Of a DNA stretch of 46,799 nucleotides, positions 1-46,799 are shown in pieces. The position numbers and the translations under genes are program-made. The notes under the pieces are model-generated. The model had not been told where the DNA came from. It did no database searches and saw only the letters and a list, made by a program, of their open reading frames with translations. The DNA is taken from the NCBI GenBank assembly GCA_947631565.1, contig CANRLV010000012.1, forward strand, positions 1 to 46,799. Direction: 5' to 3'. The DNA is from an uncultured Gemmiger sp. (GTDB taxonomy: Bacteria > Bacillota > Clostridia > Oscillospirales > Ruminococcaceae). Each line of letters starts with the position of its first letter. Positions within the stretch are counted from its first letter, which is position 1.

Positions 1-105
1 TTGCTGTTTCTCCGGTGCTTTCCTTGCACCGTCAAGGTTCCACAAGTCAAGGTTTGTTCAATTTTCAAGGTCCCGGCCGCCCCGCCCACGCGGGACAGCT
101 TGATT

Positions 106-134
106 ATCTTACCATGCCCAAACCCTTTTGTCAA
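106..134 (-). promoter_or_regulatory. Strong promoter reading off the left edge
   Basis: On the minus strand TTGACA (134-129) and TAAGAT (111-106) are separated by exactly 17 bases. The transcript would run left out of the window. Downstream, at about 85-30, the minus strand carries CCTTGAAAATTGAACA and three CCTTGA repeats. This resembles leader or spacer sequence of Firmicutes rRNA operons, so an rRNA or tRNA operon may lie to the left. The promoter is seen; the rRNA link is inference. Confidence 0.6.
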
Positions 135-283
135 CACCTTTTTCGGCTTTTTTACTATATTTTTTTTGGAAATTTCTACACCCCCAGATGTTGGACTTCA
201 GCGCGCTAAAGGCCACTATTGCTGGGTGCGCGCTTTTCCCCGCCGCCTTCGTCTTTGGGCACTTTGACCATGCCATCCGCCCA

Positions 284-312
284 TTGACGGCGCCGCCAAA
301 GCGGTTTATACT
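284..312 (+). promoter_or_regulatory. Promoter of the HD-domain gene
   Basis: TTGACG (284-289) and TATACT (307-312) with a 17-base spacer, about 50 bases ahead of the ATG at 361. It is divergent from the left-facing promoter, so bases 1-360 hold only this pair of promoters and leader sequence; I see no gene there. Confidence 0.7.
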
Positions 313-360
313 GATATAAGAACACAGTACATACTGGAAAGCGAGGACTGCCTTTTTATC

Positions 361-2238
361 ATGTCCGTTCTTGAACAGCTTTGCCAACAATACACAGCCC
401 AGTTCCGCCAGGCCCAACAGCTGGCCCGCACCGGCGCCGAGCCGGCGCCGGACCGCGAGAGCCTGCTGGCCGGCATCCGCGATACCGCCCACCGCGTGTT
501 TTTGCTGCGGGTGAGCAACGATGCGCTGCTGGACCAGATCGTGCTGAAGCGCAAGCCGGAGGACCTGACGCCGGAGGACATCCCGGTGCTGGAGCGCTTT
601 GCCGCCGACCTGGCCGAGTTTTCGTTACAGGTGGATACCGGCACCGCCTACCGCGTGCACCGGCTTTTGTATGAATACGCCTGCCTGCACGGGGACACCG
701 ACCTGTGCGTGCGCGAGCTGTACGGGCAGGCCGTGGCGCTGCACTATTGCAACCTGCACCAGCCGGACCTGGGCATCAACACGGTGGGCCAGCGGGTGAG
801 CAGCCTGTTCAACCAGGGCGCCGCCTATCTGGACCGCTTTGAGACGCTGACCGACCCCAAAACGCGCGATTATATCATCCGCTGCGTCGGCAACCGCCGC
901 ATGGGCATGGAACAGTTCATCGGTCCCAACGACCACCGTACCGGCTTCCAGTTCGGCGCGCATTACAAGGAATATCACGCGCTGTTTGAGGATTCGATGC
1001 GGGTGATGGAATCGCCCAGGTACCGCGCGCTGGAGCCCGACCTGCCGTGGGACCGCTACATCTATACCCTGCATTACGGGCTGACGCGCTATGTGACGGT
1101 TTTGAATACATCCGATGACCCGGCCATGCACCGCGAGGTGCTGGCCTCGACCGAGTACGTCTACCGCTGGCAGGATCGCGTAGCCAACGACCATACCGGC
1201 CGCTTTGTGCCGGTCGTCACCCGGCAGCGCTATGCTCTGGCCCGCTACTATTGCGGCGAGCTGGACGGTGACGGCCTGATGCGGGAATACCTGGCTATGC
1301 GCGGCGCCGCGGCCGCCGACGACTATACCTTTGAGGGGCAGCGCGTCAACCTGTGGATGCCCACCGCCGCCGCCGTGCAGCTTGCGCGGATGCCGGCAGA
1401 CGTGCAGGCGCGCTATCGCGACGCGGTCGCGGAATGGCAGCGCGGCATGACGCCGTACCTGTCCCATGTGCCGCACAGCCAGTATTCCAACGCGCTGGAC
1501 ACGCTGGTCACGCTGGTCCTCGAATACCAGATGGACATGGACCCCTCTTTGCAGGGACAGATGATGGACCTGCTGCTGGTGCGCCACCCGCCGACGTACG
1601 TCCATTCCCGCATGGTGGCGGAGCTGTGCGTGTGGCTGTTCACGCGCATGGCCGAGGTAAACCCCGGCGCGCTGGCCGGCGTTTTCGGCGCCGGCGATGC
1701 CGCCGATATTTGGGAACGGCGCGGGGAGCTGACCAAAAAGGTGTACAGCTGCGGGCTGTACCATGACATCGGCAAGAATATGCTGCTGCAGGTCATCGGC
1801 CTGTACGGGCGGCGCCTGACCGACGAGGAGTTTGCCTGCATCCAGTGCCACCCGCTGTACAGCTGGTACATCCTGCGCCACCACCCCGATATGGAGAACG
1901 AGGCGATGACGGCGCTCTACCACCATATTTCCGCCGACGGACAGCGCGGCTACCCCTTCAACATCCCGCCGCTGCCCGAGAGCCTGCGCCCGATGGTGGA
2001 CATCCTCGTCGTGGCCGACACTCTCGACGCCGCCACCGACAACGTCGGCCGCAGCTACGCCCAGGCCAAGACGCTGGACGACCTGCTGGGCGAGCTGCGC
2101 GCCGGGCGCGGCACGCGCTATGCGGCGAGGGTGGTGGACCTGTTCGGCGACGCCGACTTCTGCACCGCCACCGCCGCCATGCTGGAGCAGCGCCGCGCGG
2201 ACCTGTACGTCGAGATCTACAGCGCGCGGCAGGCCTGA
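361..2238 (+). CDS. HD-GYP-like metal-dependent phosphohydrolase
   Basis: A 625-residue protein. The C-terminal third has an HD domain: a His in HSRMVAELC starts it, followed by YHDIGKN with His468-Asp469. HHISADGQRGYP (521-532) is close to the HHExxDGxGYP signature of HD-GYP phosphodiesterases. That family usually hydrolyses cyclic dinucleotides such as c-di-GMP, but here the Glu of HHE is Ile and no GGDEF protein is visible nearby, so the substrate is open. The first ~420 residues look mostly helical and I do not recognise a domain. No signal peptide or membrane segment is seen. The start is the first ATG after the promoter at 284-312; the GAGGA upstream is about 13 bases away, a poor ribosome site. 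It is followed 47 bases later by coaX. Confidence 0.85.
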   Translation: MSVLEQLCQQYTAQFRQAQQLARTGAEPAPDRESLLAGIRDTAHRVFLLRVSNDALLDQIVLKRKPEDLTPEDIPVLERFAADLAEFSLQVDTGTAYRVHRLLYEYACLHGDTDLCVRELYGQAVALHYCNLHQPDLGINTVGQRVSSLFNQGAAYLDRFETLTDPKTRDYIIRCVGNRRMGMEQFIGPNDHRTGFQFGAHYKEYHALFEDSMRVMESPRYRALEPDLPWDRYIYTLHYGLTRYVTVLNTSDDPAMHREVLASTEYVYRWQDRVANDHTGRFVPVVTRQRYALARYYCGELDGDGLMREYLAMRGAAAADDYTFEGQRVNLWMPTAAAVQLARMPADVQARYRDAVAEWQRGMTPYLSHVPHSQYSNALDTLVTLVLEYQMDMDPSLQGQMMDLLLVRHPPTYVHSRMVAELCVWLFTRMAEVNPGALAGVFGAGDAADIWERRGELTKKVYSCGLYHDIGKNMLLQVIGLYGRRLTDEEFACIQCHPLYSWYILRHHPDMENEAMTALYHHISADGQRGYPFNIPPLPESLRPMVDILVVADTLDAATDNVGRSYAQAKTLDDLLGELRAGRGTRYAARVVDLFGDADFCTATAAMLEQRRADLYVEIYSARQA

Positions 2239-2285
2239 CCCGGCACGCACGCCCTTATAGTATATAAAAGGTAAGGAGGCCCGCC

Positions 2286-3068
2286 ATGCTGCTGGCGCTG
2301 AACATCGGCAACACCAACCTGACCTTCGGCGGCTATGCGGCGGACGGCAAGCTGACCTTTGCCAGCCGCCTGTATGCCGACACGGCCCTGAGCGCCGACG
2401 AGCTGACCTACAAGCTGGTCAATATGCTGGCGCTGTACGGCGTGCACCCGCACGAGGTGACCGACGTCATCGTAGCCAGCGTCGTGCCGGTGCTGACGGC
2501 CCGCCTGCGTGAGGCGCTGGCCAAGCTGTGCGAGGCGCCGGTGCTGGAGGTGGGGCCGGGGCTCAAAAGCGGCGTGCGCCTGCGCCTGGACCAGCCCGCC
2601 CAGCTGGGCGGGGAGCTGCTGTGCGCCGTGGTGGGCGCGCTGAACGTGTGCGAGCCGCCGCTGCTGGTGCTGAACATGGACACCGCCGCCACGCTGCTGG
2701 CCGTGGACGCCGACGGCAGCCTGGTGGGCGGCATGATCCTGCCGGGGCCGCAGCTCTCGCTGGATGCGCTGGTCAAAAACACCGCCCAGCTGCCGCAGGT
2801 GGCGCTGGAAAGCGCGCCCAAACGGCTGCTGGGCGCCAACACCGCCGACAGCCTGCACAGCGGCATCGTGTACGGTACCGCCGCCCAGCTGGACGGGCTG
2901 GTGCAAAAGCTGCGCGCCGCGCTGAGCGCGCCGCAGGCCCCGGTCATCGCCACCGGGCAGCTGCCGGAAAGCGTGCGCGCCGCCTGCGAGACCGGCCTGC
3001 AATACCGCGAAACGCTGATCTTGGACGGGCTGTTCGCCCTCTGGCAGAAAAACCGCCGCCAGCGATGA
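2286..3068 (+). CDS. coaX: Type III pantothenate kinase-like protein (CoaX), catalytic motifs altered
   Basis: A 260-residue protein, the usual CoaX length, behind the Shine-Dalgarno AAGGAGG. CoaX phosphorylates pantothenate in the first step of coenzyme A synthesis. The fold signature is present: NIGNTNLTFG at 6-15, GGMILPG at 148-154, and an NT..S...G segment around 185-197 matching the family C-terminal region. The three acidic catalytic motifs of the family are changed. The DIGNT aspartate is Asn6, GADR is GGEL (Glu110 where Asp is expected), and the DFGTAT aspartate is Asn130 with Gly replaced by Asp132. The frame is intact and GC-rich like its neighbours. It could be a divergent active kinase, a regulatory pseudokinase, or a paralogue with another true CoaX elsewhere. 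Confidence 0.8.
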   Translation: MLLALNIGNTNLTFGGYAADGKLTFASRLYADTALSADELTYKLVNMLALYGVHPHEVTDVIVASVVPVLTARLREALAKLCEAPVLEVGPGLKSGVRLRLDQPAQLGGELLCAVVGALNVCEPPLLVLNMDTAATLLAVDADGSLVGGMILPGPQLSLDALVKNTAQLPQVALESAPKRLLGANTADSLHSGIVYGTAAQLDGLVQKLRAALSAPQAPVIATGQLPESVRAACETGLQYRETLILDGLFALWQKNRRQR

Positions 3069-3082
3069 CCGTTCCCCCGCAG

Positions 3083-3112
3083 CCCGCAGCGGCCGCGGGG
3101 GCGCCGTTTTTT
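3083..3112 (+). terminator. Possible terminator after coaX
   Basis: A short GC-rich hairpin, CCCGC (3083-3087) pairing with GCGGG (3095-3099), followed by GCGCC and a run of six T. The stem is short, so the call is tentative. Confidence 0.35.
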
Positions 3113-3144
3113 GTGAAAATTCTCAAGCAAGACTGTAAAAATCC

Positions 3145-3172
3145 TTGCATACCGCAAATTTTGCGGTAAAAT
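3145..3172 (+). promoter_or_regulatory. Promoter with palindrome in its spacer, ahead of the protease gene
   Basis: TTGCAT (3145-3150) and TAAAAT (3167-3172) with a 16-base spacer. Almost the whole spacer is an inverted repeat, TACCGCAAA / TTTGCGGTA around one T (3150-3168). A symmetric site between -35 and -10 is a common operator position, so the protease gene may be repressed by an unknown dimeric regulator. Confidence 0.5.
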
Positions 3173-3203
3173 CAAAGCAGAGAGCTTTTACGGGGGTGTG
3201 GCC

Positions 3204-5312
3204 ATGGAACGCTTTGCCAAACACCGGGTTGCGGCGCTGCTGCTGGCGCTGCTGCTGACCGCCGCCTGTGTCCTGCCCGCCGCCGCGGCCGTGCCGCCGG
3301 CGGCAAGCATCCCCTTTACCGAGGTCACGCCGCCGGCGGGCGCCGCCCTGCAGCCGCCCTATCATCAGCTGCTTGACGCTGCGCCGCAGCCCCTGAGCGA
3401 CGACGAGCCGCTGCGCGCCCTTATCGTGCTGGAAAAGCCCTCGCTGCTGGAGATGGGCTACGCGGCGGCCGATGTGGCGGCGGGCGGCGCGGCGGCGGCC
3501 TATAACGGGGAGCTCCAACAGGACCAGGCGGCCGTCATCGCCGCCATTGAGGCCGCCACCGGCGAGCCGCTGGACGTCGTGTGGCGCCTGACCATCGTCG
3601 CCAACCTGCTGTCGGCGTGGGTCCTGCCCGCACAGATGGACACGATAGCCGCCGTGCCGGGCGTGCGCTCGGTGCAGGCGGAGGCTTTCCTCGTGCCGCT
3701 GGCGGAGGAAGGCGGCGAGGGCAGCGGCAGCGGCGGTCCCGATGAGCCGGCAGCGCAGGGCCTGCGGCCCGACTGGATGAACGACTATACAGGCGACGGA
3801 CAGCGCATCGCCATCATCGACACCGGCACGGACGAATGGCACCGCTCCCTGAACAGCAGCGCCTGGATGTATGCACTGGAGGAAAACGCCAGGCTCCTTG
3901 ACCCGGACCAGGATCTGGACCGCCATCTGGGAACGCTGGACCTGCTGGATGCCGGCGGCGTCGACAGGGTGTTGGACGATCTGGCCGTTGTGCAGCGGTA
4001 TTTTGGAACGCCCGTCAGCGCCGCGGACCGGCAGGAGATCCTGGCCGCCCTGACCGGGCACGGTGAGGCCGAGACGCGCAGCGGCCGTTCCCTGCGCAAG
4101 ATCGCGTTCGGCGCCAACTATACCGCCGCGGGCAGCTATGCCGACATCGCCCACCATTCCATAGACGAGCACGGCTCCCACGTGGCGGGCATCGCCGCCG
4201 CCAATCTGTATGTACCCACAATGGCGTGCTGGGATCCCGTGACCGGAAAGATGCGGCCCGGCGCGGAGGCCCGCTATGAAGCGCCGGATGTGACGGTGGC
4301 GGACGATGACGACGGAGAGGAGACGCACGTCGTCCGGGTCCAGGGCCAGGCGCCGAACGCCCAACTGCTCGTGATGCAGGTCTTTGACCAGAATAACGGC
4401 TGTACCGAGAGCGATTATATGGCGGCCATCCAGGACGCCCTGCTGCTGGGCGCCGACACCGTCAACCTTTCCCTGGGCTCGAACGAGCCGGGGGCGACCT
4501 TTGCGCAGGAACCGGTCTTCCAAAATGTTGTGGACAGCGTGGCCGAAAGCGGCGCCATCGTCACCGCCGCCCACGGCAACAGCTTTTACTGGACCTATCC
4601 CAATTCGTCCGGCACGAATGCCGCCAGCCTGGCCGGGCTGCCTTACGCGGACGACGTATCCTTTGCCACCGGCGGCAGCCCCGCCACCTACGATACCCTG
4701 CTGTCCGCGGCCTCCGCCCATATCGTTCCGGGCGGCACCGTCCGGATGAGCGATTTCAGCTCCTGGGGCGTACCGTCCACGCTGGAGCTCAAGCCGGAGA
4801 TCACCGCGCCGGGTGAGGATATCCTTTCCCTCAACGGCGCCCACGACACCGCGGAGTGGCTGCCGCCCGAGATGCGCGATGAGTACGCCCTCCACGATAA
4901 CTATGAAGAGATGTCCGGCACCTCGATGGCGTCGCCGCAGATCGCTGGCATGGCGGCGCTGGTGAAGGAATACCTGAAGAAGGAATATCCAAAGGAATAC
5001 ACGCCCCTGACCGACGCGGCGTACCGCCGCATCGCCCAGAGCCTGCTGATGTCCACCGCCGTGCCGATGGAGGACCCCGACCGGCCGGGCCGATATTATC
5101 CGGTCCTGCAGCAGGGCGCGGGTCTGGCCGATGCCAAAAAGGCGGTGACGGCCAACGCCTACATCACGATGGAGGGGAACGCCGTGTTCCGGCCCCGCAC
5201 CGCCGCCGACGGCAAGGTCAAGGCCGAGCTGGGCGCCAGTGACAGCGGCGTCTTCCTCTACACCTTCACCGTCCACAATCTGGACCCGATACCGCCCACG
5301 ATTATAAATTAA
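3204..5312 (+). CDS. Subtilisin-like cell-envelope serine protease, N-terminal part (frameshifted)
   Basis: First part of a secreted S8-family protease of the lactocepin/C5a-peptidase type. The signal peptide comes right after the start, with a Leu/Ala-rich core ending near AAAAV. A prodomain-like segment follows, including LRALIVLEKPS. The catalytic triad is complete: Asp206 in IIDTGTDEW, His323 in EHGSHVAGIAA and Ser574 in SGTSMASPQIAG, with the oxyanion Asn in AAHGNS. A GTG six bases upstream is in frame, but the GGGGG at 3192-3196 fits the ATG at 3204 better. Reading stops at 5312, inside the domain that follows the catalytic core, because of an apparent single-base deletion near 5288. 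The remaining frame continues in the next entry. If the deletion is real, the product keeps its catalytic core but loses its membrane anchor. Confidence 0.85.
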   Translation: MERFAKHRVAALLLALLLTAACVLPAAAAVPPAASIPFTEVTPPAGAALQPPYHQLLDAAPQPLSDDEPLRALIVLEKPSLLEMGYAAADVAAGGAAAAYNGELQQDQAAVIAAIEAATGEPLDVVWRLTIVANLLSAWVLPAQMDTIAAVPGVRSVQAEAFLVPLAEEGGEGSGSGGPDEPAAQGLRPDWMNDYTGDGQRIAIIDTGTDEWHRSLNSSAWMYALEENARLLDPDQDLDRHLGTLDLLDAGGVDRVLDDLAVVQRYFGTPVSAADRQEILAALTGHGEAETRSGRSLRKIAFGANYTAAGSYADIAHHSIDEHGSHVAGIAAANLYVPTMACWDPVTGKMRPGAEARYEAPDVTVADDDDGEETHVVRVQGQAPNAQLLVMQVFDQNNGCTESDYMAAIQDALLLGADTVNLSLGSNEPGATFAQEPVFQNVVDSVAESGAIVTAAHGNSFYWTYPNSSGTNAASLAGLPYADDVSFATGGSPATYDTLLSAASAHIVPGGTVRMSDFSSWGVPSTLELKPEITAPGEDILSLNGAHDTAEWLPPEMRDEYALHDNYEEMSGTSMASPQIAGMAALVKEYLKKEYPKEYTPLTDAAYRRIAQSLLMSTAVPMEDPDRPGRYYPVLQQGAGLADAKKAVTANAYITMEGNAVFRPRTAADGKVKAELGASDSGVFLYTFTVHNLDPIPPTIIN

Positions 5313-7090
5313 GCACCGACCTGTTCACCCAGGAGCTGACCACCCTCTCCGACGGGCAGACACCCGCCTTGGGCACCGGGACCACGCCGCTGCCGGGAAG
5401 CGTACAGTACACCGGCAAAGCGGGCACCGAGATCGGGCCGGACGGTCTTTTCACGGTGCCGGCAGGCGGCATCGCCACGGTGGAGGTGGAGATCTGCATC
5501 GATGCCGGGGACATCGCCGGCTACCCCGCCGGCGCCTATGTGGAGGGGTATACCTGGCTGTTCCCGGACGGCGATATCACCAGCGACCGGGACGTCCATT
5601 CCATCCCCCTGCTGGGCTTTTTCGGCAACTGGTCCAACCCTTCGATGTTCGGCCGCGTCACCGCCTATGACGAATTGGTCCGGCAGGCTGCCGCCGGAGA
5701 CCTGAAGGACGGTCCCCCCTGCGGCCCGCCCTCACTCTACACGGCGGCGGCCGGCGCGCTGCGGAGATCGTATACCGGGCGCTATGTATCGGAACAGCTG
5801 ACCGCGCAGTCCGCCAATACCGGCGAGCGCTATTCGCTGACCGGCAACCCTTGGTTCCTGGAGCCGGTCCGCCCCACGCAGCAGATGGCCGTCAACCGGG
5901 ACGACGCACTGCTTACAATGCAGGTCGTGGCCCTGCGCAACGGCATCGTGGATATGGAGCTCGACCGTGCGGATGCCGCCGGCAATGTCACCGGTGCGGA
6001 GCCGCTGTGGGCGGCGGATTCCCTCTATGCGTCCGCCCCGTTTGCACTTTTCGACGCATGGTGGAGCGTTTTTCCTGCCGTGCTCTCCATGGACGCGGTC
6101 ACACCGCAGGGCCTGGGGCTGGACCCCGGCGACCGCTTTGCGCTGCGCGTGGCGGCCATGCCGGAATATTACTGGCAGACGGAGCTGATGGATTGGCCTG
6201 CCAGCGCCCCGCTGAGCGGGTGGGATATGCGCGATGTGCTGCCGCTTTTGGGCGAGGGCGCGGTGCGGGAATTCCCCCTTTGGGTGGACAGCGGCGAGGG
6301 CCCGGCCCTGAACGCCGTGGCCCGCAGCGGGAACCGCTTTACCGTGACCGTGCAGGACGATCTGTACACGGCCTGGGTGACGGTGCTGGATACCGATTTT
6401 GCCCCGCTTGAAGGCGAGGACGGCTGCAGCTGTGTGCCCAATCTGGACGAAACGGACCGTCCCGCCGCGCCCAAAGAGCCTTATGACGCCGTGCTGACCT
6501 TCGCCGACGCGGTGCCGGAGCAGTTCATCGTCCTGGCGGGCGATTACGCCGGCAATGCGCGGTACTACCTGATCGAAACGACCGAGGCCAACGCCACCCC
6601 GGCCCCGGTCACGCCGCCGCCAACGCCGACGCCTGCACCGGCCCCGGCCCCAACGCCGACGCCAATGCCGACGCCGGCCATCGTACCGTTCCCCACCGCG
6701 CCGGCAGACGCCGGTCCCGCACAGCCTGCCGCGAGCCCCGCGCCGACCCCGCAGCCGACGCCTGCGCCTACGGCCAGGCCGGCCGGCGGCAGCAGGACGG
6801 GCGGCAGTGGCGGCACGGACATGGCGGCTGCTGCGACGCCCTCGCCCGCCCCGGCCGAACCGGCGCCGGCCCTGACCGACGCCTCGGCGACCACCCCGGC
6901 CCCGCCGCCGGGGGGCGCCGTCGCCCCCGCCGCCACACCGGCCCCGCAGGAGACGGAAAAGGGCGGTATCCCGCCGCTGGCGGCCGGCGGCATCGCCGTC
7001 GCCGGGCTCACCATCGCGGGCGGCCTTGCGTGGATGTTCCTGCCGCAGCGCAGGCGCCTGTTCCTGCCGTGGCACAGGCACCATAGATAA
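5300..7090 (+). CDS. Subtilisin-like protease, C-terminal part with Pro-rich stalk and membrane anchor
   Basis: Continuation of the protease in the next reading frame. It opens with DYKLSTDLFTQELTTLSDGQ, which joins naturally to HNLDP at the end of the previous part, giving an Fn3-like post-catalytic domain. Beta-rich domains follow to about 6590. After them comes a stalk of Pro-Thr-Ala repeats (PTPTPAPAPAPTPTP and similar, about 6595-6950). The end is a hydrophobic segment (about 6985-7040) with a basic tail of Arg and His, so the intact protein would be anchored by a C-terminal transmembrane helix; I see no LPxTG sortase signal. The first in-frame ATG is at 5369, but I see no convincing ribosome site, which argues against a separate gene. 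Confidence 0.75.
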   Translation, partial: DYKLSTDLFTQELTTLSDGQTPALGTGTTPLPGSVQYTGKAGTEIGPDGLFTVPAGGIATVEVEICIDAGDIAGYPAGAYVEGYTWLFPDGDITSDRDVHSIPLLGFFGNWSNPSMFGRVTAYDELVRQAAAGDLKDGPPCGPPSLYTAAAGALRRSYTGRYVSEQLTAQSANTGERYSLTGNPWFLEPVRPTQQMAVNRDDALLTMQVVALRNGIVDMELDRADAAGNVTGAEPLWAADSLYASAPFALFDAWWSVFPAVLSMDAVTPQGLGLDPGDRFALRVAAMPEYYWQTELMDWPASAPLSGWDMRDVLPLLGEGAVREFPLWVDSGEGPALNAVARSGNRFTVTVQDDLYTAWVTVLDTDFAPLEGEDGCSCVPNLDETDRPAAPKEPYDAVLTFADAVPEQFIVLAGDYAGNARYYLIETTEANATPAPVTPPPTPTPAPAPAPTPTPMPTPAIVPFPTAPADAGPAQPAASPAPTPQPTPAPTARPAGGSRTGGSGGTDMAAAATPSPAPAEPAPALTDASATTPAPPPGGAVAPAATPAPQETEKGGIPPLAAGGIAVAGLTIAGGLAWMFLPQRRRLFLPWHRHHR

Positions 7091-7106
7091 ACACCGGGAC
7101 AAAGTC

Positions 7107-7149
7107 AAAAGGGCCCGGCGCCTGCTTGGCACAGGCGCCGGGCCCTTTT
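7107..7149. terminator. Bidirectional terminator between convergent transcripts
   Basis: Perfect 14-bp stem, GGGCCCGGCGCCTG (7111-7124) and its complement (7132-7145), with a 7-base loop. It is flanked by AAAA on the left and TTTT on the right, so it can end both the plus-strand protease transcript and the minus-strand oxidoreductase operon. Confidence 0.9.
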
Positions 7150-7215
7150 CTTTGTCGGACTTGTGGGGGCCGCCCTGTTCCGGCCGGACGGGGCACTGCC
7201 TTGCGGGCGGAAGCA

Positions 7216-7572
7216 TCAGCTGTCGGCGGTGGCCACCACATCGACGCCCAAATCCGCCGCATTGGGCAACACCACATCGCCGATGCGCATCGGCGCCGTG
7301 ACCGTGACCGTCTTGAGCGCTTTCAGCACCTGCGGCACGGCGCTTTTGGGCACCGGTGCGGCGGTCTTGACGCTGAGCATCGGCGCCCGCCCGCCGGTGA
7401 TGCGCACGGTGGTGGTGACGGTGCGCACCGGGGCCGTGACCTCGGTGCGGGCGTAGGCCTCGCCGCGCGGGCAGGTCTGGCCGGTGACCGCGGTCACGGC
7501 ACCGCCCTCCAGCGTGACGGTCAGCTGGCAGCCCATCGGGCAGTTGATGCAGGTCAGTTCGCGCTTTTCCAT
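7216..7572 (-). CDS. DUF1667 protein, partner of FAD oxidoreductases
   Basis: A 118-residue protein of the DUF1667 family, of unknown biochemical role. It has four N-terminal cysteines: Cys8, Cys11 and Cys15 in LTCINCPMGC, and Cys34 in GQTCPRG. This arrangement suits an iron-sulphur or zinc site. In many Clostridia it sits directly after two FAD-dependent oxidoreductases in glycerol-3-phosphate operons, as here: its start is 3 bases from the stop of the upstream oxidoreductase gene. I infer a small subunit of that oxidoreductase complex, perhaps in electron transfer. It is the last gene before the terminator at 7107-7149. Confidence 0.85.
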   Translation of the reverse strand: MEKRELTCINCPMGCQLTVTLEGGAVTAVTGQTCPRGEAYARTEVTAPVRTVTTTVRITGGRAPMLSVKTAAPVPKSAVPQVLKALKTVTVTAPMRIGDVVLPNAADLGVDVVATADS

Positions 7573-7575
7573 CGC

Positions 7576-8847
7576 TTACGCCTCCTCCAGCGCCACCGTG
7601 ACCACGTCATCGGGGGCGGCGTTCTCCAGCCAGTCGCTGCGCAGCAGCACGGTCTCCATTTCTCCGGGGGTCAGGATGCGGCGGCGCAGCCGCGCCACCT
7701 GCCGCCCGCCCACCGTGACGGTGATGCATTTGTCCCTGTAAACGTTGTCAACGCGGAAGCGCAGCGGCGCGCGGTCGGCCATCCGGCCCGGGCGCACGGT
7801 CGCCGGCACGGTGTAGCGCACGCCGTTTTTGGCCTCGACGCGCAGGGCCGGGCCGGCATCGCCCGCCCCGGCGCCGCCCTGCACGAAGGCGGCGGCGTGA
7901 CGGCCGGCAAGGTCCGCTTCCTCCGAGACATAGTCGACGAGGTCATGCACATGCAGCACGTTGCCGCAGGCGAAGATGCCGGGGACGCTGGTCTCGAGGC
8001 TGTCATTGACGACCGGCCCGCCGGTGACGGGGCTGAGCGCCACCCCCGCCGTCTGCGAGAGCTCGTTCTCGGGCAGCAGCCCGACCGAGAGCAGCAGCGT
8101 ATCGCAGGGGTAATGCTTCTCGGTGCCGGGGATGGGCGCGCGGTCGGGGCCGACGGCGGCGATGGTGACGCCGGTCACGCGGTCCTTGCCCTCGATATCG
8201 ACGACGGTGTGGCTGAGCAGCAGCGGGATGCCGTTGTCCTCCAGGCATTGCACGATGTTGCGCTTGAGCCCGCCGGAATAGGGCATGAGCTCGGCCACCG
8301 CGTGCACATGGCAGCCCTCCCAGGTCAGGCGGCGGGCCATGATGAGGCCGATATCGCCGGAGCCGAGGATGACCACCTCGCGCCCCGGCAGCTTGCCCTC
8401 GATGTTGATGAGCCGCTGCGCCGTGCCGGCGGAGTAGATGCCCGCCGGGCGGGTGCCGGGGATGTTGAGCGCGCCGCGCGGGCGCTCGCGGCAGCCCATA
8501 GCCAGCACGATGGTCCCCGCCTGCACGGTGAACAGGCCCTGCTTGTCATTGAGGGCGGTGACCACGCGGTCGGCGCTGACCGCAAGCACCATGGTGCCGC
8601 AGCGGCACTCGATGCCAAGGTCCCGCACCTGCTCAACAAAGCGGGCGGCGTACTCGGGGCCGGTGAGCTCCTCGCCGAAATGATGCAGGCCGAAGCCGTT
8701 GTGGATGCACTGGTTGAGGATGCCGCCCAACACCGCGTCGCGCTCCAGCACGAGGATGCGCTCCACGCCGCACTGCCGGGCGCTGGCGGCCGCGGCCAGC
8801 CCGGCCGGCCCGCCGCCGATGATGACGATGTCATACCGTTCGTTCAT
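7576..8847 (-). CDS. FAD/NAD(P)-binding oxidoreductase, GlpB-like partner
   Basis: A 423-residue pyridine-nucleotide-disulfide-type flavoprotein. The N-terminal FAD site is IVIIGGGPAGLAAAASA, and a second Rossmann motif, VVILGSGDIGLIMA, lies in the middle. GIFACGNVLHVHD near residue 290 is the typical FAD-closing motif. The ATG at 8847 is chosen because GAGAGGGGG lies just ahead and the FAD motif follows within ten residues; the open frame extends 16 codons further without family resemblance. It lies 16 bases after the GlpA-like gene and 3 bases before DUF1667. From the Clostridia trio I infer a complex oxidising glycerol-3-phosphate or a similar 2-hydroxy substrate; no glycerol kinase is in the window to support that substrate. 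Confidence 0.88.
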   Translation of the reverse strand: MNERYDIVIIGGGPAGLAAAASARQCGVERILVLERDAVLGGILNQCIHNGFGLHHFGEELTGPEYAARFVEQVRDLGIECRCGTMVLAVSADRVVTALNDKQGLFTVQAGTIVLAMGCRERPRGALNIPGTRPAGIYSAGTAQRLINIEGKLPGREVVILGSGDIGLIMARRLTWEGCHVHAVAELMPYSGGLKRNIVQCLEDNGIPLLLSHTVVDIEGKDRVTGVTIAAVGPDRAPIPGTEKHYPCDTLLLSVGLLPENELSQTAGVALSPVTGGPVVNDSLETSVPGIFACGNVLHVHDLVDYVSEEADLAGRHAAAFVQGGAGAGDAGPALRVEAKNGVRYTVPATVRPGRMADRAPLRFRVDNVYRDKCITVTVGGRQVARLRRRILTPGEMETVLLRSDWLENAAPDDVVTVALEEA

Positions 8848-8863
8848 ATCCCTGCGCCCCCTC

Positions 8864-10312
8864 TCACAGTGCGTCCTTGTTGGCGCCCAGCACAAAGCGG
8901 GAATCGCCGCCGTTCTGGGTCACGGCCTCCATCGGCACGCCGAGCTCCTGCGCCAGCAGCTCGAGGACGCGCGGGGTGCAGAAGCCGCCCTGGCAGCGGC
9001 CCATGCGCACACCGACGCGGTGCTTGATGCCGTCGACGGTGGTGGCGCCCAGGGGGCGGCGGATGGCGTCCAGCACCTCGCCCTCGGTCACATGGCAGCA
9101 GCGGCAGACCATGCGCCCGTAGGCCGGGTCCTTTTTTATCAGCGCGTTGAACTGCTCCGGCGTGAGGAGGCGCGTGTAGATGATGCCGTCGCGGTGGGGG
9201 TCAAAGTTGGGGTTGGGGGCAAGGCCGAGCCGGTCCCGCACGATGCCCGACACCATCGCGCCGACGGCCGGCGCCGCGGACAGGCCCGGCGATTCGATGC
9301 CCGCCACATCGACGAAGCCCGGCGCGTCGGCCGGTTCGCCGATGACGAACTCGTGCCCGTCCTCGTGCGCGCGCAGGCCGGTGAAGCTGGTGATGACGGT
9401 GCGGAAAGGCACGCCGGCCACCGACAGTGCCGCCTTGGCCTCCACCTCGGCGAGGCCGGCGGCGGTGGTGGCGGTATCCTCTTTGTCGTCGATGTCGCGG
9501 GCCGTGGGCCCGACGATGAGGTTGCCGTGCACGGTGGGCGAGACCAGCACGCCCTTGCCGTATTTCCCGGGGAGCTGGAACACCGTCGCGTCGACGTGGT
9601 GGCGGCCCTCCCGGGCGTCCAGCAGCAGATACTCGCCCTTGCGCGGCGTGATGTGGATCTTTTGGGCGCTGACCATGTTGTGGAACACGTCGGCATAGAC
9701 GCCGACGGCGTTGACGACGCAGCGCGCGCCGATGTCGCCCTTGTCGGTATGGACCAGCCAGCCGCCGCCCGGCGCGCGGTCCAGCCCGGTGACGGCGGTG
9801 TTGAACTGAAATCGCACGCCGTTGGTGAAGGCGTTCTCGCCCAGCGCAACGGTGAGGTTGAACGGGCAGACGATGGCCCCGGTCGGCGCCCACAGCGCCG
9901 CCACGACGCCGGGGGCGAGGTTGGGTTCCTTTTCGCGGGCCTCGTCGCCGGTCAAGATTTGCAGCCCTTCCACGCCGTTGGCGAGGCCGTTCTCGTAGAG
10001 GGCCTGCAGGCGGGGGCGGTCCTCCTCGGACAGGCAGACCACCAGCGAGCCGTTGCGCCGGTACGGGAAGCCGAGCTCGCGCGCCAGCGGCTCCATCAGG
10101 CGGCTGCCCTCGACGTTGAGTTTGGCCATCAGGCTGCCGTGGGCGGCGTCGAAGCCGGCGTGGACGATGGCGCTGTTGGCCTTACTGGTCCCGCCGCCGA
10201 CGTCCGCCTCCTTATCCAGCACCAAAATATCGGCGGTATAGCGCGCCAATTCCCGCGCGCAGGCACAGCCGGAAACGCCGGCGCCGATGATGACGACATC
10301 ACGGTCTTGCAT
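8864..10312 (-). CDS. GlpA/LhgO-like FAD-dependent dehydrogenase with BFD-type [2Fe-2S] domain
   Basis: A 482-residue DAO-family flavoprotein. The FAD-binding motif VVIIGAGVSGCACA lies at the N-terminus, followed by TSKANSAIVHAGFD, typical of glycerol-3-phosphate dehydrogenase and L-2-hydroxyglutarate oxidase relatives. The C-terminus has a BFD-like iron-sulphur domain: Cys403-x-Cys405 and Cys440-x4-Cys445. AAGGGGGA six bases before the ATG is the ribosome site. It is first of the trio with the GlpB-like and DUF1667 genes. The likely reaction is oxidation of glycerol-3-phosphate to dihydroxyacetone phosphate, with electrons passed to the partner subunits; a different 2-hydroxyacid cannot be excluded from sequence alone. 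Confidence 0.88.
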   Translation of the reverse strand: MQDRDVVIIGAGVSGCACARELARYTADILVLDKEADVGGGTSKANSAIVHAGFDAAHGSLMAKLNVEGSRLMEPLARELGFPYRRNGSLVVCLSEEDRPRLQALYENGLANGVEGLQILTGDEAREKEPNLAPGVVAALWAPTGAIVCPFNLTVALGENAFTNGVRFQFNTAVTGLDRAPGGGWLVHTDKGDIGARCVVNAVGVYADVFHNMVSAQKIHITPRKGEYLLLDAREGRHHVDATVFQLPGKYGKGVLVSPTVHGNLIVGPTARDIDDKEDTATTAAGLAEVEAKAALSVAGVPFRTVITSFTGLRAHEDGHEFVIGEPADAPGFVDVAGIESPGLSAAPAVGAMVSGIVRDRLGLAPNPNFDPHRDGIIYTRLLTPEQFNALIKKDPAYGRMVCRCCHVTEGEVLDAIRRPLGATTVDGIKHRVGVRMGRCQGGFCTPRVLELLAQELGVPMEAVTQNGGDSRFVLGANKDAL

Positions 10313-10353
10313 GGCAGGTCCCCCTTACAGTAAGTATGGCGGCCGGGCGCCGA

Positions 10354-12036
10354 TCAGGCGTGCATCCAGCCGGCGGCGGCCTTGGCCAGCGCCGCGTTGA
10401 CGGCGTCGGCCTCGGCGGCCGAGCTGCCCACGGCGGAAAGGTACACCTTGATCTTCGGCTCGGTGCCGGAGGGGCGCACCATCAGCTTGGCGCCGTTCTC
10501 GAGCCGGTACTCCAGCACGTCGGCTTTGGGCAGACCGGTGTCGTCGTTTTGGTAGTCGACGACCTTGTCCACGCCGTGCCCGGCGATGACGAAAGGCACC
10601 TCGGCCCGCAGGCGCGCCATGATGGCCTGCATCGTGTGCATCCCTCTCTCGCCCTCAAACGTGAAGCTCTTGAGGTCATTGCGGTACCAGCCATATTTGT
10701 CATAGAGGGCGTTCACAGCGTCCAGCAGCGTCATGCCCCGGGCGGCGTACCAGGCGGCCGCCTCGCAGGCGAGCATGACGGCGTTGACGGCGTCCTTGTC
10801 GCGCACATGGGCGCCGGAGAGATAGCCGTAGCTCTCCTCAAAGCCGAAGATGTAGCGGTCCTTCTCCCCTGCCGCCTCCAAAAGACCGATCTGCTCGCCG
10901 ATGAACTTGAAGCCGGTCAGCGTGCGGCGCAGCTCGACGCCGTATTCGGCTGCGATGGGCGTGGCCATATCGGTGGAGACGATGGTGGTCACGGCCACGG
11001 GATTTTTCGGCATCGTGCCGGCGGCGATGCGCGTGCGGCAGATATAGTCCAGCAGCAGCACGCCCATCTCGTTGCCGGTGATGAGCCGGTAGCCGCCTTT
11101 ACCGTCAGGAACGGCGGCGCCCATGCGGTCACAGTCGGGGTCGGTGCCGAGCATCAGGTCGGGGTGCACGGTATCGCACAGGCGCAGGCCGGTCTCCATC
11201 GCCTCCCGGATCTCGGGGTTGGGGTAGGGGCAGGTCGGGAAATCGCCGTCCGGCTTCTCCTGCTCGGGTACGACGGTCACGTTGCCCGCCGGCACGCCCA
11301 TGCGGTCCAGCAGCATCCGCACCGGCTCCAGCCCGGTGCCGTTGAGTGGTGTGTAGACGAGCTTCAATTTGCTGACATCGTTGCCGGGGCGCAGGGCCAG
11401 CACGGCGTCGACAAAGTCCGACAGACACTTGTCGTCAATGGTGCGGATGCGGCCGGCCGTCACGCCCTCGTCGTATCCGATTTGTTGAATATCATCAAAA
11501 TAGTCCAATTTGTTGATTTTGGCCAAGATCTTTTCCGCGGCCTCCAGCGTGATCTGGCAGCCGTCGGCGCCATAGACCTTGTAGCCGTTGTACTTGGCCG
11601 GGTTGTGGCTGGCGGTGATGCAGATGCCGGCCCCGCAGCCAAGATACCGCACGGCCCAGCTGAGGGCCGGCGTCGGCTCCAGCCGCGGATAGAGATACGC
11701 CGTGATGCCGTTGGCGGCCAGCACGCGCGCCGCCTCGCGGGCGAACAGCTCGCCCTTGCGGCGGCTGTCATGCGCGATGGCCACCGCCCTGGGCAGATCG
11801 CTGGCGTTGAGGTAGTCGGCCAGGCCCTGGGTGGCGCGGCGCACGGTATAGATGTTCATGCGGTTGGTCCCGGCGCCCAGGGTCCCGCGCAGGCCGCCGG
11901 TACCGAAGGCGAGGTCGCGGTAAAAGCGGTCCTCGACGGCGGCGGCGTCATTTTGCACGGCGGTCAGCTCGGCGGCAAGGTCGGGGTCCTCGACGGCGCG
12001 GGCGCGCCAGAGGGCAAGCAGGTCGGTACACAGCAT
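10354..12036 (-). CDS. pgcA: Phospho-sugar mutase (phosphoglucomutase/phosphomannomutase)
   Basis: A 560-residue alpha-D-phosphohexomutase of the long PgcA type. All four functional loops are visible: the phosphoserine loop TASHNPAKYNG with Ser143, the metal loop GTDPDCDR (297-304), the sugar-recognition loop GFEESYGY (398-405) and the phosphate-binding RPSGTEPKIK near the C-terminus. It interconverts hexose-1- and hexose-6-phosphates, supplying precursors for nucleotide sugars. The ATG at 12036 is used because AGGAGC stands 9 bases ahead; the frame continues 28 codons upstream into the end of manA without family similarity. It starts 16 bases after the manA stop, so the two are co-transcribed and probably serve sugar-nucleotide supply, including the surface polysaccharide. 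Confidence 0.92.
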   Translation of the reverse strand: MLCTDLLALWRARAVEDPDLAAELTAVQNDAAAVEDRFYRDLAFGTGGLRGTLGAGTNRMNIYTVRRATQGLADYLNASDLPRAVAIAHDSRRKGELFAREAARVLAANGITAYLYPRLEPTPALSWAVRYLGCGAGICITASHNPAKYNGYKVYGADGCQITLEAAEKILAKINKLDYFDDIQQIGYDEGVTAGRIRTIDDKCLSDFVDAVLALRPGNDVSKLKLVYTPLNGTGLEPVRMLLDRMGVPAGNVTVVPEQEKPDGDFPTCPYPNPEIREAMETGLRLCDTVHPDLMLGTDPDCDRMGAAVPDGKGGYRLITGNEMGVLLLDYICRTRIAAGTMPKNPVAVTTIVSTDMATPIAAEYGVELRRTLTGFKFIGEQIGLLEAAGEKDRYIFGFEESYGYLSGAHVRDKDAVNAVMLACEAAAWYAARGMTLLDAVNALYDKYGWYRNDLKSFTFEGERGMHTMQAIMARLRAEVPFVIAGHGVDKVVDYQNDDTGLPKADVLEYRLENGAKLMVRPSGTEPKIKVYLSAVGSSAAEADAVNAALAKAAAGWMHA

Positions 12037-12052
12037 GGGGGTCAGCTCCTTT

Positions 12053-12976
12053 TTATACGGTGGCGCACAGCACGCGGCAGCTCCCGTCCAGCGAGAAAAC
12101 GCCGCTGCCGGCCGGCACAAAGATGCATTCGCCCTTTTCCAGCGGCAGGGTCTGCCCGCCGCAGCTGACGCTGCCGCTGCCGTCGATGGCGAGCAGCGCC
12201 ACGAAGCGGGCCGGGCCGGCTATGCCCTGTGCGGGCGCGGTGAGCAGGTCCACGGTAAAATACGGGCAGCGGGCCAGATGCCCGCCGTGGTCAAAGGCCG
12301 CGGGGGCGGGGCCCAGGTCGGTCACGGCCAGGGCGTCCTTGATATGCAGCGCCCGCGGCTTGCCGTCGGCGCCCAGGCGGCCATAGTCATACACACGGTA
12401 GGTGATGTTGGAGTTTTGCTGTACCTCGGCCAGCAGGATACCGCCGCCGATGGAATGCAGCGTGCCGGCCGGGATGTAGAACACGTCCCCGGGCTGCACG
12501 GGGGCCCTGTGCAGCACCTCGGTCAGGGTATTGTCGGCGATGCGGCGGGCAAATTCCGCTTTTGTGACCGGCCTCTCGAACCCGTAATACAGGTAGGCGC
12601 CGGGCTCGGCGTCCAGGATATACCACAGCTCGGTCTTGCCGTTCTGGCCGGCCCCATGGGCGCGGGCATAGGCGTCCGAGGGATGGACCTGGATGGAAAG
12701 CGGTGCGTGCGCATCGATGAGCTTGATGAGCAGCGGGAACGGTGTGCCCGCCGGGCAGTTGGTGCCGGCGGCCGCGGGGTGGGCGGCGAGAAAGGCCGGC
12801 AGCGTCTGCCCGTCAAAGTCGCCGCCCGCGATGACGGAGGCACCGTCCGGATGGCAGGAGAGCACCCACGCCTCGGCCAGTGGGGTGAGCGCGGAATCGA
12901 TATGGAACTGTGTGCGCAGGCGCTGCCCGCCCCAGAGGTAATCCTTGCAGGCAGGGCGCAGTTTGAGCATGGGCAT
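12053..12976 (-). CDS. manA: Mannose-6-phosphate isomerase, class I
   Basis: A 307-residue short-type ManA, a zinc enzyme that interconverts fructose-6-phosphate and mannose-6-phosphate. Zinc ligands are visible: Gln96 and His98 in IQVHPSDAYA, Glu116 in KTELWYI and His174 in PAGTLHSIGGG. The ATG at 12976 (MPMLKL) lies five bases after AAAGGCGG; a second ATG two codons later is too far from it. Its promoter is at 13031-13036. Together with the downstream phosphosugar mutase it could supply GDP-mannose precursors. Confidence 0.92.
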   Translation of the reverse strand: MPMLKLRPACKDYLWGGQRLRTQFHIDSALTPLAEAWVLSCHPDGASVIAGGDFDGQTLPAFLAAHPAAAGTNCPAGTPFPLLIKLIDAHAPLSIQVHPSDAYARAHGAGQNGKTELWYILDAEPGAYLYYGFERPVTKAEFARRIADNTLTEVLHRAPVQPGDVFYIPAGTLHSIGGGILLAEVQQNSNITYRVYDYGRLGADGKPRALHIKDALAVTDLGPAPAAFDHGGHLARCPYFTVDLLTAPAQGIAGPARFVALLAIDGSGSVSCGGQTLPLEKGECIFVPAGSGVFSLDGSCRVLCATV

Positions 12977-13030
12977 AGGGACCGCCTTTCCGCCGGCGCC
13001 GCAAGCAAATGCCGACACCGGACCAGATCG

Positions 13031-13038
13031 ATTATAGC
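13031..13038 (-). promoter_or_regulatory. Extended -10 promoter of manA
   Basis: TATAAT on the minus strand (13036-13031), preceded by TGC, giving an extended -10. There is no good -35, which is common for extended -10 promoters. The start would be about 50 bases ahead of manA. Confidence 0.55.
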
Positions 13039-13136
13039 ACATCCCGCATCGGTTTGCCTACCCTTTTGTCGCCGCTTTTGGCAGTTTTGGGCTGCTTTTG
13101 CCGCGCGCGGCGGCAGTTTTGCCGTGCCAGGGGCCG

Positions 13137-13204
13137 CGCCAGTGCCGCGCCAGTGGACGCCAGTGCGCGTGCCAGTGCCCGCCAGTGCCGCCAGCCAGTG
13201 CCGC
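13137..13204. repeat. Cluster of six GCCAGTG repeats
   Basis: Six copies of GCCAGTG, with irregular spacing of about 9-14 bases and connecting GC-rich bases, plus a seventh near-copy (GCCAGGG) just before. The array sits between the manA promoter and the tRNA-Arg promoter, ending 15 bases before the tRNA -35 box. No open frame of note crosses it. Confidence 0.7.
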
Positions 13205-13218
13205 GCCGCAATTTCTGA

Positions 13219-13247
13219 TTGCATTTTACCCGCGTCTTTGGTATAAT
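13219..13247 (+). promoter_or_regulatory. Promoter of tRNA-Arg
   Basis: TTGCAT (13219-13224) and TATAAT (13242-13247) with a 17-base spacer, about 50 bases ahead of the tRNA. Confidence 0.8.
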
Positions 13248-13295
13248 ATTTGGTGCCGGCCCGCCGCCGCGGGCACGGTGTGTTCTGTTCCCTGC

Positions 13296-13369
13296 GCGCT
13301 CGTAGCTCAGCTGGATAGAGTGTTGGACTCCGACTCCAAAGGCCGCTGGTTCGAATCCAGTCGGGCGCA
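13296..13369 (+). tRNA. tRNA-Arg (anticodon CCG)
   Basis: A 74-base cloverleaf reads by eye. The acceptor stem is GCGCTCG pairing with CGGGCGC and A as discriminator. The D arm is GCTC/GAGT. The anticodon stem is TTGGA/TCCAA around the loop CTCCGAC, giving anticodon CCG, which reads CGG. The T arm has TTCGAAT. The 3' CCA is not encoded. It has its own promoter and terminator, so it is a single-gene unit. Confidence 0.95.
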
Positions 13370-13373
13370 TGGA

Positions 13374-13418
13374 AAACCCGGCGCTGAAACGTAAAGTTTC
13401 AGCGCCGGGTTTGTGTTT
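13374..13418. terminator. Terminator between tRNA-Arg and the small STAS-like gene
   Basis: Perfect 17-bp stem, AAACCCGGCGCTGAAAC (13374-13390) and its complement (13396-13412), with the 5-base loop GTAAA. T-rich sequence lies on the plus side. The A-rich left arm also lets it end the convergent minus-strand gene at 13477. Confidence 0.9.
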
Positions 13419-13476
13419 TACAGACCTGGGCTGCTGATACCTGCCGGATTTGATGCGCCGGCCGGCTGTCAGCGGC

Positions 13477-13731
13477 TTATCCCCTTGAGTTGTCTGGGCA
13501 GTGACCGCCATTAAATGTAAGAGCTACAAGCTCTGGATCCCTACCGTAGGGACAATCGGCAACCTGCTTGGTGCAGCCGCCGCAGGTTTTTGTAACAGCT
13601 TCATCATACTTTTGTAACTGCTCGATAGAGGGTACGATGATGGGTTCCAGCTCGGCTGACGACGGCGTATCCAGCCAGCCCCTGACGGCCAGCACGGTCC
13701 TGCCGTTTTCCTCGTGCTTTGTGATCTCCAT
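13477..13731 (-). CDS. Small STAS-like N-terminus joined to a cysteine-rich tail
   Basis: An 84-residue protein. The first ~32 residues (MEITKHEENGRTVLAVRGWL, then DTPSSAELEP) match the start of STAS anti-sigma-factor antagonists, including the GxLDT turn. The rest departs from STAS: no phosphorylatable Ser segment, but four cysteines, two as CGGC, then one in DCPYG and one in GGHCP, suggesting a small metal site. GGGAGG sits five bases before the ATG at 13731, and the gene has its own promoter and terminator, so it is probably expressed rather than debris. It could be a degenerate STAS paralogue of the gene at 16832 or a distinct small family. I cannot assign a function. Confidence 0.65.
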   Translation of the reverse strand: MEITKHEENGRTVLAVRGWLDTPSSAELEPIIVPSIEQLQKYDEAVTKTCGGCTKQVADCPYGRDPELVALTFNGGHCPDNSRG

Positions 13732-13792
13732 AACAGCCTCCCACCCGGTCGATCCCCTACCGCGGGACCAAAACACTTTATCGCTTTATGTC

Positions 13793-13821
13793 AGTATAGC
13801 ATTGCTTTGCAAATCGTGCAA
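13793..13821 (-). promoter_or_regulatory. Promoter of the small STAS-like gene
   Basis: On the minus strand TTGCAC (13821-13816) and TATACT (13798-13793) with a 17-base spacer, about 65 bases ahead of the ATG. Confidence 0.7.
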
Positions 13822-13878
13822 TCATTTGGACCCTTCTCTGGCCAAAAAGACGGCAAAGCCCGCGCGGCGTGTCCCCAA

Positions 13879-13921
13879 AAAAAGGTCCTGTGCCGCGGTC
13901 TGGCCGTCACAGGACCTTTTT
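13879..13921 (-). terminator. Terminator after the PP2C/kinase gene
   Basis: Stem AAAAAGGTCCTGTG (13879-13892) with its complement (13908-13921) around a 15-base loop. On the minus strand the hairpin ends in TTTTT, 45 bases past the stop of the large signalling gene. Confidence 0.85.
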
Positions 13922-13965
13922 CAGCGATGCGCTCCGCTGCGCCGCCCGGTTTTCCTCCGGCCGGG

Positions 13966-16830
13966 CTATCCGGCCGGGCCGTCGGACCACTTTTTGACGA
14001 TGCGCAGCCGGTTGCTGCCTTTGCGGTATTCGTATTCCATCTGGTCCATCGTCTTTTTGACGATGTAGATGCCCAGGCCCCCGATCTTGCGTTCCTCGGC
14101 CGGCAGCGTCACGTCCGGGTCCTCGCGCTCGAGCGGGTTGAACGGCTTTCCTCCGTCGGTAAAGGTCAGGACCGCTGCCGGCGTGTGCCCGTTGATCTCG
14201 ACCTGCACGGCGGCGCTGCCCGTTTTGCCGCCATAGGCATACAGGGCGATGTTGCTGAAGATCTCGTCGACGGCCAGGTCGATCTGATGCATGACCCTGG
14301 TCGGGCACCCGGCCGGCGCAAGGCACCCGTTCACAAAGGCGGTCACCTTGGGCAGCTGGCCGACGTCGGCCGCTACGGTGAGCTTGCGCCCATGCCCGCG
14401 GTACTGCAGGCAGAGCATGGTGATATCGTCAAACTGGGGCGCCTGCCCGGCAAAACGGTCGACGTCCGCCAGCACGGTCCTGCACAGCGTCTCCGGCCCC
14501 GTATCGGTCATGCCGTCCAGGCAGGCCTGGAGCCGTTCCTCGCTGTAGAGCCGGTTCGCCGTGTCGGTGGCTTCGGTCACGCCGTCGGTATACAGGAACA
14601 AAATGTCGCCCGGCTCCATACAGAAGGACCCGCTTTTGTACTGAATGCCCTCCATCCCGGCCAGCACCAGCCCCGGGCGCGAGCGCTTGTATTCCCAGCC
14701 GCCGCCCGCCCCGAGCAGCAGCGGCGGGTTGTGGCCGGCGTTGCCGAAGGTGACCTGGCCGGTCTCGAGATCGATCACGCCCATCCATGCCGTCACGAAC
14801 ATACCTGCCTGGTTGTTGGCGCACAGCCGGTCGTTGGCCTGCGTCAGCACCTGCTCCACCGGCAGGCCGGTCTCGGCCAGGCTTTTGAGCAGCATCTTGG
14901 CCTGCATCATGAACATGGCCCCCGGGATGCTCTTGCCGGAGACGTCGGCGACAAGGAACACCAGCTTGTCCGTGCCCTGCAGCCAGAAATCGTAAAAATC
15001 GCCGCCGACCTCCTTGGCCGGGCGCGTCATCGCCCAGATATCGAATTCCGTCCTTTCGGGATACGGCGGGAACACCGACGGCAGCGCCGAGGCCTGGATG
15101 GAGCGCGCGATGGCGAGCTCCTGGTCGATGCGGGAGGCCGCCTCGGCGATATACTGCTTGAGCGTATCCACCACGGCGTTGATGCCGTCGGACAGCGAGG
15201 CGAACTCGGTGCTGGTACGCACCGCGACCTTTTCGTCAAGGTCGCCGGCGGTGATGCGGGCCAGCGAACGGTCGACCGCGTTGACGTTGTCGACGATGCG
15301 GCGCCGTATCAGGACATAGATCTGTACGAACAGCACGGCAAAGATGATGGCCTCGATAAAGACCGAGAGGTAGACCGACACGCTGCGGGCAAAGACCGCC
15401 TCCGCCTCGGGCAGTACCCCGAGGATGATGTAGCCTTCCGCCTGCCGGTACATACAGCGGGACGGCGTGCCGTAGACGCTTGCCGTGAATACGGTGTTTT
15501 CCGGGATGGTCTGCGTGTCCAACCGATAGCCGGTGGCATCCAGGTCGCGCAGGTCCTGCCCCGCGTGCCCGCTGGAATCGCTGACGATGTGCCAGCCTTC
15601 GTCGCAGATCACGAGGAAGCCGTGCTCGCCCACATGGCGGTGCAGCGTCGCCCCGGCGGCCTGCTCGGCGATATCCTGCTGGAGCTGGCCGGCGTCATAC
15701 CCGACCTGCAGAAAGCCGCCCTCCGGCAGGGCCACGCCGGCATATTTGCGCCACACGGCGGGATCAAGCCCGGAGGGCCGGTAGTCCTGCACCAGCTCCT
15801 GCTCGCCCTGCAAAAGCGCCAAAAACGGCTGTGACTGCTCGCCGGACGCCATATCGTAGCCGACCGCCTGCTCCAGCGAGGAGGCCGCCACGATGCCGTT
15901 TTTGTCGACCAGGTCCACCTCGGCCACGCGCAGCGTGCGCTGGATGCGCTGCAAAACGGCATTGTCCGCCGTGCCGGCGGCCGGCTGCATCATCTGCAGC
16001 AGCGCGGCGGCCTGCCGGGTCAGGCGCAGCAGGTTCGCATCGGAAGCGTCCAGAATGGCCTCGCTCACGTCGTTGATGTTGAGGCGGAGCGTGTTTTCGA
16101 TCTGGCTGCCCAAGATATCGTCCTCGATCCACCAGGTAAAGGCGCTGGTCACCGCAAAGGCCAGCGCGACGCAGACCAGCAGCCCGCGCTGGAAGATACC
16201 GGCCAGACTCTCCGCCCCCGCGGCCCTGCGCGGCGCGGTGCCGTCCAGGCGGGATACCAGCAGCAGCGCCAGCATGACCGCAAAGCCGTTCATCAGCGTC
16301 AGCGGCAGCATACCGAGCTGCACGGTGGCAAACGCCTGCCGTATCTCGGTGAGGCGGGTGAGCAGCAGCAGCAGCATATCCGCCACCTCGGCAAGGATGC
16401 CCGCCGCCAGACCGTAGTACCACGGCGGCCGCTTATCCGCAAACAGATACCGCCGCATGGCGGCGCCCAGGGCGCCGGCGAGCAGGATGGCGGCGCTGCC
16501 CGCGAAGCGCCCGTAATATCCGGCCCCCCACAGGGTGGCAAAAAAACGCTCCAGCCCGCCGATGACGCCGGCGATCAGCCCGGCGGGCGCACCAAAAATG
16601 AGCCCGGCGCACAGGGGTGCGGCCGTGCTCTCGTTCAGGGTGATGCCGCCCACCGTCGCGCCGAGCTCCGTGCCGCAGACCGACAGCAGACCAAAGACCA
16701 CCCCGTACAGCGCCTGGCGGCGCCGGGGCGGCCATGTGCTGAGGGCGGTCTTTTGCTCTGCCAGGGCCAAAAGCGCCGATACCGCCGCCGTGAGCAGCGC
16801 GATCACGAGCAAAGGCAGATACAGCTTCAT
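13966..16830 (-). CDS. Membrane sensor with 5TMR-LYT-like, HAMP, PP2C phosphatase and RsbW-like kinase domains
   Basis: A 954-residue protein. Residues 1-205 form several membrane helices with a GxxxG-rich pattern like the 5TMR region of LytS sensors. A further helix follows at about 213-232, then a probable extracellular sensor region to about 470 and another helix. A HAMP-like segment lies near 510-555. The SpoIIE/RsbU-type PP2C phosphatase domain (about 590-800) shows KEVGGDFYDFW and LVADVSGKSIPGA. The last ~140 residues are an RsbW-like ATPase: DEIFSNIALYAYG (N box) and GGLGIYIVKK (G box). The phosphatase would dephosphorylate and the kinase phosphorylate a STAS antagonist; a STAS gene lies one base upstream. 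Carrying both opposing activities on one sensor is unusual. The downstream sigma or anti-sigma target is not in the window. Confidence 0.88.
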   Translation of the reverse strand: MKLYLPLLVIALLTAAVSALLALAEQKTALSTWPPRRRQALYGVVFGLLSVCGTELGATVGGITLNESTAAPLCAGLIFGAPAGLIAGVIGGLERFFATLWGAGYYGRFAGSAAILLAGALGAAMRRYLFADKRPPWYYGLAAGILAEVADMLLLLLTRLTEIRQAFATVQLGMLPLTLMNGFAVMLALLLVSRLDGTAPRRAAGAESLAGIFQRGLLVCVALAFAVTSAFTWWIEDDILGSQIENTLRLNINDVSEAILDASDANLLRLTRQAAALLQMMQPAAGTADNAVLQRIQRTLRVAEVDLVDKNGIVAASSLEQAVGYDMASGEQSQPFLALLQGEQELVQDYRPSGLDPAVWRKYAGVALPEGGFLQVGYDAGQLQQDIAEQAAGATLHRHVGEHGFLVICDEGWHIVSDSSGHAGQDLRDLDATGYRLDTQTIPENTVFTASVYGTPSRCMYRQAEGYIILGVLPEAEAVFARSVSVYLSVFIEAIIFAVLFVQIYVLIRRRIVDNVNAVDRSLARITAGDLDEKVAVRTSTEFASLSDGINAVVDTLKQYIAEAASRIDQELAIARSIQASALPSVFPPYPERTEFDIWAMTRPAKEVGGDFYDFWLQGTDKLVFLVADVSGKSIPGAMFMMQAKMLLKSLAETGLPVEQVLTQANDRLCANNQAGMFVTAWMGVIDLETGQVTFGNAGHNPPLLLGAGGGWEYKRSRPGLVLAGMEGIQYKSGSFCMEPGDILFLYTDGVTEATDTANRLYSEERLQACLDGMTDTGPETLCRTVLADVDRFAGQAPQFDDITMLCLQYRGHGRKLTVAADVGQLPKVTAFVNGCLAPAGCPTRVMHQIDLAVDEIFSNIALYAYGGKTGSAAVQVEINGHTPAAVLTFTDGGKPFNPLEREDPDVTLPAEERKIGGLGIYIVKKTMDQMEYEYRKGSNRLRIVKKWSDGPAG

Positions 16831-16831
16831 T

Positions 16832-17128
16832 TTACTCGAGGGTCATGATGTCGGTGAAGCCGGTGATGTCGAACACCTCGCGGATCGTCTCGTTGGCGCC
16901 GCGCACGACCATTTTGCCCTGACGGTTCATCTCCTTTTGGGCGGACAGCAACAGCCGCAGCCCCGCCGAGGAGATATACTCCAGCCCCTCCAGATCAAAG
17001 GTCAGGCTCGTGATGCCCGGCAGGCTCTGCTGCAGCGCCGTCTCCAGCTCGGGAGCCGTCGTCGTATCCAGACGGCCGGTCAGGGCGACCGTCAGCTCGG
17101 TCCCGTTTTTCGTTTGCTCGATCGTCAT
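16832..17128 (-). CDS. STAS-domain anti-sigma factor antagonist
   Basis: A 98-residue SpoIIAA/RsbV-type protein, a complete STAS domain. It has TGRLDTTTAPELE after the first strand and LEYISSAGLRLLL with the phosphorylatable serine pair Ser53/Ser54. In partner switching, the unphosphorylated form binds the anti-sigma kinase and frees its target. AGGAGGGC six bases ahead of 17128 fixes the start. The stop is one base before the start of the PP2C/kinase sensor gene, so the two are translated together and the sensor probably controls the phosphorylation state of this protein. Confidence 0.9.
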   Translation of the reverse strand: MTIEQTKNGTELTVALTGRLDTTTAPELETALQQSLPGITSLTFDLEGLEYISSAGLRLLLSAQKEMNRQGKMVVRGANETIREVFDITGFTDIMTLE

Positions 17129-17174
17129 ACAAATGCCCTCCTGAAATGTGCGCGGGTGTCCGCTTTCTGTTTTT

Positions 17175-17203
17175 ACTGTATCACATACACCGGCAAAAAA
17201 CAA
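17175..17203 (-). promoter_or_regulatory. Promoter of the STAS-PP2C operon
   Basis: On the minus strand TTGTTT (17203-17198) and TACAGT (17180-17175) with a 17-base spacer, about 45 bases ahead of the STAS start. Confidence 0.6.
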
Positions 17204-17288
17204 GCCGTATACAGAGCTTTTTTGCCGAGATGCCGTCCTTTGGCCGTGCCGGGCAGATCTTCTTCCCTGTCCCGCCGCCGGCCGGCAT

Positions 17289-18668
17289 TTACCCCCGGAG
17301 CGCGTTTTGGATATTGCGTCTGCGTTTCTCGTTCAGCTTCTCGTACAGCTCCCGTTCCTCCGGGGAAAATCCCTCGTACTGCATCTGCTCCAGATCGCAC
17401 AGAACGAACAGGAGCTCCGACAGTACGTTTTCCGCTTCCTGCGTCACCGCGTAATCCTTCCCGCCGGTCTTCTGCTTCGGTTCTTTCTGCCCTTTTTCCA
17501 CCGGCGCCGGCAGCTCTTTTGCTTGTGCCTTGGTTTTGGTGCGCTCCTTCTCGACGGGGGCGATCATCTCCTTGCCAAGCAGCTTCTGGATGGATGCGGA
17601 CAGCTCGAGCCTTGAGATGTTCAGCATCTCCGCGATCTCCTTCAGGGTGCATTTCTCATGGGGCTCGCTCAGAAAATACAGCAGCTTCACGTCGACGGTG
17701 GCCAGGTCGTTGCGCAGCGCCACGATGTCGAGCAGCCGTTCCTGGAGCTTGCGTTCCCGATATGCGTCGAAGAAAACGCCCTCCCCCGCGAGAGCCCCCT
17801 TGCCGATGCGCGTCCGCTCATAGCCAAGCCGGTAGGTCCCGGGGATGTTCAGGGGGGATACACTGCCGTCGCCGGCGGCGTCGAGCAAAAAGCGGTACAC
17901 CTGCCCCTTGCGCTTCTCGTAGTCCTTATCGTCGAAGACGTCCTTGTAAAAATCGTTATAGCACGCAAAAACGGTGCGCTTCATCTCGATGGTCTTTTTC
18001 ACGCTGAGCCCCTGGGATACCAGGGAGCCCTTCGTCTTGACGTAATAATACACGGGGATGCGCAGGGCATAGATCTTTTTGGCGTGGCGGACGTATTCGA
18101 GATTAAACATGAAATCCTCGCACCAGCTGACAGAAGAGTCCATCCGCAGGCGGTGCTTTTGGATGATAGAGCGTTTGTACAGCTTGTTCCACAACACCCC
18201 GTAATAGAAATCCGCCGGCCGCTGCATCATCTTGACGGCGAAATCCGCCTGCTCCAGCACGCCCTCCTCCTCGATGCTGCCTTTCTGGGAGACGCGTTCC
18301 CCGACCACCCGGTAGAAATCGGCGATGACCATATCGCAGCCGTGCTCGGTGATGGCCTGCACGAGGAATTTGGTCGCCTCCGGCGTGAACCAGTCGTCGC
18401 TGTCCGCGAACTGGAGATACTTTCCCCGGGCCTGTGCGATGCCTTGGTTGCGGGTATCGGAAACGCCGGAATTGGCCTTATGGAATACCCGGACGCGCGG
18501 GTCCTTCGCGGCGTAGGCGTCGCAAATCCTGCCCGAGCCGTCGGTGCTCCCGTCGTCCAGCAGAAGCAGCTCAAAATCCCTGTATTCCTGGTTCAGGATG
18601 CTGTCCACGCACCGGTCCAGCGTTTTTTCGGCGTTGTAGACGGGGACAAGAATGCTTACCTGCGGCAT
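17289..18668 (-). CDS. Family 2 glycosyltransferase fused to a MarR-like winged-helix domain
   Basis: A 459-residue protein. Residues 1-230 are a classic GT2 (GT-A) domain: VSILVPVYN, LLDDGSTDGSG (Asp38-Asp39), QFADSDDW (Asp89, Asp91, Asp92) and SWCEDFMFN. Residues 325-372 read as a MarR-type winged helix, with TLKEIAEMLNISRLELSASI as the helix-turn-helix. Where the wing should be, a Lys/Glu/Pro-rich insert lies at 373-405. It closes with a MarR-style dimer helix at 406-459, containing LEQMQYEGFSPEERE. No membrane segment is seen. The frame is continuous, so this is a true fusion and not two genes. It might be a glycosyltransferase controlled by, or controlling, transcription, or the winged helix may only serve dimerisation. 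It lies outside the capsule operon, with its own promoter. Confidence 0.85.
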   Translation of the reverse strand: MPQVSILVPVYNAEKTLDRCVDSILNQEYRDFELLLLDDGSTDGSGRICDAYAAKDPRVRVFHKANSGVSDTRNQGIAQARGKYLQFADSDDWFTPEATKFLVQAITEHGCDMVIADFYRVVGERVSQKGSIEEEGVLEQADFAVKMMQRPADFYYGVLWNKLYKRSIIQKHRLRMDSSVSWCEDFMFNLEYVRHAKKIYALRIPVYYYVKTKGSLVSQGLSVKKTIEMKRTVFACYNDFYKDVFDDKDYEKRKGQVYRFLLDAAGDGSVSPLNIPGTYRLGYERTRIGKGALAGEGVFFDAYRERKLQERLLDIVALRNDLATVDVKLLYFLSEPHEKCTLKEIAEMLNISRLELSASIQKLLGKEMIAPVEKERTKTKAQAKELPAPVEKGQKEPKQKTGGKDYAVTQEAENVLSELLFVLCDLEQMQYEGFSPEERELYEKLNEKRRRNIQNALRG

Positions 18669-18748
18669 CTTTTCGGCATCTCCTTCTTCGGTCCTTTTGT
18701 GCCGCGGCAGCGGCAGCCCGGCGGCACGGTTTTCACCGCTTTAAAGCT

Positions 18749-18777
18749 ATGATACCACACGGCGGCGGGTTTTACAA
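18749..18777 (-). promoter_or_regulatory. Promoter of the GT2-MarR fusion gene
   Basis: On the minus strand TTGTAA (18777-18772) and TATCAT (18754-18749) with a 17-base spacer, about 75 bases ahead of the gene. Confidence 0.6.
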
Positions 18778-18796
18778 TGCCCGGCAAAACGCACGT

Positions 18797-20167
18797 TCAA
18801 TCCGCTTTGGCGGCATTGGCCAATTCCCGCCGGAGGGCCTTCCAGAACGGGAGGAACACGCAGACGGCCGCCAGCATGGAAAGAAAATCGGCGATGGGCG
18901 TTGCCCACGCGATGCCGTTGACGCCCACAAGGCGGTCCATCAAAAACATGGCCGGGATGTCCAGCCCGCCCTTGCGCAGCAGTGAGAGCACCAGCGGCGC
19001 GGCCTTTTTGCCCACCGACTGGAACATCGTGATGATGATCATCGCCACCGCGATGCAGGGCCCGGTCAGGCAGATGATGCGCTGGAAGCGCTGCCCGTAC
19101 TCCACGGTCAGCGGGTCGTCGATGAAGGCCCGCACGATGGGCCGCGCACAGGTCAGCAGGAACACCGTGCTCAGGCTCGCAACGCCGATGCTGTAGGCAA
19201 AAGCCGTTTTGACCGCCGCCATCATGCGTTTGTAGTTTTTGGCCGAGTAGTTGTAGCCGATCAGCGGGATGACGCCCTGCGACATACCGGTGGCGACAGA
19301 GTAGGACAACATATCGACCTTTTTGGCGATGCCGATGCCGGCCACGGCCTCGTTGCAGTAGGCCGCCATCAGCCGGTTGATGCAGACGTTGGAGACGACG
19401 CCCGTGATGTTCATGGTAAAGCTGGGCAACCCGGTCAGCAGCACCTCGGCCGGGATGCGCATCCGCCAGGTGTAATGGCGCGGGTGCAGCGTGAGCACGG
19501 TAGAGCCCTCGCGGCGCAAAATCAGCACGACAAAGTACCCTGCAGCGATGAGGTTGGAGAGCATGGTGGCGATGGCCGCGCCGGCGATCTCGAGCCCCAG
19601 CAGCGAGATGAAGACCGGGTCCAGGATCATGTTGAGGATGCCGCCCATCGCCATGCCGAAGCTCGCCTGTTTGGAGTACCCCTCGGCGCGGACAAGGTGC
19701 GCAAACACCGCGTTCAGTACCGTGGGCACGGCGCCCACGGTGATGGCCCAGAAGGCGTAGCGGCCGCAAAAGCCGTAGGTATCGCCGTCGGCGCCGATGG
19801 CCGGCAGCAGCAAAGCCCGGCCCGCATAGATACAAAGGCCGTACACAAGGGCGATGCCGCCCGCCGTCCAGACGCAGAAGGCCGAGACGTTTTTGGCCTT
19901 GGCCCGCCCGCCGCCGCCCAGGCAGCGGGAGATGAGGCTCGCCCCGCCGATGCCGAACAGGTTGGCCATGCCGGTGAGCAGGATGAAGATGGGCATGCAG
20001 ATGGCCACCGCCGCCACCTGATCGGGGTCACCGATCTGGCCAATGAAAAAGGTATCGGCCATGTTGTAGATGACGGTGATGAGCTGGCTGATGACGGTGG
20101 GAACCACCAGCGCGATGACCGCCCCGGGCACGGGCGCGGTCTCGAACAGTTCTTTGTTGTCGTCCAT
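18797..20167 (-). CDS. MATE-family multidrug efflux transporter
   Basis: A 456-residue integral membrane protein with about 12 hydrophobic helices. The N-terminus matches MATE exporters: IPTVISQLITVIYNMADT-like sequence (here VVPTVISQLITVIYNMADT), FFIGQIGDPDQVAAVA, then GGASLISRCLGGG. MATE proteins export cationic drugs or metabolites using Na+ or H+. GAGGCG eight bases ahead of the ATG is the ribosome site. It starts 2 bases after the stop of the MarR regulator gene, a very common MarR-MATE arrangement, so expression is probably controlled by that regulator through the palindromic operator upstream. Confidence 0.93.
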   Translation of the reverse strand: MDDNKELFETAPVPGAVIALVVPTVISQLITVIYNMADTFFIGQIGDPDQVAAVAICMPIFILLTGMANLFGIGGASLISRCLGGGGRAKAKNVSAFCVWTAGGIALVYGLCIYAGRALLLPAIGADGDTYGFCGRYAFWAITVGAVPTVLNAVFAHLVRAEGYSKQASFGMAMGGILNMILDPVFISLLGLEIAGAAIATMLSNLIAAGYFVVLILRREGSTVLTLHPRHYTWRMRIPAEVLLTGLPSFTMNITGVVSNVCINRLMAAYCNEAVAGIGIAKKVDMLSYSVATGMSQGVIPLIGYNYSAKNYKRMMAAVKTAFAYSIGVASLSTVFLLTCARPIVRAFIDDPLTVEYGQRFQRIICLTGPCIAVAMIIITMFQSVGKKAAPLVLSLLRKGGLDIPAMFLMDRLVGVNGIAWATPIADFLSMLAAVCVFLPFWKALRRELANAAKAD

Positions 20168-20169
20168 CG

Positions 20170-20625
20170 TCAGCGCGCCTCGCTTTCCGCGGCACGCAGG
20201 TTGTCCAGCGCCTTTTGCAGCAGCCGGTTGAACGCCGCCTGTTCCTCCCTGCTCATGCCGCGCAGCAGGCAGTGCTCCGTTTCGACCGCGTTTTGCTTGA
20301 GGGCTTCATGGAATTCCTGCCCCTTGGCCGTGGGCCGGATGACGCTCTTGCGGCCGTCCTCCGCCGCCGGGCGCCGGGCGACGATGCCCTTGCTCTCCAA
20401 CCGCTGCAGCACCCCCGCCACAGTGGACTGCGAGAGCCGCAGGTGCTCCATCAAATCGGCGGCGGTGAGCTCCTTTTCGTCATAATGCTTCAGGATATAG
20501 CGCAAAGCCTCGCTTTGGGTGGCTGTCAGGTCCATGGCGCGCGTTTTGCGGTTTTTCAGCTTGGTGATCTCGTTGCCCAGCTGCACCATGCGGGAGGCAG
20601 TCTGGAACTGTGACCGGTCTATCAT
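20170..20625 (-). CDS. MarR-family transcriptional regulator
   Basis: A 151-residue protein with the MarR layout. Helix-turn-helix: LTAADLMEHLRLSQSTVAGV. Wing: VARRPAAEDGRKSVIRPT, containing the conserved DGR. C-terminal dimer helices include LRGMSREEQAAFNRLLQK. The ATG at 20625 follows AGGAG by nine bases; the open frame runs 14 codons further through the operator, which cannot be coding if the promoter at 20680-20708 is right. It probably represses its own operon with the MATE exporter until an inducer binds. Confidence 0.93.
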   Translation of the reverse strand: MIDRSQFQTASRMVQLGNEITKLKNRKTRAMDLTATQSEALRYILKHYDEKELTAADLMEHLRLSQSTVAGVLQRLESKGIVARRPAAEDGRKSVIRPTAKGQEFHEALKQNAVETEHCLLRGMSREEQAAFNRLLQKALDNLRAAESEAR

Positions 20626-20648
20626 ACTGGGATGCTCCTGTCCAAAAA

Positions 20649-20680
20649 TATATCTCATGCGATGCATCGCATGAGATATA
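20649..20680. promoter_or_regulatory. Perfect 32-bp palindromic operator for the MarR-MATE operon
   Basis: A perfect inverted repeat with half-sequence TATATCTCATGCGATG, centred between 20664 and 20665. It begins at the last base of the -10 box and covers the transcription start. A bound MarR dimer there would block the promoter. The length and symmetry are those of a MarR operator; the match to this regulator is inference from position. Confidence 0.85.
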
Positions 20681-20708
20681 GTATAGTGCTCCTTTTTTTC
20701 TGTGTCAA
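20680..20708 (-). promoter_or_regulatory. Promoter of the MarR-MATE operon
   Basis: A consensus promoter on the minus strand: TTGACA (20708-20703), a 17-base spacer and TATACT (20685-20680). Such a strong promoter suits tight repression by the adjacent operator. Confidence 0.88.
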
Positions 20709-20835
20709 GGGGCCACCGTGTTTGCCTGCGCGGCCATGCGATGTATGCCCATCGTATGCTACTAAGGTGTCTGTTGGTCTTGATGGATGTGACGGATATT
20801 CGACCGCCCTTTTTGAGAAAATACTTTGCAGTTAT

Positions 20836-21939
20836 TTACTTTAGACCCAGCACGATATCACAGATGCGGTCGGCCTCAGCCAGCGGCAGGTCTGCGTAAA
20901 GCGGCAGGGTCAGCACCCGGGCGGCCGCGGTTTGCGCCACCGGCGTTTTGGCCGGGTCGAAACGTCCCTGAAAGCATTCAAACGCATTTGTGAGCGGGTA
21001 AAAATACTTGCGTGCGTTCACGCCCTGCGCCGCCAGCGCCGCAAACACTTCGTCCCGCGTATGGCCAAATACGGCGGGGTCGAACAGGACCGGGAAATAG
21101 CCGCAGTTCGGCCGCACCTGCGGCTGCTGCGCGTTGAGCTGCAGGCCCGGCACGCCGGACAGGCGTTCCCGATACCGTGCGGCAACGGCCTGCCGTTTGG
21201 CGATCTCCGCGTCGACATGGCGCAGGTTGCACAGACCCATGGCGGCGCAGAACTCGTTCATTTTGGCATTGGCGCCCACACCGACGACCGACTCCGGCCC
21301 TTTGATGCCAAAGTTTTTGAGCTGATACAGCCGCTCGCCCAACGCCGGGTCGGCAAAGGTGACGGCGCCGCCCTCGATGCTGTTGAACACCTTGGTGGCA
21401 TGAAAGCTGAAGCAGGAGGCATCGCCAAAGGTGCCCGCGCCGCGCCCCGCCAGCGTCTCGCCAAAGGTATGGGCAGCGTCATAAACAACCTTGAGATGAT
21501 GTTTTTTGGCAATTTTGTCGATGGCCTCGACGTCGCACAGGTTGCCGTATACATGCACCGGCAAAATCGCCGACGTGCGCTCGGTGATAAGCGGCTCGAT
21601 CTTGGAGGCGTCGACGGTGAAGGTATTTGGGTCAATGTCGCAGAAGACCGGCTCCAGCCCGTTGCGCACGATGGCATGCGTGGTCGAGGCGAAGGTGAAG
21701 GGCGTGGTGATGACCTCGCTGCCCCGCGGCAGGTCCAATGCCTGCAGCGTGAGCTCCAGCGCCATGTGCCCGTTGGTGACGAGCTGCACATGGGGCACGC
21801 CGAGATAGGCCTTGAGCGCCGCCTCAAAGGCTTTGTGTTTGGGACCCATGTTGGTCAGCCAGTGAGTATCCCAGATATCCTGTATTTCAGCGATGTATTC
21901 CTCCAGCGGCGGGAGGGAAGAACGAGTGACCAAAATCAT
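20836..21939 (-). CDS. DegT/DnrJ/EryC1-type sugar aminotransferase (VioA-like)
   Basis: A 367-residue PLP enzyme of the DegT family. Motifs: TNGHMALELTLQAL near 55-68, VVYDAAHTFG with Asp154 binding the PLP ring nitrogen, and SFHATKVFNSIEGG with Lys183 as the Schiff-base lysine. The sequence style, with WLTNMGP at the start and ILPVHVYGN, is that of dTDP-4-keto-6-deoxyhexose 4-aminotransferases such as VioA, which make 4-amino-4,6-dideoxy sugars. It is the last gene of the surface-polysaccharide operon. Its ATG overlaps the opine dehydrogenase stop by four bases and has a weak ribosome site, so translation is probably coupled. The substrate is inferred; no dTDP-glucose synthesis genes are in the window. 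Confidence 0.88.
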   Translation of the reverse strand: MILVTRSSLPPLEEYIAEIQDIWDTHWLTNMGPKHKAFEAALKAYLGVPHVQLVTNGHMALELTLQALDLPRGSEVITTPFTFASTTHAIVRNGLEPVFCDIDPNTFTVDASKIEPLITERTSAILPVHVYGNLCDVEAIDKIAKKHHLKVVYDAAHTFGETLAGRGAGTFGDASCFSFHATKVFNSIEGGAVTFADPALGERLYQLKNFGIKGPESVVGVGANAKMNEFCAAMGLCNLRHVDAEIAKRQAVAARYRERLSGVPGLQLNAQQPQVRPNCGYFPVLFDPAVFGHTRDEVFAALAAQGVNARKYFYPLTNAFECFQGRFDPAKTPVAQTAAARVLTLPLYADLPLAEADRICDIVLGLK

Positions 21940-22991
21940 ATTTCTGACGTTTTAACTCCCAATTTTATTTTATGGATATTCCTGCCGGTTTCCCGATAGT
22001 CTTTTTCCATCACGGCATTGGCAAGATCAATGACAAGAGAAGCATTGGGTGTCGGGACCCCATACAGTTTTCCCATTGCTTCCAGAGGCACAAGCCCGTT
22101 TGGTATGTCCTCCTCGATATACCGATGGTGGACGGAAAGCGGGGCATCGATGTCTTTATAATACTGATTGTTTTGCAAGCACTCGAACAGGTCTTTTCCG
22201 GATGTTTGATAGGTTCTTTTCAGCCACACAGTCAAAGGCTCCACGGGATACCCCATTGCATCCGCGACGGCCAATCTTTCCTGGTCGATCTTTTCCAAAA
22301 AGCGTGCGATGGTCCTTGAAATACCTTCATAATAATATTTGAAATCCACTTTTGTATTTTCGATCCAACCAACATTCATCAGCACCGGCATACAATGCAG
22401 TACCATACCGACATTTCCCAAAGAGGTTTCGATATAAGACCGTGCCGGCACAAAATCATGCCTTATGCTTTCCGGCAGTGCCTGGATCACCCGCTGCGCA
22501 TATTCCGATTTTCTTGTGGATAAAGGGATGCCTTGTTTGAAAGCATATATTGATACGGTATCCTCACTCAACTTTCTGCAGGTATAAACGATCGTCTGGG
22601 TCTCCGCCACCAGCGGTAAAGAAGTGCAGCCGCTTTCCCTGAGCGTATTCTCAAATTCCAGGATCCCGAATGTCCGGCCCGGATTCAAAACAATGATGTT
22701 GGTCTCATCCACATAAGGAGCGATCAGGCGGGCAATATCAGCATGTGCAGAGGATGGTGTGGTGACGAGGATCAGTTTTCGCAGACAGCTTTTGATATCC
22801 GTCGATACATAATGGATGTTTGCCGTTCCGCAGACGATGCCCTGGCAATAAATCTTTCCTGTACTGCGTATTTTTTGGATATGCTCTTCTGTGCGGTTCC
22901 ATAAGCAGCAGTTCTCCCCCTGAAGCGACAAATGTGCCGCCATGGAAAGACCCTGATGCCCCCCACCCAAAATCGTCACTTCATTTTTCAT
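21936..22991 (-). CDS. Octopine/opine dehydrogenase family protein
   Basis: A 351-residue NAD(P)-dependent enzyme. A Rossmann motif ILGGGHQGLSMAAHL (Gly9, Gly11, Gly14) starts it. The C-terminal octopine-dehydrogenase domain shows GMVLHCMPVLMNVGWIE with candidate catalytic His199 and Asn206, then YYEGIS, DQERLAVADAMGY and EEDIPNGLVP.....YGVPTP. Opine dehydrogenases reductively join the amino group of an amino acid to a 2-keto acid. It is translationally coupled on both sides (four-base ATGA overlaps) to the cobalamin-binding protein and the aminotransferase. Opines such as N-(carboxyethyl)lysine occur as amide-linked substituents in some bacterial polysaccharides, which suits the location. 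The amino acid and keto acid cannot be told from sequence. Base composition is more AT-rich than the flanks. Confidence 0.85.
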   Translation of the reverse strand: MKNEVTILGGGHQGLSMAAHLSLQGENCCLWNRTEEHIQKIRSTGKIYCQGIVCGTANIHYVSTDIKSCLRKLILVTTPSSAHADIARLIAPYVDETNIIVLNPGRTFGILEFENTLRESGCTSLPLVAETQTIVYTCRKLSEDTVSIYAFKQGIPLSTRKSEYAQRVIQALPESIRHDFVPARSYIETSLGNVGMVLHCMPVLMNVGWIENTKVDFKYYYEGISRTIARFLEKIDQERLAVADAMGYPVEPLTVWLKRTYQTSGKDLFECLQNNQYYKDIDAPLSVHHRYIEEDIPNGLVPLEAMGKLYGVPTPNASLVIDLANAVMEKDYRETGRNIHKIKLGVKTSEI

Positions 22992-24658
22992 ATGGCTTTG
23001 TATTCCAGTTGTTCCCGGTTGTATTTTTCTTTCAGGCGCAGAAGCCTGTTCTTTTCATTCAGGGGCTTGCCCGTACCCGGATGAACGGCCACGCATTTTC
23101 CGTCAATGATGGACGTTGCCATATCACCGCGGAATTTTTGGTTTTTCAAAATATGAACTGCATCAATATATCCTTTTCTTATGCAGTCACACAAAACGTC
23201 CGCGTTGGCCAGCGGGTCATCATACTCACCATATTCTTGCAGGATAAAGTCGATCAGCACCTGCGCCTCGCGCATCAATTCGGCTTTACGCTCCTGTATC
23301 ACCGAATCTTGCGCGATTGAAATATGGTCATTCAAAACATGCCGAATAACACCCTTGGCGATTTTACAGCTTTCGATCACCTCGCCGGAACGTGCCGCAT
23401 GATCAGCCTCACAATATCCCACCACATGCACGATATGCGGCTTGACGGCCATCTGCATGAAGGTGGATGCTGCCAACTGTCCTTTGGCGACATCCTCATC
23501 CGCATGAAACAGAGCAAGCCCCGCACGGGTCTCCCGGTAGATTTTGAAGTCGCTGCTTTTCAGCGATTCCACCATTTCGATCATGGCCAGTATCTTGGCT
23601 AAATCCATCGAGAACGAAAGACCGCTGGGATTGTTGAACATATACTGGGCAACATATTGCCTGACGCCCAACTTTTTTGCGTTATAGGCACTGATATAAG
23701 CCATTGCGACCGCTATCACATCAGGCGCATCGCGCAAACCCCAGTGATGCGGTTCGTTAAGTTCTACCGGGATCCCATTTTCGGCATGCCATCGAATCAA
23801 AGCCTGTGCTTCCCGCATGGAGACTTCCAGTTTTCTGCTGCCCCGTCCGTCCAATTCATTGTACCAGCACAGCGGAATAGCCGTCCATGCATTGTCAATC
23901 GTATCCAACAGCATTTTTGCGTACGGGAAAACATCCTCCGTGCCGCTGTAACAGCGCATGAGAGGATAGTTGCCACACTGTGAAGCCTCTTTAAGTTTTT
24001 GCAAATCCTCCGCGGAGCGAATCGGCACACCGCCCGCCCCGGTGAATTCCCTCTTCATGTTTTCCGGGTGGAAAAAGAACTGCTGCGCATTTTGATCCGG
24101 GCCCAAAGAAATAACATCCAGAACGCGTGCCTGCGCTATTTCAGCAACGCCTTGCACGGTCTCCTCCATGGTCGGGCGGCCATAATGGTGACGCAAAATC
24201 GGATAGGGATAGCTCGCATCGATTCGTTCCTCAAGCGTTTTTCCGTAGGAAGCAAGAGACTCGATATGCGGTCCGCCGCGCAAAAAACGGATCGTATCAT
24301 TGATATCGTCAAATCCATCCGATACATAATCAATAAAAGAATACCGGCGGGCAATGTCAGCGACCGGTTTCGTCCCCCCGAAGTCCCATATTACAGGAAA
24401 CGGGAGTTCCTTTTGCCGCTGTTCTATCTCGTCCAGCAGCGGCACCACATTTTCCGGGGTCAGCCGATAACTGATCCCGACCATATAAGGGCGAAGTTCA
24501 TATATTTTCGAGAACAGCTTGTCCACCGGGACGGCCGGGCCAAGAAACACCGTATCAAAGCCTTCCTGGCGGGCCAGGCTTAAGAAGTGGACAACACCGG
24601 CAACATGAACACAGTTGCCGATCGATGCTCCCAAAATCAGCTTTTTTTCGTTTTTCAT
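22988..24658 (-). CDS. Cobalamin-binding, glutamate-mutase-like protein (fused B12 and barrel domains)
   Basis: A 556-residue protein. Residues 1-130 have the layout of a B12-binding Rossmann domain: LILGASIGNCVHVAG, then FLGPAVPVDKLF, and IWDFGGTKP in the place of the GG loop. The cobalt-ligand motif DxHxxG reads C16-V-H18-V-A-G21: the His is kept but the Asp is Cys. Residues ~170-470 resemble, weakly, the barrel (E) subunit of glutamate mutase: CYSGTEDVFPYAKMLLDTI, then a helix-strand pattern ending in VELNEPHHW and YVAQYMFNNPSG. Glutamate mutase interconverts glutamate and 3-methylaspartate. Here both parts are one chain, B12 domain first. I infer an adenosylcobalamin carbon-skeleton mutase making an unusual amino acid for the neighbouring enzymes. 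GGAGGGGGG five bases ahead fixes the start; overlaps of four bases on both sides show coupling. Confidence 0.65.
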   Translation of the reverse strand: MKNEKKLILGASIGNCVHVAGVVHFLSLARQEGFDTVFLGPAVPVDKLFSKIYELRPYMVGISYRLTPENVVPLLDEIEQRQKELPFPVIWDFGGTKPVADIARRYSFIDYVSDGFDDINDTIRFLRGGPHIESLASYGKTLEERIDASYPYPILRHHYGRPTMEETVQGVAEIAQARVLDVISLGPDQNAQQFFFHPENMKREFTGAGGVPIRSAEDLQKLKEASQCGNYPLMRCYSGTEDVFPYAKMLLDTIDNAWTAIPLCWYNELDGRGSRKLEVSMREAQALIRWHAENGIPVELNEPHHWGLRDAPDVIAVAMAYISAYNAKKLGVRQYVAQYMFNNPSGLSFSMDLAKILAMIEMVESLKSSDFKIYRETRAGLALFHADEDVAKGQLAASTFMQMAVKPHIVHVVGYCEADHAARSGEVIESCKIAKGVIRHVLNDHISIAQDSVIQERKAELMREAQVLIDFILQEYGEYDDPLANADVLCDCIRKGYIDAVHILKNQKFRGDMATSIIDGKCVAVHPGTGKPLNEKNRLLRLKEKYNREQLEYKAI

Positions 24659-25890
24659 CTGTAGCCCCCCTCCATCTCCTTGAGCATGATGCTGTTCCCC
24701 TGCTCATCCAAAACATCCAGTTTTTCCAGCACGGCCTTTCGCCTTTTTTGGAGAGCCTCTGCCGTATCTTCGATTAGCAAAAAGCCGGCAACGCGGTCTG
24801 TGCTTGTGCAGGCATATTCCATCCTTGTCCCCAAACTTTTATAAACATAATATTCCTTTATCTCCTTCGCCGTCAAACATTTTTCAAAATTTTTCAAAGA
24901 TGAAAAGATGCCCGGTTTCACATATACATAATCCAATTCCATTGCCTTGGGGGATGGCTCCGGCACAATGACCTGCTGTGTATCGCCCAGGATACGGTTC
25001 ACAAAAGCTTCCATGATATCTACATTTGCCATATGTCTAATCAATCTGTACTTTGTTCCGCCCCCCATCCGGGCGCTGAATTCGACCACATAAAGCTGTT
25101 CTTCCCTCACAATGGCCTGGATCAAAACAGGACAGTTGCGCAAGCCAAATCCATCGGCGATTTTCTGCGCAATATACCGAATACGCTTCCCGGTTTGGCC
25201 GCTGACAGCGACCGGGTAGCTGCTCCTGAAAATCGTAAAATTATTTCGGCCATCTTCGATCTTATCGCTTTGGCTTACAGATAAAACTTTTGCTCCATCG
25301 GAATCCACCCAAACGTCGATCGATATTTCTTTGCCCCCGATATATTCCTCCATGACCGCCGTGCCGCTTCGGCTCAGCTTCAAAGCGTTTTGCGCCGCCT
25401 GCCGCAATTCAAACTCGTTTTCTACTTTTATTACACCCTTGGAGCTGTTGCAGTCACAAGGCTTCACCACAAGCGGGAAGTTCAAATTGGATATGCCCCG
25501 GACAGCCTCTTCCGGTGAGACAAAGGTCATGCTTTTTGCGGTGGGGATACCGATTTCCTCAAACCGCTTTTTCATATACTTTTTGTTGGTCACCTGAATA
25601 GCCTGCCGGTAAGGAAGATAGATCGGCAGCCCCATCTTTTCGGAAACCGCCGCAGCCGTCAGCAGCGCCTGATCTGTACAGGCGGAAATGATCCTATCGA
25701 CTTTTTGTTCCACCGCGATTTTATATACGGCCGCCTCGTCCAGAGTGCTTTCACGAAAATGCTTATCGGCAATCTTTTTTGCCATCGGCGCTTCAAGATA
25801 ATCTACCAGAAATACCGCGTGTCCACGCTGTTTAAGGAGCCTGCAAAACTGTATGGAATCATATCCCCCGGCCAACACCAATATTCTCAT
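24655..25890 (-). CDS. ATP-grasp carboxylate-amine ligase
   Basis: A 411-residue ATP-grasp protein. A Rossmann-like preATP-grasp domain (MRILVLAGGYDSIQFC) leads, followed by NKKYMKKRFEEIGIP, the ATP-binding strand PLVVKPCDCNSSKGV, VMEEYIGGKEISIDVWV, and the metal/phosphate loop VVEFSARMGGGTKYRLI. Members join a carboxylate to an amine through an acyl phosphate. The ATG at 25890 follows GGGAGGCGG; the frame extends 14 codons further without similarity. The last bases overlap the cobalamin protein start. In this cassette I infer it activates an amino acid or opine carboxylate and forms an amide, perhaps with an amino sugar or with a sugar uronic acid. It is strikingly AT-rich for this genome, a sign of recent acquisition. 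Confidence 0.88.
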   Translation of the reverse strand: MRILVLAGGYDSIQFCRLLKQRGHAVFLVDYLEAPMAKKIADKHFRESTLDEAAVYKIAVEQKVDRIISACTDQALLTAAAVSEKMGLPIYLPYRQAIQVTNKKYMKKRFEEIGIPTAKSMTFVSPEEAVRGISNLNFPLVVKPCDCNSSKGVIKVENEFELRQAAQNALKLSRSGTAVMEEYIGGKEISIDVWVDSDGAKVLSVSQSDKIEDGRNNFTIFRSSYPVAVSGQTGKRIRYIAQKIADGFGLRNCPVLIQAIVREEQLYVVEFSARMGGGTKYRLIRHMANVDIMEAFVNRILGDTQQVIVPEPSPKAMELDYVYVKPGIFSSLKNFEKCLTAKEIKEYYVYKSLGTRMEYACTSTDRVAGFLLIEDTAEALQKRRKAVLEKLDVLDEQGNSIMLKEMEGGYR

Positions 25891-25959
25891 GCAGCAAACC
25901 GCCTCCCAGGAGAAAATCATGCGCCGAAGCAAACGCGTCCGTGTTCCGGCTTTGTCGTG

Positions 25960-26967
25960 TCAGGTCTCTATCTCTTTTTTGCGCTTTATCACTCTGTCGA
26001 CAAATTTTTGCCAAAGTATCTTGCCGTCGCCGTAGTAGAGCCGTTTGCAGATGGTAACGATGCGGCGGCGCAGCCTTTCCAGCTTGTTCCCTTGCTGCTT
26101 TACGACAAGGCGGCAGTATTCCTCATCGCAGACAACGTAGCGGGGATGCTTCAAGGGGAATTCGCATTGGTAGACCGGGGTCATATACATCTGCTGCGTT
26201 TTTTTGTCCAGCTTGCGGAAATCGACGCCATGCGTGGCATCGTCCGTGGCGCCCATCTGCAAAACATGATTCCTGGCGGGCACGATCGTCAGACAATGTC
26301 CCACGACCTTGGTTACCGGGCAAATATCCTCCTGTCCGGGCGGATGGTTGTCAATATAGCCCTTCTCCCGTAACGTTTTTACCTTCTCTACAAATTTCTT
26401 CCCGTATTTTCCTTTCAGGATCTCCAGGATGTACGGGTCATACATCCATTCTGTTTCCTTCATAAATTCAATACTTCGTTTCCAATAGGCTGAACCTGAG
26501 CTGCGGCCCCCGCGCACGAAAAAGTAATCCGCGCCGGTCCTGTCATAGATCCCCAATTGATTCTGTCCCTCGATCGCCTCGATGCGCAGATCATCCTTAT
26601 ACCGTTCCAGCAGCTCTGCACAGAACCGAAAATATGAGGGATCCGCCAGCGTATCATCCTCAAAAAATACGATGCGGTCTACCTTGGAGAAAACGAATTC
26701 CTTCCACAGGCTGCCCATGGTATACATGCCATGGTTTTTATCCATATACAGCTTATATACAGTGCAGTCCCAATCGATGGCATCCTCGCAGATCTTCCGG
26801 CTTTGGTAGATCTTGTTCCATTCCTCTTCGTTGCGGCCCCCGTCGGAGACCAGAAATACGATGCTGGGCCTGGCGATGGCGATGGGCGCGAAGGTCTGCC
26901 GCTGTAATTCCGGCCTGGTCCATATCATCATGCATACCGGCACATCTACCAGATAGGGCTTTTTCAT
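25960..26967 (-). CDS. Putative GT-A glycosyltransferase (GnT-I-like)
   Basis: A 335-residue cytoplasmic protein. The N-terminus, VPVCMMIWTRPELQRQTF, and the central RIVFFEDDTLADPSYFRFC resemble GlcNAc-transferase-I-like and hemolysin-type GT-A glycosyltransferases; EDD would be the metal-binding acidic motif. GNGG-like conserved patches are not obvious, so the donor is unknown. Several His, Cys and Trp residues lie in the second half (HPPGQEDICP, ATDDATHGVDF). AAGGAG eight bases ahead marks the start, which overlaps the flippase stop by four bases. It is the last glycosyltransferase in the operon, upstream of the ATP-grasp cassette. Confidence 0.7.
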   Translation of the reverse strand: MKKPYLVDVPVCMMIWTRPELQRQTFAPIAIARPSIVFLVSDGGRNEEEWNKIYQSRKICEDAIDWDCTVYKLYMDKNHGMYTMGSLWKEFVFSKVDRIVFFEDDTLADPSYFRFCAELLERYKDDLRIEAIEGQNQLGIYDRTGADYFFVRGGRSSGSAYWKRSIEFMKETEWMYDPYILEILKGKYGKKFVEKVKTLREKGYIDNHPPGQEDICPVTKVVGHCLTIVPARNHVLQMGATDDATHGVDFRKLDKKTQQMYMTPVYQCEFPLKHPRYVVCDEEYCRLVVKQQGNKLERLRRRIVTICKRLYYGDGKILWQKFVDRVIKRKKEIET

Positions 26968-28505
26968 TCCGCTTCTCCTTTTTTAAAGAGCGCCTGTACC
27001 TCAGCGCGGAAAAACTGTTTTTCTTCTGCCGTCAAAACAAACAACACAGAGGTCACCGCAAACGCCGCCACGATGCCCAGCGCTTTCACGGCGAGTCCCA
27101 GCCAGTTTTGTGCCGTATAGAAGGACATCATCCACATCAGCAGCATGGTCAGCAACACATACGGGATTGCCATACTGTACACACTGCGCACAAATGCAAG
27201 CACATCGACGCCCAAATATTTGCGGAACAACACCAGATTGACTACGCTGCGCAGCAAATAGCCCACACAGATGGCCCCCGCGGCGCCGACGGCGCCGAAA
27301 CGGATCGTCAGCAGCCCGCCGCAGAGCAGGATCACAAGGGTCCCCCCCACCCGATTAAGAGCAATGGGCCGCAGATATCCCTGCGCCGTCATTGCGGTCA
27401 GGAATATGTGGAACGGATTGAAGGCCAGCTCCCCAACCAGCAAAAAGCAGGCGCAGGGATAGGCCCGGCGATAGGTTTCGCCCATCCAGACCGCGAAAAA
27501 CTCCTCACCGATGCAGAAAAAGCCAATCAGGATCACAGCAGAAATGCCCAACAGGATACGCCCCACACGGATGCCCAGTTCCGTCAGCCGTTCCATTGCG
27601 TTCTCACCGTTGAGGATGCGGGTCACCTTTGGCAAAAAGAGCCCACTCACTGCATTGGTAAGCAAATACGCATATCCGTTCAGTGTGGTCGCCGCGCCGT
27701 AAATCGCCGTTTCGACAGCGCCTGCGACGGCCGCTACGATGGAGGGCATGAGCCCGGTGCTGAAGGTGGCTGCAATGCTGCTGACCGTAGCCCAAACAGA
27801 AAAGCTGAAGATCTCCAGCAGCAGCTTTTTGTCAAAGCCCTTCCAGACGATGTGCAGACGGATCTTCCTGTGTACGACCCACCATTTGAAGACAATGGCC
27901 GCCCCTCCGCTGACGATGTTCGCCAGCACGAGCGCATACAGCCCGCCCCCATGCGTAAGCGCTATGATCACCAGCAGGATGGTAAATATGCGCGTCAGCA
28001 GCTCGCTGGCTTTTAAGGCAACGAATTCCTCAAATGCATTGAGGATACCGTTGAGTGCGGTAAAGGGAAAGGCGAACAGGTTGTAACCGACCACCATCAC
28101 ATAAACGATGCGGAAGGAGGCAAACTCCTCCGCCGTGAGGCTGGCATAAATCGTTCTCAGAAAGATAAAAATGATCGCTGACGCACAAAGGGCAAGCAGG
28201 TCGATACCGATATACAGCTTATAGACCAACCCGACGAACCGGGACAGACCATTCTCATCCTGCTTGGCACGGTACTGCGCCGCGAAGCGCGAAAGCGCTT
28301 CGCCAATGCCAAAGTCCACCATCAGGATGCTGATCAGCGATACCGCCAGGGTATAAAGCCCGTAATTGCTGTCGCCGATCTGCCGGATCATCCACGGCGT
28401 ATAGACGATGCCGGAGCCAATGTTGACAGCCAGCGCCAGATAGCTGACCATGCTGCCCTTGAGGATGCGGAGATTGCTTTTCTTTTCTGTTTCGTTGCTG
28501 CCCAT
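26964..28505 (-). CDS. Polysaccharide flippase, Wzx type (MOP superfamily)
   Basis: A 513-residue membrane protein with about 14 hydrophobic segments. The N-terminus, RILKGSMVSYLALAVNIGSG, then YTPWMIRQIGDSNYGLYTLA, is typical of lipid-linked repeat-unit flippases of the polysaccharide transport family. It would move undecaprenyl-diphosphate-linked repeat units across the membrane for polymerisation by the Wzy-like protein at 33611. A promoter-like TATAAT lies about 90 bases upstream, so this gene and those after it may also be transcribed separately. The product ends in acidic KKGEAE, overlapping the next start. Confidence 0.9.
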   Translation of the reverse strand: MGSNETEKKSNLRILKGSMVSYLALAVNIGSGIVYTPWMIRQIGDSNYGLYTLAVSLISILMVDFGIGEALSRFAAQYRAKQDENGLSRFVGLVYKLYIGIDLLALCASAIIFIFLRTIYASLTAEEFASFRIVYVMVVGYNLFAFPFTALNGILNAFEEFVALKASELLTRIFTILLVIIALTHGGGLYALVLANIVSGGAAIVFKWWVVHRKIRLHIVWKGFDKKLLLEIFSFSVWATVSSIAATFSTGLMPSIVAAVAGAVETAIYGAATTLNGYAYLLTNAVSGLFLPKVTRILNGENAMERLTELGIRVGRILLGISAVILIGFFCIGEEFFAVWMGETYRRAYPCACFLLVGELAFNPFHIFLTAMTAQGYLRPIALNRVGGTLVILLCGGLLTIRFGAVGAAGAICVGYLLRSVVNLVLFRKYLGVDVLAFVRSVYSMAIPYVLLTMLLMWMMSFYTAQNWLGLAVKALGIVAAFAVTSVLFVLTAEEKQFFRAEVQALFKKGEAE

Positions 28506-28583
28506 TTACAAAGGTTCCCCTGTTTCTGCACCCGGCGGCCGGCACAGTCTTCGCGCACCGCTGGCAAAGCCCGGCCGCTGTTT

Positions 28584-28760
28584 TTAACAGCTTATTATAC
28601 CACAAGGCTGCCTGATTTGCATCCCTGACCTCAGATCCCTGTCGCCGTTGTCGGTAAAAACGGCGCCGCCGTCGCAGCAGCAGCCCAGGGACTTTGCCGG
28701 GAAAAAGCCGGTGGCGGCGATATCGCCAAAGCTGCAGGCCTTTTTGCCGCGGATGCTGCC
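28584..28760 (-). pseudogene. Relic of a WbpE-like DegT aminotransferase
   Basis: The 322-base gap between the WbqC-like gene and the flippase holds a fragment in one minus-strand frame. It reads GSIRGKKACSFGDIAATGFF, PAKSLGCCCDGGAVFTDN and a few more residues to a stop at 28584. This is the PLP-lysine region of DegT/DnrJ aminotransferases, closest by eye to WbpE, with Lys in FFPAK. Everything before and after that region is missing, and the upstream sequence in this frame is not family-like. WbpE works after WbpA-type UDP-GlcNAc 6-dehydrogenase, which is present in this operon, so this looks like a lost step. It is a different subfamily from the intact aminotransferase at 20836. Confidence 0.72.
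28594..28599 (-). promoter_or_regulatory. Possible internal promoter ahead of the flippase
   Basis: A perfect TATAAT on the minus strand (28599-28594), with ATGCAA 17 bases upstream as a poor -35. It lies inside the aminotransferase relic, about 90 bases ahead of the flippase. Confidence 0.4.
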
Positions 28761-28827
28761 GCGTTGGCGGCGATGCGGCAGCGGCCGATGGGGGCCATCG
28801 CAAAGGCCATGAGCTTTCCTTCTCCGC

Positions 28828-29556
28828 TTACTGTAAAAATTCGTTGCCCCTTTTTACATTCTCCCAGAATACCGCTTTGGTCTGTTCGATACCGCAGTTG
28901 AAAAGCATATCCAGGCTGGACAGACCGGGCAGGAATTCAGTGGTGTTCCGCTGCGGATATACCGGGTGCACAAAATCCTGAAACACGATCTTTACACCAT
29001 TTTCTGCAAATTTTTCCCGGTCCAGATACCGAACGGACCCGCCGCGCCCGGAAAGGTAGGTATCCGCTTGCATGGCCTGACAGATACTCAACACAAGATC
29101 TGACCGCTTTTGGGTGGTATCGTAGTCAAGGTCCTTTTGAAAATACAGCGGCGTATGTATCTCCAACAGGCCACGCAGCCACTTGATGCTGGCGACCGCC
29201 CATTCACATGCGGTGTGATATTCCTGGTCAAAAAACGGGGTCAGTTGTTCCATGACCTCCTGATAGCCGGGCGCCTTCCGGTAATATTCCCGCAGCTTAT
29301 TGAGCCCGTTTTGTTTCCAGATATCATTGTTTTTTGTTTCGATCTCATTGTATTTGCGGTCCAGATACCCCTTGCGGTCTATGGTCATGGTCAGATAGCC
29401 GATCTGACCGTTGTTGGCCGCCAGTCGGTTGCGCACCATATACGATGATATTTCCAGCTGTACCTCGTCCAGCAGCACGAAGGCGTCCGCCTTTGCCATC
29501 TTGTCCAAATATCCCAGCCACGGAAAAAAATGCGGTTGGTGGATCGCGCACCTCAT
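28828..29556 (-). CDS. WbqC-family protein (possible amino-acyl transfer to a surface sugar)
   Basis: A 242-residue protein of the WbqC-like family, with IHQPHFFPWLGYLDKMAKAD at the N-terminus, FVLLDEVQLE, and SGRGGSVRYLD further on. The biochemical role of the family is unproven. Members occur in O-antigen clusters, and one (WbnG) has been suggested to be a glycine transferase. The ATG at 29556 follows GAGGTG by seven bases; a GTG three codons earlier is less likely. In this locus, with an ATP-grasp ligase and amino-acid enzymes, an acyl or aminoacyl transfer to an amino sugar is a reasonable guess. Base composition is lower in GC than the core genes. Confidence 0.85.
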   Translation of the reverse strand: MRCAIHQPHFFPWLGYLDKMAKADAFVLLDEVQLEISSYMVRNRLAANNGQIGYLTMTIDRKGYLDRKYNEIETKNNDIWKQNGLNKLREYYRKAPGYQEVMEQLTPFFDQEYHTACEWAVASIKWLRGLLEIHTPLYFQKDLDYDTTQKRSDLVLSICQAMQADTYLSGRGGSVRYLDREKFAENGVKIVFQDFVHPVYPQRNTTEFLPGLSSLDMLFNCGIEQTKAVFWENVKRGNEFLQ

Positions 29557-29594
29557 ATTCTGCACCTCATCATTTTGATATTTGAAGGATCCGC

Positions 29595-30341
29595 TTATTG
29601 TAAGGATTCCCGCGGCAGCACGGAGGGGAGGTCAGTAAAATTTCGGTTCAGGATATCCCATCGGTCAACCTGTGCCGGTCCGATAAAGCCCCGAGCCCAC
29701 TGTTCCAGATCCGTGTCCGTTGGCCCGTAGCCGATCGCATGGGTCAGGATGTGCAGGCGCGGATACTGTCGGCTTTTGATGATATCCAGCACCGGTTCGC
29801 GCCAGTGGTGGCGGGAGTCTGAAAGATACTTGAAATCATGGAAAAACAGCTTGCTGTAGCTGTTGACCATGCCCGGTATTTCGAGGTCAGCGGCCAGTAT
29901 ATCTTTGCTGGGCCGATGCATGGAGACCTTTGTGACCGGCTTGCCGGTCACAAACTGCAGAAGGTCCGCCTCCTGCAAAATTTTTTCGCGGATGGCGTCG
30001 ACATTGCCCACGATGTCCGGGTAGTTCACCTCGTCAAAATGCAGGCCGATCTCGTGCCCGCAGGCCATGATATCGCGCAGCCCCCGTGTGGAAGCCGCAG
30101 AAAAGACGTTGTAAAAATCGCTGGTGAGCAGCACAAACCAGGTGCTCTGCACGCCGCATTCCTGCTCCATCCTTGCAAAGATGCGCGCCTTTTCGATGCT
30201 GTTGTCGATATCATGCCGCAGAATGACAGGGCGGGCTTTGCTTTGCCAGTCATCATAGCCGGCGGGCTCGTAGCCGTTCGCCCGCAAAAGAGCCAACAGA
30301 TCCCGGTACGCCTGCCAGGTAAATCCCGGACGTCCTTCCAT
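29595..30341 (-). CDS. NodB-fold polysaccharide deacetylase-like protein
   Basis: A 248-residue cytoplasmic protein with NodB-homology motifs: VILRHDIDNS (His43, Asp44, Asp46) and GHEIGLHFDE (His96, His101, Asp103), then VSMHRPS. NodB-fold enzymes use a metal held by Asp and two His to remove N- or O-acetyl groups. No signal peptide is present, so it acts in the cytoplasm on a nucleotide sugar or lipid-linked intermediate. The ATG at 30341 follows GAGGTG and comes one base after the dehydrogenase stop. The substrate is unknown. Confidence 0.82.
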   Translation of the reverse strand: MEGRPGFTWQAYRDLLALLRANGYEPAGYDDWQSKARPVILRHDIDNSIEKARIFARMEQECGVQSTWFVLLTSDFYNVFSAASTRGLRDIMACGHEIGLHFDEVNYPDIVGNVDAIREKILQEADLLQFVTGKPVTKVSMHRPSKDILAADLEIPGMVNSYSKLFFHDFKYLSDSRHHWREPVLDIIKSRQYPRLHILTHAIGYGPTDTDLEQWARGFIGPAQVDRWDILNRNFTDLPSVLPRESLQ

Positions 30342-30342
30342 A

Positions 30343-31665
30343 TCACAGCACCTCGATGTTATCACGCGGATGGATGTTTTTCATTACGTTTTTGGTATCG
30401 AAGATCGCCTTGGCATTGGCCTGCACCATCGCATAATCGACGTTGGTATGCGCGCAGGTCACCATGACCAGGTCGCTGGCGGCAACCGCCTCCGGCGTCA
30501 GGGCCGGGATGCTTTTGCCGGTCTCACCGTACATATTTTTGAATTCCGGCACCCACGGATCATAGTAGCTGACCTCGGCGCCGACCTTTTTGAGCTCCTT
30601 GATGACACGGATGGCCGGGCTCTCGCGGTAGTCGTCGATGTCCTGTTTGTAGGCCACGCCCAGCACCAGCACCTTCGCCCCGTTGATGGCCTTTTTGTGC
30701 CGGTTCAGGATGTGCATGGCACGCTCGACGCAGTATTCCGGCTGGCCGTCGTTGATGACCATGCTGTTCTCGATGAGGGTGGTGTGGAAGCCGTACTCGC
30801 GGGCCTTCCAAGTCAGGTAATAGGGGTCGAGCGGGATGCAGTGCCCGCCGAGACCCGGCCCGGGATAGAAGGGCTGGAAGCCGTAGGGCTTTGTCTTGGC
30901 GGCGTCGATGACCTCCCAGATCGAGATGCCCATCTCGTGGCACAGGCGGGCCAGCTCGTTGACGAGGCCGATGTTGATGTTGCGGTAGGTATTCTCCAGG
31001 ATCTTTTCCATCTCGGCCACCGCCGGGCTGGAAACGGTGTGGATGTCGCCCTCCAGCACGGCGCGGTACATGGACGAGATGACCTCGGTCGCGTCGTCGC
31101 CGATGGCGCCGACCACCTTGGGCGTGTTCTTGGTCTTGTAGAACAGGTTGCCGGGGTCGACGCGCTCGGGGCTGAAGCCAAGGTAAAAATCCCTGCCGCA
31201 GACAAGGCCGCTGCCCTGCTCCAAAATGGGCTTGAGCAGCTCCTCGGTGGTGCCGGGGTAGGTGGTGGACTCCAGCACCACCATCGTGCCGGGCTTGAGA
31301 TATTTGGCCACCTCGATGGCGGAATCCCGCACATAGCTGATGTCCGGCTCCTGGTGCTCGTCCAGCGGCGTGGGCACGCAGATGGCGATGAAGTCGGTGC
31401 TGGCCACCTCGCGAAAATCGGTGGTGGCGCGCAGCCTGCCGGCCTTGACCAGATCCGCCAGGTCGCTGTCGACCACGTCGCCGATGTAGTTGTGCCCGGC
31501 GTTGACCATCTCGACCTTGGCTGCCTGCACGTCAAAGCCGACGGTGGCAAAGCCGGCCTTGGCCTTCTCGACCGCCAGCGGCAGACCGACATAGCCGAGC
31601 CCCACCACGCCAGTCCGGAGCGTTTTGTTCTGTATCTTGGTCAAAAGTGCCTGTTTGATCTCCAT
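30343..31665 (-). CDS. wbpA: UDP-N-acetylglucosamine 6-dehydrogenase (WbpA-like)
   Basis: A 440-residue nucleotide-sugar dehydrogenase of the UDP-glucose/UDP-ManNAc family. The NAD site is TGVVGLGYVGLPLAVEKAKA, followed by PTPLDEHQEPD, TYPGTTEELL, GFSPERVDPGN and the catalytic-cysteine motif GPGLGGHCIPLDPYY. The last is characteristic of WbpA/WecC-type enzymes, which oxidise C6 of UDP-N-acetylhexosamine to a uronic acid using 2 NAD+. The ATG at 31665 overlaps the preceding TGA by one base and has GGAGAGGAG ahead. The uronic acid would give the polymer a carboxyl group, to which an amino acid could be amide-linked. GlcNAc versus ManNAc or Glc as substrate is inferred. Confidence 0.9.
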   Translation of the reverse strand: MEIKQALLTKIQNKTLRTGVVGLGYVGLPLAVEKAKAGFATVGFDVQAAKVEMVNAGHNYIGDVVDSDLADLVKAGRLRATTDFREVASTDFIAICVPTPLDEHQEPDISYVRDSAIEVAKYLKPGTMVVLESTTYPGTTEELLKPILEQGSGLVCGRDFYLGFSPERVDPGNLFYKTKNTPKVVGAIGDDATEVISSMYRAVLEGDIHTVSSPAVAEMEKILENTYRNINIGLVNELARLCHEMGISIWEVIDAAKTKPYGFQPFYPGPGLGGHCIPLDPYYLTWKAREYGFHTTLIENSMVINDGQPEYCVERAMHILNRHKKAINGAKVLVLGVAYKQDIDDYRESPAIRVIKELKKVGAEVSYYDPWVPEFKNMYGETGKSIPALTPEAVAASDLVMVTCAHTNVDYAMVQANAKAIFDTKNVMKNIHPRDNIEVL

Positions 31666-32810
31666 CAATGTGCTCTCCTCTCCAAAGCTTGCCTGATAAA
31701 CGCTAAAAATTGCTTTTTATACTCCTCTATCGTGCTGCGGTACACACGGTCGGCAAAGCGTATCGACTGTGTTTCTTCCAGCACGGCTGTCAGCGCCTTC
31801 TCGTCCCGCACGGGGTAAAAATAGACGTTCTTTTGGAGTTCCGGCGGCAGCTCCATCGACGGCAGATTTTCTTCCCGTGTTCCCATAAGGATAGCGCCGC
31901 CGCCGGAATAAAGGCTTTCAAAGACCGTCCGCCCCGCACCGGTCACATTGTCGCCCCGGATGACGAAATCCACCACGCGGTACAAAGCCTCGTTGTCCGG
32001 CACACCGCCCAGGAAGCGGATGCGCGGGTCATCCCCGGCTTTTTCCCGCGCGATCTGTTCATATCCGTTGTGGTTGGTGTCCTCGCCGGCCACAAGCAGG
32101 ACAGCGTTCTCCAGCCGGGCCTTGCGGAAGGCCCCGATCACGAAATCCACGCCCTTTTCCGGGAAAATATTGCCGATGATGGCATACACCGTCTCCTGCC
32201 CGGTGAGCCCGAAGCGCTTGCGGGCGGCCGTGACGTCGACATCCCCGACCGGCGTCTGGTCATACGGGTTGATGAGCGTCAGGACCGGCACGTTGAGCGG
32301 CGGGCAGCGTTTGCGGTTTTCTTCACCAATTGCAATGACCCCGGCGGCCTTGTTGAGCTGCGCCTGCAGCCGGGCATCGCTCTTCTTCCAGTCGGCGCGT
32401 ATCGGTTCGCGGATATGCAGGAACATCGGCCACTCTTTTTGCAGCATGGGGTACAGAGTGATGCTGTTCAGGTGGATAAAATCGTAGTTCCCGCTTTTGT
32501 AGAGGTGCCGATAGACCGGCTGCGCCAGAAAATACAGGACATCCTTTACCGCAGATTTCACGGCTTGCTGCAGCTGGAAGGATACATCCCCCTGAACAAA
32601 CAGCTTGGCCGGCTGCGGCAGGTACCATATATGCCGCACGCGCGGCCCGTAAAACTGTTGGATCTGTTCCGGAGTGATGCGCCCCTCGTTTTTGATCTTG
32701 ACCGGAAAGATGATGTCCACGTCCGCGTCAAGATTGCGGATGAGATTGCCCAAGCTGCGGCTGGCGCCGTAGATGGGGTCCTGACAGTGGATGATGAACA
32801 ATGCTTTCAT
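31665..32810 (-). CDS. Family 4 glycosyltransferase
   Basis: A 381-residue GT-B glycosyltransferase. The N-terminal half has IIHCQDPIYGASRSLGNLI and FIHLNSITLYPML; the C-terminal half has AIIGNIFPEKGVDFVIGAF, LLVAGED and the GT4 donor-binding stretch GAGRTVFESLYSGGGAILMG. Here the usual E-x7-E pair is partly kept (RTVFESLYSGG). It would add one sugar to the lipid-linked repeat unit. AAGGAG six bases ahead of the ATG at 32810 fixes the start; the seven codons before it belong to the leader. Confidence 0.87.
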   Translation of the reverse strand: MKALFIIHCQDPIYGASRSLGNLIRNLDADVDIIFPVKIKNEGRITPEQIQQFYGPRVRHIWYLPQPAKLFVQGDVSFQLQQAVKSAVKDVLYFLAQPVYRHLYKSGNYDFIHLNSITLYPMLQKEWPMFLHIREPIRADWKKSDARLQAQLNKAAGVIAIGEENRKRCPPLNVPVLTLINPYDQTPVGDVDVTAARKRFGLTGQETVYAIIGNIFPEKGVDFVIGAFRKARLENAVLLVAGEDTNHNGYEQIAREKAGDDPRIRFLGGVPDNEALYRVVDFVIRGDNVTGAGRTVFESLYSGGGAILMGTREENLPSMELPPELQKNVYFYPVRDEKALTAVLEETQSIRFADRVYRSTIEEYKKQFLAFIRQALERRAH

Positions 32811-32856
32811 GCTTTGCTCCTTTTCGGGCATATCGTACGGTAAGATGCCTGCACGG

Positions 32857-33621
32857 TCATTTTGCCGTCAGCCGCATGATGTTTTCCTTGCCAAAAACGC
32901 GGATGATCCCCATTTTGGCATATTTCACCGCAAAAAAGCTCCAAACCTCAAAAGCATTGGCGCCGTTTTTCCGCAGCATATACCGGAACTCCTGCCGCTT
33001 GGCACGGTCAAATTCCGTGAAGGTCACCCCGCCAAGGGTAAAAAAGGCCAGCGCCTTGTCCACATACTTGATTTTCGCACCGGCCTGCTGGTACCGCAGC
33101 AATAAATCGAAGTCCATCACGAAGCGGCATTTTTCATCATACAGACCGTACTGCTCATACGCGCGCCGGGCAATAAAGGTGCTGGGATGATCAATGTGGT
33201 TCAGCCCGTTGTAGCGGATGTGCAGCGACGGTTTTTCGATCGTCATCGTATCCGTATCCTCTTTCCAGATCTGCAGATCTCCGCGGTACACGTCGACCTC
33301 CGGCTCATAGGCCGCCGCCAACGCCGCCAGCGCGCCGGGCACCAGACCGTCATCGGAGTTGATGATCCCGATCAGATCGCCGGTCGCCATACGGATCCCC
33401 TTGTTGAACGCACTGCTGATGCCGTCGTCCGGCTCCGATACCCATTTTGCCAGATAGGGCTCATAGCGGCGGATCACATCCAGCGTACCGTCTGTGGAGC
33501 CGCCGTCGACAATGATGTACTCCAGCTTGTCATATTTCTGCGCCAAAACGCTTTTGATGGTACGCTCCACCGTTTTCACGCTGTTCAGGGTGACGGTGAT
33601 GATGGTGATTTCAGGCTGCAT
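32857..33621 (-). CDS. Family 2 glycosyltransferase
   Basis: A 254-residue GT-A enzyme similar to WfgS/WcaA-like transferases. Motifs: ITIITVTLNSVKTVERTIKS, YIIVDGGSTDGTLDVI, INSDDGLVPGAL and HPSTFIARRAYEQYGLYDE, then a C-terminal helical tail. The nucleotide-binding aspartates are intact. The ATG at 33621 is placed by similarity and by the GGGGAG ahead; 20 extra in-frame codons upstream lie inside the polymerase gene, which it overlaps by 11 bases. It adds a sugar in the cytoplasm. Confidence 0.9.
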   Translation of the reverse strand: MQPEITIITVTLNSVKTVERTIKSVLAQKYDKLEYIIVDGGSTDGTLDVIRRYEPYLAKWVSEPDDGISSAFNKGIRMATGDLIGIINSDDGLVPGALAALAAAYEPEVDVYRGDLQIWKEDTDTMTIEKPSLHIRYNGLNHIDHPSTFIARRAYEQYGLYDEKCRFVMDFDLLLRYQQAGAKIKYVDKALAFFTLGGVTFTEFDRAKRQEFRYMLRKNGANAFEVWSFFAVKYAKMGIIRVFGKENIMRLTAK

Positions 33622-34918
33622 ATCGTTTTTTCTCCCCTGCCTGTTCCGAGGCCATCTGCAAAAGATAGACCCCCAGCACAAAAATCATCAGCGCCTCGCC
33701 GCCGTGGAATTCCACCAAGCTGAGAACGAACCAAACGGCAAAGTACCCGTCAAACGGTGCGGCAAAAAAGCGCGGGCGCCGCTGCCACTGCCGGCGCAAA
33801 AAGGCAAGGCCAAGACCGATGTACCACGCCCCGCCGATGAAGCCCTCATCCAACAGCCATTGCAGGAACACATTGTGGACGACATCCTCGTAGCCGGTAA
33901 AGCCGTAGCTCTGACGCATCACGCGCATGGCGTTGCCGACACCATAGCCCCCGGGGTTATCCGCAAAGACCTGCGGCACCATTTTCCAGATCGCCGCCCG
34001 GCCGCTGAGCAGCGCAGCGCCCGCGCTGCCGTATGTGTCGGCCAGATACTGCACGGATGAGGACGTGCCGGTCTGCCGGATGCCCAAGACCTGCGCCGGA
34101 GCCGGGAGCCAAAACAGATTGCGGCCCAAAAACGCCTGCGCGCCGCCGCTGCCGAACAGGACCGCCAGCATACACACCGCATACAGGGCATACCATTTTG
34201 CGTTGTGTTTGGTAAGACGGTACAGCGGGTCATAGATGAGGGTCCACAGAATCAGCAGGGCCGCCCCGATCACTCCGACGCGGCTGCTGCCCAAAAAGCT
34301 GAACAGCAGCACATAGGTGACATAGACCGCCTTTTTGCGGCCGGTCACAAAAAAGCCGCCCAAAACCAGCCATGTACAGTCCAGATTGCGCCCGCCGCGC
34401 GTCAGCGACGGCAGGATCGCGCCCATATAGCCGCCCATGGTCCCCATGAAGTACCCGGAAAGCAGCCGCCAGACCGTCCGCCAATTCCACAGCAGAAACA
34501 CAAAATGCAGCACGGCGAAGCAAATCGTACCCGCCTCCAGCAGGCGGCGCCACTGCTCCCTGGTCAGCGCCTGCCCGACGTTGAGGATCACCAGCAGCAG
34601 ATACGCACCAAACAGCCAGTGCAGGATGCTGTTGGAGAGCCCGTACCGGGGCAGGCGCACAAACGCGTACAAAATCACATAGGCCGCCAGCCCCGTGATC
34701 CACCACGGCGGCAGCACCAACCGGCGGCGCTGCCGAATGTTGATCGCCAGCAGCGGCACGAACACCAGCGAGAAAAAATAGCACAGACTGGCCGGTATCT
34801 CGCCGTTGTCCGTCTGGATCGAAAAGAACTGCAGGTCCGGCAGATAGAGCAGCATCCACTGCAGGAACAGCAGCCCCGCCGTCAGTTCGGTTCGCTTGTC
34901 AGGCCCTTCCGTTGTCAT
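33611..34918 (-). CDS. O-antigen ligase/polymerase-like membrane protein (Wzy type)
   Basis: A 435-residue protein with about 10-11 hydrophobic helices and a large extracytoplasmic loop late in the chain, the layout of Wzy polymerases and WaaL-like ligases. The loop ends with AIWKMVPQVFADNPGGYGVG and VVHNVFLQWLLDEGFIGG; the HN-x6-E style pattern is characteristic of the O-antigen ligase domain. It would polymerise repeat units outside the membrane. The ATG at 34918 (MTTEGPD) follows GGGAG and overlaps the end of the next upstream gene by 20 bases. An 81-codon in-frame extension lies within that gene and is a shadow. Confidence 0.85.
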   Translation of the reverse strand: MTTEGPDKRTELTAGLLFLQWMLLYLPDLQFFSIQTDNGEIPASLCYFFSLVFVPLLAINIRQRRRLVLPPWWITGLAAYVILYAFVRLPRYGLSNSILHWLFGAYLLLVILNVGQALTREQWRRLLEAGTICFAVLHFVFLLWNWRTVWRLLSGYFMGTMGGYMGAILPSLTRGGRNLDCTWLVLGGFFVTGRKKAVYVTYVLLFSFLGSSRVGVIGAALLILWTLIYDPLYRLTKHNAKWYALYAVCMLAVLFGSGGAQAFLGRNLFWLPAPAQVLGIRQTGTSSSVQYLADTYGSAGAALLSGRAAIWKMVPQVFADNPGGYGVGNAMRVMRQSYGFTGYEDVVHNVFLQWLLDEGFIGGAWYIGLGLAFLRRQWQRRPRFFAAPFDGYFAVWFVLSLVEFHGGEALMIFVLGVYLLQMASEQAGEKKRYAA

Positions 34919-36005
34919 TCGCGGTCTCCCGTTCCCAATAAAATTCTTCCAGGCGGCGTGCGCACTGGGCGATGTCCGGCACCGCCGCGGCCGGCCCGCG
35001 CTCCGCCGCGCATACCGCATCGGCCCAGGCGGCCGCGCCGCGTTCCAGCGCGCAGAACACACTGTTCGCGCTGCAGCCCGCCTCGCGCGTGATGTGGTCG
35101 GACAGGATGCAGGGCAGGCCGTTGGCCTGGGCTTCCCACGCGGCGAGGGGCATCCCCTCAAAATTGCTGGGCATACAGAAAACGTCCATGGCCGAATACA
35201 GCTTGTTCACATCGGCACGCGCGCCGGTAAAAACAACGGCCTTTTCCAGCCCCAATTTCCGCACCTGCTGCCGTATCCTTTGCTCCAGCTCTCCCTCGCC
35301 CACCAACAGCAGCCGCGCATCCGGGCGCTGCTTTTGCAGCTCGGCAAACATCTCAAGCAAAAACCGGTGATTTTTGGCGTAGGTGAGCCGCCCCACATGG
35401 CCGACCACAAAGGCGTCCGGCGCGATGCCCAGCTCGGCGCGCAGGCACTGCCGCGCCGCCGGGTCAAAGGCAAATTTGGCGGGCTCGATGGCGTTGGGCA
35501 GCACCGTCACCCTGCCGGCGTCGAAGGCCTTGTCGCCGTACATCCAGCGCCCGGCCCGCTCGCCGCAGGCGAACCAATCGGTGGCGAACCACTTGTTGAT
35601 CGGGCGCAGCAGATACTTGAGCAGCGCCTTGACGCCCTCGCCCCAGTGGGCGGTGGAGTGGTCATGGCAGATGCGCACCGGTACGCCGGCACGCCAGGCC
35701 GCGAACAGCACAAACACCGATATCGTGTTCATCTGCGCGTGCACGATGCGGTAACCGCGCGCCTTAAAGGCGCGGTACAGCGCCCGGTGGTAGCTGAACA
35801 TATGGCTGCATGGCGGCAGGGGATAGAGCCCGGCGCCCATGCGTTCCATCTCGGCGCGCTGGGGCAGGGTGCTGTCGGCGACAAAATAGAAGTCGAACTG
35901 GACGCGGCTGCGGTCGATGTGGCGGTAGTAGTCCAGGATCACAGCCTCAACGCCGCCGCTGTCCATACGGTTGATCACCTGTGCGATGCGGATCGGTTTA
36001 TCCAT
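34899..36005 (-). CDS. Family 4 glycosyltransferase (EpsF-like)
   Basis: A 368-residue GT-B protein with the usual GT4 pattern: IAQVINRMDSGGVEAVILDY at the start, HDHSTAHWGEG, ATDWFACGERAGRWMYG, VVGHVGRLTYAKNH, LLLVGEGELE and the donor site MPSNFEGMPLAAWEAQANGL with Glu as the catalytic region. It resembles exopolysaccharide transferases such as EpsF. The ATG at 36005 is chosen because AAGGAG stands seven bases ahead; an ATG two codons earlier is too close to it. It overlaps the initiating transferase gene by 8 bases. Confidence 0.9.
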   Translation of the reverse strand: MDKPIRIAQVINRMDSGGVEAVILDYYRHIDRSRVQFDFYFVADSTLPQRAEMERMGAGLYPLPPCSHMFSYHRALYRAFKARGYRIVHAQMNTISVFVLFAAWRAGVPVRICHDHSTAHWGEGVKALLKYLLRPINKWFATDWFACGERAGRWMYGDKAFDAGRVTVLPNAIEPAKFAFDPAARQCLRAELGIAPDAFVVGHVGRLTYAKNHRFLLEMFAELQKQRPDARLLLVGEGELEQRIRQQVRKLGLEKAVVFTGARADVNKLYSAMDVFCMPSNFEGMPLAAWEAQANGLPCILSDHITREAGCSANSVFCALERGAAAWADAVCAAERGPAAAVPDIAQCARRLEEFYWERETANDNGRA

Positions 36006-37413
36006 CTCCATGCTCCTTTTGTGCACTGCCGCCGACCTGCTCGCTGTTCATCCAGCCGCCGAGCGCAGTTTTGAACAGGATGTACAGGTCAAGTCCCAAG
36101 GTCCAGTTCTCGATATACCAGATGTCATATTTGACGCGGGCCTCGATGCTGGTGTTGCCGCGCAGGCCATGGACCTGCGCCCAGCCGGTGATGCCGGGGC
36201 GCACCTGCTGACGGACCAGATAGAGGGGGATCTCCTCCTTGAAATGGTCGACGTGGTAGGGGACCTCCGGGCGCGGGCCGACCAGGCTCATATCGCCTTT
36301 CAAAACATTAAAGAACTGCGGCAGCTCGTCGATGCTGACCTTGCGGATAAAGCTGCCGAAGCGCGTTTTGCGGGGGTCGGTGTCGGTGGTCCAGCCCGTC
36401 GTCTCGGTAGCGGTGACGCGCATACTGCGGAACTTGAGCATCATGAACGGCTTTTTGTCCTTGCCCACGCGCTCCTGCCGGAACAGGATGGGCCCCGGGC
36501 TGCTGAGCTTGACGCCGACGGCGGCGATGAGCATGAGCGGGCTGCTCAGCACGATGAGCAGCAGCGAGCCCACGATATCCATACCGCGCTTGACGGCCGC
36601 CCAGCCGAGGTTGTCCAGCGGGGTGGCGCGCAGGTTGATGAGCTTGCTCTGCCCGATGACGTCGATGCTGGGGTGGGCCGGGATGTATTCGCTGTAAAAC
36701 GGGATGATGCTGATGCGCACGCCCTCTTTATCGGCGGCGGCCAGGATGGGGCCCATGCGGTCGGTCTCGGCCGGCTCCAGCGCCACCACCAGCTCGTCCA
36801 GCTCGCGCTGCTGCAGCACCTGCGCCAGGTCCGGGTAGCCGCCCAGGCAGGGACCGAGACCGGCGGCATCGGCGGCACCCAGATACCCGTCCAGGCAAAA
36901 GCCCAGCTGCGGGTCGTCGGCAAGGCTTTTGGCGTACTGCTGCGCCAGCGGACCGCTGCCGACCAAAATCACATGCTTTTGGTTGTAGCCGCGGCGGCGG
37001 CAGTAGCGGGCAACGGCAAACAGGGCGATGCGCTTGCCCACCACCAGCGCGCTGGAGATGAGCCAGAACAAAAGCACTGCCAACCGCGGGAATTCCATCA
37101 GGTGGGTGACGTACAAAAGCGCCATCATGCCCAATGCGCCGACCGCGTTCAGCGCCAGGATCAGGACCGTGCCGCTGCCAAGGCTGCGGGCCCGGTGCGT
37201 GCTGTACAGCCCCGTGCAGCCGAGCGCGAACACGAACACCGCCGCGTACAGCCCTATCAGCGTAAGGTAGGGCGCGCCCAACATATCCAGACCGAGCAGA
37301 CCGTTGAGCACCTCAAAGCGCACATAGACCGCCGCCGGATAGGCGATAAAAACCAGAAAGGCGTCGGTCAGCATGCTGAGCAGGCTGAGAAATCGCTGGT
37401 TCTGCCGGATCAT
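35998..37413 (-). CDS. Undecaprenyl-phosphate sugar phosphotransferase that starts the repeat unit
   Basis: A polyprenyl phosphoglycosyl transferase of the WbaP/WcaJ type. Four or five membrane helices lead, then a CoA-binding-like domain (VILVGSGPLAQQYAKSL), and a final catalytic domain: KRGMDIVGSLLLIVLSSPLM, MLKFRSMRV, ELPQFFNVLKGDMSLVGPRP and RPGITGWAQVHG. It transfers a sugar-1-phosphate to undecaprenyl phosphate, the first step of the repeat unit. The ATG at 37413 has AAGGA about 11 bases ahead; an ATG four codons earlier overlaps that site. It is the first gene of the operon. Confidence 0.92.
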   Translation of the reverse strand: MIRQNQRFLSLLSMLTDAFLVFIAYPAAVYVRFEVLNGLLGLDMLGAPYLTLIGLYAAVFVFALGCTGLYSTHRARSLGSGTVLILALNAVGALGMMALLYVTHLMEFPRLAVLLFWLISSALVVGKRIALFAVARYCRRRGYNQKHVILVGSGPLAQQYAKSLADDPQLGFCLDGYLGAADAAGLGPCLGGYPDLAQVLQQRELDELVVALEPAETDRMGPILAAADKEGVRISIIPFYSEYIPAHPSIDVIGQSKLINLRATPLDNLGWAAVKRGMDIVGSLLLIVLSSPLMLIAAVGVKLSSPGPILFRQERVGKDKKPFMMLKFRSMRVTATETTGWTTDTDPRKTRFGSFIRKVSIDELPQFFNVLKGDMSLVGPRPEVPYHVDHFKEEIPLYLVRQQVRPGITGWAQVHGLRGNTSIEARVKYDIWYIENWTLGLDLYILFKTALGGWMNSEQVGGSAQKEHGDG

Positions 37414-37526
37414 AAGGTCGCACATCCTTTTTCTATTTTTTGTATGTATGTTGCTTTTTTGCCTTCTGTGGGTGGCCGGGGCCGGGCTCGGCCGCGGGTG
37501 GACATTCTTCCACTAATATCTTGTTC

Positions 37527-37555
37527 ATTGTAGCAGAAAACGGCCAAAAATACAA
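37527..37555 (-). promoter_or_regulatory. Promoter of the surface-polysaccharide operon
   Basis: On the minus strand TTGTAT (37555-37550), a 17-base spacer and TACAAT (37532-37527). The leader would be about 100 bases before the first gene and contains GC-rich inverted repeats (for example GGCCG/CGGCC at about 37482-37495), which could fold. It is divergent from the aquaporin promoter. Confidence 0.65.
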
Positions 37556-37586
37556 CGGGTATTTCTGCCCGGCGCCGCGCAGCCCC

Positions 37587-37615
37587 TTGGAAAATCCTGC
37601 CCGCCGTGCTATACT
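37587..37615 (+). promoter_or_regulatory. Promoter of the aquaporin gene
   Basis: TTGGAA (37587-37592), 17-base spacer, TATACT (37610-37615). Confidence 0.75.
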
Positions 37616-37675
37616 GGTTTACGGGCACAGGGCCTAAAAATGCACAGAGAAGCAAAAACAAGGGAGGACATCGGT

Positions 37676-38374
37676 ATGGAAATCAAAAAGTACATTGCGG
37701 AATGCATCGGCACGGCCGTGCTGGTCATTCTGGGCTGCGGCACGGCGATGCTGGTCGGCTGCGACGCGGCCGCCGGCGGCGGCTATGTGCTGACCGCCTT
37801 CGCCTTCGGCCTTGTCATCGTCGGCATGGCCTACTGCATCGGCAACGTCTCGGGCTGCCACATCAACCCGGCCGTGTCGCTGGGGGTGCTGCTCTCCGGC
37901 GGCATGAGCGTGCGGGACTTCGTCGGCTACGTTATCGCCCAGTGCGTGGGCGCCTGCGCCGGCGCCGGCGTGCTGGCGGCCATCTTCGGCCTCGGTCATG
38001 TGACCGATATGACCGGCGGCTTCGGCTCCAACGGGCTCGGCGGTGTGGGCGGCAGCGCCGTGGCCGGCCTGCTGGTCGAGGTCGTGCTGACCTTCGTCTT
38101 CGTGCTGACCATCCTGGGCGTGACCGACGCCAAGGCCGGGCACGGCTCCTTTGCCGGCGTCGTCATCGGCTTCACGCTGACGCTGGTGCACATTTTGGGC
38201 ATCGGTTTGACCGGCACCAGCGTCAACCCCGCCCGCAGCTTCGGGCCGGCGCTCGTCGCCGCCCTCACCGGCAACACCGCGCCCATCGCCTGCCTGTGGG
38301 TGTTCATCGTCGGCCCGCTGGCCGGCGCCGCGCTGGCCGCCGTCGTGTACAAGTACCTGCGCAGCGAGGGCTGA
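37676..38374 (+). CDS. aqpZ: Aquaporin of the MIP family (AqpZ-like)
   Basis: A 232-residue channel with six membrane helices and both NPA boxes: SGCHINPAVSLGVLL and GTSVNPARSFGPAL. SVNPARSFGPA is the AqpZ-type second box, where glycerol facilitators usually have NPARD, so water is the likely cargo. GGGAGGA lies nine bases ahead of the ATG. It is a single-gene unit between its own promoter and terminator. Confidence 0.93.
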   Translation: MEIKKYIAECIGTAVLVILGCGTAMLVGCDAAAGGGYVLTAFAFGLVIVGMAYCIGNVSGCHINPAVSLGVLLSGGMSVRDFVGYVIAQCVGACAGAGVLAAIFGLGHVTDMTGGFGSNGLGGVGGSAVAGLLVEVVLTFVFVLTILGVTDAKAGHGSFAGVVIGFTLTLVHILGIGLTGTSVNPARSFGPALVAALTGNTAPIACLWVFIVGPLAGAALAAVVYKYLRSEG

Positions 38375-38399
38375 GGCCTGGCTGCCTTTCTCACAGCAA

Positions 38400-38433
38400 A
38401 ACGCGCGCCCCGTGCGGGGCGCGCGTTGCTCTT
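38400..38433 (+). terminator. Terminator after the aquaporin gene
   Basis: A 12-bp stem, AACGCGCGCCCC (38400-38411) with GGGGCGCGCGTT (38416-38427), loop GTGC, followed by a T-rich tract. It may also stop the convergent lipoprotein transcript. Confidence 0.82.
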
Positions 38434-38448
38434 TATTATTACGGTGTG

Positions 38449-39426
38449 TCACGGTACGTCGGCGGGCAGCTCGAACGTTTCGGTCGCCGGGTTCCGGCTC
38501 AGGGTGCGCAGCGTGCCGCAGAAGCGGTCGAGCTCGGCCCAAAACCGGCCGCCGTCGGACGCGTCGGCCTGCAGGCCGATGACGGTCAGCCAATAGGCGC
38601 AGTCGTCCGGCGAACAGTTTTCCTGCGCCATCGGCAGCGGATGCACGCTGTCCGCACCGTCCACGACCGGGATGGGCTGCCAGGTCAGCTCCGGCAGGCC
38701 GAGCACGGCGCCCAGCTCGGCCATTTGCTGCTGCAATTCGTCCAGCGCCGGGGCACAGCCGTTGAGGACGTCCCGCGCCAGCGCGTAATCCTCCGCGCTG
38801 GCGGGGCTTTGCCACAAAAGCTCGCAATAGGGCCGCATGGCATCGGTGCTGCCGGAGGTATCCGGCGACGTATCGCTCAGGTAGACAAGACTGCCGGTCA
38901 CGCTGTCCAGCCGCAGCTCCAGCGCGCCGCCCTCGGCGCCCAGGCAATAACACCGGAACAGCGGGCGGCCCCATTGCGGGTCCAGGCCGCGCGGCTCGTA
39001 CAGGGCCAGCTCCCAGTCCCGGTCCTCCCGCTTGTTGAAGCCGACGGCACGGCGCACGGCGTCGGCGCGGTTGGCGGCCTCCTGCCAGGTCATGTCGCTG
39101 GCGCCCGGCTGCGGGAGTTGGGTCTCGTAGCCCTCGGGCAGGCGGCCTTCCGTCTCCCACCGACGCAGGACATCCTCCATGTCCAGACCCTGCCCGTCCG
39201 CATAGGTCAGCAGGTCGTCATAGTCCACCTGGCCGAGGTTGGCGATCGTGTAGGGCACATGGCTCTCGTCCCAGGTGCGGATGGCCTTCTCGACCGGGTC
39301 CACGCCGCTGACCGTGATGGGGTCGTCCTCGATGACGGGGCCGGTGTCGAGCAGGGCCGTGCAGCCGTTCAGGCTCAACAACAGCAGCAGCGCCAGCGCC
39401 GCCGCGCCCTTTTTGCATATCTGCAT
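38449..39426 (-). CDS. Lipoprotein of unknown function
   Basis: A 325-residue protein. It begins with MQICKKG and a Leu/Ala core ending in the lipobox LSLNGC, so it should be lipid-modified on Cys22 and anchored outside the membrane. The mature part is acidic with many Trp, Asp and Glu; I do not recognise a domain. The start at 39426 has GAGGTG six bases ahead. A much longer in-frame extension runs antisense through msrA and is a shadow. It is divergent from msrA. Confidence 0.8.
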   Translation of the reverse strand: MQICKKGAAALALLLLLSLNGCTALLDTGPVIEDDPITVSGVDPVEKAIRTWDESHVPYTIANLGQVDYDDLLTYADGQGLDMEDVLRRWETEGRLPEGYETQLPQPGASDMTWQEAANRADAVRRAVGFNKREDRDWELALYEPRGLDPQWGRPLFRCYCLGAEGGALELRLDSVTGSLVYLSDTSPDTSGSTDAMRPYCELLWQSPASAEDYALARDVLNGCAPALDELQQQMAELGAVLGLPELTWQPIPVVDGADSVHPLPMAQENCSPDDCAYWLTVIGLQADASDGGRFWAELDRFCGTLRTLSRNPATETFELPADVP

Positions 39427-39485
39427 CCCGGTCACCTCGCTTTGGCCCAGTATACGGCGCAGATGTTTCAGACCTGTAAACAAAT

Positions 39486-39514
39486 TTGAAGGTTTTTGCC
39501 CTTTGTGGTATACT
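39486..39514 (+). promoter_or_regulatory. Promoter of msrA
   Basis: TTGAAG (39486-39491), 17-base spacer, TATACT (39509-39514), 30 bases ahead of the msrA ATG. Confidence 0.75.
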
Positions 39515-39543
39515 AATTGCAAAATCACAAAGGAGGCAGGGCC

Positions 39544-40059
39544 ATGCGGCAGGAGATCTGGCTGGCCGGGGGCTGCTTTTGGGGCGCCCAGCATTATTTT
39601 GACTGCCTGGACGGCGTGCTGGAAACGCAGGTCGGCTACGCCAACGGGCGCACCGCAAACCCCAGCTACGAGCAGGTCAAGCACGAGAACACCGGCCACG
39701 CCGAGACGGTGCACGTCGTGTTTGACGACGCCCGCCTGCCGCTGCCGGTGCTGCTCGAGCAGTATTATAAGATCATCGACCCGACCGCGGTGGACCGCCA
39801 GGGCGGGGACGTCGGTCACCAGTACCGCACCGGCATCTACTATCTGGACCCGGTGCAGAAGCCGGTCATCAAGGCCTCGCTGGCCGCCTTACAGGCGCAG
39901 TATGACCGCCCGCTGGCCGTCGAGGTACGCCCTCTCGAAAACTTCTACACCGCCGAGGAATACCACCAGAAATACCTCGACAAAAACCCCGGCGGCTACT
40001 GCCATGTGCCCAAGGCTTTGTTCGAGGCCGCGCGGCGCTTCAAAGCCGGCGGGCAGTAG
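39544..40059 (+). CDS. msrA: Peptide-methionine (S)-S-oxide reductase
   Basis: A 171-residue MsrA. The catalytic GGCFWG motif, with Cys11, follows the start at once, and GDVGHQYRTGIY carries the substrate-binding residues. It repairs oxidised methionine in proteins. No MsrB domain is fused. AAAGGAGG seven bases ahead of 39544 fixes the start. Confidence 0.96.
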   Translation: MRQEIWLAGGCFWGAQHYFDCLDGVLETQVGYANGRTANPSYEQVKHENTGHAETVHVVFDDARLPLPVLLEQYYKIIDPTAVDRQGGDVGHQYRTGIYYLDPVQKPVIKASLAALQAQYDRPLAVEVRPLENFYTAEEYHQKYLDKNPGGYCHVPKALFEAARRFKAGGQ

Positions 40060-40065
40060 TCGCTT

Positions 40066-40929
40066 TTATTCCCCGGCCAAAAACGCCTGCAGGGCGGGCA
40101 GGGCCTGCTCGGCCACGGCGCGGCCGTGGTCATAGACGCGGCGCAGCTGGCGCGGGTCGCGCTCGACGGCGCCGATCTCCAGCGCCGCCGCCGGCTGCAG
40201 CACGAACGCCGCCCCGGCCGCCGCGCGCCCGTCGATGTAGCGCAGGGTCGCGTTGTAGCGCTCATGCCGGTCGGCCACGGCGGCCAAAAAGGCCGGGTAT
40301 TGGCGCATCGTCGCCCGCATGACGGGCAGCAGCCTGTTGGGCTGCTTGACAAAGCCCTTTGGCTGGGTGAGGACAACGACATTTTTGGTATAGCCGATGC
40401 TCTCAAACCAGGCAAGCGGGATGGAATCGGCCACGCCGCCGTCCAGCAGCTTGTAGCCGCCCACCTCGACGATACGGCTGGCCAGCGGCATACTGGCCGA
40501 GGCGCGTATCCAGGTAAAGCCGTCGTCGCCCATGGTGTCGAGCTTTTTGTAGACCGGCTTACCGGTCAAAACATCGGTGCAGACGACGTAGAACTCCATC
40601 GGGTTTGCGTCATAGGCGGCGCCGTCAAAGGGGTCATAGCGCAGCGGCACGGCGCCGTAGCAGAAGGGCACACTGTACAAGTCGCCCGTGGTCAGCAGGT
40701 TGCGGACACTGGCATAGCGTTTGTCCCGGCAAAAGCGCAGGTTGTAGCGCAAAGCGCGCCCCGGCTGGCGGCTTTTGTAGTTGCAGCCGAAGCACGCCCC
40801 CGCCGACACGCCGATGCCGCCGTCAAAGCGGATGTCGTGCTCCATCAGCACGTCGATGACGCCCATGCTGAACATACCGCGCATGGCGCCGCCCTCCAGC
40901 ACAAGGCCGGTCCTTTGTGTGTTGTCCAT
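40066..40929 (-). CDS. Patatin-like phospholipase family protein
   Basis: A 287-residue protein with the patatin catalytic dyad. The oxyanion loop LVLEGGAMRGMF comes first, then the nucleophile elbow GVSAG (Ser42), and DGG with Asp163 in LLDGGVADS. It resembles the YjjU/RssA-like bacterial patatins of unknown substrate. No signal peptide. It starts 3 bases after the stop of the DNA polymerase IV gene and is probably co-transcribed with it. Confidence 0.92.
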   Translation of the reverse strand: MDNTQRTGLVLEGGAMRGMFSMGVIDVLMEHDIRFDGGIGVSAGACFGCNYKSRQPGRALRYNLRFCRDKRYASVRNLLTTGDLYSVPFCYGAVPLRYDPFDGAAYDANPMEFYVVCTDVLTGKPVYKKLDTMGDDGFTWIRASASMPLASRIVEVGGYKLLDGGVADSIPLAWFESIGYTKNVVVLTQPKGFVKQPNRLLPVMRATMRQYPAFLAAVADRHERYNATLRYIDGRAAAGAAFVLQPAAALEIGAVERDPRQLRRVYDHGRAVAEQALPALQAFLAGE

Positions 40930-40932
40930 CGT

Positions 40933-42231
40933 TCACTTCTCCTCCCGTTTTGGGTTTTTGCGTTTGTCCCTCTCCTTGGCGGCGCCCAGCGCGCCGGGTC
41001 CGCGGGTCTCGGGTTCCAATAGTTTTGCGCGCAGCACCGCCGTATCGCCGAAGCGGCGGCGCAGCTCATCGGCCGCGCGGTCTAAGGCCTCCTGCTTCTC
41101 GGAGCGGCGGGCGTCGGTGAAGAGGTCCAGCTGCTCAAAGCGCTCGGTGCCGGTCTTCTCGGCCGTGACGCCGACCAGCCGCACCCCCAGCCGCGGCCAG
41201 ATGGCCCGCATCAGCTCCCGCGCCGTGCGGTAGAGCGTTTCAGTGGCGTTGGTGGGGCTGGGCAGCGTGGTCTGGTGGCTTTGGCGGCGGAAGGCCGCGT
41301 CCACCAGCTGCACCGTGACGACGCGCGCCGCCTTGCCGTCCGCCCGCAGGCGGGCGCCCACGCTCTCGCACAGGGCCAGCAGCGTGGCGTCGGCCTGCTC
41401 GGGGCGGTGCAGGTCCTGCGCCGTCGTCACGCTGTTGCCGTAGCTCGAATCCTTGACCGTATCGCGCACCATGGGCGCCGTCTCGCGGCCGTTGGCGTAG
41501 TCCCAATAGACGTCGCCGCGGGCGCCGAAGACCCGCAGCAGCAGGTCGGGGTCGGCGGCGGCCAGGTCGCCGATGGTAAAGATGCGCAGCTCGTTCATCC
41601 TTTTGGCCGCCGACGGCCCCACCCCGAACAGGTCCCGCACCGGCAGCGGCCACAGCTTGGCCGGTATCTCGGGCGGGTAGAGGGTGTGGGTCCTGTCCGG
41701 CTTTTCAAAGTCCGACGCCATCTTGGCCAGCAGCCGGTTGGGCGCGATGCCGACGTTGACGGTAAAGCCCAATTCCTCGCGCACGCGGCGGCGCAGCGCG
41801 GCCGCGGCCGCCTCCGGCGGGCCGAACAGCTCCTCGGTGCCGGTCATGTCCAAAAAGGCCTCGTCGATGGAGTACTGCTCGATATCCGGCGTGAAATCGC
41901 TGAAGATGTTGAACATCGCCTTGCTGCACTGCACATACCAGTCAAAGTTGGGCGGGATGACGATGAGGCCCGGGCACTTCTGCCGCGCCGCGAACAGGCT
42001 TTCGCCGGTGCGCACGCCATGCTGTTTGGCCGGCAGGCTCTTGGCCAGCACCACGCCGTGGCGCTTTTCCTCGTCGCCGCCGACCGCCGCCGGCACGGTG
42101 CGCAGGTCCTGTGTATCGGGCCCGCCCTCGCGCAGGCGCAGCACCGCCGACCAGGACAAAAAGGCGGAGTTGACGTCGACGTGGAACCACACGCGGGGCC
42201 GGGACGGGCCTTTGGCCAGTGTATCGGACAA
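40933..42231 (-). CDS. dinB: Y-family DNA polymerase (DNA polymerase IV)
   Basis: A 432-residue translesion polymerase of the DinB type. Catalytic acids are in VWFHVDVNSAFLSW (Asp19) and QYSIDEAFLDMTG (Asp122, Glu123). GVGPSAAKRMNELRI is the helix-hairpin-helix, and EQLDLF near the C-terminus matches a beta-clamp binding motif. The promoter at 42263-42291 would start transcription near 42256, so the longer ATG start at 42291 cannot be used. TTG at 42231, after AAGGGGGCGGG, is the best candidate. The last residues are highly basic. Confidence 0.9.
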   Translation of the reverse strand: MSDTLAKGPSRPRVWFHVDVNSAFLSWSAVLRLREGGPDTQDLRTVPAAVGGDEEKRHGVVLAKSLPAKQHGVRTGESLFAARQKCPGLIVIPPNFDWYVQCSKAMFNIFSDFTPDIEQYSIDEAFLDMTGTEELFGPPEAAAAALRRRVREELGFTVNVGIAPNRLLAKMASDFEKPDRTHTLYPPEIPAKLWPLPVRDLFGVGPSAAKRMNELRIFTIGDLAAADPDLLLRVFGARGDVYWDYANGRETAPMVRDTVKDSSYGNSVTTAQDLHRPEQADATLLALCESVGARLRADGKAARVVTVQLVDAAFRRQSHQTTLPSPTNATETLYRTARELMRAIWPRLGVRLVGVTAEKTGTERFEQLDLFTDARRSEKQEALDRAADELRRRFGDTAVLRAKLLEPETRGPGALGAAKERDKRKNPKREEK

Positions 42232-42262
42232 CGTACCCGCCCCCTTCCCTGCGTTTTTCTTG

Positions 42263-42291
42263 ATTTTACCGCGCTTTGCCCAAAAAGGCAA
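42263..42291 (-). promoter_or_regulatory. Promoter of dinB
   Basis: On the minus strand TTGCCT (42291-42286), 17-base spacer, TAAAAT (42268-42263). It helps to choose the TTG start of dinB. Confidence 0.65.
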
Positions 42292-42317
42292 GGGCGCCCC
42301 GCTGCCGAGGTGAAGCC

Positions 42318-43028
42318 ATGAACGACGAAAGCTGGCGCATCGTCCCCGTCGCCCACATCGAGACGGATTTTGCCGAGAAGTTCGGCATCCCGCGGCAGAG
42401 CGGGCTGGCCGCGGCGGCGCGCGGGCGGGTGGTGTTCTGCCCGCCCTACCGGGACCCCAACGCCGTGCGCGGGCTGGAGGGCTACAGCCACATCTGGCTG
42501 GTCTGGCAGTTCTCCGAGGTGGCCAAAAAGCAGGCGGCGGGCGCGGCGCCGTTCTCGCCCACCGTGCGCCCGCCGCGCCTGGGCGGCAACGCCCGCGTGG
42601 GGGTGTTCGCCAGCCGCAGCCCCAACCGCCCCAACGCCCTGGGCCTTTCCTGCGTGGCGCTCGAGCGCGTGGAGCTGACCGCGCGCGAGGGCCCCGTGCT
42701 GTGGGTGCGGGGGGCCGACCTTTTGAACGGCACGCCCGTCTATGACATCAAGCCCTACCTGCCCTATGCCGACAGCGTGCCCGGCGCCCGCGGCGGCTTT
42801 GCGGCGGCGCCGCCGCAGCGCCTGACCGTGGTCTGCCCGCCGGCCCTGCTCGATCGCCTGCCGGCCGATGCCCGCGCCGCCCTGCCCGAGGTGCTGGCCT
42901 GCGACCCGCGCCCCGCCTACCAGGCCGACCCCGCGCGGATCTACCGCATGGCTTTTGCCGGCGCGACCGTGTGCTTTACGGTGCAGGGAGATACCCTGAC
43001 CGTTTGCGATATCCTGACCGTGAAATGA
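42318..43028 (+). CDS. trmO: tRNA (N6-threonylcarbamoyladenosine(37)-N6)-methyltransferase
   Basis: A 236-residue TrmO (TsaA/YaeB) protein with the beta-barrel UPF0066 domain: HIETDFAEKFGIPRQSGL, then GLEGYSHIWLVWQF, FASRSPNRPNALGLS and NGTPVYDIKPYLPYADS. It methylates the N6 atom of t6A37 in threonine tRNA. The ATG at 42318 follows GAGGTG; the open frame begins 14 codons earlier without support. Nine bases separate it from the peptidase gene. Confidence 0.93.
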   Translation: MNDESWRIVPVAHIETDFAEKFGIPRQSGLAAAARGRVVFCPPYRDPNAVRGLEGYSHIWLVWQFSEVAKKQAAGAAPFSPTVRPPRLGGNARVGVFASRSPNRPNALGLSCVALERVELTAREGPVLWVRGADLLNGTPVYDIKPYLPYADSVPGARGGFAAAPPQRLTVVCPPALLDRLPADARAALPEVLACDPRPAYQADPARIYRMAFAGATVCFTVQGDTLTVCDILTVK

Positions 43029-43037
43029 GGTACCCTG

Positions 43038-44699
43038 ATGAAATTTTCCGAAATGCCGTATGAGCGCGTCGACCGCGCATGGGCCGAGGACGCCTACCGC
43101 GACCTGATCGCCCGCAGCGCGGCGGCCAAGAGCGCCGCCGAACAGCTGGCCGTCCATAAGGACTACTATGACCTGAGCGCGACCATCGAGACCAGCCTGA
43201 CGCTGGCCACGATCCGCCACGACATCGACACCGCCGACCCTTTCTATGCCGCCGAGCAGGAATATTGGGACGAGACCGGCCCCGTGCTGCAAAACCTTGA
43301 CCTGGCCTACACGCGCGGGCTGTATAACAGCCCTTTCCGTGCCGAGCTGGAGGCCGAGCTGGGCGCGCCCTTCTTTAAAAACATCGAGCTGGCGATGAAA
43401 GCCTACGACGAGAAGATCATCCCGCTGGTGCAGGCCGAGAACGCGCTGGCCACGCGCTACAACGTGCTCATCGCCGGGCTGCGCATCGAGTTCGACGGCA
43501 AGGTCTACAACCTTTCGCAGATCCGCCCGCACCTCATCGACCCCGACCGCAGTGTGCGCCGGCGCGCCCTGGCGGCGGTGGTGGAGCAGCTGCAGAGGGC
43601 CAGCGCCGAGATCGACGACATCTACGACCAGATGGTCAGGAACCGCACCGAGCAGGCGCGGCAGTTGGGCTTTGACAACTATGTGCCGCTGGGCTACCTG
43701 CGTATGCAGCGCAACAGCTACGGCCAGAAGGAGGTCGAGGCCTTCCGCAAACAGGTCAAGGAGGTGTGGGTGCCGCTGACCGCGCGCCTGAATGAGGAAC
43801 GGCGCAGGCGCCTGGGCGTGGACCGACTTGGCTACTGCGACAACGGCGTCTATTTTGCCGACGGCAACCCCGCCCCCACCGGCACGCCGGAACAGATTTT
43901 GGCCGCCGGGCAGCAGATGTACAGCGAGCTGGGCCCCGAGACGAAGGAGTTTTTCGCCTTCATGCGCGACAACGAGCTGTTCGACGTGCTGGGGCGCAGC
44001 AGCAAGGCGCAGGGCGGGTACCAGGCGTACCTGCCCAAATACCGCGCGCCGTTCATCTTTGCCAACTTCAACGGCACCGACGGCGACGTCAACGTCATCA
44101 CACACGAGTGCGGACACGCCTTCCAGTGCTATCTGCAGCGCAATGAGCCGGTGCGCGAGCGCACGGTGCTGGGCATGGAGACGGCCGAGATCCACTCGAT
44201 GAGCATGGAGTACTTCACCTACCGCTGGATGGAGCTGTTCTTCGGCGACAAGGCGGACAAATACCGCGCCATGCACAGCGAGGACAGCATCGACTTTCTG
44301 CCCTACGGCTGCATGGTGGACGAGTTCCAGCACATCGTCTACAGCAGGCCGGAGCTGACCCCGGCCGAGCGCCGCGAGGTCTGGCGCGGCCTTGAAAAAC
44401 AGTACCGCCCCCACCTTGACCTGGACGCCGAGCCGTTTTTGGCCGGGGCGTTCTGGCAAAAGCAGGGGCATATCTTCCAGATGCCGTTCTACTATATCGA
44501 CTACTGCCTGGCCACCGCCTGCGCCATGCAGTTCAAGGTCCGGATGGACGCGGACTACCCCGCCGCCTGGGCCGACTACCTCAAGCTGTGCAAGCTGGGC
44601 GGGCGCGATTTCTACACCGATCTGCTGCCCCAGGCCGGGCTCCGGGTCCCGTTCGAGGACGGCTTTTTGGCCGATTTGGCGAAAAAATTGTGCCCGTGA
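43038..44699 (+). CDS. M3-family oligoendopeptidase (PepF-like)
   Basis: A 553-residue cytoplasmic zinc metallopeptidase. The HEXXH motif is ITHECGHAFQCYL (His356, Glu357, His360), followed by TAEIHSMSMEYFTY with the third zinc ligand Glu. It cleaves short peptides. No signal peptide is visible. It is probably co-transcribed with trmO and ends at the strong terminator at 44718. Confidence 0.93.
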   Translation: MKFSEMPYERVDRAWAEDAYRDLIARSAAAKSAAEQLAVHKDYYDLSATIETSLTLATIRHDIDTADPFYAAEQEYWDETGPVLQNLDLAYTRGLYNSPFRAELEAELGAPFFKNIELAMKAYDEKIIPLVQAENALATRYNVLIAGLRIEFDGKVYNLSQIRPHLIDPDRSVRRRALAAVVEQLQRASAEIDDIYDQMVRNRTEQARQLGFDNYVPLGYLRMQRNSYGQKEVEAFRKQVKEVWVPLTARLNEERRRRLGVDRLGYCDNGVYFADGNPAPTGTPEQILAAGQQMYSELGPETKEFFAFMRDNELFDVLGRSSKAQGGYQAYLPKYRAPFIFANFNGTDGDVNVITHECGHAFQCYLQRNEPVRERTVLGMETAEIHSMSMEYFTYRWMELFFGDKADKYRAMHSEDSIDFLPYGCMVDEFQHIVYSRPELTPAERREVWRGLEKQYRPHLDLDAEPFLAGAFWQKQGHIFQMPFYYIDYCLATACAMQFKVRMDADYPAAWADYLKLCKLGGRDFYTDLLPQAGLRVPFEDGFLADLAKKLCP

Positions 44700-44717
44700 T
44701 TTTGCGGAAAACGCAGT

Positions 44718-44757
44718 GCCGGGGGCGGCTCCCAAAGGAGCCGCCCCCGGCTGTTTT
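44718..44757 (+). terminator. Terminator after the oligoendopeptidase gene
   Basis: A 15-bp perfect stem, GCCGGGGGCGGCTCC (44718-44732) with its complement (44737-44751), loop CAAA, then TGTTTT. Confidence 0.9.
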
Positions 44758-44768
44758 AGCTGCAAAAA

Positions 44769-46373
44769 TCAGAACAGATTGCCCAGCAGGTCGCTGACGA
44801 TGTTGCCGGCAAAGGTGCCGGCGGCGTTGCGCACGGTCTTGTTGGTGTTGCCCAGCAGCCCGCGGGTGATGCTGCGGCCCAGGTTGCGGCCGACGCTGCG
44901 CACCGTGCTCTTGGTGGCCTTCTGCAGGCTGCGCTCCAGTGGGCTGCGGCCCTGGCTGTCCAGCCCCATCGCCTTGTACTGGGCCTTGCGCTCGCGCTCG
45001 GCCTCGCGCTCGGCCTTGGCCTGCGCCTTGGCCTCGGCCTCGGCGGCTTTCTCGGCTTCTTCCTCGGCTTTCTCCGCGGCCTCGGCCTGGTTCTGCTCGT
45101 CCAGGATCTCGTAGGCCGATCGGTCGTCGACGGCGTCCTTATATTTGGCGTAGAGGGCGTCGTTGGCGGTGAGCAGGGCGCGGGTGGCCGCGTCCAGCGC
45201 GTTCAGGCTGCTGCGCGGCGGGCAGATGGTCGCCTGCTCGACGACGGTCGGCACGCCCTCCTCGTCCAGCATGCTGACCAGCGCCACGCCGGTGCCCATG
45301 CTGCCGATGGCGTCCTCGGTCTTGAAGTTCGGGTTGGCCCGGAAGCTCTGCGCCGCCGTGCGCACGGCCTTCTGCTCGGCCGGGGTGTAGGCGCGCAGCG
45401 CGTGCTGCACGCGGTTGTTGAGCTGGGCCAGCACCTCGTCCGGGATGTCGGACGGGGTCTGGGTGATGAAGAAGATGCCCACGCCCTTGCTGCGGATGAG
45501 CTTGACCACCTGCACGACCTTGTCCACCAGCGCCTTGGGCGCGTCGGCGAAGAGCATATGCGCCTCGTCAAAGAAGAAGACCAGCTTGGGTTTGGCGGCG
45601 TCGCCGACCTCGGGCAGCGTCTCGTACAGCTCGCTGAGCATCCACAGCATGAAAGTGGCGTAGAGCAGCGGCTTTTGTGCCAGCTCGACACAGTGCAGGA
45701 TGTTGATGGTGCCGCGCCCGTCGGGGCCGGGCTGCATCCAGTCCTGGATATCGAGCTGCGGCTCGCCGAAGAAGGTCTCGGCGCCGTCCTCCTCAAGCGC
45801 CAGCAGCGCGCGCTGGATGGCGCCCACCGACTGGGTGGTGACGTTGCCGTAGGTGGTGACGTAGTCCTTGCGGTGCTCGCCGACGTAGGCGAGCATGGCG
45901 CGCAGGTCCTTGAAATCGATGAGCTCCCAGCCGTTGTCGTCCGCCACGCGGAACACGATGTTGAGCACGCCGTACTGCGCCTCGGTCAGGCCGAGCAGGC
46001 GCGAGAGCAGCAGCGGGCCGACGTCGGTGACGGTGGCGCGCACCGGGATGCCGCCCTTGCCGAACACGTCCCAGAAGCGGCAGGGGTAGCCGGTGGGGGT
46101 GTAGGCGGCGGGGTCGACGCCAACGGTGTTCAGGCGCTCGGTGATCTTATCGTTGAGGGCGCCGGGCAGGGCGGTGCCGCCGACGTCGCCCTTGATGTCG
46201 GCCAAAAACACCGGCACGCCCAGGTCGGACAGGCCCTCGGCCAGCACCTTGAGGGTGACGGTCTTGCCGGTGCCGGTGGCGCCGGCGATGAGTCCGTGGC
46301 GGTTGGCCATTTGCGGCAGCAGGTATACGGGGTTCTCGCCCTTGCCGACGAGGATCTTATCGTCTTGCAGCAT
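44769..46373 (-). CDS. HerA-like DUF853 ATPase
   Basis: A 534-residue protein of the helicase-HerA-like DUF853 (E. coli YjgR) family. The Walker A motif GATGTGKT is at 31-38, and KLVFFFDEAHMLF is the Walker B. GVGIFFITQTPSDIPDEVLA is characteristic of the family. Residues ~445-490 form an Ala/Glu/Lys-rich coiled coil. It presumably is a DNA- or protein-translocating ATPase, but the biological role is unknown. AGGAG eight bases ahead of 46373 fixes the start. Confidence 0.9.
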   Translation of the reverse strand: MLQDDKILVGKGENPVYLLPQMANRHGLIAGATGTGKTVTLKVLAEGLSDLGVPVFLADIKGDVGGTALPGALNDKITERLNTVGVDPAAYTPTGYPCRFWDVFGKGGIPVRATVTDVGPLLLSRLLGLTEAQYGVLNIVFRVADDNGWELIDFKDLRAMLAYVGEHRKDYVTTYGNVTTQSVGAIQRALLALEEDGAETFFGEPQLDIQDWMQPGPDGRGTINILHCVELAQKPLLYATFMLWMLSELYETLPEVGDAAKPKLVFFFDEAHMLFADAPKALVDKVVQVVKLIRSKGVGIFFITQTPSDIPDEVLAQLNNRVQHALRAYTPAEQKAVRTAAQSFRANPNFKTEDAIGSMGTGVALVSMLDEEGVPTVVEQATICPPRSSLNALDAATRALLTANDALYAKYKDAVDDRSAYEILDEQNQAEAAEKAEEEAEKAAEAEAKAQAKAEREAERERKAQYKAMGLDSQGRSPLERSLQKATKSTVRSVGRNLGRSITRGLLGNTNKTVRNAAGTFAGNIVSDLLGNLF

Positions 46374-46563
46374 CGTATTCGCTCCTTTGTGCATAAATTA
46401 TCCGCTTGGTATCAGAGTACCACATTTTTTTGCAAATGAAAAGCCCCCGGCTCCGCGTGTCGAAAAAGAGGTATCGGCCCTGCCGGCGCATGCGGATAGT
46501 TTTTCGCGCACATATGGGCCGACACTATGAATAGCATCAAGCACAGCTCGGAAAAATCATGCA

Positions 46564-46634
46564 GTACAATTTCTTGTACGCCTAAATGGTACTTTGGAGG
46601 GGTATAGGCGGCATAAGCTGTCTATACCTCTCTT
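46564..46634. other. Inverted repeats in the right-end intergenic region
   Basis: Between 46374 and 46799 I see no gene. It has an inverted repeat, GTACAA-TTTC-TTGTAC (46564-46579), and a hairpin, GAGGGGTATAG (46597-46607) with CTATACCTCTC (46624-46634), one mismatch, followed by a T-rich tract. The second may be a terminator or part of a small RNA. Confidence 0.45.
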
Positions 46635-46658
46635 GTTTCATGCTTTTTTGGCCGTATT

Positions 46659-46687
46659 GCTTTTCATTTAGGAGCGTTGTATAATGT
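46659..46687 (+). promoter_or_regulatory. Promoter of a gene beginning at or beyond the right edge
   Basis: TTGCTT (46659-46664), 17-base spacer, perfect TATAAT (46682-46687). A leader of about 100 bases follows and ends with AAAAGGACGATAAT at the window edge, a ribosome site, so an ATG probably begins at the very last bases. Confidence 0.7.
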
Positions 46688-46799
46688 TTCCGGCAGAGAA
46701 AACTATATGCCCGTCAAACCGGGATTTTTATCCAAAGATTTCACAAGCCTTCGTGCGGTGTCATAAATCACCGTGAGAAGCAAAGAAAAGGACGATAAT

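Follow-up and report, generated by a model that had tools for sequence, protein, structure and literature searches.

Opine-substituted O-antigens are known in Proteus and Providencia, and we know of no B12-dependent step in their formation. The pyrrolysine pathway PylBCD comprises a skeleton mutase, an ATP-grasp ligase, and an NAD dehydrogenase, with PylB being a radical SAM enzyme. Amino-acid osmolytes such as NAGGN and N-epsilon-acetyl-beta-lysine are produced with mutase-type or AsnB/ATP-grasp-type enzymes. In glutamate mutase, the substrate-binding claw is formed by Arg66, Arg100, and Arg149, as described in PMC10947579. An osmolyte gene controlled by Na+ and c-di-AMP riboswitches was reported in PMC9337991.

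The window analysed here, which is the whole stretch of 46,799 nucleotides, contains a cassette of four minus-strand genes in the order ATP-grasp, B12 protein, opine dehydrogenase, and DegT. Genes for a Wzx flippase, a WbqC-like protein, a nucleotide-sugar dehydrogenase, and a Wzy_C protein all lie upstream on the same strand. The features are as follows:

20836..21939, minus strand: DegT-family sugar aminotransferase, 367 aa (PF01041, 1e-104)
21936..22991, minus strand: opine dehydrogenase, CENDH-like, 351 aa (PF02317 Octopine_DH, 7.6e-47)
22988..24658, minus strand: B12 mutase-fold protein, a B12 domain fused to a TIM barrel, 556 aa (PF02310, 1.3e-8)
24655..25890, minus strand: ATP-grasp ligase, 411 aa (PF13535 ATP-grasp_4, 6.3e-17; PF01071, 2.7e-15)
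25960..26967, minus strand: putative glycosyltransferase preceding the cassette, judged GT-like by eye alone
26964..28505, minus strand: Wzx flippase (PF01943, 1.6e-21)
28828..29565, minus strand: WbqC-like protein (PF08889, 2.2e-60)
30343..31668, minus strand: nucleotide-sugar dehydrogenase (TIGR03026, 9e-127, above cut-off)
33611..35161, minus strand: Wzy / O-antigen ligase family membrane protein, Wzy_C (PF04932, 1.1e-9)

A reading made earlier from the DNA letters alone (the sequence-only reading) had named these four families, described them as coupled by 4-base overlaps, and placed a WbqC-like protein and a uronic-acid-forming dehydrogenase upstream. The profile matches supported the families, a 4-nt overlap was confirmed at each of the three cassette junctions, and a WbqC-like and a nucleotide-sugar dehydrogenase gene were present upstream. 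The preceding gene ends 69 nt short of the cassette, so that coupling is confined to the four cassette genes. For the product of 25960..26967, the profile search gave no Pfam match and no noteworthy NCBIfam match. The G+C content was 0.48 for the ATP-grasp gene, 0.505 for the B12 gene, 0.47 for the opine dehydrogenase gene, and 0.61 for the DegT gene, with 0.656 outside the locus. The host genome also encodes RmlB and a cobalamin adenosyltransferase. A phage or plasmid origin of the cassette was rejected: there was no match among plasmids and phages, and of 140 stretches of viral contigs that fitted a pattern, none encoded a relative.

The B12 protein combines a TIM barrel with a B12-binding Rossmann domain, as is characteristic of the AdoCbl-dependent mutase superfamily, and comparison of the predicted barrel returned glutamate mutase as the best fold over the full barrel. 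Relatives were aligned from 77 of 80 loci (the best 80 of 200 relatives; L068, L069, and L074 were left out as incomplete). Within the cobalamin motif DxHxxG, His18 and Gly21 were invariant, and Cys16 replaced the Asp in at least 90% of 78 sequences, while a second family carried DAHTLG. The adenosyl-site Glu was conserved as Glu417, with Glu330 of glutamate mutase aligning to an invariant Glu. The positions of Arg66, Arg100, and Arg149 of MutE were occupied by H158, Q192, and Y237, all invariant in the 78 sequences, and by R in 23 of 23 MutE, for which frames were chosen by motif and each of the 23 loci yielded one. The mapping was identical when three MutE proteins were used. The profile alignments had probabilities of 77.5-87% and E-values between about 2e-6 and 4e-6. 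The PF06368 MutE match stayed below threshold at 2.9e-4 (19.9 bits vs. a cut-off of 26.6), which some relatives in the phylum, for example G760, G635, and G673, just passed. The residue test and this score led us to reject glutamate mutase proper. In the distant relative L182, the mutase is fused to a GlmL/MutL-type reactivase (PF13941, 7.5e-82) with an opine dehydrogenase gene adjoining, and L183, judged by sequence, carries the same fusion. These features suggest that the B12 protein represents a new subfamily of radical mutases that depend on cobalamin and would use AdoCbl radical chemistry.

The partner enzyme matched the CENDH structure 1bg6 at 2.7e-62 (213 bits). Its residues H199 and D295 were invariant in an alignment of 31 sequences, drawn from 74 usable ones plus others, and align with H202 and D297 of CENDH, which we take to be the catalytic His and Asp. 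The PF02317 domain together with this pair of residues places it in the octopine/CENDH family of opine dehydrogenases.

The window ATP-grasp ligase showed 42-56% identity to the ATP-grasps of L010, L011, L013, L015, and L016. At E <= 1e-50, it found matches in 3 of 398 phylum genomes, namely its own, G609, where the cassette is present, and G660, where the matching protein (27%) adjoins DegT and RmlB-like genes and no B12 or opine dehydrogenase match occurred within the 17 kb examined. The PylC model TIGR03909 matched at 2.7e-19, reaching 69 of 248 bits and thus staying below its cut-off. The window DegT was 58-64% identical to those of L010, L013, L014, L015, and L016, and its best NCBIfam model was DesI with 308 bits vs. 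a cut-off of 650, which is short of the DesI/VioA-type equivalog level. L014 and L050 lack the cassette-type ATP-grasp and carry others (24-27% identity), and the DegT of L050 also differs (29%). We propose that the ATP-grasp enzyme is an amino-acid/opine to amino-sugar ligase and that DegT makes a 4-amino-4,6-dideoxyhexose; since no NCBIfam ATP-grasp or DegT model reaches its curated cut-off, the ligase acceptor and the identity of the sugar are guesses.

The pairing of the B12 and opine dehydrogenase genes exceeds chance, because they were neighbours in 77 of the 80 loci surveyed (the best 80 of 200 relatives). In 46 of these 77, the two genes overlap or abut. Two of the three non-adjacent loci end at a contig start, leaving L056 as a true exception in the sequence examined, and adjacency was also seen in 27 of 29 further loci. 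A match to the B12 protein was present in 86 of 398 sampled phylum genomes, a count in which the host genome is included and in which a few genomes (e.g., G588, G659, and G708) matched distant families alone. Among the best 80 of 200 relatives, the pair was also found in two records named as Asgard archaea. Amide-forming ligases occur near it, with Ddl-like genes preceding the pair in five loci, AsnB-like genes lying beside it in six, and a Mur-ligase-like gene following it in L084. The count of six leaves out an ordinary AsnB-like gene lying 2.3 kb past the mutase gene in L061, and for the AsnB-like neighbours the NAGGN amidotransferase model ranked third, far under its cut-off. Names of neighbouring genes without Pfam support were read by eye. 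The pair is widespread and apparently undescribed: we found no publication joining an opine dehydrogenase to an AdoCbl mutase or to ydaO, with most subscription papers, among them two on ydaO/c-di-AMP riboswitches that may mention the pair, lying outside the search.

The only regulator recurring near the pair was the c-di-AMP riboswitch. All 12 matches of our riboswitch model R1 in 1.48 Mb preceded the operon, five of these 12 loci also having served to build R1, and so did all 18 matches in a further 0.25 Mb. Rfam scans of 22 loci confirmed RF00379 in ten, part of the third scan consisting of loci picked after an R1 match. These matches represent loci and not independent events, because some organisms were counted twice (surely in the case of L097/L120 and L098/L121, and probably in that of L161/L058 and L162/L061). 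The R1 search found no c-di-AMP riboswitch anywhere in the window, in the cassette loci, or in loci with the B12 gene first, and the Rfam scan of window positions 10000-46799 returned one tRNA and no other element. Among dehydrogenase-first loci with more than 1.5 kb upstream (from the best 80 of 200 relatives), 26 of 36 had no riboswitch; every locus named as Halanaerobiales, Acidobacteriota, Bacteroidales, or Asgard falls in this group. The FMN riboswitches of L037 and L051 were set aside as regulators of the pair, being located downstream of it; SAM and PyrR elements were located elsewhere, away from the pair. In the Desantisbacteria locus L072, genes for CBS, Na+/H+ exchanger, and MscS proteins come after the pair. 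Thermosediminibacter litoriperuensis (L066) and Thermovorax subterraneus (L058) are among the organisms in which a stand-alone pair has the riboswitch. Many anaerobes seem to use the pair under osmotic control, and the stand-alone pair would have an osmolyte role.

Polysaccharide markers were found in 7 of the 8 window-clade loci fetched and in only 2 of 72 loci outside this clade (all among the best 80 of 200 relatives, with scored loci as short as 3,370 bases). Within the clade, no polysaccharide gene was seen in L012, and the markers of L015 are the cassette's own DegT and ATP-grasp alone. The gene at 12705-14051 of L014, read by eye as Wzy, is actually DctM. The four-gene set recurs in five loci from distant hosts; the L013 cassette belongs to Selenomonas ruminantium ATCC 12561. 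The cassette mutases form one clade (SH-aLRT 100) nested among stand-alone mutases in a quick tree of 85 rows, which includes three of the five family-2 rows and omits L121. In the opine dehydrogenase tree, equally quick (83 rows, four family-2 rows, without the incomplete L011), the cassette enzymes do not follow the mutase tree; support in both is SH-aLRT only. In L123, the pair lies beside Wzx with another ATP-grasp, apparently an independent capture into a polysaccharide locus, on a very long branch whose placement is unsure. The expected recurrence of the cassette in other polysaccharide loci was thus supported, while the idea that the pair is polysaccharide-specific failed: it often lies elsewhere, in many Bacillota behind a c-di-AMP riboswitch. 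The sequence-only reading had itself named co-occurrence far from polysaccharide loci, with a known product, as evidence against it, and this was found in part, the pair occurring away from such loci without a known product there.

Building on the observed order and coupling of the genes, the predicted fold, the conserved residues, the association with riboswitches, and the phylogeny, we propose that the radical mutase and the CENDH-like dehydrogenase would form one short pathway to an unusual opine-type amino acid. In free-living anaerobes, the product would probably be an osmolyte, expressed at low c-di-AMP; in the window, the module would have been captured into a surface-polysaccharide locus. 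There, DegT, together with an RmlB-type 4,6-dehydratase whose gene lies at another place in the genome, would supply a nucleotide-bound 4-amino sugar, and the ATP-grasp enzyme would activate a carboxylate of the module product and join it to the sugar amino group. Assembly and export of the decorated polymer would then fall to glycosyltransferases, Wzx, and Wzy. As the best reading of the window cassette, we infer a polymer that bears an unusual amino acid or opine, attached by an amide which the ATP-grasp enzyme would form between the module product and the sugar. The core of this proposal, a pair making an opine-type amino acid that is probably an osmolyte in free-living anaerobes and was captured for the window's polysaccharide, has in our judgement an even chance of being right. 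More tentative, and rather more apt to fail than to hold, is the fuller version of a previously unseen B12 osmolyte pathway, present in bacteria and, it seems, in Asgard archaea, whose mutase would rearrange either an amino acid on its way into an opine or the opine itself, with c-di-AMP control in many Bacillota and capture as the window's polysaccharide decoration. Counted against the main explanation were the riboswitch-free loci, L012 and L015, the ligases of L014 and L050 and the DegT of L050, the G+C content of the window DegT, ABC-transporter and hydrolase neighbours, the mismatch between the dehydrogenase and mutase trees, and the ATP-grasp and DegT scores below every curated cut-off.

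Those neighbours, ABC-transporter genes (partly by eye) and hydrolases beside the pair in L054, L119, and L182, would suit catabolism. In L054, the pair is directly preceded by genes for a C26 peptidase and an ABC-type protein. Genes for an amidohydrolase and a family-5 solute-binding protein come before it in L119, and in L182 it has C26 peptidase and ABC-type genes on its flanks. Hydrolases would split imported opine- or peptide-like compounds, the dehydrogenase would free a keto acid along with an amino acid, and the mutase would pass the amino acid into fermentation, in which glutamate mutase is an established enzyme, with the cassette working in the reverse direction. We consider this unlikely, since such genes were noted by eye in these few loci only, among part of the neighbourhoods, whereas the sole recurring regulator is the c-di-AMP riboswitch and ligases recur beside the pair. 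A link of c-di-AMP to cell-wall metabolism, with the pair making a precursor of modified peptidoglycan or of a wall peptide, would agree with the Ddl-like and Mur-ligase-like neighbours and with the control of wall hydrolases by c-di-AMP riboswitches. Its probability is low given the two records named as Asgard archaea, which are taken to be without peptidoglycan, and the Na+/H+ exchanger and MscS neighbours in L072.

That the four genes overlap by 4 nt and recur in five loci from distant hosts could also mean that they were assembled solely for the polysaccharide, the mutase and dehydrogenase existing to make its substituent. For the whole family, this runs against the scarcity of markers outside the clade (2 of 72 loci among the best 80 of 200 relatives) and the nesting of the clade inside stand-alone pairs, so we give it little credence, although it could still hold for the window copy. 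Conversely, the window pair may be a passenger, that is, osmolyte genes residing in a polysaccharide locus whose polymer they do not decorate, as the lack of polysaccharide genes in L012 and the G660 set without the pair would allow; the gene overlaps, the ATP-grasp and DegT common to distant hosts, and the apparently independent capture in L123 make this quite improbable. Finally, the N-terminal domain of the B12 protein scored weakly against methyltransferase corrinoid proteins, as a corrinoid methyl carrier or B12 sensor might. This role is very improbable in view of the complete mutase barrel, for which glutamate mutase is the best fold match, the conserved Glu417, and the relative fused to the mutase reactivase GlmL.

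If the proposed osmolyte pathway and its capture are real, about one fifth of the sampled phylum genomes (86 of 398) carry an unrecognised AdoCbl-dependent enzyme, many under c-di-AMP control. This would explain part of the B12 demand in the phylum, add a new class of compatible solutes, and reveal a cytosolic solute pathway reused as a chemical mark on the bacterial surface.

Among described systems, glutamate mutase (GlmE/MutE plus GlmS/MutS, with the reactivase GlmL) shares with the window protein the TIM barrel, the B12-binding Rossmann domain, the invariant lower-ligand His, and the retained Glu330, and one distant relative carries a fused GlmL-type domain. It differs in that the window protein is one fused chain partnered with an opine dehydrogenase, with His/Gln/Tyr in its family instead of the three claw arginines and Cys instead of the motif Asp in at least 90%. 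N-(1-D-carboxylethyl)-L-norvaline dehydrogenase (CENDH, 1bg6) and the octopine dehydrogenases have PF02317, the His, and the Asp in common with the window enzyme, whose gene, unlike theirs, is coupled to a B12 mutase gene. PylBCD presents the same trio of enzyme kinds, but PylB is radical SAM, whereas the window mutase-fold protein is B12-type, and the window ATP-grasp scores below the PylC cut-off. The NAGGN and N-epsilon-acetyl-beta-lysine pathways use enzyme types similar to the pair and its neighbours, yet the enzymes are different. The likeness to the Proteus and Providencia O-antigens lies in the proposed outcome, an opine or amino acid on a surface polymer.

The four genes assigned by the sequence-only reading to an ATP-grasp ligase, a B12 mutase-like protein, an opine dehydrogenase and a DegT aminotransferase were borne out in position on the minus strand (25890-20836), with a 4-nt overlap at each junction, and domain search agreed with all four families. 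Their placement after polysaccharide genes also held, since Wzx, WbqC, a nucleotide-sugar dehydrogenase and a Wzy_C protein precede them. Two further proteins of the window were named by eye:

25960-26967, minus strand, GT-like protein; no Pfam family, NCBIfam match at chance level only
29595-30365, minus strand, 256-aa deacetylase-like protein; no Pfam or NCBIfam family above threshold

The ATP-grasp, B12 and dehydrogenase genes have a G+C content of 0.47-0.51, below the 0.656 of the window outside the polysaccharide locus, which suggests that at least these first three cassette genes arrived horizontally. The DegT gene (20836-21939) stands at 0.61 against its three coupled genes, and could be a separate addition to the cassette in this host.

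The B12 protein very likely has a mutase fold, and its coupling with the opine dehydrogenase as a pair is likewise very likely. Among the best 80 of 200 relatives from a genome-collection scan, an opine dehydrogenase gene and the mutase gene were same-strand neighbours at 77 loci, with a median gap of -1 nt and overlapping or abutting genes in 46 of the 77; the B12 gene came first in 36 pairs and the dehydrogenase gene in 41. Where the pair was missing, L048 and L068 start at a contig edge and L056 is a genuine exception on the sequence examined. At the further loci L153-L181 the dehydrogenase adjoined in 27 of 29, with none within 1.5 kb in L154 and L156. Record titles of the 80 name hosts including Clostridia, Halanaerobiales, Acidobacteriota, Bacteroidales, Desantisbacteria, Thorarchaeota and Lokiarchaeota. 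With the window's own genome counted, a match was found in 5/197 sampled genomes of the family, 22/391 of the class (five of the 22 being a second mutase family) and 86/398 of the phylum, the last including a few distant matches. In four relatives from this host's family, the 19.9 kb around the pair gave no hit to any other protein of the window.

The second mutase family (L106-L110) matched the window protein at 34-38% over the barrel and has the canonical DAHTLG motif in members whose sequence covers that part. An opine dehydrogenase adjoins in four of its five extended loci (L114-L118), L115 ending too early; L114 also has a gene of the mannitol dehydrogenase family upstream. In a third family, a GlmL/MutL domain is fused to the C-terminus of the mutase, and a divergent opine dehydrogenase adjoins:

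L182, 3306-7007, minus strand, B12 mutase of about 1,200 aa with a GlmL-type C-terminal part (Pfam)
L183, 1739-5383, B12 mutase of about 1,200 aa ending in a GlmL-type part (Pfam applied to L182 only)

The fused domain of L182 matched PF13941 at 7.5e-82 and the GlmL model at 9.2e-83 (278 of 475 bits). AdoCbl glutamate mutase is reactivated by its partner GlmL, and the fusion supports the predicted radical chemistry of the mutase.

As a control for context, all 80 loci were searched at a cut-off of 1e-8 with 20 polysaccharide-type proteins: ten of the window locus, DegT and ATP-grasp among them, and ten of cassette loci and of L123. Matches occurred in seven of the eight fetched loci of the window's clade versus two of the 72 others (L027 with one match, L089 with two, directly after the pair), and the polysaccharide setting is therefore confined almost wholly to one clade. 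The cassette is real and recurrent; its core pair is widespread outside polysaccharide loci. The genes after the pair at L089:4393-6551, outside the cassette clade, are NDP-sugar epimerase-like and UDP-galactopyranose mutase-like.

In the mutase tree, this clade of nine (SH-aLRT 100) is nested among B12-first pairs that stand without the cassette. All four cassette genes are present in the window, L010, L013 (Selenomonas ruminantium, with DegT upstream and a single gene separating it from the ATP-grasp), L015 and L016. L014 holds the pair, a DegT, an RmlB-like gene and two other ATP-grasps upstream; in L050 both ATP-grasp and DegT differ from the cassette's own; L012 has only the pair, and L011 ends inside the dehydrogenase gene at a contig end. 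More polysaccharide genes lie in the window, L010, L011, L014, L016 and L050 (across the six: Wzx, Wzy_C, Bac_transf, ABC2, UDP-galactopyranose mutase and RmlB-like) and in L013, there read by eye with one SIS-domain call; none was seen in L012 or L015. The same cassette recurs in other polysaccharide loci, with L015 showing the four genes only. In L123, outside the clade, the dehydrogenase and mutase genes flank an ATP-grasp of a different kind, with a Wzx gene adjoining. In the dehydrogenase tree, seven clade members group with the second mutase family's dehydrogenases (support 95) and L015 with a stand-alone one (support 97), the cut-off L011 protein not being placed; this suggests an exchange of the partner, some opine dehydrogenase being retained.

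A Ddl-like ATP-grasp lies directly ahead of the pair in L037, L041, L051, L069 and L088 (called by Pfam in L037 and L088, by clustering in the others). An AsnB-like protein occurs by the pair in L063, L064, L081, L082, L083 and L087, not directly adjoining in L063 and L083 (Pfam run on L064 and L087); the glutaminase Cys2 is missing in five of the six and the SGGxDS motif is present in all. Those of L064, L081 and L087, which lack Cys2, are perhaps amide or lactam formers, not asparagine synthases. Adjoining genes include:

L064, 11642-12979, AsnB-like protein without Cys2
L081, 2021-3406, AsnB-like protein without Cys2
L087, 6808-8256, AsnB-like protein without Cys2
L084, 7929-9323, Mur-ligase-like gene directly after the pair

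Because amide-forming enzymes recur by the pair, its product is suggested to be often carried on to an amide. In the Halanaerobiales loci L060, L061, L071, L076 and L079, an LNT-like (apolipoprotein N-acyltransferase) gene follows the pair directly or one gene on (Pfam run on L076).

The DegT protein is closest to DesI-type 4-aminotransferases, below the model cut-off, and the window's own genome encodes RmlB (L124, over cut-off) and a cobalamin adenosyltransferase. G660, a sampled phylum genome, has an ATP-grasp homologue (27%) beside an RmlB-like gene and a different DegT (29%); no pair was found in the 17 kb examined. Based on the DesI-like DegT, the genome's RmlB and the G660 arrangement, we propose that the ATP-grasp would acylate a 4-amino sugar made by DegT, for which the pair would supply an unusual acyl group. 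An amide-linked decoration in the window is on balance likely.

We read the core of the cassette as a widespread B12-opine module, c-di-AMP-controlled in many Bacillota, that was captured in the window for surface decoration. Of 22 loci scanned with Rfam, 10 have an RF00379 c-di-AMP riboswitch ahead of the pair. A model built from five Rfam-positive loci gave 12 matches in 91 sources (1.48 Mb), all preceding the operon, 64-330 nt ahead of the dehydrogenase gene or, in L041 and L088, of the preceding Ddl-like gene (positions in L120 and L121 were taken from coordinates). In 49 further sources, 18 matches in 17 all lay ahead of the dehydrogenase gene; L157 (minus strand) has tandem riboswitches there, at 4226-4352 and 4491-4616. 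The riboswitch was present in 15 of the 29 loci L153-L181, with 1.5 kb of flank examined. Against such control, it was present, among the 80, in only 10 of 36 dehydrogenase-first loci with more than 1.5 kb upstream, and the model matched nothing in the window, the cassette loci, the B12-first loci or the named Halanaerobiales, Acidobacteriota, Bacteroidales and Asgard loci.

In Desantisbacteria (L072 and L083), genes of CBS type and for a Na+/H+ exchanger come after the pair, joined in L072 by MscS pieces. The riboswitches and these ion-transport neighbours, together with a published switch, are read as signs of an osmolyte pathway under osmotic control, and an osmolyte role is quite probable. 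In that published system (PMC9337991), the gene for the N-epsilon-acetyl-beta-lysine precursor is governed by a tandem Na+/c-di-AMP switch, which is predicted to stop transcription when c-di-AMP is high.
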